Assembly (NCBI GenBank): GCA_032622095.1
Contig: CP136063.1
Span: 27,344,987-27,408,986 of the forward strand
From: Siphonodentalium dalli
Lineage: Eukaryota > Mollusca > Scaphopoda > Gadilida > Siphonodentaliidae
DNA length: 64,000 nucleotides
Direction: 5' to 3'
Below are positions 1 to 64,000 of this stretch, piece by piece (within the stretch, counting starts at the first letter, position 1; each line of letters starts with the position of its first letter). Made by a program: the position numbers and the translations under genes. The notes beneath the pieces were generated by a model that was not told the origin of the DNA, searched no databases, and saw only the letters and a list, made by a program, of their open reading frames with translations.

Positions 1-3000
1 GAGCACTGATTATCTGTTCTGGAGACCATAATTAAACATCGATATTTAACCTGGAGTTATTCATGATGACCACTGATTATCTGTTCTGGAGACCATAATT
101 AAACATCGATATGTAACCTGGAGTGCTCATGACTGGCAATGATTATCTGTTCTGGAGACCGTAATTAAAGATCGATATTTAATCTGGAGTTATTCATGAC
201 GAGCAATGATTATCTGTCCTTGAGACCATAATTAAACATCGATATTTAACCTTTAGTTATTCATGACGGGTACTGATTATCTGTTCTGGAGACCATAATT
301 AAACATCGATATATAACCTGGAGTGCTCATGACGGGCAATGATTATCTGTTCTGGAGACCGTAATTAAACATCGATATTTAACCTGGAGTTATTCATGAC
401 GAGCACTGATTATCTGTTCTGGAGACCACAATTAAACATCGATATTTAACCTTTAGTTATTCATGACGGGTACTGATTATCTGTTCTGGAGACCATAATT
501 AAACATCGATATATAACCTGGAGTTCTCATGACGAGCAATGAGTATCTGTTCCGGAGACCATAATTAAACATCGATTTTTAACCTTGAGTTATTCATGAC
601 GGGCAATGATTATCTGTTCAGGAGACCATAATTAAACATCGATATTGAACCTGGAGTTCTCATGACGGGCAATGATTATCTGTTCTGGAGACCGTAATTA
701 AAGATCGATATTTAATCTGGAGTTATTCATGACGAGCAATGATTATCTGTCCTTGAGACCATAATTAAACATCGATATTTAACCTTTAGTTATTCATGAC
801 GGGTACTGATTATCTGTTCTGGAGACCATAATTAAACATCGATATATAACCTGGAGTGCTCATGACGGGCAATGATTATCTGTTCTGGAGACCGTAATTA
901 AACATCGATATTTAACCTGGAGTTATTCATGACGAGCACTGATTATCTGTTCTGGAGACCACAATTAAACATCGATATTTAACCTTTAGTTATTCATGAC
1001 GGGTACTGATTATCTGTTCTGGAGACCGTAACTAAATATCTATATTTAACCTGGAGTTATTCATGGCGGGCACTGATTATCTGTTCTGGAGACCATAACT
1101 AAATATCTATATTTAACCTGGAGTTATTCATGGCGGGCATTGATTATCTGTCCTGGATACCATAATTAAACATCGATATTTAACCTGGAGTTCTCATGAC
1201 GGGCACTGATTATCTGTTCTGGAGACCGTATTTAAAGATCGATTTTTAATCTGGATTTATTCATGACGAGCAATGATTATCTGTTCTGGAGACCATAATT
1301 AAACATCGATATTTAACCTGGAGTTCTTCATGGCGGGCAATGATTATCTGCGCTGGAGACCACAATTAAACATCGATATTTAACCGTTTGTTATTCATGA
1401 CGGGTACTGATTATCTGTTCTGGAGACCATAATTAAACACCGATATATAACCTGGAGTTCTCATGACGGGCAATGAGTATCTGTTCCGGAGACCATAATT
1501 AAACATCGATTTTTAACCTTGAGTTATTCATGACGGGCAATGATTATCTGTTCAGGAGACCATAACTAAATATCGATATTTAACCTGGAGTTATTCATGA
1601 CGGGCTCTGATTATCTGTTCTGGAGATCATAACTATATATCGATATTTAATCTAGAGTTATTCATGACGGGCACTTTATTATCTGTTCAGGAGACCATAA
1701 CTAAATATCGATATTTAACATGGAGATCTCATGACGGGCACTCTATTATCTGTTCTGGAGACCATAACTAAATATCGATATTTAACCTGGAGTTATTCAT
1801 GACGGGCAATGATTATCTGTTCAGGAGACCATAACTAAATATCGATATTTAACCTGGAGTTATTCATGACGGGCACTGATTATCTGTTCTGGAGATCATA
1901 ACTATATATCGATATTTAATCTAGAGTTATTCATGACGGGCACTGATTATCTGTTCTGGAGACCTTAACTAAATATCGATATTTAACCTGGAGTTATTCA
2001 TGGTGGGCACTCTATTATCTGTTCTGGAGACCATAACTAAATATCGATATTTAACCTGGAGTTATTCATGACGGGCACTGATTATCTGTTCTGGAGACCT
2101 TAACTAAATATCGATATTTAACCTGGAGTTATTCATGGCGGGCACTGATTATCTGTCCTGGAGACCATAATTATACATCGATATTTAACCTGGAGTTCTC
2201 ATGACGGACACTGATTATCTGTTCTGGAGACCGTAATTAAAGATTGATATTTAACCTGGAGTTCTCATGACGGGCACTGATTATCTGTTCTGGAGACCAT
2301 AACTAAATATCGATATTTAACCTGGAGTTATTCATGACGGGCACTGATTATCTGTTCTGGAGATCATAACTATATATCGATATTTAATCTAGAGTTATTC
2401 ATGACGGGCACTGATTATCTGTCGTGGAGACCATAATTAAACATCGATATTTAACCTTGAGTTATTCATGACGGGCACTGATTATCTGTTCTGGAGAACA
2501 TAATTAAATATCGATATTTAACCTGGAGTTCTCATGACGGGCAATGTGTATCTGTTCTGGAGACCATAATTAAAGTTCGGTATGTTACCTTGAGTTATTC
2601 ATAACGGGCGATGATTATCTGTTCTGGAGACCATAATTAAATATCGATATTTAACCTTGGGTTATTCATAACGGGCAATGCTTATCTGTTCTTCAGACCA
2701 TAATTAAACATCGATAATTATCCTGGAATTATTCATAACGGTCACTGATTATCTGTTCTGGAGACCATAATTAAGGATCGATATTTAACTTGGTGTTCTC
2801 ATGACGGTCACTGATTATCTGTTCTGGAGACCATAATTAAAGATCGACATTTAACCTTGAGTTTTTCATGACGGGCACTGATTATCTGTTCTGGCGACCA
2901 TAATTAAACAACGATGTTTAACCTGGAGTTCTCGTGACGGGCAATGATTACCTGTGCTGGAGACCATAATCAAACATCGATATTTAACCTGGAGTTCTCT

Positions 3001-6000
3001 TGGCGGGCAATGATTATCTGCTCTGGAGATCGTAATTAAAGATCGATATTTAACCTGGAGTTTTTTATGACGAGCGCTGATTTTATATGTTCTGGAGACC
3101 ATAATTAAACATCGATATTTAACCTGGAGTTCTCATAACGGGCACTGATTATCTGTTCTGGAGACGATAATTAAACATCGATATTTAACCTGGAGTTCTC
3201 ATGATGGCCAATGAGTATCTGTTCTGGAGACGATAATTAAACATCGATATTTAACCTGGAGTTCTCATGACGGGCACTGATTATCTGTTCTGGAGACCAT
3301 AATTAAACATCGATATTTAACCTGGAGTTCTTATGATGTCCAATAAGAATCTGTTCTGGAGACGATAATTAAACATCGATATTCAACCTGGAGTTCTCAT
3401 GGCGGGCAATGAGTATCTGTTCTGGAGACGATAATTAAACATCGATATTTAACCTGGAGTTCTCATGATGTCCAATAAGAATCTGTTCTGGAGACGATAA
3501 TTAAACATCGATATTTAACCTGGAGTTCTCATGGCGGGCAATGAGTATCTGTTCTGGAGAAGATAATTAAACATCGATATTTAACCTGGAGTTCTCATGA
3601 CGGGCAATGAGTATCTGTTCTGGAGACGATAATTAAAGATCGATATGTTACCTTGAGTTATTCATAACGGACAATGATTATCTGTTCTGGAGACCATAAT
3701 TAAAGATCTATATTTAACCTTGAGTTAATCATAACAGGCAATGATTATCTGTTCTGGAGACCATAATTAAAGATCGATATTTAACCTTGAGTTAATCATA
3801 ACAGGCAATGATTATCTGTTCTGGAGAGCATAATTAAAGATCGATATTTAACCTTGAGTTATTCATAACGGGCAATGATTATCTGTTCTGGCGACCGTAA
3901 TTAAATATCGATATTTAACCTGGAGTTATTCATTACGGGCACTGATTATCTGTTCAGGAGACCATAATTAAACATCGATATTTAACCTGGAGTTCTTATG
4001 ACGGGCACTGATTATCTGTTCTGGAGACCATAATTAAACATCGATATTTAACCTGGAGTTCTCATGATTAGCAATGAGTATCTGTTCTGGAGACGATAAT
4101 TAAACATCGATATTTAATCTGGGGTTCTCATGGCGGGCAATGTTTATATGTTCTGGAGACCATAATTAAACATCGATATTTAATCTGGAATTCTCATGAC
4201 GGGCAATGAGTATCTGTTCTGGAGACGATAATTAAACGTCGATATTTAACCTGGAGTTCTCATGACGGGCAATGATTATCTGTTCAGGAGACCATAATTA
4301 AACATCGATATTTAACCTGGAGTTATCATGACGGGCACTGATTATCTGTTCTGGAGACCATAATTAAACATCGATATTTAACCTGGAGTTCTAATGACGG
4401 GCACTGATTATCTGTTCTGGAGACCATAATTAATCATCGATATTTAATCTTGAGTTATTCATAACGGGCAATGATTTATCTGTTCTGGAGACCATAATTA
4501 AATATCGATAATTATCCTGGAATTATTCATAACGGTCACTGAGTATCTGTTCTGTGTACCATAATTAAGGATCGATATTTAACTTGGTGTTCTCATGACG
4601 GGCACTGATTATCTGTTCTGGAGACAATAATTAAATATCGATATTTAACCTGGAGTTCTCATGACGGGCAATGAGTATCTGTTCTGGAGACCATAATTAA
4701 AGATCGATATGTTACCTTGAGTTATTCATAACGGGCAATGAGTATCTGTTCTGGAGACCATAATTAAACATCGATATTTAACCTGGAGTTCTCATGACGG
4801 GCAATGATTATCTGTTCTGGAGACCATAATTAAAGATCTATATTTAACCTTTAGTTATTCATAACGGGCAATGATTTATCTGTTCTGGAGACCATAATTA
4901 AATATCGATAATTATCCTGGAATTATTCATAACGGTCACTGAGTATCTGTTCTGTGTACCATAATTAAGGATCGATATTTAACTTGGTGTTCTCATGACG
5001 GTCACTGATTATCTGTTCTGGAGACCATAATTGAAGATCGACATTTAACCTTGAGTTATTCATGACGGGCACTGATTATCTGTTCTAGAGACCATAATTA
5101 AACATCGATATTTAATCTTGCGTTATACATGACGGGCACTGATTATCTGTTCTGGAGACCATAATTAAATATCGATATTTAACCTGGAGTTCTCATGACG
5201 AGCAATGAGTATCTGTTCTGGAGACCATAATTAAAGATCGATATGTTACCTTGAGTTATTCATAACGGTCACTGATTATCTGTTCTGGAGACCATAATTA
5301 AGGATCGATATTTAACTTGGTGTTCTCATGACGGTCACTGATTATCTGTTCTGGAGACCATAATTAAAGATCGACATTTAACCTTGAGTTATTCATAACG
5401 GGCACTGATTATCTGTTCTGGAGACCATAATTAAACATCGATATTTATCATTGAGTTATTCGTGACGAGCACTGATTGTCTGTGCTGGAGACCATAATTA
5501 AACATCGATATTTAACCTGGAGTTCTCACGACGGGCAATGATTACCTGTTCTGGAGACCATAATTAAACATCGATATTTAACCTGGAGTTATTCAAGACG
5601 AGCAATGAATATCTGTTCTGGAGACCATAATCAAACATCGATATTTAACCTGGAGTTCTCAGTGCGGGCAATGATTATCTGCCCTGGACACCTTAATCAA
5701 ATATCGATATTTAACTTGAGTTATTTATGACGAGCGCTGATTATCTGTTCTGTAGACCATAATAAAACATCGATATTTAACCTGGAGTTCTCACGATGGC
5801 CAATGAGTATCTGTTCTGGAGACGATAATTAAACATCGATATTTAACCTGGAGTTCTCATGGCGGGCAATGATTATCTGTTCTGGAGACCATAATTAAAC
5901 ATCGATGTTTAGCCTGGAGTTCTCATGACGGGCAATGAGTATCTGATCTGGAGGCGATAATTAAACATCGATATTTAACCTGCAGTTCTCATGACGGGCA

Positions 6001-8940
6001 GTGATTATCTGTTCTGGAGACCGTAATTAAAGATCGATATTTAACCTGGAGTTATTCATGATGACCACTGATTATCTGTTTGGAGACCATAATTAAACAT
6101 CGATATTTAACCTGGAGTGCTCATGGCGGGCAACGATTATCTGTTCTGGAGACCGTAATTAAAGATCGATATTTAACCTGGAAATATTCATGACGAGCAA
6201 TGATTATCTGTACTGGGTACCACAAATAAACATCGATATTTAACCTGGAGTTATTCATGACGAGCACTGATATTCTGTTCTGGAGACCATAATTAAACAT
6301 CGATATTTAACCTGCAGTTCTTCATGGCGGCAATGATTATCTGCTCTGGAGACCACAATTAAACATCGATATTTAACCTTGAGTTATTCATGACGGGTAC
6401 TGATTATCTGTTCTGGAGACCATAATTAAACATCGATATTTAACCTTGAGTTATTCATGACGGGCAATGTTTTTCTGTTCTGGAGATCGTAATTAAATAT
6501 CGATATTTAACCTGGAGTTATTCATGACGGGCACTGATCATCTGTCCAGGAGACCACAATTAAACATCGATATTTAACCGGTAGTTCCTCACGACGGGCA
6601 GTGATTATCTGTTCTGGAGACCATAATTAGACATCGATATTTATCATGGAGTTCTTATGACGGGCACTTTATTATCTGTTATGGAGACCATAACTAATAT
6701 CGATATTTAACCTGGAGTTCTCATGACGGGCACTGATTATCTGTTTTGGAGACCGTAATTAAAGATTGATATTTAACCTGGAGTTCTCATGACGGGCACT
6801 GATTATCTGTTCTGGAGACCACAACTAAATATCGATATTTAACCTGGAGTTATTCATGGCGGGCACTGATTATATGTCCTGGAGACCATAATTAAACATC
6901 GACATTTAACCTTGAGTTCTCATGCCGGGCACAGATTATCTGTTATGGAGGCCGTAATTAAAGATTGATATTTAACCTGGAGTTCTCACGACGAGCAATG
7001 ATGATCTGTTCTGGAGACCATAATTAAAGATCGGTATATAACCTGGAGTTATTCATGACGGGCACTGATTATCTGTTCTGGACTCCATAATTAAACATCA
7101 ATATATAACCTTGAGTTATTCATGGCGGACAATGATTATCTGTTCTGGAGACAATAATTAAATATCGATATTTAACCTTGAGTTAATCAAAACGGGCAAT
7201 GAATAATTGTTCTGGAAACCATAATTAAAGATCGATATTTAACCTTCAGTTATTCAAAACGGGCAATGATTATATGTTCTGGAGACGATAATTAAACATC
7301 GATATTTAACCTGTAGTTCTCATGACGGGCAATGATTATCTGTTCTGGAGACCGTAATTAAAGGTCGATATTTAACCTGGAGTTATTCAGGACGACCACT
7401 GATTATCTGCTCTGGAGACCATAATTAAACATATATATGTAACCTGGAGTGCTCATGATGGGCAATGATTATATGTTCTGGAGACCGTAATTAAAGATCG
7501 ATATTTAACCTGGAGTTATTCATGACGAGCAATGATTATCTGTCCTGGAGACCATAAATAAACATCGATATTTAACCTGGAGTTATTCATGACGAGCACT
7601 GATTATCGGTTCTGGATACCATAATTAAATATCGATATTTAAGCTGGAGATCTTCATGGCGGGCAATGATTATCTGCTTTGGAGACAACAATTAAACATC
7701 GATATTTGACCTTGAGCTATTCATGACGAGCACTGATTATCTGTTGGGAAGACCATAATTAAACATCGATATTTAACCTTGAGTTATTCATGACTGGCAC
7801 TGATTATCTGTTCTGGAGATCATAATTAAACATCGTTATTTAACCTGGAGTTCTCATAACGGGCAATGATTATCTGTTCTGGAGACTATAATTAAACATC
7901 GATATTTAATCTTGAGTTATTCAAAGCGGGCAATGATTATCTGTTCTGGAGACCGTAATTTAATATCGATATTTAACCTTGAGTTATTCAAAACGGTCAA
8001 CGATTATCTGTTCAGAAGACCATAATTAAATATCGATATTCAACCAGGAGTTATTCATGACGGGCAATGTTTTTCTGTTCTGGAGATCGTAATTAAATAT
8101 CGATATTTAACCTGGAGTTATTCATGACGGGCACTGATCATCTGTCCAGGAGACCACAATTAAACATCGATATTTAACCGGTAGTTCCTCAAGACGGAAA
8201 GTGATTATCTGTTCTGGAGACCATAATTAGACATCGATATTTATCATGGAGTTCTTATGACGGGCACTTTATTATCTGTTATGGAGACCATAACTAACAT
8301 CGATATTGAACCAGGAGTTCTCATGACGGGCACTGATTATCTGTTCTGGAGACCATAATAAAACATCGATATTTAACCTGGAGTTCTCATGACGGGCACA
8401 GATTATCTGTTCTGGAGACCGTAATTAAAGATTGATATTTAACCTGGAGTTCTCATGACGGGCACTGATTATCTGTTCTGGAGACCATAACTAAATATCG
8501 ATATTTAACCTGGAGTTATTCATGGCGGGCACTGATTATATGTCCTGGAGACCATAATTAAACATCGATATTTAACCTTGAGTTATTCATAACGGGCACT
8601 GATTATCTGTTCTGGAGATCATAATTAAACATCGTTATTTAACCTGGAGTTCTCATAACGGGCAATGATTATCTGTTCTGGAGACCATAATTAAACATCG
8701 ATATTTAATCTTGAGTTATTCAAAACGGGCAATGATTATCTGTTCTGGAGACCGTAATTTAATATCGATATTTAACCTTGAGTTATTCAAAACGGTCAAC
8801 GATTATCTGTTCAGAAGGCCATAATTAAATATCGATATTCAACCAGGAGTTCCTCATGGCGGGCACTGATTACCTGTTCTGATGACCATAATTAAACATC
8901 GATATTTAACCTGGAGTTCTCATGACGGGCACTGATTGTC

Positions 8941-9024
8941 ATTGCCCGTTATGAATAACTCAAGGATAAATATGGATCTTTAATTATGGTCTCCAGAACA
9001 TATAACCATTGCCCATTATGAATA
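8941..9024 (-). repeat. single inverted satellite monomer
   Basis: Within the otherwise one-directional array this stretch reads as the reverse complement of the monomer. It starts ATTGCCCGTTATGAATAACT and passes through TTTAATTATGGTCTCCAGAA before ending near ATTGCCCATTATGAATA. Slightly more than one unit is flipped. The forward array resumes at about 9,025 with a shortened unit (AATCTGTTCTCATGACAGG). It is the only inverted unit I found in the window. Both ends fall in the GGCAAT/ATTGCC part of the monomer, which suggests a local inversion or template switch there. Confidence 0.85.
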
Positions 9025-12000
9025 ATCTGTTCTCATGACAGGCAATGATTATCTGTTCTGGAGACCGTAATTAAAGATGGATATTTATCCTTGAGTTATT
9101 CATGACGACCACTGATTATCTGTTCTGGAGACCATAATTAAACATCGATATTTAACCTTGAGTTATTCATGACGGGAAATGACTATCTGTTCTGGAGATC
9201 GTAATTAAATAACGATATTTAACCTGGAGTTATTCATGACGGGCACTGATTATCTGTCCAGGAGACCATAATTAAACATCGATATTTAACCTGTAGTTCC
9301 TCACGACGGGCAGTGATTATCTGTTCTGGAGACCATAATTAGACATCGATATTTAACATGGAGTTCTCATGGCGGGCACTTTATTATCTGTTCTGGAGAC
9401 CATTATTAAACATCGATATTTAACCAGGAGTTCTCATGACGGGCACTGATTATCTGTTCTGGAGACCATAACTAAATATCGATATTTAACCTGGAGTTAT
9501 TCATGACGGGCACTGATTATCTGTTCTGGAGACCATAACTAAATATCGATATTTAACCTGGAGTTATTCATGGCGGGCACTGGTTATATGTCCTGGAGAC
9601 CATAATTAAACATCGATATTTAACCTGGAGTTCTCATGACGGGCACTGATTATCTGTTCTGGAGACCATAATTAAACATCGGTATTTAACCTGGAGTTCT
9701 CATGACGAGCAAAGATGATCTGTTCTGGAGACCAGAATTAAAGATTGGTATTTAACATGGAGTTATTCATGACGGGCACTGATTATCTGTTCTGGACTTC
9801 ATAATAATATATAACCTTGAGTTATTCATAACGGACAATGATTATCTGTTCTGGAGACAATAATTAAATATCGATATTTATCCTTGAGTTATTCAAAACG
9901 GGCAATGATTAATTGTTCTGGAGACCGTAACTAAATATCGATATTTAACCTGGAGCTCTCATGACCGACACTGATCATCTGTTCTGGAGACCATGATTAA
10001 ACATCGATATTTAACCTGGAGTTATTCATAACGGGCAATGATTATCTGTTCTGGAGACCATGATTAAAGATCGATATTTATCCTTGAGTTATTCATAACG
10101 GGCAATGAATATCTGTTCATGAGACCATAATTAAACATCGATGATTAACCTGGAGTTATTCATAACGGGCAATGATTATCTGTTCTGGAAACCACAATTA
10201 AAGATCGATATTTAACCTTCAGTTATTCAAAACGGGCAATGATTATATGTTCTGGAGACGATAATTAAACATCGATATTTAACCTGTAGTTCTCATGACG
10301 GGCAATGATTATCTGTTCTGGAGACCGTAATTAAAGATCGATATTTAACCTGGAGTTATTCATGACGAGCAATGATTATCTGTCCTGGAGACCATAAATA
10401 AAGATCGATATTAAACCTGCAGTTATTCACGACGAGCACTGATTATCTGTTTTGGATACCATAATTAAACATCGATATTTAAGCTGGAGTTCTTCATGGC
10501 GGGCAATGATTATCTGCTTTGGAGACCACAATTAAACATTGATATTTAACCTTGAGTTATTCATGACGAGCACTGATTATCTGTTGTGGAGACCATAATT
10601 AAACATCGATATTTAACCTTGAGTTATTCACGACGGGCACTGAATATCTGTTCTGGAGATCACAATTAAACATCGATATATAACCTGGAGTTCTCATAAC
10701 GGGCAATGATTATCTGTTCTGGAGACCATAATTAAACATCGATATTTAACCTTGAGTTATTCATAACGGGCAATGATTATCTGCTCTGGAGACCATCATT
10801 AAAGATCGATATATAACCTGGAGTTCTCATAACGGGCACTGATTATCTGTTCTGGAGACCATAATTAAACATCGATATTTAACCTTGAGTTATTCATAAC
10901 GGGCAATGATTATCTGCTCTGGAGACCATCATTAAACATCGATATTTAACCTGGAGTTATTCATGACGGGCACTGATTATCTGTCCAGGAGATCATAATT
11001 AAACATCGACATTTAACCTGGAGTTCCTCACGATGGGCAGTGATTATATGTTCTGGAGACTATAATTAAACATCGATATTTAACCTGGAGTACTCATGAC
11101 GGGCAATGATTATCTGTTGTGGAGACCATAAGTAAACATCGATATTTAACCTTTAGTTATTCATGGCGGGCACTGATTATCTGCTCTGGAGACCATAATT
11201 AAACATCGATATTTAACCTGGAGTTATTCATGACGGGCACCGATTATCTGTCCTGGAGACCATAATTAAACATCGATATTTAACCAGGAGTTATCATGCC
11301 GGGCACTGATTATGTGTTCTGGAGTCCGTAAATAAAGATTTATATTTAACCAGGTTTCTCATGACGGGCACTGATTGTCTGTTCTGGAGACCATAACTAA
11401 ATATCGATATTTAACCTGGAGTTATTCATGACGGGCACTGATTATCTGTTCTGGAAACCATAACCAAACATCGATATTTAACCTGGAGTTCTCATGACGG
11501 AAACTGATTATCTGTTCTGGTGACCATAATTAAACATTGTTATTTAACCTGTAGTTCTCATGACGGGCACTGATAATCTGTTCTGGGGACCATAATTAAA
11601 CATCGATATTTACCCTGGCGTTCTCATGACGGGCACAGATTATCTGTTCTGGAGACCATAATTAAACATTGATATTTAACCTGTAGTTCTCATGACGGGC
11701 ACTGATAATCTGTTCTGGGGACCATAATTAAACATCGATATTTACCCTGGCGTTCTCATGACGGGCACAGATTATCTGGTCTGGAAACCATAATTAAACA
11801 TCGATATTTAACCTGGAGTTATTCATGACGAGCAATGATGATCTGTTCTGGAGACCATAATTAAAGATCGATATTTAACCTGGAGTTATTCATGACGACC
11901 ACTGATTATCTGTTCTGGAGACCATAATTAAACATCGATATTTAACCTTGAGTTATTCATGACGGGCAATGATTATCTGTTCTGGAGACCACGATTAAAC

Positions 12001-15000
12001 ATCGATATTTAACCTGGAGTTCTCATGACGGAAACGGATTATCTGTTCTGGAGGCCATAACTAAATATCAATATTTAACCTGGAGTTCTCATGACGAGCA
12101 ATGATGATCTGTTCTGGAGACCATAACTAAAGATTGGTATTTAACATGGAGTTATTCATGACGGGCACTGATTATCTGTTCTGGACTCCATAATTAAACA
12201 TCAATATATAACCTTGAGTTATTCATAACGGACAATGATTATCTGTTCTGGAGACAATAATTAAATATCGATATTTAACCTTGAGTTATTCAAAACGGGC
12301 AATGATTAATTGTTCTGGAGACCGTAACTAAATATCGATATTTAACCTGGAGCTCTTGACGGACACTGATCATCTGTTCTGGAGACCCTGAATAAACATC
12401 CATATTTAACCTGGAGTTATTCAAAACGGGCAATGATTATCTGTTCTGGAGACCATGATTAAAGATCGATATTTATCCTTGAGTTATTCATAACGGGCAA
12501 TGAATATCTGTTCAGGAGACCATAATTAAACATCGATATTTAACCTGGAGTTATTCATAACGGGCAATGATTATCTGTTCTGGAAACCACAATTAAAGAT
12601 CGATATTTAACCTTCAGTTATTCAAAACGGGCAATGATTATATGTTCTGGAGACGATAATTAAACATCGATATTTAACCTCTAGTTCTCATGACGGGCAA
12701 TGATTTTCTGTTCTGGAGACCGTAATTAAAGATCGATATTTACCTGGAGTTATTCAGGACGACCACTGATTATCTGTTCTGGAGACCATAATTAAACATA
12801 TATATCTAACCTGGAGTGCTCATGACGGGCAATGATTATATGTTCTGGAGACCGTTATTAAAGATTGATATTTAACCTGGAGTTATTCATGACGAGCAAT
12901 GATTATCTGTCCTGGAGACCATAAATAAAGATCGATATTAAACCTGGAGTTATTCACGACGATCACTGATTATCTGTTCTGGATACTAAAATTAAACATC
13001 GATATTTAAGCTGGAGTTCTTCATGGCGGGCAATGATTATCTGCTTTGGAGAACACAATTAAACATCGATATTTAACCTTGAGTTATTCATGACGAGCAC
13101 TGATTATCTGTTGTGGAGACCATAATTAAACATCGATATTTAACCTTGAGTTATTCACCACGGGCACTGAATATCTGTTCTGGAGATCATAATTAAATAT
13201 CGATATTTAACCTGGAGTTCTCATAACGGGCAATGATTATCTGTTGTGGAGACCATAATTAAACATCGATATTTAAGCTTGAGTTATTCATAACGGGCAA
13301 TGATTATCTGCTCTGGAGACCATCATTAAAGATCGATATTTAACCTTGAGTTACTCATAACGGACAATGATTATCTGTTCTGGAGACCGTAATTAAATAT
13401 CGACATTTAACCTTGAGTTATTCATGACGGGCACTGATTATCTGTCCAGGAGATCATAATTAAACATCGATATTTAACCTGGAGTTCCTCACGATGGGCA
13501 CTGATTATGTGTTCTGGAGTCCGTAAATAAATATTTATATTTAACCTGGTTTCTCATGACGGGCACTGATTGTCTGTTCTGGAGACCATAACTAAATATC
13601 GATATTTAACCTGGAGTTATTCATGACGGGCACTGATTATCTGTTCTGGAAACCATAACCAAACATCGATATTTAACCTGGAGTTTTCATGATGGAAACT
13701 GATTATCTGTTCTGGAGACCGTAATTAAAGATCGATATTTAACCTGGAGTTCTCATGACGGGCACTGATAATCTGTTCTGGGGACCATAATTAAACATCG
13801 ATATTTAACCTGGAGTTCTCATGACGGGCACAGATTATCTGGTCTGGAAACCATACTTAAACATCGATATTTAACCTGGAGTTATTCATGACGAGCAATG
13901 ATGATCTGTTCTGGAGACCATAATTAAAAGTCGGCATTTAACCTGGGGTCATTCATGGCGGGCACTGATTATCTGTTCTGGACTCCATAATTAAACATCG
14001 ATATTTATCCTTGAGTTATTCAAAACGTGCAATGATTATCTGTTCTGGAGACAATAATTAAAGATCGATATTTAACCTTGAGTTATTCAAAACGGGCAAT
14101 GATTATCTGTTCTGGAGACCGTAATTATATATCGATATCAATCCTGGAGTTATTCATGACGGGCACTGATTATCTGTTCAGGAGACCATAATTAAACATC
14201 GATATTTAACCTGGAGTTATTAATTACGGCCAATGTTTATTTGTTCAGGAGACCATAATTAAAGGTCGATATTTAACCTTGAGTTATTCAAAACGGGGAA
14301 TGATTATATGTTCTGGAGACATTAACTGAATATCGATATTTAACCAGGAGTTATTCATGACGGGCACTGATTATCTGTTCAGGAGACCATAATTAAACAT
14401 CGATAATTAACCTGGAGTTCCTCTTGACGAGCACTTTATTATCTGTTCTTGAGACCACAATTAAACATCGATATTTAACCTGGAGTTCTCATGACGGGCA
14501 ATGAGTATCTGTTCTGGAGACCATAAATAAATATCGTTATTTAACCTCGAGTTATTCATGACGGGCACCGATTATCTGTTCAGGAGACCATAATTAAACG
14601 TCTATATTTAACATGGAGTTATTCATGACGGGCACTGGTTATCTGTTCTGAGGTCCATAATTAAACATCGATATTTAAATTTGAGTTATTCATAACGGGC
14701 AATGATTATCTGTTCTGGAGACAATAATTAAAGATCGATATTTAACCTTGAGTTATTCAAAACGGACAATGATTATCTGTTCTGGAGACCATAATTAAAT
14801 ATCAATATTTAACCTGGAGTTCTCATGACGGGCAATGAGTATCTGTTCTGGAGACCATAATTAAAGATCGATATGTTACCTTGAGTTATTCATAACGGGC
14901 AGTGATTATCTGTTCTGGAGACCATAATTAAAGATCGATATTTAACCTTGAGTTATTCATAACGGGCAATGATTATCTGTTCTGGAGACCATAATTAAAC

Positions 15001-16149
15001 ATCGATAATTATCCTGAAATTATTCATAACGGTCACTGATTATCTGTTCTGGAGACCATAATTAAACATCGATAATTATCCTGAAATTATTCATAACGGT
15101 CACTGATTATCTGTGCTGGAGACCATAATTAAGGATCGATATTTAACCTGGAGTTCCTCTTGACGAGCACTTTATTATCTGTTCTTGAGACCACAATTAA
15201 ACATCGATATTTAACCTGGAGTTATTCAAAACGGGCAATGATTATATGTTCTGGAGACATTAACTGAATATCGATATTTAACCAGGAGTTATTCATGACG
15301 GGCACTGATTATCTGTTCAGGAGACCATAATTAAACATCGATATTTAACCTGGAGTTCCTCTTGACGAGCACTTTATTATCTGTTCTTGAGACAACAATT
15401 AAACATCGATATTTAACCTGGAGTTCTCATGACGGGCAATGAGTATCTGTTGTGGAGACCATAAATAAATATCGTTATTTAACCTGGAGTTATTCATGAC
15501 GGGCACCGATTATCTGTTCAGGAGACCATAATTAAACGTCTATATTTAACATGGAGTTATTCATGACGGGCACTGGTTATCTGTTCTGAGGTCCATAATT
15601 AAACATCGATATTTAAATTTGAGTTATTCATAACGGGCAATGATTATCTGTTCTGGAGACAATAATTAAAGATCGATATTTAACCTTGAGTTATTCAAAA
15701 CATACAATGATTATCTGTTCTGGAGACCATAATTAAATATCAATATTTAACCTGGAGTTCTCATGACGGGCAATGAGTATCTGTTCTGGACACCATAATT
15801 AAAGATCGATATGTTACCTTGAGTTATTCATAACGGGCAATGATTATCTGTTCTGGAGACCATAATTAAGGATCGATATTTAACCTGGAGTTATCATGAC
15901 GGGCAATGAGTATCTGTTCTGGAGACTATAATTAATGATCTATATTTAACCTTGAGTTATTCATAACGGGCAGTGATTATCTGTTCTGAGGTCCATAATT
16001 AAACATCGATATTTAAATTTGAGTTATTCATAACGGGCAATGATTATCTGTTCTGGAGACAATAATTAAAGATCGATATTTAACCTTGAGTTATTCAAAA
16101 CGGACAATGATTATCTGTTCTGGAGACCATAATTAAATATCAATATTTA

Positions 16150-19100
16150 ACCTGGAGTTCTCATGACGGGCAATGAGTATCTGTTCTGGACACCATAATT
16201 AAAGATCGATATGTTACCTTGAGTTATTCATAACGGGCAATGATTATCTGTTCTGGAGACCATAATTAAGGATCGATATTTAACCTGGAGTTATCATGGC
16301 GGGCAATGAGTATCTGTTCTGGAGACCATAATTAAACATCGATATTTAACCTGGAGTTCTCATGATGTTCAATACGAATCTGTTCTGGAGACGATAAATA
16401 AACATCGATATTTAACATGGAGTTCTCATGGCGGGCAATGATTATCTGTTCTGGAGACCATAATTAAATATCGATATTTTACCTTGAGTTATTCATAACG
16501 GGCAGTGATTATCTGTTCTGGAGACCATAATTAAAGATCGATATTTAGCCTTGAGTTATTCATAACGGGCAACGATTATCTGTTCTGGAGACCATAATTA
16601 AACGTCGATAATTATCCTGAAATTATCCATAACGGTCACTGATTATCTGTGCTGGAGACCATAGTTAAGGATCGATATTTAACCTGGAGTTCTCATGACG
16701 GGCAATGAGTATCTGTTCTGAAGACCATAATTAAAGATCGATATATTACCTTGAGTTATTCATAACGGGCAATGAGTATCTGTTCTGGAGACCATAATTA
16801 AAGATCGACATTTAACCTGGAGTTATTCATGACGAGCACTCATTATCTATTCTGGAAACGATAACTAAACATCGATATTTAACCTAGAGTTCTTCATGAC
16901 GGGCAACGATTATCTGTTCTGGAGACCATAATTAAAGATCGATATTTAACCTGGAGTTATTCCTGACAACCACTGATTATCTGTTCTGGAGAACATAATT
17001 AAACCTCGATATTTAACCTAGAGTTCTTCATGACGGGCAATGATTATCTGTTCTTGAGATCGTAATTAAATATCGATATTTAACCTGGAGTTATTCATGA
17101 CGGGCACTGGTTATCTGTTCTGGAGACCATAACTAAATATCGATATCTAACCTGGAGTTATTCATGACGGGCACTGATTAACTGTTCTGGAGACGATAAT
17201 TAAACATCGATATTTAACCTGGAATCCTGGTGTTCACATGACGGGCACTGATTATCTGTTCTGGAGACCATAACTAAATATCGGTATTTAACCTGTAGTT
17301 AATCATCATGGGCATTGATTATCTGTTCTTGACTCCATAATTATCATCGATATTTAACCTTGAGTTATTCATGACGGGCAATGATTATCTGTTCTGGAGA
17401 CCATAATTAGACATCGATATTTAACATGGAGTTCTCATGACGGGCACTTTATTATCTGTTCTGGAGACCATAGCTAAACATCGATATTTAACCAGGAGTT
17501 CTCATGACGGGCAATGATTATCTGTTTTAAAGACCATAACTAAATATCGATATTTAACCTGGAGTTCTCATGACGGGCACTGATTATCTGTTTTGGAGAC
17601 CGTAATTAAAGATTGATATTTAACCTGGAGTTCTCATGACGGGCACTGATTATCTGTTCTGGAGACCATAACTAAATATCGATATTTAACCTGGAGTTAT
17701 TCATGGCGGGCACTGATTACATGTCCTGGAGACCATAATTAAACATCGATATTTAACCTGGAGTTCTCATGACGGGCAATGATTATCTGTTCTGGAGTCC
17801 GTAATTAAAGATTGATATTTAACCTGGAGTTATTCATAACTACATATTTAACCTGGTGTTCTCATAACGGGCACTGATTATCTGTTCTGGAGACCATAAC
17901 TATATATCGATATTTAATCTGGAGTTATTCATGACGGGCACTGATTATCTGTTCTGGAGACCATAATTAAACATCGATATTTAACCTTGAGTTATTCATG
18001 ACGGGCACTGATTATCTGTTCTGGAGACCATAATTAAATATCGATATTTAACCTGGAGTTCTCATGACGGGCAATGAGTATCTGTTCTGGAGACCGTAAT
18101 TAAAGACTGATATGTTACCTTGAGTTATTCATAACGGTCAATGATTATCTGTTCTGGAGACCATAATTAAAGATCGATATTTAACCTTGAGTTATTCATA
18201 ACGGGCAATGATTATCTGTTCTGGAGACCATAAATAAACATCAATTATTATCCTGGAATTATTCATAACGGTCACTGATTATCTGTTCTGGAGACCATAA
18301 TTAAGGATCGATATTTAACTTGGTGTTCTCATGATGGTCACTGATTATCTGTTCTTGAGACCATAATTAAAGATCGACATTTATCCTGGAATTATTCATA
18401 ACGGTCACTGATTATCTGTTCTGGAGACCGTAATTAAAGATCGATATTTAACCTGGAGTTATTCATGATGACCACTGATCATCTGTTCTGGAGACCTTAA
18501 TTAAACATCGATATGTAACCTGGAGTGCTCATGACGGGCAATGATTATCTGTTATGGAGACCGTAATTAAAGATCGATATTTAATCTGGAGTTATTCATG
18601 ACGAGCAATGATTATCTGTCCTTTAGACCACAAATAAACATCGATATTTAACCTGGAGCTATTCATGACGAGCACCGATTATCTGTTCTGGAGACCATAA
18701 TTAAACATCGATATTTAACCTGGAGTTATTCATGATGACCACTGATTATCTGTTCTGGAGACCATAATTAAACATCGATATGTAACCTGGAGTGCTCATG
18801 ACGGGCAATGATTATCTGTTCTGGAGACCGTAATTAAAGATCGATATTTAATCTGAAGTTATTCATGACGAGCAATGATTATCTGTCCTTGAGACCATAA
18901 TTAAACATCGATATTTAACCTTTAGTTATTCATGACGGGTACTGATTATCTGTTCTGGAGACCATAATTAAACATCGATATATAACCTGGAGTGCTCATG
19001 ACGGGCAATGATTATCTGTTCTTGAGACCGTAATTAAACATCGATATTTAACCTGGAGTTATTCATGACGAGCACTGATTATCTGTTGTGGAGACCACAA

Positions 19101-19559
19101 TTAAACATCGATATTTAACCTTTAGTTATTCATGACGGGTACTGATTATCTGTTCTGGAGATCATAATTAAACATCGATATATAACCTGGAGTTCTCATG
19201 ACGAGCAATGAGTATCTGTTCCGGAGACCATAATTAAACATCGATTTGTAACCTTGAGTTATTCATGACGGGCAATGATTATCTGTTCAGGAGACCATAA
19301 TTAAACATCGATATTGAACCTGGAGTTCTCATGACGAGCACTGATAATCTGTTCTGGAGACCATAATTAAACATCGATATTGAACCTGGAGTTCTCATGA
19401 CGAGCAATGATTATCTGTTCTGGAGACCATAATTAAACATCGATATTGAACCTGGAGTTCTCATGACGAGCAATGATTATCTGTTCAGGAGACCATAATT
19501 AAACATCGATATTGAACCTGGAGTTCTCATGACGGGAACTGATTATCTGTTCTGGAGAC
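16150..19559 (+). repeat. satellite block, copy 1 of a 3.4 kb long-range duplication
   Basis: This run of variant monomers is repeated at 59,572-62,981 with a constant offset of 43,422 bp. Markers checked: GATGTTCAATACGAATC (16,364 and 59,786), GGAATCCTGGTGTTCACATG (17,221 and 60,643), AACTACATATTTAACC (17,838 and 61,260), ACTGATAATCTG (19,340 and 62,762). The unchanged offset over about 3 kb means the copies differ by almost no net indel, so the duplication is recent compared with monomer divergence. The outer boundaries are approximate: similarity drops before 16,150 and after 19,559. Confidence 0.85.
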
Positions 19560-20196
19560 CATAATTAAACATCGATATTTAACCTGGAGTTATTCATGAC
19601 GGGTACTGATTACCTGTCCTGGAGACCATTATTAAACATCGATATTTAACCTGGAGTTCTCATGACGGGCAATGATTATCTGCTCTGGAGACCATAATTA
19701 AACATCGATAATTATCCTGGAATTATTCATAACGGTCACTGATTATCTGTTCTGGAGACCATAATTAAGGATCGATATTTAACTTGGTGTTTTCATGACG
19801 GTCACTGATTATCTGTTCTGGAGACCATAATTAAATATCGACAATTAACCTTGAGTTATTCATGACGGGCACTGATTATCTGTTCTGGAGACCATAATTA
19901 AACATCGATATTTATCCTTGAGTTATTCATGACGAGCACTGATTATCTGTGCTGGAGACCATAATTAAACATCGATATTTTACCTGGAGTTCTCGTGACG
20001 GGCAATGAGTATCTGTTCTGGAGACCATAATTAAAGATCGATATGTTACCTTGAGTTATTCATAACGGGCAGTGATTATCTGTTCTGGAGACCATAATTA
20101 AATATCGATATTTAACCTGGAGTTCTCATGACGGGCAATGAGTATCTGTTCTGGAGACCATAATTAAAGATCGACATTTAACCTGGAGTTATTCAT

Positions 20197-22200
20197 GACG
20201 AGCACTCATTATCTATTCTGGAAACGATAACTAAACATCGATATTTAACATAGAGTTCTTCATGACGGGCAACGATTATCTGTTCTGGAGACCATAATTA
20301 AAGATCGATATTTAACCTGGAGTTATTCATGACGACCACTGATTATCTGTTCTGGAGACCATAATTAAACCTCGATATTTAACCTAGAGTTCTTCATGAC
20401 GGGCAATGATTATCTGTTCTTGAGATCGTAATTAAAGATCGATATTTAACCTGGAGTTATTCATGACGGGCACTGATTATCTGTTCTGGAGACCATAACT
20501 AAATATCGGTATTTAACCTGTAGTTAATCATCATGGGCATTGATTATCTGTTCTTGACTCCATAATTATCATCGATATTTAACCTTGAGTTATTCATGAC
20601 GGGCAATGATTATCTGTTCTGGAGACCATAATTAGACATCGATATTTAACATGGAGTTCTCATGACGGGCACTTTATTATCTGTTCTGGAAACCATAGCT
20701 AAACATCGATATTTAACCAGGAGTTCTCATGACGGGCACTGATTATCTGTTCTGGAGACCATAACTAAACATCGATATTTAACCTGGAGTTCTCATGACG
20801 GGCACTGATTATCTGTTCTGGAGACCATAACTAAATATCGATATTTAACCTGGAGTTCTCATGACGGGCACTGATTATCTGTTCTGGAGACCATAATTAA
20901 AGATCGGTATATAACCTGGAGTTATTCATGACGGGCACTGATTATCTGTTCTGGAGACCATAATTAAACATCGATATTGAACCAGGAGTTCTCATGACGG
21001 GCACTGATTATCTGTTCTGGAGACCGTAATTAAAGATTGATATTTAACCTGGAGTTATTCATGACGGGCACTGATTATCTGTTCTGGAGACCGTAACTAA
21101 ATATCGATATTTAACCTGGAGTTATTCATGACGGGCACTGATTATCTGTTCTGGAGACCATAACTAAATATCGATATTTAACCTGGAGTTATTCATGGCG
21201 GGCACTGATTACATGTCCTGGAGACCATAATTAAACATCGATATTTAACCTGGAGTTCTCATGACGGGCAATGATTATCTGTTCTGGAGGCCGTAATTAA
21301 AGATTGATATTTAACCTGGAGTTATTCATAACTACATATTTAACCTGGTGTTCTCATAACGGGCACTGATTATCTGTTCTGGAGACCATAACTATATATC
21401 GATATTTAATCTGGAGTTATTCATGACGGGCACTGATTATCTGTTCTGGAGACCATAATTAAACATCGATATTTAACCTTGAGTTATTCATGACGGGCAC
21501 TGATTATCTGTTCTGGAGACCATAATTAAATATCGATATTTAACCTGGAGTTCTCATGACGGGCAATGAGTATCTGTTCTGGAGACCATAATTAAAGACT
21601 GATATGTTACCTTGAGTTATTCATAACGGTCAATGATTATCTGTTCTGGAGACCATAATTAAAGATCGATATTTAACCTTGAGTTATTCATAACGGGCAA
21701 TGATTATCTGTTCTGGAGACCATAAATAAACATCAATTATTATCCTGGAATTATTCATAACGGTCACTGATTATCTGTTCTGGAGACCATAATTAAGGAT
21801 CGATATTTAACTTGGTGTTCTCATGATGTTCACTGATTATCTGTTCTGGAGACCATAATTAAAGATCGACATTTATCCTGGAATTATTCATAACGGTCAC
21901 TGATTATCTGTTCTGGAGACCGTAATTAAAGATCGATATTTAACCTGGAGTTATTCATGATGACCACTGATCATCTGTTCTGGAGACCTTAATTAAACAT
22001 CGATATGTAACCTGGAGTGCTCATGACGGGCAACGATTATCTGTTCTGGAGACCGTAATTAAAGATCGATATTTAATCTGGAGTTATTCATGACGAGCAA
22101 TGATTATCTGTCCTTGAGACCACAAATAAACATCGATATTTAACCTGGAGCTATTCATGACGAGCACTGATTATCTGTTCTGGAGACCATAATTAAACAT
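20197..22200 (+). repeat. satellite block, partial copy of the 16.8-18.7 kb block
   Basis: Repeats the variant-monomer order of 16,831-18,710. The offset is 3,366 bp at the GACGAGCACTCATTATC marker (16,831 and 20,197), 3,225 at TAGTTAATCATC (17,296 and 20,521) and 3,492 at AACTACATATT (17,838 and 21,330) and TGACCACTGATC (18,469 and 21,961). The shifts of 141 and 267 bases are about two and four monomers, so whole units were lost or gained inside the block. This fits unequal exchange in register. The marker GGAATCCTGGTGTTCAC of the other copies is absent here. Confidence 0.75.
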
Positions 22201-25200
22201 CGATATTTAACCTGGAGTTATTCATAACGGTCACTGATTATCTGTTCTGGAGAACATAGTTAAGGATCGATATTTAACCTGGTGTTCTCATGACGGGCAA
22301 TGATTATCTGCTCTGGGGACCATATTTAAAGATCGACATTTAACCTTGAGTTATTCATGACGGGCACTGATTATCTGTTCTGGAGACCATAATTAAACAT
22401 CGATATTTAACCAGGAGTTCTCATGACGGGGAATGAGTATCTGTTCTGGGGACCATAATTAAACATCGATATTTAACCGTGAGTTATTCATGACGGGCAA
22501 TGATTATCTGTTCAGGAGACCATAATTAAAGATCGATATTTAACCTTGAGATAATCACAACAGGCAATGATTATCTGTTTTGGAGACCATAATTAAAGAT
22601 CGATATTTAACCTTGAGTTATTCATAACGGGCAATGATTATCTGTTCTGGAGACCGTAGTTAAATATCGATATATAACCTGGAGTTATTCATGACGGGCA
22701 CTGATTATCTGTTCAGGAGACCTTACTTAAACATCGATTTTTAACCAGGAGTTCGTCACGACGGGCAGTGATTTTCTGTTCTGGAGACCCTAATTAAACA
22801 TCGATATTTAACCTGGAGTTCTCATGACGGACACTGATTAGCTGTTCTGGAGACCATAACTAAATATCGATATTTAACCTGGAGTTATTCATAACGGGCA
22901 CTGATTATCTGTCCTGGAGACCATAATTAAGTACCGATGTTTAACCTTGAGTTATTCATGACGGGTACTGATTATCTGTTCTGGAGCAATGATTATGTGT
23001 CTTGGAGACCACAAATGGACATCGATATTTAACCAGGAGTTATTCATGACGAGCACTGATTATCTGTTATGGAGACCATAATTAAACATCGATATTTAAG
23101 CTGGAGTTATTCATGACGGGCACTGATTATCTGTTCTGGAGACCATAATTAAACATCGATATTTAACCTGGAGTTCTCATGACGGGCAATGAGTATCTGT
23201 TCTGGAGACATTCTTAAAGATCGATATTTAACCTTGTGTTATTCATAATGGGCAATGATTATCTGTTCTGGATACCATAATTAAACTTCGATAGTTAACC
23301 TTGAGTTATTCATAATGGGCAACGATTATCTGTTCTGGAGATCCTAATTAAATATCGATATTCAACCTGGTGTTATTCATGACGGGCACTGATAATCTGT
23401 CAAGGTGACCATAATTAAACATCGATATTTAACCTGCAGTTACTCACGACGGGCACTTTGTTATCTGTTCTGGAGACCATAATTAAACATCGATATTTAG
23501 CATGGAGTTCTCATGACGGGCACTTTGTTATCTGTTCTGGAGACCGTAATTAAACATCGATATTTAACCAGGATATCTCATGCCGGGCACTGATTATCTG
23601 TTCTGGAGACCGTAACTAAATATCGATATTTAACCTGGAGTTATTCATGACGGGCACTGATTATCTGTTCTGGAGACCATAACTAAATATCGATATTTAA
23701 CCTGGAGTTATTCATGGCGGGCACTGATTATCTGTCCTGGAGACCATAAATAAACATCGATATTTAACCTGGAGTTCTCATGACGGGCACTGATTATCTG
23801 TTCAGGAGACCATAATTAAACATCGATATTTAACCTGGAGTTCTCATGACGGCACTGATTATCTGTTCTGGAGACCATAATTAAAGATTGATATTTAACC
23901 TGGAGTTCTCATGACGGGCCCTGATTATCTGGTCTGGAAACCATAATTAAAGATCGGTATTTAACCTGGAGTTATTCATGTCGTACACTGATTATCTGTT
24001 CTGGACTCCATAATTAATTAAACATCGATATTTAACCTTGAGTTATTCATAACGAACAATGATTATGTGTTCTGGAGATCGTAACTAAATATCGATATTT
24101 AGCCAGGAGTTATTCATGACGGGCCCTGATTATCTGTTCAGGATACCATAATTAAACATAGATATTTAACCTGGAGCTTTCATGACGGGCACTTATTATC
24201 TGTTCTGGAGACCACGATTAAACATCGATATTTAACCTTGAGCTATTCATAACGGGCAATGATTATCTGTTCTGGAGACCATAATTAAATATTGATATTT
24301 AACCTTGAGTTATTCATAACGGGCAATGATTATCTGTTCAGGAGAACATAATTAAACATCGATATTTAACCTGGAGTTATTCATAACTGGCAATGATTAT
24401 CTATTCTGGAGACCATAATTAAAGATCGATATTTAACCTTCAGTTATTCAAAACGGGCAATGATTATCTGTTCTGGAAACCATAACTAAACATCAATATT
24501 TAACCTGGAGTTCTTCATGGCGGGCAATGATTATCTGTTCTGGAGACGATAACTAAACATCGATATTTAACCTGGAGTTCTCATGACGGGCACTGATTAT
24601 CTGTTCTGGAGACCATAATTAAACATCGATATTTAACCTGGAGTTCTCGTGACGGGCAATGATTATCTGTTCTGGAGACCGTAATTAAAGATCGATATTT
24701 TACTGGAGTTATTCATGACGACCACTGATTATCAGTTCTGGGGACAATAATTAAACATCTATATTTACCCTGGAGTTCTCATGACGGGCAATGATTATCT
24801 GTTCTGGTGACCGTAATTAAAGATCGATAATTAACCTGGAGTTATTCATGACGACCACTGATTATCTGTTCTGGAGACCATAACTAAACATCGATATGTA
24901 ACCTGGAGTGCTCATGACGGGCACTGATTATCTGTTCTGGAGACCGTAATTAAAGATCGATATTTAACCTGGAATTATTCATGACGACCACTGATTATCT
25001 GTCCTGGAGACCGCAAATAAACATCGATATTTAACCTTGAGTTATTCATGACGAGCACTCATTATCTGTTATGGAGACCATAATTAAACATCGATATTTA
25101 ACCTGGAGTTCTCATGACGTCACTGGTTATCTGTTATGGAGACCATAATTAAACATCGATATTCAACCTGCAGTTATTCATGACGGGCAATGATTATCTG

Positions 25201-26574
25201 TTCTGGAGACCATAAATAAATATCGATATTTAACCTGGAGTTATTCATGACGGGCAATGATTATCTGTTCTGGAGACCATAATTAAACAACGATATGTAA
25301 CCTGGAGTGCTCATGACGGGCAATGATTACCTGTTCTGGAGACCGTAATTAAAGATGGATATTACACCTGGAGTTATTCATGACGAGCAATGATTATCTG
25401 TCCTGGAGACCACAAATAAACATCGATATTTAACCTTGAGTTATTCATGACGAGCACTCATTATCTGTTATGGAGACCATAATTAAACATCGATATTTAA
25501 CCTGGAGTTCTCATGACGTCACTTGTTATCTGTTATGGAGACCATAATTAAACATCGATATTTAACCTGGAGTTATTCATGACGAGCGCTCATTATCCGT
25601 TCTGGAAACCATAACTAAACATCAATATTTAACCTGGAGTTCTTCATGGCGGGCAATGATTATCTGTTCTGGAGACGATAACTAAACATCGATATTTAAC
25701 CTGGAGTTCTCATGACGGGCACTGATTATCTGTTCTGGAGACCATAATTAAACATCGATATTTAACCTGGAGTTCTCGTGACGGGCAATGATTATCTGTT
25801 CTGGAGACCGTAATTAAAGATCGATATTTTACTGGAGTTATTCATGACGACCACTGATTATCAGTTCTGGGGACCATAATTAAACATCTATATTTACTCT
25901 GGAGTTCTCATGACGGGCAATGATTATCTGTTCTGGTGACCGTAATTAAAGATCGATAATTAACCTGGAGTTATTCATGACGACCACTTATTATCTGTTC
26001 TGGAGACCATAACTAAACATCGATATGTAACCTCGAGTGCTCATGACGGGCACTGATTATCTGTTCTGGAGACCGTAATTAAAGATCGATATTTAGCCTG
26101 CAGTTATTCATGACGATCAATGATTATCTTCCTGGAGACCACAATTACACATCGATATTTAACATTGAGTTGTTCATGACGGGCACTGATTATCTGTTCT
26201 GGAGACCATCATTAAACATCGATATTTAACCTGGAGTTCTCATGACGGACAATGAGTATCTGTTCTGGAGACCATAATTAAACATCGATATATTTAACCT
26301 GAAGTTATGTATTACGGGCAATGATTATCTGTTCAGGATACCATAATTAAAGATCGATATGTAACCTTGAGTTATTCATAACGGGCAATGATTATCTGTT
26401 CTGGAGACCATAATTAAAGATCGACATTTAACCTTGACTTATTCATAACGGGCAATGATTATCTGTTCTGGAGACCATAATTAAACATCGATAATTATCC
26501 TGGAATTATTCATAACCGTCACTGATTATCTGTTCTGGAGAACATAGTTAAGGATCGATATTTAACCTGGAGTT

Positions 26575-27150
26575 CTCATGACGGGCACCGATTATCTGTC
26601 CTGGAGAACATAAATAAACATCGATATTTAATCAGGAGTTTTTATGCCGGGCACTGATTATGTGTTCTGGAGTCCGTAAATAAAGATTTATATTTAACCT
26701 GGTTTCTCATGACGGGCACTGATTGTCTGTTCTGGAGACCATAACTAAATATCGATATTTAACCTGGAGTTATTCATGACGGGCACTGATTATCTGTTCT
26801 GGAAACCATAATTAAACGTCTATATTTAACATGGAGTTATTCATGACGGGCACTGGTTATCTGTTCTGGTGTCCATAATTAAACATCGATATTTAAATTT
26901 GAGTTATTCATAACGGGCAATGATTATCTGTTCTGGAGACAATAATTAAAGATCGATATTTAACCTTGAGTTATTCAAAACGGACAATGATTATCTGTTC
27001 TGGAGACCGTAATTAAATATCTATATCTGACCTAGAGCTATTCATGACGGGCACTGATTATCTGTTCTGGAGACCATAATTAAATATCAATATTTATCCT
27101 GGAGTTCTCATGACGGGCAATGAGTATCTGTTCTGGAGACCATAATTAAA
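26575..27150 (+). repeat. satellite block shared with 55.85 kb and 57.78 kb
   Basis: Contains the order: CACCGATTATCTGTCCTGGA, a unit with TCCGTAAATAAAGATTTATA, a short unit AACCTGGTTTCTCATGAC, and GAGCTATTCATGACGGG. The same order recurs at 55,848-56,423 with an offset of 29,273 bp (two markers checked: 26,588/55,861 and 27,035/56,308), and again about 1,932 bp later at 57,780-58,360. It is one of several block types shared between the arrays on the two sides of the insertion. Confidence 0.75.
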
Positions 27151-29229
27151 CATCGATATGTTACCTTGAGTTATTCATAACGGGCACTGATTATCTGTTC
27201 TGGAGACCATAATTAAATATCAATATTTAACCTGGAGTTCTCATGACGGGCAATGAGTATCTGTTCTGGAGACCATAATTAAAGATCGATATGTTACCTT
27301 GAGTTATTCATAACGGGCAATGAGTATCTGTTCTGGAGACCATAATTAAACATCGATATTTAACCTTGAGTTATTCATAACGGGCAATGATTATCTGTTC
27401 TGGAGACCATAATTAAACATCGATAATTATCCTGAAATTATTCATAACGGTCACTGATTATCTGTGCTGGAGACCATAATTAAGGATCGATATTTAACCT
27501 GGAGTTCTCATGACGGGCAATGAGTATCTGTTCTGGAGACCATAATTAAAGATCGATATGTTACCTTGAGTTATTCATAACGGGCAGTGATTATCTGTTC
27601 TGGAGACCATAATTAAACATCGATATTTAACCTGGAGTTCTCATGATGTTCCATACGAATCTGTTCTGGAGACGATAAATAAACATCGATATTTAACATG
27701 GAGTTCTCATGGCGGGCAATGATTATCTGTTCTGGAGTCCATAATTGAATATCGATATTTTACCTTGAGTTATTCATAACGGGCAGTGATTATCTGTTCT
27801 GGAGACCATAATTAAAGATCGATATTTAGCCTTGAGTTATTCATAACGGGCAATGATTATCTGTTCTGGAGACCATAATTAAACGTCGATAATTATCCTG
27901 AAATTATCCATAACGGTCACTGATTATCTGTGCTGGAGACCATAGTTAAGGATCGATATTTAACCTGGAGTTCTCATGACGGGCAATGAGTATCTGTTCT
28001 GGAGACCATAATTAAAGATCGATATATTACCTTGAGTTATTCATAACGGGCAATGAGTATCTGTTCTGGAGACCATAATTAAACATCGATATTTAACCTA
28101 GAGTTCTTCATGACGGGCAATGATTATCTGTTCTTGAGATCGTAATTAAATATCGATATTTAACCTGGAGTTATTCATGAGGGGCACTTGTTATCTGTTC
28201 TGGAGACCATAACTAAATATCGATATCTAACCTGGAGTTATTCATGACGGGCACTGATTAACTGTTCTGGAGACCATAATTAAACATCGATATTTAACCT
28301 GGAATCCTGGTGTTCACATGACGGGCACTGATTATCTGTTCTGGAGACCATAACTAAATATCGGTATTTAACCTGTAGTTAATCATCATGGGCATTGATT
28401 ATCTGTTCTTGACACCATAATTATCATCGATATTTAACCTTGAGTTATTCATGACGGGCAATGATTATCTGTTCTGGAGACCATAATTAGACATCGATAT
28501 TTAACATGGAGTTCTCATGACGGGCACTTTATTATCTGTTCTGGAGACCATAGCTAAACATCGATATTTAACCTTGAGTTATTCATGGCGGGCACTGATT
28601 ATCCGGTCTGGAAACCATAATTAAACATCGATATTTAACCTGGAGTTCTCATGACGGCACTGATTATCTGTTTTGGAGACCGCAATTATAGATTGATATT
28701 TAACCTGGAGTTCTCATGACGGGCACTGATTATCTGTTCTGGGGACCATAATTAAACATTGATATTTAACCTGGAGTTATTCATGACGGGCACTGATTAT
28801 CTGTTCTGGAGACCATAACTAAATATCGATATTTAACCTGGAGTTATTCATGGCGGGCACTGATTACATGTCCTGGAGACCATAATTAAACATCGATATT
28901 TAACCTGGAGTTCTCATGACGGGCAATGATTATCTGTTCTGGAGGCCGTAACTATATATCGATATTTAATCTGGAGTTATTCATGACGGGCACTGATTAT
29001 CTGTTCTGGAGACCATAATTAAACATCGATATTTAACCTTGAGTTATTCATGACGGGCACTGATTATCTGTTCTGGAGACAATAATTAAATATCGATATT
29101 TAACCTGGAGTTCTCATGACGGGCAATGAGTATCTGTTCTGGAGACCATAATTAAAGACTGATATGTTACCTTGAGTTATTCATAACGGTCAATGCTTAT
29201 CTGTTCTGGAGACCATAATTAAAGATCGA

Positions 29230-32200
29230 TATTTAACCTGGAGTTCTCATGACGGGCAATGATTATCTGTTCTGGAGGCCGTAATTAAAGATTGATATTT
29301 AACCTGGAGTTATTCATAACTACATATTTAACCTGGTGTTCTCATAACGGGCACTGATTATCTGTTCTGGAGACCATAACTATATATCGATATTTAATCT
29401 GGAGTTATTCATGACGGGCACTGATTATCTGTTCTGGGGACCATAATTAAACATCGATATTTAACTTTGAGTTATTCATGACGGGCACTGATTATCTGTT
29501 CTGGAGACCATAATTAAACATATATATTTAACCTGGAGTTCTCATGACGGGCAATGAGTATCTGTTCTGGAGACCATAATTAAAGACTGATATGTTACCT
29601 TGAGTTATTCATAACGGTCAATGCTTATCTGTTCTGGAGACCATAATTAAAGATCGATAGTTAACCTTGAGTTATTCATAACGGGCAATGATTATCTGTT
29701 CTGGAGACTATAAATAAACATCAATTATTATCCTGGAATTATTCATAACGGTCACTGATTATCTGTTCTGGAGACCATAATTAAGGATCGATATTTAACT
29801 TGGTGTTCTCATGATGGTCACTGATTATCTGTTCTGGAGACCATAATTAAAGATCGACATTTATCCTGGAATTATTCATAACGGTCACTGATTATCTGTT
29901 CTGGAGACCGTAATTAAAGATCGATATTTAGCCTGGAGTTATTCATGATGACCACTGATCATCTGTTCTGGATACCTTAATTAAACATCGATATGTAACC
30001 TGGAGTGCTCATGACGGGCAATGATTATCTGTTCTGGAGACCGTAATTAAAGATCGATATTTAATCTGGAGTTATTCATGACGAGCAATGATTATCTGTC
30101 CTTGAGACCACAAATAAACATCGATATTTAACCTGGAGCTATTCATGACGAGCACTGATTATCTGTTCTGGAGACCACAATTAAACATCGATATTTAAGC
30201 TGGAGTTCTTCATGGCGGGCAATGATTATCTGCTCTGGATACCACAATTAAACATCGATATTTAACCTTGAGTTATTCATGACGAGCACTGATTATCTGT
30301 TGTGTAGACCATAATTAAACATCGATATTTAACCTTGAGTTATTCATGACGGGCACTGATTATCCGTTCTGGATACCATAATTAAACATCGATATTTAAC
30401 CTGGAGTTCTCATGACGGGCAACGAGTAGCTGTTCTGGAGACCATAATTAAAGATCGATATGTTACCTTGAGTTATTTATAACGGGCAGTGTTTATCTGT
30501 TCAGGAGACCATAATTAAAGATCGATATTTAACCTTGAGTTATTCATAACGGGCAATGATTATCTGTTCTGGAGACCATAATTAAACATCGATATTTATC
30601 CTGAAATTATTCATAACGGTCACTGATTATATGTGCTGGAGACCATAATTAAGGATCGATATTTAACCAGGAGTTCTCATGCCGGGCACTGATTATGTGT
30701 TCTGGAGTCCGTAAATAAAGATTTATATTTAACCTGGTTTCTCATGACGGGCACTGATTAATTAAACATCGATATTTAACCTTGTGTTATTCATGACGGG
30801 CACTGATTATCCGTTCTGGATACCATAATTAAACATCGATATTTAACCTGGAGTTCTCATGACGGGCAACGAGTAGCTGTTCTGGAGACCATAATTAAAG
30901 ATCGATATGTTACCTTGAGTTATTCAAAACGGGCAGTGATTATCTGTTCTGGAGACCATAATTAAAGATCGATATTTAACCTTGAGTTATTCATAACGGG
31001 CAATGATTATCTGTTCTGGAGACCATAACTAAATATCGATATTTAACCTGGAGTTATTCATGATGGGCACTGATTATCTGTTCTGGAAACCATGACCAAA
31101 CATCGATATTTAACCTGAAGTTCTCATGACGGAAACTGATTATCTGTTCTGGAGACCGTAATTAAAGATTGATATTTAACCTGGAGTTCTCATGACGGGC
31201 AGTGATTATCTGTTCTGGAGATCATAATTAAACATCGATATTTAACCTGGAGTTATTCATGACGAGCAATGATGATCTGTCCTGGAGACCATAATTAAAA
31301 GTCGGTATTTAACCTGGAGTCATTCATGACGGGCACTGATTATCTGTTCTGGACTCCATAATTAAACATCGATATTTATCCTTGAGTTATTCAAAACGTG
31401 CAATGATTATATGTTCTGGAGACAATAATTAATGATCGATATTTAACCTTGAGTTATTCAAAACGGGCAATGATTATCTGTTCTGGAGACCGTAATTAAA
31501 TATCGATATATATCCTGGAGTTATTCATGACGGGCACTGATTATCTGTTCAGGAGACCATAATTAAACATCGATATTTAACCTGGAGTTATTAATTACGG
31601 CCAATGTTTATTTGTTCTGGAGACCATAATTAAAGGTCGATATTTAACCTCGAGTTATTCAAAACGGGCAATGATTATATGTTCTGGAGACATTAACTGA
31701 ATATCGATAGTTAACCAGGAGTTATTCATGACGGGCACTGATTATCAGTTCAGGAGACCATAATTAAACATCGATATTTAACCTGGAGTTCCTCTTGACG
31801 AGCACTTTATTATCTGTTCTGGAGACCACAATTAAACATCGATATTTAACCTGGAGTTCTCATGACGGGCAATGAGTATCTGTTCTGGAGACCATAAATA
31901 AATATCGTTATTTAACCTGGAGTTATTCATGACGACCACTGATTATCTGTTCTGGAGACCATAATTAAACATATATATTTAACCTGGAGTTCTCATGACG
32001 GGCAATGATTATCTGTTCTGGAGACCATAATTAAAGATCGATATTTAACCTTCAGTTATTCAAAACGGGCAATGATTATCTGTTCTGGAGACGATAATTA
32101 AACATCGATATTTAACCTGGAGTTCTCATGACGGGCAATGATTATCTGTTCTGGAGACCATAATTAAAGATCGATATTTAACCTGGAGTTATTCATGACG

Positions 32201-32696
32201 ACCACTGATTATCTGTTCTGGAGACCATAATTAAACATATATATTTAACCTGGAGTTAACCTGATTATCTGTTCTGGAGAACATAATTAAAGATCGATAT
32301 TTAACCTGGAGTTATTCATGACGAGCACTGATTATCTATTCTGGAGACCACAATTAAACATCGATATATAAGCTGGAGTTCTTCATGGCGGGCAAAGATT
32401 ATCTGCTCTGGTGACCACAATTAAACATCGATATTTAACCTTGAGTTATTCATGACGAGCACTGATTATCTGTTGTGTAGACCATAATTAAACATCGATA
32501 TTTAACCTTGAGTTATTCATGACGGGCACTGATTATCCGTTCTGGATACCATAATTAAACATCGATATTTAACCTGGAGTTCTCATGACGGGCAATGAGT
32601 ATCTGTTCTGGAGGCCATAATTAAAGATCGATATGTTACCTTGAGTTATTCATAACGGGCAATGATTATCAGTTCTGGATACCATAATTAAACATC
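29230..32696 (+). repeat. satellite block adjoining the insertion, copy of 49.0-52.45 kb
   Basis: Variant order matches 48,991-52,458 with an offset of 19,761-19,762 bp. Markers: AACTACATATT (29,318 and 49,079), AACGAGTAGCTGTTC (30,421 and 50,183; 30,868 and 50,630), TAATTACGGCCAATG (31,592 and 51,354). The one-base shift comes from a GGGG versus GGGGG run after CTGTTCT. The block contains the pair of AACGAGTAG units 447 bp apart and the truncated monomer CACTGATTAATTAAACATCG near 30,757. It stops at the inserted element. Confidence 0.85.
32691..32696. repeat. target-site duplication, left copy (AACATC)
   Basis: AACATC directly precedes the first base of the inserted element and reappears directly after its last base at 46,621-46,626. 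The uninterrupted monomer reads AATTAAACATCGATATTTAA with AACATC once, as at the related uninterrupted site 55,360-55,365. The flanks do not extend the duplication: the base before the left copy is A and the base before the right copy is T, the end of the element. Confidence 0.88.
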
Positions 32697-32762
32697 AGTA
32701 GTGTATAGGAGTAATCTTTCCGTATACTTGATAGAAGGAGAGTTATAGTAAGACTTATTAAA

Positions 32763-32889
32763 AACTATTTCTAGGCAGATGGTTATAGTAAGCAAACTAT
32801 TTCTAGGCAGATGGTAATAGTAAGCAAACTATTTCTAGGCAGATGGTATAGTAAGCAAACTATTTCTAGGCAGATGATATAGTCAGGCT
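32763..32889 (+). repeat. subterminal 31-32 bp tandem repeats, left end
   Basis: Four direct copies of a unit starting AACTATTTCTAGGCAGATGG and ending with a TATAGTAAGCA-like stretch, at 32,763, 32,795, 32,827 and 32,858. They start 66 bases inside the element end. The core AACTATTTCTAGG recurs at 33,380 and 33,574, with relatives (AATTATTTCTAGG) near 33,322 and 33,516. Clustered subterminal repeats are where many DNA transposons bind their transposase. That role is inferred here. Confidence 0.88.
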
Positions 32890-32919
32890 AACTAGTAACT
32901 ATTTGAAGGAATTAGTACG

Positions 32920-33255
32920 CACGATTGAATACATGTATTGATATATAGGTTAGTTATGATAGATTAGTAAAATAATGAGATGAATTATTCGCTAGTGAAT
33001 AACCTCGTGTATGTAAAAAACCACAAGGCTAAAACACATGGAATATTTGTTAGTGTCGGAACTGTTTCTTCTTTATTGTAGATTTATAGGTAACACTATT
33101 CGATCTCATAAAACTCGATATTACAGAGTCTCGTAGAAATCTAAATGTGGAACCCAACACTTTAGTTCATGTAATGAATATAAATGGTATAAATAAATCT
33201 TAGTATACAAACAGATATAAAAAAACATAATCAAATCAATCTTTTGTTAAGATAT
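32920..33255 (+). repeat. diverged internal duplication, outer copy (left arm)
   Basis: Shares a degraded pattern with 33,700-33,960: TATTCGCTAGTGAATAACC versus TATTCGTTAGCGAATAAACC, then ATGTAAAAA-CCACAAG-CTAAA-CACAT, then TTCTTC or TTCTTCTGTAGATT, TAGGTAACAC versus TAGGCAACAC, and TAGAAATC-AAATGT. Substitutions and small indels are frequent, so this duplication is much older than the palindrome. The AATAATTCGCTAGTGAATAA segment is itself a near-dyad. Confidence 0.6.
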
Positions 33256-33300
33256 GGACAGTCTGGTCTCCCCGTCGAAATATCTTCTGGCAAAACAGTA

Positions 33301-33670
33301 TCAATATTTAAAGTCAGACTAATTATTTCTAGGTTGGTCATAAAATTACTACTTCTAGTCTATGGGTTATACTCAGGCAAACTATTTCTAGGTTAATCAA
33401 AAATATCAGAGTGGTAAACTAAATCTACAAATATTAATTGGAATATAGAGAAAAGAGTTAGCTCCCCTGTGAATTGTAACAGTATCCAAATGTATCAATA
33501 TTTTAAGTCAGACTAATTATTTCTAGGTTGGTCATAAAATTACTACTTCTAGGCTATGGGTTATACTCAGGCAAACTATTTCTAGGTTAATCAAAAATAT
33601 CAGAGTTGTAAACTAAATCTACAAATATTAATTGGAATATAAAGAAAAGAGTTAGCTCCCCTGTGAATTG
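33301..33670 (+). repeat. 194 bp tandem duplication, left arm
   Basis: The unit starting TCAATATTTAAAGTCAGACT at 33,301 repeats at 33,495 (offset 194). The second copy ends near 33,670, after GCTCCCCTGTGAATTG. Each copy contains TTATTTCTAGGTTGGTC, TACTACTTCTAG, GGTTATACTCAGGC and AACTATTTCTAGGTTAATC, so it carries extra copies of the subterminal CTAGG motif. The copies are nearly identical. A minus-strand frame of 63 codons in the second copy (33,600-33,791) has no recognisable domain. Confidence 0.88.
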
Positions 33671-33699
33671 AATAATCTGTTTTATTAAGTTCAATATAG

Positions 33700-33960
33700 A
33701 TGTTAAACGATTGATATATGTTAATGAATGATACAATGATATATTCGTTAGCGAATAAACCTATGCATGTAAAAACCACAAGTCTAAACACATTGAACTT
33801 TTTTTAGGAACGTTCTTCTGTAGATTAATAGGCAACACATTTCAAAAACACCATTCCATAGTGATAGAAATCGAAATGTATAACCATTATCGGTTCCTTT
33901 AAACATTATGAATGATGGAAATATATTCAAATCAATCAACTTATGTTGGAATATATAAAA
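33700..33960 (+). repeat. diverged internal duplication, inner copy (left arm)
   Basis: Partner of 32,920-33,255. The 194 bp tandem duplication lies between the two copies, as if it expanded inside an older larger duplication. Confidence 0.55.
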
Positions 33961-34512
33961 ATATGTGTATCAAGCATGTTAAATTGTGAATAATTAGTTA
34001 TTTATATCACACCAACGTTAATTCATAATCTATAGTATTTTACGAAAGAAAACTGGAACAAATAGTAACTATTTTCGGTTTATATCAAGACAACGTATTT
34101 CAATTCCAACACAAATTCAATATTTCAGAAAAATTAAAAAAATCTCTCTTTTAATGAAATATTAAATGTAAAAGCACGATAAAACACAATTTAAGTTACT
34201 TTTTCGTCAACAAAATTGAAGTTATATGTTATAATGCTTAAAAATACATCAAAATATGAAAATCAAATATCTCAATTCAAAGCCAAATTTAAAAAAAACA
34301 ATTTCAATGTTAACGGAAACAATTTAACAACAAAAAAATCTTTATCTGTTTTGGCTAGCAAGTATCAAAAGTCCTTTTTCATTCCCACAATAATCGTAAA
34401 ACACAATAAATGTTTTGTCTTTAATAAAAAAAAATATAAAAATATTATAATCATAGTCAAAAAAATTCAAGCACAAACTTTATATGTAAAAAAAATATGA
34501 AAATTAAATAAA
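33961..34512 (+). other. A-rich segment with an uninterpreted 89-codon open frame
   Basis: Unique AT-rich sequence. A frame runs from the ATG at 34,234 to a stop at 34,498-34,500; a TTG six codons upstream would extend it to 34,216. The translation is rich in Lys, Asn and Ile, as any A-rich DNA would give, with no signal peptide, domain or motif I recognise. It is intact on both arms, but the arms are nearly identical, so this is not independent evidence of selection. I do not call it a gene. The rest of the segment shows nothing I can identify. Confidence 0.4.
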
Positions 34513-34932
34513 ACTTACTTGCCTACTAAAGAACAGATCTATCAAAGTACAATTCTCTCTCAATTTTTACCTATGCGAATGTATCTGTTTATATAAGGAA
34601 AAAACATTCTATCTTTAGTCCCAAGCAAATGATGTCATTCGAGGAATCTTTCTTTAAGTCGAATAATCTACCAACATATATCACAAAACATGATGAGGTC
34701 TTCGTCGAGAATTCATGTCCGACTCTGTTTAACATAACAAGACTTACTTACTCATCAAAGAACAGATAATCTATCGAAGTATAATACTGTCTCAATTTTA
34801 CCTATCCGAATGTATCTGTTTATATAAAAAAACATTCATTCTATCTTTAGGTCCCATCAAAATGATGTCATACGACCCAAGTCGAATAATCTAATATCAT
34901 TCGTCGAGAATTCATGTCGAGCTCTAGTTATA
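34513..34932 (+). repeat. 229 bp tandem duplication, left arm
   Basis: Two direct copies begin ACTTACTTGCC at 34,513 and ACTTACTTACTC at 34,742. Shared landmarks are AAAGAACAGAT, CGAATGTATCTGTTTATATA, AACATTC...TATCTTTAG, AATGATGTCAT, AAGTCGAATAATCTA and TCGTCGAGAATTCATGTC. The second copy lacks about 40 bases of the first between the ATGATGTCAT and GAATTCATGTC landmarks. Copies are diverged by many substitutions and indels, so this is older than the 194 bp duplication. Confidence 0.82.
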
Positions 34933-35432
34933 TACAGTAACACATTAATTTACTCAAGCTATCTATACTCCCAAACAAATCAGTCGAGCTATCTTGTTAA
35001 ATGTTCTCGTATGCCTATCATAATGTACCCTCCCATTTTATCCGACCACATGAATAATATAATTCATGTCGACATATATCTGTACAAGGCGACTAATTTA
35101 TTCAACTAGGCTACCCAGCTTGGATCATATTTCAAAGAACTCATTCGTTAACGACCCGTCCTTACAAAACGAATAATTTATACTACACCTGTCAAATTTG
35201 CATATTTAAGGTATGTTACGGTAAACATTCCAATGTATGCTATATAAGCCAGCTAAAATAGGAAATCAAAGCATGGATTCAATAGTCAGATAAGTTTATT
35301 ATATTATGATTTCAGATAACTTTTAATTAATTATTATCTTGTTCAACATATATTCTATGTAATTTAAAACAATATATTATATAAAGTTTCTATATTAATC
35401 GGAGCGAAACATATTGAGGAAGTTTGAAGCAG
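34933..35432 (+). other. AT-rich sequence without identified features, left arm
   Basis: No open frame of note and no repeat unit I can define, apart from scattered TATAT tracts. It includes the C/T arm mismatch at 35,116. Confidence 0.5.
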
Positions 35433-36094
35433 TTGTCTTAAAGTGACACTAAGATTTATTTTCTTATTTGCACACAGTATACTTTGTTTAAACCAGATGT
35501 CTTAAAATGGCACTAAGATTTATTTTATTATTTTATACTATTTATAAACAAGATGTCTTAAAAGGGCACTAAGATTTCATTTAAATCTCCAAAAGTGTTT
35601 CAATATTACAGCAAAATTTGTTTTTTTTAATAATTTTTACCTCAGAATTGTTAATAAATAAGTCTTCTTCACATCTTAATTCTTAAAAGGGCGCTAATAA
35701 TTTAACTCAAATATGGTTGAAAATTTATCGTTAAAGAGCGTTTATTCTCTGCTTGTATGCAACTCTTTCAATCCCTCGTAATATTTGGATACAGTATACT
35801 TTGTTCATCCCAGATATCTTAAAATGAAACTAAGATTTATTTTCTTAATTTATCCATACTATTTATAAACAAGATGTCTTAAAAGGGCACTAAGATTTCA
35901 TTTTATAATTTCAATACCAAAAGTGTTTCAATATCACAGCAACAAAAAAAATTGGAATAATTTTACCCTAGAATTGTTAATAAATAAGTCTTCTTCACAT
36001 CTTAATTCTTAACAGGGCGCTAATAATTTAACTCAAATATGGTTGTACATTTATCGATAAAGAGCGTTTATTATCTGTTTGTATGCAACTCTTA
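35433..36094 (+). repeat. 317 bp tandem duplication with nested GTCTTAAAA...CACTAAGATTT motif, left arm
   Basis: Unit one starts ACAGTATACTTTGTT at 35,474 and unit two at 35,791, ending near 36,094 after TTGTATGCAACTCTT. Nested inside is a shorter motif, GTCTTAAAAGGGCACTAAGA followed by TTT, seen with variants near 35,433, 35,499, 35,558, 35,816 and 35,875. A related TTCTTAAAAGGGCGCTAATA form occurs once in each unit. There are two levels of tandem repetition: 60-70 bp within 317 bp. Confidence 0.82.
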
Positions 36095-36117
36095 ATTATT
36101 TAAAAAAAAAATAAAAC

Positions 36118-36162
36118 GGATACTGTTACACTATTACTTTTAGATAGTATATTACAGTATCC
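36118..36162. repeat. short imperfect hairpin, left arm
   Basis: GGATACTGTTACACTATTAC pairs with GATAGTATATTACAGTATCC around a short CTTTTA loop, with a few mismatches. Similar ACTGT-TACAGT strings occur at 33,476-33,489 and 36,393-36,405. It adjoins the A-rich run where the two arms differ by one base. Its function is unknown. Confidence 0.65.
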
Positions 36163-37195
36163 AAATTAACATTGTTGCAATTCAGATTCTACGGAAAGTT
36201 ATCTTTAAACATGCAAACTAAAAACAATAATCATAGTTTTACAATTTGTTTTTATGTAAAATCTTATTTGTCTACACGTTGTGGCTAAGCAAATCGTAAC
36301 AGTATATTTACATTTATCTAGCAAATGCGCTCTAATTTCTACAAATTAACATTCCAATTCAAATTTTTTATTTTTTTTTGAAAAAATAAATACTGTAACA
36401 GTTTTGTTTACATAATAAATAAAGATAACACTTAACTGATTATGGCAAATAATTCTGCTCTTAATCATAATGGCAACATGAGTTGGAAAAAAAACATGCT
36501 GGTTAATCCGTACGCAATTTAGCATCAGATGTAAACATGCTCGGACAGAAACAATTCCCGGTCGTTCGTTTTTAAACTTACAATTGATGCAGGGTGAAGT
36601 GTCAAGCGTTAAGTTTCAACAAGCAGTGAATGGCCATTATATATCTGATTAATTTACCTTTGTATACAGCATAACGCCCGTGTTGGCATCTGCACGCACG
36701 CTTAAAACTCATTAGTCATTGAAATTTGAAAATTTAGAATAATTATTTATCGCGCATTCATCGTACAGATTTATACGATGAAAGCAAATATAAACTGCGT
36801 ATGTGCACACGACTAATATATACTTTCAATGCTATGCCTATAAATAGTATGCAATTATCTCACAGAATCAATCAAACAATAATATTAAGCTAATTCTGTT
36901 AGTTACACCATTGCATCTGAAATTGCTCGATGTCGTTAGACTATAGGTTAATGTGTGTTTTATATGCATGTTCCCGTTCATTATCTGCACATTTTTAAAT
37001 CGTCACGGAAATCTACCTACTAACATATTTGAACGCACATTATAATTTGGATAGTTAAATCATACATCTTATCACTGGAAAAATATGAATATATGCTCTA
37101 AATCTGTTGGCAGGGCTATTTCAATATACAACATCATATGTATTCAATGTTTCTAATATATAAATTATACCCCAAATTATCATACAAAAAATATG
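36163..37195 (+). other. AT-rich sequence without identified features, left arm
   Basis: Apparently single-copy within the arm. I see no coding frame of useful length, no tandem unit and no RNA-gene signature. Confidence 0.5.
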
Positions 37196-38616
37196 TTTTC
37201 AAGATGGCATCCAATATGGCTATTCAGAAATGTGAGCTTCAAAATATATCCTGATAAAATGTACACATTTACTGTGATCATATATCGTACAACTGGATGT
37301 ATTAACGTTTATAGCGTAATACCTATGCTATCTCCATTACAAAAGATGGCTGCCGAAATGGCCATCGTTTACTTCAAGATACAGGGCTTAAAAATGTATT
37401 GCATTTTTACAAAGGCTCATATGCATCATTTAGGTTTGTAGTTTGTATAGTATATGCTAAATTATCATACAATTTGTCATCACAAAAAAAACCAATATAT
37501 ATTTTCAAGATGGCGTCCAATATGGCTATTCAGAAATGTCAGCTTCAAAATATATCTTGATAAAATGTACACATTTGCTGTGATCATATATCGTACAACT
37601 GGATGTATTAGCGTTTATAGCGTAATACCTATGCTATCTCCATTACAAAAGATGGCTGCCGAAATGGCCATCGTTTACTTCAAGATACAGGGCTTAAAAA
37701 TGTATTGCATTTTTACAAAGGCTCATATGCATCATTTAGGTTTGTAGTTTGTATAGTATATGCTAAATTATCATACAATTTGTCATCACAAAAAAAATAT
37801 ATATATATTTTCAAGATGGCGTCCAATATGGCTATTCAGAAATGTCAGCTTCAAAATATATCTTGATAAAATGTACACATTTGCTGTGATCATATATCGT
37901 ACAACTGGATGTATTAACGTTTGTAGCGTAATACCTATGCTATCTCCATTACAAAAGATGGCTTCCAAAATGGCCATCGTTTACTTCAAGATACAGGGCT
38001 TAAAAATGTATTGCATTTTTACAAAGGCTCATATGCATCATTTAGGTTTGTAGTTTGTATAGTATATGCTAAATTATCATACAATTTGTCATCACAAAAA
38101 AAAAAACAATATATATTTTCAAGATGGCGTCCAATGTGGCTATTCAGAAATGTCAGCTTCAAAATATATCTTGATAAAATGTACACATTTGCTGTGATCA
38201 TATATCGTACAACTGGATGTATTAGCGTTTATAGCGTAATACCTATGCTATCTCCATTACAAAAGATGGCTGCCGAAATGGCCATCGTTTACTTCAAGAT
38301 ACAGGGCTTAAAAATGTATTGCATTTTTACAAAGGCTCATATGCATCATTTAGGTTTGTAGTTTGTATAGTATATGCCAAATTATCATACAATTTGTCTT
38401 CACAAAAAAAAACAATATATATTTTCAAGATGGCGTCCAATATGGCTATTCAGAAATGTCAGCTTCAAAATATATCATGATAAAATGTACACATTTGCTG
38501 TGATCATATATCGTACAACTGGATGTATTAGCGTTTATAGCGTAATACCTATGCTATCTCTATTACAAAAGATGGCTTCCAAAATGGCCACCTTTACTCT
38601 AAAATACAGAGCTTAA
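37196..38616 (+). repeat. 306 bp tandem repeat, about 4.6 copies, left arm
   Basis: Copies start at TTTTCAAGATGGC: 37,196, 37,502, 37,808, 38,116 and 38,422 (periods 306, 306, 308, 306). The last is cut short near 38,616. Every unit holds AAGATGGCGTCCAATATGGC, CAGCTTCAAAATATATC, TGTGATCATATATCGTACAA, AAAAGATGGCT(G/T)CC, AAATGGCCATC and a poly-A stretch whose length differs between units. Open frames of 80-116 codons cross the units because 306 is a multiple of three. The unit-to-unit changes I compared in that frame (Asn/Ser, Tyr/Cys, Ile/Met, Ala-Glu/Ser-Lys) are all amino-acid-changing, so there is no sign of protein-level constraint. I treat it as non-coding. Confidence 0.93.
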
Positions 38617-39211
38617 AATTACATGCATAATTTAGAAAGTTGATTTTGATTAGTTATACTACTTATTTCTTCAAAGAGTTAATATTTCCTTATTCTTATC
38701 ACAGTTTTAAAAACAATCAACAAAAATCTTCATTGTGTATCATATAATGAGTTCTTGGTAGGCTATCTCATTGTACAACATATACGTATTTATATTTGTT
38801 TGTAATATCCAATGGAGTATTTCGTAAATAAAGTTGTCAAATGCTATAATATAATATAAACTCTCAATATCAAAGTATTAAACAAACGAAAAAATAGTCA
38901 CAGAGCCGTCCCATGGGGTAGAATCCCTCTAATACATATCTCATACACAATATTACTTTGTTTTAAACCGAGTTGTGTGGAACATCGACATTTTAATATC
39001 ATTTTAATCAACCGTTCTAGAACAAATTACTTACACAATCTTTTCTTAAAAGCTGTTAAAAAAAATTGTCTACCTAATTCACAATTATTTTTTTGCTAGG
39101 TTCGTAGTATTATCATATGGAGCGTAGGTTCGAAAACGAAATTAGTAAGAATGCTTTTTTTTGGTAGTGGGAATGTGTCACGGGTAAATTCTGCTATAAT
39201 TCACTTAATGC
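38617..39211 (+). other. AT-rich sequence without identified features, left arm
   Basis: No frame, tandem unit or RNA signature seen. It contains the arm differences at 38,901 (C versus T) and 38,957-38,959 (one extra T). Confidence 0.5.
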
Positions 39212-39420
39212 TATGTTTTCAAGATGGCGTCCAATATGGCAACTGAGAACTGTGAGCTTCAAAATATATCTGATAAATTGTATGCCTTAGTTAATATGAT
39301 CACATAATTATGCGCTTGGCTGTCTTCGCGTTGATAACGTATTAGCAACGCTGACCCCATTATAAAATGGCAAACATTTACTTCAAAATATACAGCTTCA
39401 GAGAAATGTTCGGTATTTTA
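39212..39420 (+). repeat. decayed sixth copy of the 306 bp unit, left arm
   Basis: Starts TGTTTTCAAGATGGCGTCCA with ATATGGC as in the 306 bp units, then GTGAGCTTCAAAATATATCT, ATGATCACATAATTATGCG, CCCCATTATAAAATGGC, ACATTTACTTCAAAATATAC. The order of landmarks matches the units at 37,196-38,616, but spacing and bases are heavily changed. It is an old copy separated from the main tandem by about 600 bp. Confidence 0.75.
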
Positions 39421-39653
39421 CAAAATAAGACCGAGTGATATTTTGTCTTTCTTCTCGAAATGTATGAACAAAACAAGAGATGATATACATTACAAACAAC
39501 TGAAATGTAGTCAGTTGACGACCACTATACACAAAAATAAATTTGATTACTGCCAACACAGTGTCAGAATTGAAAAATAAATAGTAAATGTGTATCATAA
39601 ACACTATAATATCGCATTGAATATTCATTTTATTTATTTATATTATGTCGACC
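39421..39653 (+). other. innermost part of the left arm
   Basis: A 76-codon frame on the minus strand (39,398-39,628) overlaps this stretch and has its mirror twin at 39,691-39,921 on the plus strand. The predicted product is hydrophobic and aromatic-rich, without a domain I recognise. I do not call it a gene. The arm ends at ATTATGTCGACC beside the spacer. Confidence 0.45.
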
Positions 39654-39665
39654 TTATGTAAAACG
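39654..39665. other. 12-base spacer at the palindrome centre
   Basis: TTATGTAAAACG separates the arm tips GTCGACC (left) and GGTCGGC (right). With so short a spacer the element could extrude as a cruciform or snap back to a hairpin of nearly 7 kb. The single mismatch beside it (39,648 against 39,671) and the non-palindromic spacer make the centre resolvable in sequencing. Confidence 0.9.
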
Positions 39666-39898
39666 GGTCGGCATAATATAAATAAATAAAATGAATATTC
39701 AATGCGATATTATAGTGTTTATGATACACATTTACTATTTATTTTTCAATTCTGACACTGTGTTGGCAGTAATCAAATTTATTTTTGTGTATAGTGGTCG
39801 TCAACTGACTACATTTCAGTTGTTTGTAATGTATATCATCTCTTGTTTTGTTCATACATTTCGAGAAGAAAGACAAAATATCACTCGGTCTTATTTTG

Positions 39899-40107
39899 TA
39901 AAATACCGAACATTTCTCTGAAGCTGTATATTTTGAAGTAAATGTTTGCCATTTTATAATGGGGTCAGCGTTGCTAATACGTTATCAACGCGAAGACAGC
40001 CAAGCGCATAATTATGTGATCATATTAACTAAGGCATACAATTTATCAGATATATTTTGAAGCTCACAGTTCTCAGTTGCCATATTGGACGCCATCTTGA
40101 AAACATA
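39899..40107 (-). repeat. decayed copy of the 306 bp unit, right arm
   Basis: Mirror of 39,212-39,420; contains GCCATATTGGACGCCATCTT near its right end. Confidence 0.75.
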
Positions 40108-40701
40108 GCATTAAGTGAATTATAGCAGAATTTACCCGTGACACATTCCCACTACCAAAAAAAAGCATTCTTACTAATTTCGTTTTCGAACCTACGCTCC
40201 ATATGATAATACTACGAACCTAGCAAAAAAATAATTGTGAATTAGGTAGACAATTTTTTTTAACAGCTTTTAAGAAAAGATTGTGTAAGTAATTTGTTCT
40301 AGAACGGTTGATTAAAATGATATTAAAATGTCGATGTTCCACACAACTCGGTTTAAAACAAGTAATATTGTGTATGAGATATGTATTAGAGGGATTCTAC
40401 CCCATGGGACGGCTCTATGACTATTTTTTCGTTTGTTTAATACTTTGATATTGAGAGTTTATATTATATTATAGCATTTGACAACTTTATTTACGAAATA
40501 CTCCATTGGATATTACAAACAAATATAAATACGTATATGTTGTACAATGAGATAGCCTACCAAGAACTCATTATATGATACACAATGAAGATTTTTGTTG
40601 ATTGTTTTTAAAACTGTGATAAGAATAAGGAAATATTAACTCTTTGAAGAAATAAGTAGTATAACTAATCAAAATCAACTTTCTAAATTATGCATGTAAT
40701 T
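40108..40701 (-). other. AT-rich sequence without identified features, right arm
   Basis: Mirror of 38,617-39,211. Nothing further is recognised. Confidence 0.5.
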
Positions 40702-42122
40702 TTAAGCTCTGTATTTTAGAGTAAAGGTGGCCATTTTGGAAGCCATCTTTTGTAATAGAGATAGCATAGGTATTACGCTATAAACGCTAATACATCCAGT
40801 TGTACGATATATGATCACAGCAAATGTGTACATTTTATCATGATATATTTTGAAGCTGACATTTCTGAATAGCCATATTGGACGCCATCTTGAAAATATA
40901 TATTGTTTTTTTTTGTGAAGACAAATTGTATGATAATTTGGCATATACTATACAAACTACAAACCTAAATGATGCATATGAGCCTTTGTAAAAATGCAAT
41001 ACATTTTTAAGCCCTGTATCTTGAAGTAAACGATGGCCATTTCGGCAGCCATCTTTTGTAATGGAGATAGCATAGGTATTACGCTATAAACGCTAATACA
41101 TCCAGTTGTACGATATATGATCACAGCAAATGTGTACATTTTATCAAGATATATTTTGAAGCTGACATTTCTGAATAGCCACATTGGACGCCATCTTGAA
41201 AATATATATTGTTTTTTTTTTTGTGATGACAAATTGTATGATAATTTAGCATATACTATACAAACTACAAACCTAAATGATGCATATGAGCCTTTGTAAA
41301 AATGCAATACATTTTTAAGCCCTGTATCTTGAAGTAAACGATGGCCATTTTGGAAGCCATCTTTTGTAATGGAGATAGCATAGGTATTACGCTACAAACG
41401 TTAATACATCCAGTTGTACGATATATGATCACAGCAAATGTGTACATTTTATCAAGATATATTTTGAAGCTGACATTTCTGAATAGCCATATTGGACGCC
41501 ATCTTGAAAATATATATATATTTTTTTTGTGATGACAAATTGTATGATAATTTAGCATATACTATACAAACTACAAACCTAAATGATGCATATGAGCCTT
41601 TGTAAAAATGCAATACATTTTTAAGCCCTGTATCTTGAAGTAAACGATGGCCATTTCGGCAGCCATCTTTTGTAATGGAGATAGCATAGGTATTACGCTA
41701 TAAACGCTAATACATCCAGTTGTACGATATATGATCACAGCAAATGTGTACATTTTATCAAGATATATTTTGAAGCTGACATTTCTGAATAGCCATATTG
41801 GACGCCATCTTGAAAATATATATTGGTTTTTTTTGTGATGACAAATTGTATGATAATTTAGCATATACTATACAAACTACAAACCTAAATGATGCATATG
41901 AGCCTTTGTAAAAATGCAATACATTTTTAAGCCCTGTATCTTGAAGTAAACGATGGCCATTTCGGCAGCCATCTTTTGTAATGGAGATAGCATAGGTATT
42001 ACGCTATAAACGTTAATACATCCAGTTGTACGATATATGATCACAGTAAATGTGTACATTTTATCAGGATATATTTTGAAGCTCACATTTCTGAATAGCC
42101 ATATTGGATGCCATCTTGAAAA
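40702..42122 (-). repeat. 306 bp tandem repeat, about 4.6 copies, right arm
   Basis: Mirror of 37,196-38,616. The copy-specific variants (for example GTGTGGC in one unit, GTTTGTAGCG in another) sit in the mirror-image units. So the tandem array was already five units long, with these variants, before the palindrome formed or was last homogenised. Confidence 0.93.
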
Positions 42123-43155
42123 CATATTTTTTGTATGATAATTTGGGGTATAATTTATATATTAGAAACATTGAATACATATGATGTTGTATATTGAAAT
42201 AGCCCTGCCAACAGATTTAGAGCATATATTCATATTTTTCCAGTGATAAGATGTATGATTTAACTATCCAAATTATAATGTGCGTTCAAATATGTTAGTA
42301 GGTAGATTTCCGTGACGATTTAAAAATGTGCAGATAATGAACGGGAACATGCATATAAAACACACATTAACCTATAGTCTAACGACATCGAGCAATTTCA
42401 GATGCAATGGTGTAACTAACAGAATTAGCTTAATATTATTGTTTGATTGATTCTGTGAGATAATTGCATACTATTTATAGGCATAGCATTGAAAGTATAT
42501 ATTAGTCGTGTGCACATACGCAGTTTATATTTGCTTTCATCGTATAAATCTGTACGATGAATGCGCGATAAATAATTATTCTAAATTTTCAAATTTCAAT
42601 GACTAATGAGTTTTAAGCGTGCGTGCAGATGCCAACACGGGCGTTATGCTGTATACAAAGGTAAATTAATCAGATATATAATGGCCATTCACTGCTTGTT
42701 GAAACTTAACGCTTGACACTTCACCCTGCATCAATTGTAAGTTTAAAAACGAACGACCGGGAATTGTTTCTGTCCGAGCATGTTTACATCTGATGCTAAA
42801 TTGCGTACGGATTAACCAGCATGTTTTTTTTCCAACTCATGTTGCCATTATGATTAAGAGCAGAATTATTTGCCATAATCAGTTAAGTGTTATCTTTATT
42901 TATTATGTAAACAAAACTGTTACAGTATTTATTTTTTCAAAAAAAAATAAAAAATTTGAATTGGAATGTTAATTTGTAGAAATTAGAGCGCATTTGCTAG
43001 ATAAATGTAAATATACTGTTACGATTTGCTTAGCCACAACGTGTAGACAAATAAGATTTTACATAAAAACAAATTGTAAAACTATGATTATTGTTTTTAG
43101 TTTGCATGTTTAAAGATAACTTTCCGTAGAATCTGAATTGCAACAATGTTAATTT
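42123..43155 (-). other. AT-rich sequence without identified features, right arm
   Basis: Mirror of 36,163-37,195. No gene or repeat was defined. Confidence 0.5.
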
Positions 43156-43200
43156 GGATACTGTAATATACTATCTAAAAGTAATAGTGTAACAGTATCC
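43156..43200. repeat. short imperfect hairpin, right arm
   Basis: Mirror of 36,118-36,162. The adjacent T-run (43,202-43,215) is one base shorter than the matching left-arm A-rich run, and the left run is interrupted by a T. Confidence 0.65.
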
Positions 43201-43222
43201 GTTTTTTTTTTTTTTAAATAAT

Positions 43223-43884
43223 TAAGAGTTGCATACAAACAGATAATAAACGCTCTTTATCGATAAATGTACAACCATATTTGAGTTAAATTATTAGCGC
43301 CCTGTTAAGAATTAAGATGTGAAGAAGACTTATTTATTAACAATTCTAGGGTAAAATTATTCCAATTTTTTTTGTTGCTGTGATATTGAAACACTTTTGG
43401 TATTGAAATTATAAAATGAAATCTTAGTGCCCTTTTAAGACATCTTGTTTATAAATAGTATGGATAAATTAAGAAAATAAATCTTAGTTTCATTTTAAGA
43501 TATCTGGGATGAACAAAGTATACTGTATCCAAATATTACGAGGGATTGAAAGAGTTGCATACAAGCAGAGAATAAACGCTCTTTAACGATAAATTTTCAA
43601 CCATATTTGAGTTAAATTATTAGCGCCCTTTTAAGAATTAAGATGTGAAGAAGACTTATTTATTAACAATTCTGAGGTAAAAATTATTAAAAAAAACAAA
43701 TTTTGCTGTAATATTGAAACACTTTTGGAGATTTAAATGAAATCTTAGTGCCCTTTTAAGACATCTTGTTTATAAATAGTATAAAATAATAAAATAAATC
43801 TTAGTGCCATTTTAAGACATCTGGTTTAAACAAAGTATACTGTGTGCAAATAAGAAAATAAATCTTAGTGTCACTTTAAGACAA
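43223..43884 (-). repeat. 317 bp tandem duplication with nested motif, right arm
   Basis: Mirror of 35,433-36,094; units at about 43,223-43,526 and 43,527-43,843. Confidence 0.82.
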
Positions 43885-44384
43885 CTGCTTCAAACTTCCT
43901 CAATATGTTTCGCTCCGATTAATATAGAAACTTTATATAATATATTGTTTTAAATTACATAGAATATATGTTGAACAAGATAATAATTAATTAAAAGTTA
44001 TCTGAAATCATAATATAATAAACTTATCTGACTATTGAATCCATGCTTTGATTTCCTATTTTAGCTGGCTTATATAGCATACATTGGAATGTTTACCGTA
44101 ACATACCTTAAATATGCAAATTTGACAGGTGTAGTATAAATTATTCGTTTTGTAAGGACGGGTCGTTAACGAATGAGTTCTTTGAAATATGATCCAAGCT
44201 AGGTAGCCTAGTTGAATAAATTAGTCGCCTTGTACAGATATATGTCGACATGAATTATATTATTCATGTGGTCGGATAAAATGGGAGGGTACATTATGAT
44301 AGGCATACGAGAACATTTAACAAGATAGCTCGACTGATTTGTTTGGGAGTATAGATAGCTTGAGTAAATTAATGTGTTACTGTA
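43885..44384 (-). other. AT-rich sequence without identified features, right arm
   Basis: Mirror of 34,933-35,432. It carries the arm mismatch at 44,201 (paired with 35,116). Confidence 0.5.
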
Positions 44385-44804
44385 TATAACTAGAGCTCGA
44401 CATGAATTCTCGACGAATGATATTAGATTATTCGACTTGGGTCGTATGACATCATTTTGATGGGACCTAAAGATAGAATGAATGTTTTTTTATATAAACA
44501 GATACATTCGGATAGGTAAAATTGAGACAGTATTATACTTCGATAGATTATCTGTTCTTTGATGAGTAAGTAAGTCTTGTTATGTTAAACAGAGTCGGAC
44601 ATGAATTCTCGACGAAGACCTCATCATGTTTTGTGATATATGTTGGTAGATTATTCGACTTAAAGAAAGATTCCTCGAATGACATCATTTGCTTGGGACT
44701 AAAGATAGAATGTTTTTTCCTTATATAAACAGATACATTCGCATAGGTAAAAATTGAGAGAGAATTGTACTTTGATAGATCTGTTCTTTAGTAGGCAAGT
44801 AAGT
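44385..44804 (-). repeat. 229 bp tandem duplication, right arm
   Basis: Mirror of 34,513-34,932; copies at about 44,385-44,575 and 44,576-44,804. Confidence 0.82.
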
Positions 44805-45356
44805 TTTATTTAATTTTCATATTTTTTTTACATATAAAGTTTGTGCTTGAATTTTTTTGACTATGATTATAATATTTTTATATTTTTTTTTATTAAAGAC
44901 AAAACATTTATTGTGTTTTACGATTATTGTGGGAATGAAAAAGGACTTTTGATACTTGCTAGCCAAAACAGATAAAGATTTTTTTGTTGTTAAATTGTTT
45001 CCGTTAACATTGAAATTGTTTTTTTTAAATTTGGCTTTGAATTGAGATATTTGATTTTCATATTTTGATGTATTTTTAAGCATTATAACATATAACTTCA
45101 ATTTTGTTGACGAAAAAGTAACTTAAATTGTGTTTTATCGTGCTTTTACATTTAATATTTCATTAAAAGAGAGATTTTTTTAATTTTTCTGAAATATTGA
45201 ATTTGTGTTGGAATTGAAATACGTTGTCTTGATATAAACCGAAAATAGTTACTATTTGTTCCAGTTTTCTTTCGTAAAATACTATAGATTATGAATTAAC
45301 GTTGGTGTGATATAAATAACTAATTATTCACAATTTAACATGCTTGATACACATAT
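44805..45356 (-). other. A-rich segment with uninterpreted open frame, right arm
   Basis: Mirror of 33,961-34,512. The matching frame lies at 44,817-45,083 on the minus strand from its first ATG. It is not called a gene, for the reasons given for the left copy. Confidence 0.4.
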
Positions 45357-45617
45357 TTTTATATATTCCAACATAAGTTGATTGATTTGAATATATTTCC
45401 ATCATTCATAATGTTTAAAGGAACCGATAATGGTTATACATTTCGATTTCTATCACTATGGAATGGTGTTTTTGAAATGTGTTGCCTATTAATCTACAGA
45501 AGAACGTTCCTAAAAAAAGTTCAATGTGTTTAGACTTGTGGTTTTTACATGCATAGGTTTATTCGCTAACGAATATATCATTGTATCATTCATTAACATA
45601 TATCAATCGTTTAACAT
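45357..45617 (-). repeat. diverged internal duplication, inner copy (right arm)
   Basis: Mirror of 33,700-33,960. Confidence 0.55.
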
Positions 45618-45646
45618 CTATATTGAACTTAATAAAACAGATTATT

Positions 45647-46016
45647 CAATTCACAGGGGAGCTAACTCTTTTCTTTATATTCCAATTAATATTTGTAGAT
45701 TTAGTTTACAACTCTGATATTTTTGATTAACCTAGAAATAGTTTGCCTGAGTATAACCCATAGCCTAGAAGTAGTAATTTTATGACCAACCTAGAAATAA
45801 TTAGTCTGACTTAAAATATTGATACATTTGGATACTGTTACAATTCACAGGGGAGCTAACTCTTTTCTCTATATTCCAATTAATATTTGTAGATTTAGTT
45901 TACCACTCTGATATTTTTGATTAACCTAGAAATAGTTTGCCTGAGTATAACCCATAGACTAGAAGTAGTAATTTTATGACCAACCTAGAAATAATTAGTC
46001 TGACTTTAAATATTGA
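45647..46016 (-). repeat. 194 bp tandem duplication, right arm
   Basis: Mirror of 33,301-33,670; copies at 45,647-45,822 and 45,823-46,016. Confidence 0.88.
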
Positions 46017-46061
46017 TACTGTTTTGCCAGAAGATATTTCGACGGGGAGACCAGACTGTCC

Positions 46062-46397
46062 ATATCTTAACAAAAGATTGATTTGATTATGTTTTTTGAT
46101 ATCTGTTTGTATACTAAAATTTATTTATACCATTTATATTCATTACATGAACTAAAGTGTTGGGTTCCACATTTAGATTTCTACGAGACTCTGTAATATC
46201 GAGTTTTATGAGATCGAATAGTGTTACCTATAAATCTACAATAAAGAAGAAACAGTTCCGACACTAACAAATATTCCATGTGTTTTAGCCTTGTGGTTTT
46301 TTACATACACGAGGTTATTCACTAGCGAATAATTCATCTCATTATTTTACTAATCTATCATAACTAACCTATATATCAATACATGTATTCAATCGTG
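46062..46397 (-). repeat. diverged internal duplication, outer copy (right arm)
   Basis: Mirror of 32,920-33,255. It holds two of the arm mismatches, at 46,098 and 46,118. Confidence 0.6.
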
Positions 46398-46427
46398 CGT
46401 ACTAATTCCTTCAAATAGTTACTAGTT

Positions 46428-46554
46428 AGCCTGACTATATCATCTGCCTAGAAATAGTTTGCTTACTATACCATCTGCCTAGAAATAGTTTGCTTACTAT
46501 TACCATCTGCCTAGAAATAGTTTGCTTACTATAACCATCTGCCTAGAAATAGTT
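46428..46554 (-). repeat. subterminal 31-32 bp tandem repeats, right end
   Basis: Four copies of CCATCTGCCTAGAAATAGTT, the reverse complement of the left-end unit, stopping 66 bases from the element end. The same copy-to-copy differences (TTATAG, TAATAG, TATAG, ATATAG) are mirrored. Confidence 0.88.
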
Positions 46555-46620
46555 TTTAATAAGTCTTACTATAACTCTCCTTCTATCAAGTATACGGAAA
46601 GATTACTCCTATACACTACT

Positions 46621-46626
46621 AACATC
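46621..46626. repeat. target-site duplication, right copy (AACATC)
   Basis: Follows the terminal CACTACT of the element and continues directly into GATATTTAACCTGGAG of a normal monomer, completing the monomer interrupted at 32,696. Confidence 0.88.
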
Positions 46627-46755
46627 GATATTTAACCTGGAGTTCTCATGACGGGCAATGATTATCTGTTCTGGAGACCATAATTAAACATTGATATTTT
46701 ACCTGGAGTTCTCATGACGGGCAATGAGTATCTGTTCTGGAGACCATAATTAAAG

Positions 46756-48452
46756 ATCGATATTTAACCTGGAGTTCTCATGACGGGCAATGAGTATCTG
46801 TTCTGGAGACCATAATTAAAGATCGATATTTAACCTGGAGTTCTCATGACGGGCAATGAGTATCTGTTCTGGAGACCATAATTAAAGATCGATATGTTAC
46901 CTTGAGTTATTCATAACGGGCAGTGATTATCTGTTCTGGAGACCATAATTAAAGATCGATATTTAACCTTGAGTTATTCATAACGGGCAATGATTATCTG
47001 TTCTGGAGACCATAATTAAACATCGATATTTATCCTGAAATTATTCATAACGGTCACTGATTATCTGTTCTGGAGACCATAATTAAACATCGATATTTAT
47101 CCTTGAGTTATTCATGACGGGCACTGATTATCTGTTCTGGAGACCATAATTAAATATCGATATTTAACCTGGAGTTCTCATGACGGGCAATGAGTATCTG
47201 TTCTGGAGACCATAATTAAAGACTGATATGTTACCTTGAGTTATTCATAACGGTCAATGCTTATCTGTTCTGGAGACCATAATTAAAGATCGATATTTAA
47301 CCTGGAGTTCTCATGACGGGCAATGATTATCTGTTCTGGAGGCCGTAATTAAAGATTGATATTTAACCTGGAGTTATTCATAACTACATATTTAACCTGG
47401 TGTTCTCATAACGGGCACTGATTATCTGTTCTGGAGACCATAACTATATATCGATATTTAATCTGGAGTTATTCATGACGGGCACTGATTATCTGTTCTG
47501 GGGGACCATAATTAAACATCGATATTTAACCTTGAGTTATTCATGACGGGCACTGATTATCTGTTCTGGAGACCATAATTAAACATATATATTTAACCTG
47601 GAGTTCTCATGACCGGCAATGAGTATCTGTTCTGGAGACCATAATTAAAGACTGATATGTTACCTTGAGTTATTCATAACGGTCAATGCTTATCTGTTCT
47701 GGAGACCATAATTAAAGATCGATATTTAACCTTGAGTTATTCATAACGGGCAATGATTATCTGTTCTGGAGACTATAAATAAACATCAATTATTATCCTG
47801 GAATTATTCATAACGGTCACTGATTATCTGTTCTGGAGACCATAATTAAGGATCGATATTTAACTTGGTGTTCTCATGATGGTCACTGATTATCTGTTCT
47901 GGAGACCATAATTAAAGATCGACATTTATCCTGGAATTATTCATAACGGTCACTGATTATCTGTTCTGGAGACCGTAATTAAAGATCGATATTTAGCCTG
48001 GAGTTATTCATGATGACCACTGATCATCTGTTCTGGATACCTTAATTAAACATCGATATGTAACCTGGAGTGCTCATGACGGGCAATGATTATCTGTTCT
48101 GGAGACCGTAATTAAAGATCGATATTTAATCTGGAGTTATTCATGACGAGCAATGATTATCTGTCCTTGAGACCACAAATAAACATCGATATTTAACCTG
48201 GAGCTATTCATGACGAGCACTGATTATCTGTTCTGGAGACCACAATTAAACATCGATATTTAAGCTGGAGTTCTTCATGGCGGGCAATGATTATCTGCTC
48301 TGGATACCACAATTAAACATCGATATTTAACCTTGAGTTATTCATGACGAGCACTGATTATCTGTTGTGTAGACCATAATTAAACATCGATATTTAACCT
48401 TGAGTTATTCATGACGGGCACTGATTATCCGTTCTGGATACCATAATTAAAC
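46756..48452 (+). repeat. 1,697 bp higher-order satellite repeat, copy 1
   Basis: A block of about 25 monomers that repeats directly at 48,453-50,149. Markers at exact offset 1,697: AACTACATATT (47,382 and 49,079) and the five-G run in CTGTTCTGGGGGACC (47,500 and 49,197). The phase of the boundary is arbitrary. A related single copy lies at 28.9-30.4 kb with four Gs in place of five. Confidence 0.88.
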
Positions 48453-50149
48453 ATCGATATTTAACCTGGAGTTCTCATGACGGGCAATGAGTATCTGTTC
48501 TGGAGACCATAATTAAAGATCGATATTTAACCTGGAGTTCTCATGACGGGCAATGAGTATCTGTTCTGGAGACCATAATTAAAGATCGATATGTTACCTT
48601 GAGTTATTCATAACGGGCAGTGATTATCTGTTCTGGAGACCATAATTAAAGATCGATATTTAACCTTGAGTTATTCATAACGGGCAATGATTATCTGTTC
48701 TGGAGACCATAATTAAACATCGATATTTATCCTGAAATTATTCATAACGGTCACTGATTATCTGTTCTGGAGACCATAATTAAACATCGATATTTATCCT
48801 TGAGTTATTCATGACGGGCACTGATTATCTGTTCTGGAGACCATAATTAAATATCGATATTTAACCTGGAGTTCTCATGACGGGCAATGAGTATCTGTTC
48901 TGGAGACCATAATTAAAGACTGATATGTTACCTTGAGTTATTCATAACGGTCAATGCTTATCTGTTCTGGAGACCATAATTAAAGATCGATATTTAACCT
49001 GGAGTTCTCATGACGGGCAATGATTATCTGTTCTGGAGGCCGTAATTAAAGATTGATATTTAACCTGGAGTTATTCATAACTACATATTTAACCTGGTGT
49101 TCTCATAACGGGCACTGATTATCTGTTCTGGAGACCATAACTATATATCGATATTTAATCTGGAGTTATTCATGACGGGCACTGATTATCTGTTCTGGGG
49201 GACCATAATTAAACATCGATATTTAACCTTGAGTTATTCATGACGGGCACTGATTATCTGTTCTGGAGACCATAATTAAACATATATATTTAACCTGGAG
49301 TTCTCATGACCGGCAATGAGTATCTGTTCTGGAGACCATAATTAAAGACTGATATGTTACCTTGAGTTATTCATAACGGTCAATGCTTATCTGTTCTGGA
49401 GACCATAATTAAAGATCGATATTTAACCTTGAGTTATTCATAACGGGCAATGATTATCTGTTCTGGAGACTATAAATAAACATCAATTATTATCCTGGAA
49501 TTATTCATAACGGTCACTGATTATCTGTTCTGGAGACCATAATTAAGGATCGATATTTAACTTGGTGTTCTCATGATGGTCACTGATTATCTGTTCTGGA
49601 GACCATAATTAAAGATCGACATTTATCCTGGAATTATTCATAACGGTCACTGATTATCTGTTCTGGAGACCGTAATTAAAGATCGATATTTAGCCTGGAG
49701 TTATTCATGATGACCACTGATCATCTGTTCTGGATACCTTAATTAAACATCGATATGTAACCTGGAGTGCTCATGACGGGCAATGATTATCTGTTCTGGA
49801 GACCGTAATTAAAGATCGATATTTAATCTGGAGTTATTCATGACGAGCAATGATTATCTGTCCTTGAGACCACAAATAAACATCGATATTTAACCTGGAG
49901 CTATTCATGACGAGCACTGATTATCTGTTCTGGAGACCACAATTAAACATCGATATTTAAGCTGGAGTTCTTCATGGCGGGCAATGATTATCTGCTCTGG
50001 ATACCACAATTAAACATCGATATTTAACCTTGAGTTATTCATGACGAGCACTGATTATCTGTTGTGTAGACCATAATTAAACATCGATATTTAACCTTGA
50101 GTTATTCATGACGGGCACTGATTATCCGTTCTGGATACCATAATTAAAC
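48453..50149 (+). repeat. 1,697 bp higher-order satellite repeat, copy 2
   Basis: Second copy, nearly identical to 46,756-48,452. After it the order changes to the AACGAGTAGCTG block. Its end overlaps the start of the 2,907 bp higher-order repeat, so the two amplifications share sequence. Confidence 0.88.
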
Positions 50150-52506
50150 ATCGATATTTAACCTGGAGTTCTCATGACGGGCAACGAGTAGCTGTTCTGG
50201 AGACCATAATTAAAGATCGATATGTTACCTTGAGTTATTTATAACGGGCAGTGATTATCTGTTCTGGAGACCATAATTAAAGATCGATATTTAACCTTGA
50301 GTTATTCATAACGGGCAATGATTATCTGTTCTGGAGACCATAATTAAACATCGATATTTATCCTGAAATTATTCATAACGGTCACTGATTATATGTGCTG
50401 GAGACCATAATTAAGGATCGATATTTAACCTGGAGTTCTCATGCCGGGCACTGATTATGTGTTCTGGAGTCCGTAAATAAAGATTTATATTTAACCTGGT
50501 TTCTCATGACGGGCACTGATTAATTAAACATCGATATTTAACCTTGAGTTATTCATGACGGGCACTGATTATCCGTTCTGGATACCATAATTAAACATCG
50601 ATATTTAACCTGGAGTTCTCATGACGGGCAACGAGTAGCTGTTCTGGAGACCATAATTAAAGATCGATATGTTACCTTGAGTTATTCATAACGGGCAGTG
50701 ATTATCTGTTCTGGAGACCATAATTAAAGATCGATATTTAACCTTGAGTTATTCATAACGGGCAATGATTATCTGTTCTGGAGACCATAACTAAATATCG
50801 ATATTTAACCTGGAGTTATTCATGATGGGCACTGATTATCTGTTCTGGAAACCATGACCAAACATCGATATTTAACCTGAAGTTCTCATGACGGAAACTG
50901 ATTATCTGTTCTGGAGACCGTAATTAAAGATTGATATTTAACCTGGAGTTCTCATGACGGGCAGTGATTATCTGTTCTGGAGATCATAATTAAACATCGA
51001 TATTTAACCTGGAGTTATTCATGACGAGCAATGATGATCTGTCCTGGAGACCATAATTAAAAGTCGGTATTTAACCTGGAGTCATTCATGACGGGCACTG
51101 ATTATCTGTTCTGGACTCCATAATTAAACATCGATATTTATCCTTGAGTTATTCAAAACGTGCAATGATTATCTGTTCTGGAGACAATAATTAATGATCG
51201 ATATTTAACCTTGAGTTATTCAAAACGGGCAATGATTATCTGTTCTGGAGACCGTAATTAAATATCGATATATATCCTGGAGTTATTCATGACGGGCACT
51301 GATTATCTGTTCAGGAGACCATAATTAAACATCGATATTTAACCTGGAGTTATTAATTACGGCCAATGTTTATTTGTTCTGGAGACCATAATTAAAGGTC
51401 GATATTTAACCTCGAGTTATTCAAAACGGGCAATGATTATATGTTCTGGAGACATTAACTGAATATCGATAGTTAACCAGGAGTTATTCATGACGGGCAC
51501 TGATTATCAGTTCAGGAGACCATAATTAAACATCGATATTTAACCTGGAGTTCCTCTTGACGAGCACTTTATTATCTGTTCTGGAGACCACAATTAAACA
51601 TCGATATTTAACCTGGAGTTCTCATGACGGGCAATGAGTATCTGTTCTGGAGACCATAAATAAATATCGTTATTTAACCTGGAGTTATTCATGACGACCA
51701 CTGATTATCTGTTCTGGAGACCATAATTAAACATATATATTTAACCTGGAGTTCTCATGACGGGCAATGATTATCTGTTCTGGAGACCATAATTAAAGAT
51801 CGATATTTAACCTTCAGTTATTCAAAACGGGCAATGATTATCTGTTCTGGAGACGATAATTAAACATCGATATTTAACCTGGAGTTCTCATGACGGGCAA
51901 TGATTATCTGTTCTGGAGACCATAATTAAAGATCGATATTTAACCTGGAGTTATTCATGACGACCACTGATTATCTGTTCTGGAGACCATAATTAAACAT
52001 ATATATTTAACCTGGAGTTAACCTGATTATCTGTTCTGGAGACCATAATTAAAGATCGATATTTAACCTGGAGTTATTCATGACGAGCACTGATTATCTA
52101 TTCTGGAGACCACAATTAAACATCGATATATAAGCTGGAGTTCTTCATGGCGGGCAAAGATTATCTGCTCTGGTGACCACAATTAAACATCGATATTTAA
52201 CCTTGAGTTATTCATGACGAGCACTGATTATCTGTTGTGTAGACCATAATTAAACATCGATATTTAACCTTGAGTTATTCATGACGGGCACTGATTATCC
52301 GTTCTGGATACCATAATTAAACATCGATATTTAACCTGGAGTTCTCATGACGGGCAGTGAGTATCTGTTCTGGAGGCCATAATTAAAGATCGATATGTTA
52401 CCTTGAGTTATTCATAACGGGCAATGATTATCAGTTCTGGATACCATAATTAAACATCGATATTTAACCTGGAGTTCTCATGACGGGCAATGATTATCTG
52501 TTCTGG
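49600..52506 (+). repeat. 2,907 bp higher-order satellite repeat, copy 1
   Basis: Markers at exact offset 2,907 from copy 2: GACATTTATCCTGG (49,618 and 52,525), AACGAGTAGCTG (50,183 and 53,090; 50,630 and 53,537), TAATTACGGCCAATG (51,354 and 54,261). The block contains an internal 447 bp spacing between two AACGAGTAG units and the truncated monomer CACTGATTAATTAAACATCG at about 50,515. The same block, without the duplication, abuts the left side of the transposon. Confidence 0.88.
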
Positions 52507-55413
52507 AGACCATAATTAAAGATCGACATTTATCCTGGAATTATTCATAACGGTCACTGATTATCTGTTCTGGAGACCGTAATTAAAGATCGATATTTAG
52601 CCTGGAGTTATTCATGATGACCACTGATCATCTGTTCTGGATACCTTAATTAAACATCGATATGTAACCTGGAGTGCTCATGACGGGCAATGATTATCTG
52701 TTCTGGAGACCGTAATTAAAGATCGATATTTAATCTGGAGTTATTCATGACGAGCAATGATTATCTGTCATTGAGACCACAAATAAACATCGATATTTAA
52801 CCTGGAGCTATTCATGACGAGCACTGATTATCTGTTCTGGAGACCACAATTAAACATCGATATTTAAGCTGGAGTTCTTCATGGCGGGCAATGATTATCT
52901 GCTCTGGATACCACAATTAAACATCGATATTTAACCTTGAGTTATTCATGACGAGCACTGATTATCTGTTGTGTAGACCATAATTAAACATCGATATTTA
53001 ACCTTGAGTTATTCATGACGGGCACTGATTATCCGTTCTGGATACCATAATTAAACATCGATATTTAACCTGGAGTTCTCATGACGGGCAACGAGTAGCT
53101 GTTCTGGAGACCATAATTAAAGATCGATATGTTACCTTGAGTTATTTATAACGGGCAGTGATTATCTGTTCTGGAGACCATAATTAAAGATCGATATTTA
53201 ACCTTGAGTTATTCATAACGGGCAATGATTATCTGTTCTGGAGACCATAATTAAACATCGATATTTATCCTGAAATTATTCATAACGGTCACTGATTATA
53301 TGTGCTGGAGACCATAATTAAGGATCGATATTTAACCGGGAGTTCTCATGCCGGGCACTGATTATGTGTTCTGGAGTCCGTAAATAAAGATTTATATTTA
53401 ACCTGGTTTCTCATGACGGGCACTGATTAATTAAACATCGATATTTAACCTTGAGTTATTCATGACGGGCACTGATTATCCGTTCTGGATACCATAATTA
53501 AACATCGATATTTAACCTGGAGTTCTCATGACGGGCAACGAGTAGCTGTTCTGGAGACCATAATTAAAGATCGATATGTTACCTTGAGTTATTCATAACG
53601 GGCAGTGATTATCTGTTCTGGAGACCATAATTAAAGATCGATATTTAACCTTGAGTTATTCATAACGGGCAATGATTATCTGTTCTGGAGACCATAACTA
53701 AATATCGATATTTAACCTGGAGTTATTCATGATGGGCACTGATTATCTGTTCTGGAAACCATGACCAAACATCGATATTTAACCTGAAGTTCTCATGACG
53801 GAAACTGATTATCTGTTCTGGAGACCGTAATTAAAGATTGATATTTAACCTGGAGTTCTCATGACGGGCAGTGATTATCTGTTCTGGAGATCATAATTAA
53901 ACATCGATATTTAACCTGGAGTTATTCATGACGAGCAATGATGATCTGACCTGGAGACCATAATTAAAAGTCGGTATTTAACCTGGAGTCATTCATGACG
54001 GGCACTGATTATCTGTTCTGGACTCCATAATTAAACATCGATATTTATCCTTGAGTTATTCAAAACGTGCAATGATTATCTGTTCTGGAGACAATAATTA
54101 ATGATCGATATTTAACCTTGAGTTATTCAAAACGGGCAATGATTATCTGTTCTGGAGACCGTAATTAAATATCGATATATATCCTGGAGTTATTCATGAC
54201 GGGCACTGATTATCTGTTCAGGAGACCATAATTAAACATCGATATTTAACCTGGAGTTATTAATTACGGCCAATGTTTATTTGTTCTGGAGACCATAATT
54301 AAAGGTCGATATTTAACCTCGAGTTATTCAAAACGGGCAATGATTATATGTTCTGGAGACATTAACTGAATATCGATAGTTAACCAGGAGTTATTCATGA
54401 CGGGCACTGATTATCAGTTCAGGAGACCATAATTAAACATCGATATTTAACCTGGAGTTCCTCTTGACGAGCACTTTATTATCTGTTCTGGAGACCACAA
54501 TTAAACATCGATATTTAACCTGGAGTTCTCATGACGGGCAATGAGTATCTGTTCTGGAGACCATAAATAAATATCGTTATTTAACCTGGAGTTATTCATG
54601 ACGACCACTGATTATCTGTTCTGGAGACCATAATTAAACATATATATTTAACCTGGAGTTCTCATGACGGGCAATGATTATCTGTTCTGGAGACCATAAT
54701 TAAAGATCGATATTTAACCTTCAGTTATTCAAAACGGGCAATGATTATCTGTTCTGGAGACGATAATTAAACATCGATATTTAACCTGGAGTTCTCATGA
54801 CGGGCAATGATTATCTGTTCTGGAGACCATAATTAAAGATCGATATTTAACCTGGAGTTATTCATGACGACCACTGATTATCTGTTCTGGAGACCATAAT
54901 TAAACATATATATTTAACCTGGAGTTAACCTGATTATCTGTTCTGGAGACCATAATTAAAGATCGATATTTAACCTGGAGTTATTCATGACGAGCACTGA
55001 TTATCTATTCTGGAGACCACAATTAAACATCGATATATAAGCTGGAGTTCTTCATGGCGGGCAAAGATTATTTGCTCTGGTGACCACAATTAAACATCGA
55101 TATTTAACCTTGAGTTATTCATGACGAGCACTGATTATCTGTTGTGTAGACCATAATTAAACATCGATATTTAACCTTGAGTTATTCATGACGGGCACTG
55201 ATTATCCGTTCTGGATACCATAATTAAACATCGATATTTAACCTGGAGTTCTCATGACGGGCAATGAGTATCTGTTCTGGAGGCCATAATTAAAGATCGA
55301 TATGTTACCTTGAGTTATTCATAACGGGCAATGATTATCAGTTCTGGATACCATAATTAAACATCGATATTTAACCTGGAGTTCTCATGACGGGCAATGA
55401 TTATCTGTTCTGG
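52507..55413 (+). repeat. 2,907 bp higher-order satellite repeat, copy 2
   Basis: Second copy, with scattered single-base differences such as CTGACCTGGAG in place of CTGTCCTGGAG near 53,948 and TTTGCTCTGG near 55,070. Its end carries the uninterrupted version of the transposon target at 55,360-55,365. A further partial copy of the order restarts at about 63.0 kb and leaves the window. Confidence 0.88.
55360..55365. other. uninterrupted paralogue of the insertion site
   Basis: Here the sequence found left of the element (GGATACCATAATTAAACATC) runs directly into the sequence found right of it (GATATTTAACCTGGAG), with AACATC present once. Left similarity is unbroken over the roughly 110 bases I compared (32,581-32,690). 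Right similarity continues for about 430 bp with two differences noted (ATTGATATTTT against ATCGATATTTT, and GTTCTCATG against GTTCTATG). Confidence 0.85.
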
Positions 55414-55847
55414 AGACCATAATTAAACATCGATATTTTACCTGGAGTTCTATGACGGGCAATGAGTATCTGTTCTGGAGACCATAATTAAAGATCGATA
55501 TTTAACCTGGAGTTCTCATGACGGGCAATGAGTATCTGTTCTGGAGACCATAATTAAAGATCGATATTTAACCTGGAGTTCTCATGACGGGCAATGAGTA
55601 TCTGTTCTGGAGACCATAATTAAAGATCGATATGTTACCTTGAGTTATTCATAACGGGCAGTGATTATCTGTTCTGGAGACCATAATTAAAGATCGATAT
55701 TTAACCTTGAGTTATTCATAACGGGCAATGATTATCTGTTCTGGAGACCATAATTAAACATCGATATTTATCCTGAAATTATTCATAACGGTCATTGATT
55801 ATCTGTGCTGGAGACCATAATTAAGGATCGATATTTAACCTGGAGTT

Positions 55848-58400
55848 CTCATGACGGGCACCGATTATCTGTCCTGGAGAACATAATTAAACATCGATAT
55901 TTAATCAGGAGTTCTCATGCCGGGCACTGATTATGTGTTCTGGAGTCCGTAAATAAAGATTTATATTTAACCTGGTTTCTCATGACGGGCACTGATTGTC
56001 TGTTCTGGAGACCATAACTAAATATCGATATTTAACCTGGAGTTATTCATGACGGGCACTGGTTATCTGTTCTGGAAACCATAATTAAACGTCTATATTT
56101 AACATGGAGTTATTCATGACGGGCACTGGTTATCTGTTCTGGTGTCCATAATTAAACATCGATATTTAAATTTGAGTTATTCATAACGGGCAATGATTAT
56201 CTGTTCTGGAGACAATAATTAAAGATCGATATTTAACCTTGAGTTATTCAAAACGGACAATGATTATCTGTTCTGGAGACCGTAATTAAATATCGATATC
56301 TGACCTAGAGCTATTCATGACGGGCACTGATTATCTGTTCTGGAGACCATAATTAAATATCAATATTTAACCTGGAGTTCTCATGACGGGCAATGAGTAT
56401 CTGTTCTGGAGACCATAAATAAAGATCGATATGTTGCCTTGAGTTATTCATAACGGGCAGTGATTATCTGTTCTGGGGACCATAATTAAAGATCGATATT
56501 TAACATTGAGTTATTCATAACGGGCAATGATTATCTGTTCTGGAGACCATAATTAAACATCGATAATTATCCTGAAATTATTCATAACTGTCACTGATTA
56601 TCTGTGCTGGAGACCATAATTAAGGATCGATATTTAACCTGGAGTTCTCATGACGGGCAATGAGTATCTGTTCTGGAGACCATAATTAAAGATCGATATG
56701 TTACCTTGAGTTATTCATAACGGGCAATGAGTATCTGTTCTGGGGACCATAATTAAAGATCGATATTTAACCTTGAGTTATTCATAACGGGCAATGATTA
56801 TCTGTTCTGGAGACCATAATTAAACATCGATAATTATCCTGAAATTATTCATAACGGTCACTGATTATCTGTGCTGGAGACCATAATTAAGGATCGATAT
56901 TTATCCTGGAGTTCTCATGACGAGCAATGAGTATCTGTTCTGGAGACCATAATTAAAGATCGATATGTTACCTTGAGTTATTCATAACGGGCAGTGATTA
57001 TCTGTTCTGGAGACCATAATTAAAGATCGATATTTAGCCTTGAGTTATTCATAACGGGCAGTGATTATCTGTTCTGGAGACCATAATTAAACATCGATAT
57101 TTAACCTGGAGTTCTCATGATGTTCAATACGAATCTGTTCTGGAGACGATAAATAAACATCGATATTTAACATGGAGTTCTCATGGCGGGCAATGATTAT
57201 CTGTTCTGGAGACCATAATTAAATATCGATATTTTACCTTGAGTTATTCATAACGGGCAGTGATTATCTGTTCTGGAGACCATAATTAAAGATCGATATT
57301 TAGCCTTGAGTTATTCATAACGGGCAACGATTATCTGTTCTGGAGACCATAATTAAACGTCGATAATTATCCTGAAATTATCCATAACGGTCACTGATTA
57401 TCTGTGCTGGAGACCATAGTTAAGGATCGATATTTAACCTGGAGTTCTCATGACGGGCAATGAGTATCTGTTCTGGAGACCATAATTAAAGATCGATATG
57501 TTACCTTGAGTTATTCATAACGGGCAATGAGTATCTGTTCTGGAGACCATAATTAAAGATCGACATTTAACCTGGAGTTATTCATGACGAGCACTCATTA
57601 TCTATTCTGGAAACGATAACTAAACATCGATATTTAACCTAGAGTTCTTCATGACGGGCAACGATTATCTGTTCTGGAGACCATAATTAAACATCAATAT
57701 TTATCCTGAAATTATTCATAACGGTCACTGATTATCTGTGCTGGAGACCATAATTAAGGATCGATATTTAACCTGGAGTTCTCATGACGGGCACCGATTA
57801 TCTGTCCTGGAGAACATAATTAAACATCGATATTTAATCAGGAGTTCTCATGCCGGGCACTGATTATGTGTTCTGGAGTCCGTAAATAAAGATTTATATT
57901 TAACCTGGTTTCTCATGACGGGCACTGATTGTCTGTTCTGGAGACCATAACTAAATATCGATATTCAACCTGGAGTTATTCATGACGGGCACTGATTATC
58001 TATTCTGGAAACCATAATTAAACGTCTATATTTAACATGGAGTTATTCATGACGGGCACTGGTTATCTGTTCTGGTCTCCATAATTAAACATCGATATTT
58101 AAATTTGAGTTATTCATAACGGGCAATGATTATCTGTTCTGGAGACAATAATTAAAGATCGATATTTAACCTTGAGTTATTCAAAACGGACAATGATTAT
58201 CTGTTCTGGAGACCGTAATTAAATATCGATATCTGACCTAGAGCTATTCATGACGGGCACTGATTATCTGTTCTGGAGACCATAATTAAATATCAATATT
58301 TAACCTGGAGTTCTCATGACGGGCAATGAGTATCTGTTCTGGAGACCATAATTAAAGATCGATATGTTACCTTGAGTTATTCATAACGGGCAGTGATTAT
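55848..58400 (+). repeat. satellite blocks with about 1.93 kb spacing
   Basis: The CACCGATTATCTGTCCTGGA to GAGCTATTCATGACGGG order occurs at 55,848-56,423 and again at 57,780-58,360 (marker offsets 1,932 and 1,933). Between them lie AATGAGTATCTG and GATAATTATCCTGAAATTAT units and the ATGTTCAATACGAATC marker also found at 16.4 and 59.8 kb. Confidence 0.7.
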
Positions 58401-59571
58401 CTGTTCTGGAGACCATAATTAAACATCGATATTTAACCTGGAGTTATTCATAACGGGCAATGATTATCTGTTCTGGGGACCATAATTAAACATCGATATT
58501 TAGCATGGAGTTATTCATGACGGGCAATGAGTATCTATTCTGGAGACCATAATTAAAGATCGATATTTAACCTTGAGTTATTCATAACGGGCAATGATTA
58601 TCTGTTCTGGAGACAATAATTAAAGATCGATATTTAACCTTGAGTTATTCAAAACGGACAATGATTATCTGTTCTGGAGACCGTAATTAAATATCGATAT
58701 CTGACCTAGAGCTATTCATGACGGGCACTGATTATCTGTTCTGGAGACCATAATTAAATATCAATATTTAACCTGGAGATCTCATGACGAGCAATGAGTA
58801 TCTGTTCTGGAGACCATAATTAAAGATCGATATGTTACCTTGAGTTATTCATAACGGGCAGTGATTATCTGTTCTGGAGACCATAATTAAAGATCGATAT
58901 TTAACCTTGAGTTATTTATAACGGGCAATGATTATCTGTTCTGGGGACCATAATTAAAGATCGATATTTAACCTTGAGTTATTTATAACGGGCAATGATT
59001 ATCTGTTCTGGAGACCATAATTAAGGATCGATATTTAACCTGGAGTTCTCATTACGGGCAATGAGTATCTGTTCTGGAGACCATAATTAAAGATCGATAT
59101 GTTACCTTGAGTTATTCATAACGGGCAGTGATTATCTGTTCTGGAGACCATAATTAAAGATCGACATTTAACCTTGAGTTATTCATAACGGGCAATGATT
59201 ATCTGTTCTGGAGACCATAATTAAACATCGATAATTATCCTGAAATTATTCATAACGGTCACTGATTATCTGTGCTGGAGACCATAATTAAGGATCGATA
59301 TTTAACCTGGAGTTCTCATGACGGGCAATGAGTATCTGTTCTGGAGACCATAATTAAAGATCGATATGTTACCTTGAGTTATTCATAACGGGCAATGAGT
59401 ATCTGTTCTGGAGACCATAATTAAAGATCTATATTTAACCTTGAGTTAATCATAACAGGCAATGATTATCTGTTCTGGAGACCATAATTAAACATCGATA
59501 ATTATCCTGAAATTATTCATAACGGTCACTGATTATCTGTGCTGGAGACCATAATTAAGGATCGATATTTA

Positions 59572-62500
59572 ACCTGGAGTTCTCATGACGGGCAATGAGT
59601 ATCTGTTCTGGAGACCATAATTAAAGATCGATATGTTACCTTGAGTTATTCATAACGGGCAATGATTATCTGTTCTGGAGACCATAATTAAGGATCGATA
59701 TTTAACCTGGAGTTATCATGGCGGGCAATGAGTATCTGTTCTGGAGACCATAATTAAACATCGATATTTAACCTGGAGTTCTCATGATGTTCAATACGAA
59801 TCTGTTCTGGAGACGATAAATAAACATCGATATTTAACATGGAGTTCTCATGGCGGGCAATGATTATCTGTTCTGGAGACCATAATTAAATATCGATATT
59901 TTACCTTGAGTTATTCATAACGGGCAGTGATTATCTGTTCTGGAGACCATACTTAAAGATCGATATTTAGCCTTGAGTTATTCATAACGGGCAACGATTA
60001 TCTGTTCTGGAGACCATAATTAAACGTCGATAATTATCCTGAAATTATCCATAACGGTCACTGATTATCTGTGCTGGAGACCATAGTTAAGGATCGATAT
60101 TTAACCTGGAGTTCTCATGACGGGCAATGAGTATCTGTTCTGGAGACCATAATTAAAGATCGATATATTACCTTGAGTTATTCATAACGGTCAATGAGTA
60201 TCTGTTCTGGAGACCATAATTAAAGATCGACATTTAACCTGGAGTTATTCATGACGAGCACTCATTATCTATTCTGGAAACGATAACTAAACATCGATAT
60301 TTAACCTAGAGTTCTTCATGACGCGCAACGATTATCTGTTCTGGAGACCATAATTAAAGATCGATATTTAACCTGGAGTTATTCATGACAACCACTGATT
60401 ATCTGTTCTGGAGACCATAATTAAACCTCGATATTTAACCTAGAGTTCTTCATGACGGGCAATGATTATCTGTTCTTGAGATCGTAATTAAATATCGATA
60501 TTTAACCTGGAGTTATTCATGACGGGCACTGGTTATCTGTTCTGGAGACCATAACTAAATATCGATATCTAACCTGGAGTTATTCATGACGGGCACTGAT
60601 TAACTGTTCTGGAGACGATAATTAAACATCGATATTTAACCTGGAATCCTGGTGTTCACATGACGGGCACTGATTATCTGTTCTGGAGACCATAACTAAA
60701 TATCGGTATTTAACCTGTAGTTAATCATCATGGGCATTGATTATCTGTTCTTGACTCCATAATTATCATCGATATTTAACCTTGAGTTATTCATGACGGG
60801 CAATGATTATCTGTTCTGGAGACCATAATTAGACATCGATATTTAACATGGAGTTCTCATGACGGGCACTTTATTATCTGTTCTGGAGACCATAGCTAAA
60901 CATCGATATTTAACCAGGAGTTCTCATGACGGGCAATGATTATCTGTTTTGGAGACCATAACTAAATATCGATATTTAACCTGGAGTTCTCATGACGGGC
61001 ACTGATTATCTGTTTTGGAGACCGTAATTAAAGATTGATATTTAACCTGGAGTTCTCATGACGGGCACTGATTATCTGTTCTGGAGACCATAACTAAATA
61101 TCGATATTTAACCTGGAGTTATTCATGGCGGGCACTGATTACATGTCCTGGAGACCATAATTAAACATCGATATTTAACCTGGAGTTCTCATGACGGGCA
61201 ATGATTATCTGTTCTGGAGGCCGTAATTAAAGATTGATATTTAACCTGGAGTTATTCATAACTACATATTTAACCTGGTGTTCTCATAACGGGCACTGAT
61301 TATCTGTTCTGGAGACCATAACTATATATCGATATTTAATCTGGAGTTATTCATGACGGGCACTGATTATCTGTTCTGGAGACCATAATTAAACATCGAT
61401 ATTTAACCTTGAGTTATTCATGACGGGCACTGATTATCTGTTCTGGAGACCATAATTAAATATCGATATTTAACCTGGAGTTCTCATGACGGGCAATGAG
61501 TATCTGTTCTGGAGACCATAATTAAAGACTGATATGTTACCTTGAGTTATTCATAACGGTCAATGATTATCTGTTCTGGAGACCATAATTAAAGATCGAT
61601 ATTTAACCTTGAGTTATTCATAACGGGCAATGATAATCTGTTCTGGAGACCATAAATAAACATCAATTATTATCCTGGAATTATTCATTACGGTCACTGA
61701 TTATCTGTTCTGGAGACCATAATTAAGGATCGATATTTAACTTGGTGTTCTCATGATGGTCACTGATTATCTGTTCTGGAGACCATAATTAAAGATCGAC
61801 ATTTATCCTGGAATTATTCATAACGGTCACTGATTATCTGTTCTGGAGACCGTAATTAAAGATCGATATTTAACCTGGAGTTATTCTTGATGACCACTGA
61901 TCATCTGTTCTGGAGACCTTAATTAAACATCGATATGTAACCTGGAGTGCTCATGACGGGCAATGATTATCTGTTCTGGAGACCGTAATTAAAGATCGAT
62001 ATTTAATCTGGAGTTATTCATGACGAGCAATGATTATCTGTCCTTGAGACCACAAATAAACATCGATATTTAACCTGGAGCTATTCATGACGAGCACCGA
62101 TTATCTGTTCTGGAGACCATAATTAAACATCGATATTTAACCTGGAGTTATTCATGATGACCACTGATTATCTGTTCTGGAGACCATAATTAAACATCGA
62201 TATGTAACCTGGAGTGCTCATGACGGGCAATGATTATCTGTTCTGGAGACCGTAATTAAAGATCGATATTTAATCTGAAGTTATTCATGACGAGCAATGA
62301 TTATCTGTCCTTGAGACCATAATTAAACATCGATATTTAACCTTTAGTTATTCATGACGGGTACTGATTATCTGTTCTGGAGACCATAATTAAACATCGA
62401 TATATAACCTGGAGTGCTCATGACGGGCAATGATTATCTGTTCTGGCGACCGTAATTAAACATCGATATTTAACCTGGAGTTATTCATGACGAGCACTGA

Positions 62501-62981
62501 TTATCTGTTGTGGAGACCACAATTAAACATCGATATTTAACCTTTAGTTATTCATGACGGGTACTGATTATCTGTTCTGGAGACCATAATTAAACATCGA
62601 TATATAACCTGGAGTTCTCATGACGAGCAATGAGTATCTGTTCCGGAGACCATAATTAAACATCGATTTTTAACCTTGAGTTATTCATGACGGGCAATGA
62701 TTATCTGTTCAGGAGACCATAATTAAACATCGATTTTGAACCTGGAGTTCTCATGACGAGCACTGATAATCTGTTCTGGAGACCATAATTAAACATCGAT
62801 ATTGAACCTGGAGTTCTCATGACGAGCCATGATTATCTGTTCTGGAGACCATAATTAAACATCGATATTGAACCTGGAGTTCTCATGACGAGCAATGATT
62901 ATCTGTTCGGGAGACCATAATTAAACATCGATATTGAACCTGGAGTTCTCATGACGGGAACTGATTATCTGTTCTGGAGAC
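59572..62981 (+). repeat. satellite block, copy 2 of a 3.4 kb long-range duplication
   Basis: Partner of 16,150-19,559 at a constant 43,422 bp offset. A few point differences are visible, for example GATTTTGAACC (near 62,733) against GATATTGAACC, and GAGCCATG against GAGCAATG near 62,825. Confidence 0.85.
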
Positions 62982-62999
62982 CGTAATTAAAGATCGATA

Positions 63000-64000
63000 T
63001 TTAATCTGGAGTTATTCATGACGAGCAATGATTATCTGTCCTTGAGACCACAAATAAACATCGATATTTAACCTGGAGCTATTCATGACGAGCACTGATT
63101 ATCTGTTCTGGAGACCACAATTAAACATCGATATTTAAGCTGGAGTTCTTCATGGCGGGCAATGATTATCTGCTCTGGATACCACAATTAAACATCGATA
63201 TTTAACCTTGAGTTATTCATGACGAGCACTGATTATCTGTTGTGTAGACCATAATTAAACATCGATATTTAACCTTGAGTTATTCATGACGGGCACTGAT
63301 TATCCGTTCTGGATACCATAATTAAACATCGATATTTAACCTGGAGTTCTCATGACGGGCAACGAGTAGCTGTTCTGGAGACCATAATTAAAGATCGATA
63401 TGTTACCTTGAGTTATTTATAACGGGCAGTGATTATCTGTTCTGGAGACCATAATTAAAGATCGATATTTAACCTTGAGTTATTCATAACGGGCAATGAT
63501 TATCTGTTCTGGAGACCATAATTAAACATCGATATTTATCCTGAAATTATTCATAACGGTCACTGATTATATGTGCTGGAGACCATAATTAAGGATCGAT
63601 ATTTAACCAGGAGTTCTCATGCCGGGCACTGATTATGTGTTCTGGAGTCCGTAAATAAAGATTTATATTTAACCTGGTTTCTCATGACGGGAACTGATTA
63701 ATTAAACATCGATATTTAACCTTGAGTTATTCATGACGGGCACTGATTATCCGTTCTGGATACCATAATTAAACATCGATATTTAACCTGGAGTTCTCAT
63801 GACGGGCAACGAGTAGCTGTTCTGGAGACCATAATTAAAGATCGATATGTTACCTTGAGTTATTCATAACGGGCAGTGATTATCTGTTCTGGAGACCATA
63901 ATTAAAGATCGATATTTAACCTTGAGTTATTCATAACGGGCAATGATTATCTGTTCTGGAGACCATAACTAAATATCGATATTTAACCTGGAGTTATTCA
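63000..64000 (+). repeat. partial third copy of the AACGAGTAG satellite block
   Basis: Repeats the order of 49.83-50.83 kb, with AACGAGTAGCTG units at 63,361 and 63,808 (again 447 bp apart) and the truncated unit GATTAATTAAACATCG at about 63,695. It is cut by the window end. Confidence 0.82.

Follow-up and report, generated by a model that had tools for sequence, protein, structure and literature searches.

The window (the whole 64,000-nucleotide stretch of Siphonodentalium dalli DNA analyzed here) consists of satellite DNA, with a unit of ~67 bp, that is interrupted by one element. Alignment of the sequence to its own reverse complement reveals that this element, at 32697-46620, is a 13,924-base palindrome (Table 1). 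Over ~6955 bases, its left and right arms are ~99.9% identical, with 5 substitutions and two 1-base indels between them. The substitutions lie at arm positions 503, 523, 2420, 6205, and 6952, the one-base indels lie at 3416 and 6261, and transitions account for 4 of the 5 substitutions. Chance is no possible source of a 7-kb inverted repeat. Structure prediction places the 12-base spacer between the arms, TTATGTAAAACG, in a hairpin loop, and the mirror symmetry breaks off on either side precisely where the AACATC duplication begins.

Table 1. Coordinates of the palindromic element, its internal repeats, and related satellite features, given as positions in the window
Feature	Position	Strand	Remarks
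Left target-site duplication AACATC	32691..32696	.	Read directly; single copy in the empty duplicate
Left arm	32697..39653	+	6957 bases, starts AGTAGTG; from self-alignment
32 bp subterminal tandem repeat	32762..32883	+	3.9 copies, four TATTTCTAGG motifs; left arm
194 bp subterminal repeat	33298..33670	+	1.9 copies, four more TATTTCTAGG motifs; left arm
306 bp tandem repeat	37191..38618	+	4.7 copies; inner left arm
Spacer TTATGTAAAACG	39654..39665	.	12 bases, flanked by CGACC/GGTCG, next a T/G mismatch; from self-alignment
Right arm	39666..46620	-	6955 bases, finishes CACTACT; from self-alignment
Mirror of 306 bp tandem repeat	40700..42127	-	Right arm
Mirror of 194 bp repeat	45647..46019	-	Right arm
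Mirror of 32 bp subterminal array	46434..46555	-	Right arm
Right target-site duplication AACATC	46621..46626	.	Read directly; single copy in the empty duplicate
Flanking-satellite duplicate without the element	52490..55825	+	Copy of 29822-32696 plus 46627-47087; limits approximate
Unoccupied target site, single AACATC	55360..55365	+	From alignment of the satellite duplicate
95-base period	17749-17932, 21241-21424, 29229-29412, 47293-47476, 48990-49173, 61171-61354		Satellite

The flanks of the element are made of the same ~67 bp satellite, which keeps one orientation on both sides. When the two flanks are joined with one AACATC removed, their best match lies 22.7 kb further on, at 55166-55564 of the window, and extends over 400 bp with 1 mismatch and 1 gap. 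Because a satellite duplicate of ~3.3 kb holds the same site empty, the event was a true insertion: 13.9 kb of DNA with two identical AGTAGTG ends entered a single AACATC, which became a 6 bp duplication. Given the empty site, the palindrome did not originate from a simple inversion or fold-back breakpoint. The original prediction, which described near-perfect arms of ~6.96 kb around a 12-base spacer, precise ends AGTAGTG...CACTACT with AACATC on both sides, flanking satellite in one orientation, and an insertion in place of a simple breakpoint, is therefore borne out at this locus.

Over 3250 counted positions, the copies of the duplicated satellite block differ by 13 substitutions and 1 indel, the limits of that count having been chosen after the alignment was inspected. 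Substitutions are fewer between the arms (5/6954) than between the block copies (13/3250; Fisher p = 0.0005). Because the arms differ less than the block copies, the palindrome probably arose after the block was duplicated, although this dating is a suggestion only, since conversion can homogenize satellites and palindromes alike. The ~3.3 kb block, 22.7 kb from its counterpart, is 99.6% identical to it, compared with ~85% for the long self-alignments of the array, and it is a recent segmental copy within the satellite array. Also, at six places in the satellite there is a 95-base period with a shared consensus ending ATTCATAACTAC, perhaps a shortened-unit marker of higher-order copies.

Each arm carries three sets of tandem repeats. 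Examination of the left arm showed that the motif TATTTCTAGG occurs eight times on one strand, is confined to the outer ~890 bp (32697-33586), and is absent from the remaining 6 kb of the arm; the arrangement is mirrored in the right arm. The 9-base core of the motif is absent from the satellite. Moreover, the 32 bp and 194 bp arrays, which are otherwise different, have stretches with a 16-mer in common, GCAAACTATTTCTAGG, while the longest stretch shared in 2000 shuffles of the two array stretches was 13 bases. These TATTTCTAGG iterons are putative binding sites near the end of the element. At arm position 6516-6671, there is also a diverged relative (~76%) of part of the 306 bp repeat unit.

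Stop-to-stop frames of at least 60 codons number 20 in the left arm and 39 in the whole element; the coding scans were run on the left arm, to which the right arm is 99.9% the same. The longest left-arm frame falls within the 306 bp tandem repeat and has 144 codons, and the longest frame in 100 dinucleotide shuffles of the arm has a mean of 94 codons and a maximum of 146. The fifth-longest frame (94 codons) exceeds the shuffle mean of 67 for that rank, and several of the frames are copies of the 306 bp repeat. Once this repeat is cut out, the longest frame is 101 codons, and 18 of 100 shuffles have a frame at least as long. A Pfam search with 10 of the 20 left-arm frames of at least 60 codons returned a best E value of 0.036, every match falling below its curated cut-off, while a PHROGs search with 10 of the 20 returned a best E value of 0.012, to a family with no ascribed function, which we take as chance. 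The six whole left-arm frames, read with X at stops and run against Pfam without a positive control, gave a best E value of 0.19, with no match near the cut-off, and contained none of the Maverick genes or fragments looked for (polymerase, integrase, ATPase, protease, and capsid). Rfam gave no match on 30000-48000. By frame counts against shuffles, Pfam, and Rfam, no coding capacity and no coding core were detected in the element, in keeping with what had been predicted from the sequence.

We found no further copy of the element within the 64-kb window. Exact patterns, one for the element end, two for the satellite, and two for arm repeat units, had 0 matches each, four of them against viral contigs and one against genome contigs, and a blastn search of phage records with 6956 bases of the left arm had no match. 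Absence from these collections says little, because they cover viruses, phages, bacteria, and archaea.

The ends of the element point to a known group. The ends most common among intact vertebrate Mavericks are (AGT)2 at 5' and (ACT)2 at 3'; these elements also have 6 bp duplications, are 12,723-24,620 bp long, and carry terminal repeats of 46-1,447 bp (PMC8097293). Among the proteins encoded by Mavericks are a protein-primed polymerase and a retrovirus-like integrase (PMC6431247). The element described here begins with AGTAGT at 32697 and finishes with ACTACT at 46620, a motif documented for vertebrates that may not be that of the host's Mavericks, and it has the 6 bp AACATC on both sides, present once in the empty duplicate. 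It thus resembles intact vertebrate Mavericks in its (AGT)2//(ACT)2 ends, inverted terminal repeats, and 6 bp duplication, and its 13.9 kb fall inside their range of 12.7-24.6 kb (PMC8097293). However, no gene was detected here, whereas intact vertebrate Mavericks have genes for polymerase, integrase, ATPase, protease, and capsid proteins; the arms, at 6.96 kb, are 4.8 times the 1,447 bp of the longest terminal repeat among those intact elements; and, instead of terminal repeats of hundreds of bases around a core, the repeat is the whole element, with no core beyond 12 bases.

Taken from the sequence, the assignment of the end type to Maverick/Polinton is well supported. The suggestion in the original prediction of an undescribed family of giant fold-back transposon finds no support in that form, because (AGT)2//(ACT)2 with a 6 bp duplication is the end structure of Mavericks/Polintons (PMC8097293). 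The element is best described as Maverick-ended and non-autonomous, with arms longer than intact vertebrate Maverick repeats. Tests for Maverick genes and for the usual core found neither, and for this reason we do not class the element among Mavericks proper; since no Maverick gene or fragment was found, its membership rests on 6 bp ends and the length of the duplication. In the open-licence literature matching at least three of our search terms, the phrases "non-autonomous Polinton," "nonautonomous Maverick," and "non-autonomous Maverick" are absent, and among the open-licence matches listed no title or abstract opening describes a palindromic Maverick.

Several other systems were compared. 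A CACTA transposon was considered, as the right end contains CACTA, and was rejected, as CACTA elements start with that sequence. IS3EU and GingerRoot elements have a 6 bp duplication and TA..TA ends, or occasionally TG..CA in GingerRoot, and were rejected by this definition (PMC10045372), since the element has AG..CT ends. A 488 bp unclassified palindromic repeat is mentioned in PMC3630058. In cryptophyte polinton-like viruses the inverted terminal repeats measure hundreds to thousands of bp, long as they are here, and some of these viruses have 6 bp duplications; yet they carry genes, and the filter described in that source, which accepted repeats from 100 bp up to 8 kb, required the repeats to be separated by no less than 6 kb, whereas the element has a 12-base spacer (PMC12220804). 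Among the endogenous mavirus-like elements of Cafeteria, 3 of 33 complete elements are truncated and nevertheless have inverted ends, as here; these terminal repeats "must have regenerated," for which the section of the source on regenerated repeats gives no mechanism (PMC8547959). In that survey, terminal repeats span 0.2-2.3 kb over the 33 elements, and the types described carry genes and mostly have duplications of 3-5 bp, with whole-length palindromes unmentioned in the parts of the source that describe them (PMC8547959).

We propose that this is a non-autonomous element mobilized by Maverick proteins, and that it became a palindrome through the folding back of a replicating strand close to where the spacer now lies, a reading that we consider probable as a whole; the fold-back step itself is one that we infer. 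An autonomous Maverick elsewhere in the host would supply the protein-primed DNA polymerase and the retrovirus-like integrase for replication and integration, and these proteins would act on the terminal AGTAGT and perhaps also on the subterminal TATTTCTAGG repeats. During replication, the displaced single strand of a gene-less parent would break near its middle, and its 3' end would fold back on a short inverted repeat, CGACC...GGTCG, that still flanks the 12-base spacer. Extension of the folded strand to its own end would yield a hairpin with one authentic end, from which the next round would copy around the hairpin, producing a complete palindrome whose two ends are identical and functional. 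Each tip of such a palindrome would have both an origin and an end for integration, and therefore one kind of end would suffice for it to persist.

Parts of this model have parallels in other systems. Protein-primed replication displaces single strands, as established for adenovirus, which makes its protein-primed start by jumping back on a reiterated end; the reiterated 3-base end of the element would suit a start of this kind. The symmetric defective genomes of adenovirus and the ribosomal DNA palindrome of Tetrahymena are likewise mirror-image molecules; each has a single type of end and a short center that is not palindromic, and both are attributed to fold-back. They differ from the element in that they carry genes and do not integrate with a 6 bp duplication. 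The truncated mavirus-like elements with regenerated terminal repeats offer a further precedent (PMC8547959). The unoccupied site in the window and the eight same-strand iterons of the outer ~890 bp also speak for this reading.

The center of the palindrome can be read in the light of the same model. It consists of CGACC, twelve bases, and GGTCG, followed by a T opposite a G, which is the arm substitution at the sixth base from the loop. With 5 substitutions over 6955 bases, one so near the center has a probability of ~0.4% by chance (a hand calculation, for a feature noticed post hoc), and the T/G substitution fits what a mismatched fold-back primer would leave. Against the model, chance alone often produces a 5 bp seed around a 12-base loop, and the position of 2 of the 5 arm substitutions, close to the outer end, is slightly more in line with in-place conversion.

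In-place conversion would begin with an ordinary Maverick-type insert, bearing short terminal repeats, that later suffered a break in its core, after which the left half was copied by fold-back until it met the right terminal repeat, so that the palindrome formed within the chromosome. It is a real rival, if an unlikely one, because it would likewise preserve both ends and the duplication. The two outer substitutions, at 503 and 523, fall within the outermost 7.5% of the arm, where they would be expected under in-place conversion if the outer terminal repeats were older than the inner arm, but this is weak evidence, with a probability of ~5% by chance (hand calculation). In-place conversion also demands an exact hand-over within the right terminal repeat. 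Moreover, the arm holds no detected gene relic, though the palindrome is young as judged by arm identity, and so under this rival the parent must already have been gene-less.

A less probable alternative still is that the element belongs to a separate fold-back family, built like Galileo or Drosophila Foldback and moved by a transposase of its own, and that its AGTAGT ends and 6 bp duplication are a coincidence. Two-repeat copies of Galileo, of the P superfamily, lack transposase and consist almost entirely of long inverted repeats, and internal tandem repeats occur in some of them, as here (PMC3573991). However, Galileo has arms of up to ~1.26 kb in copies of 1.7-2.2 kb overall on average, and its 7 bp duplication contrasts with the 6 bp found here (PMC3573991). 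Also, a six-base end would match one motif by chance with a probability of ~1/4096, or ~3/4096 for three Maverick motifs (hand calculation).

Long-read palindrome artifacts are a real phenomenon. Terminal repeats and nearby host repeats have occasionally upset the assembly of related elements (PMC8547959), but an assembly or library artifact that mirrored one half of a normal element is very improbable at this locus, where the flanks share one orientation with a target duplication, the empty site reveals two true ends, and the arms differ at 7 places with 4 of the 5 substitutions being transitions, as expected of real mutations.

If the palindrome did arise by fold-back during protein-primed replication, a broader notion can be entertained, which we hold tentatively and, with one copy examined, regard as somewhat doubtful: gene-less palindromic replicons may parasitize Mavericks, with a fold-back-doubled end replicating and integrating as a self-perpetuating lineage.

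To our knowledge, the replication mode of Mavericks has mostly been inferred from their genes. If Mavericks replicate by protein priming and strand displacement, an integrated mirror-image derivative whose ends are intact is what one would expect, and the element would then be a sequence-level trace of that replication intermediate. A palindromic Maverick-ended element would also suggest that one end suffices for both replication and integration. If the assembly is right, a near-perfect palindrome of ~14 kb can persist in satellite DNA. Were parasitic palindromic replicons to exist, they would be the host-genome counterpart of the defective mirror-image genomes of protein-primed viruses, and, if they were transcribed through, ~7 kb of double-stranded RNA could feed small-RNA silencing of the Mavericks that share their ends.
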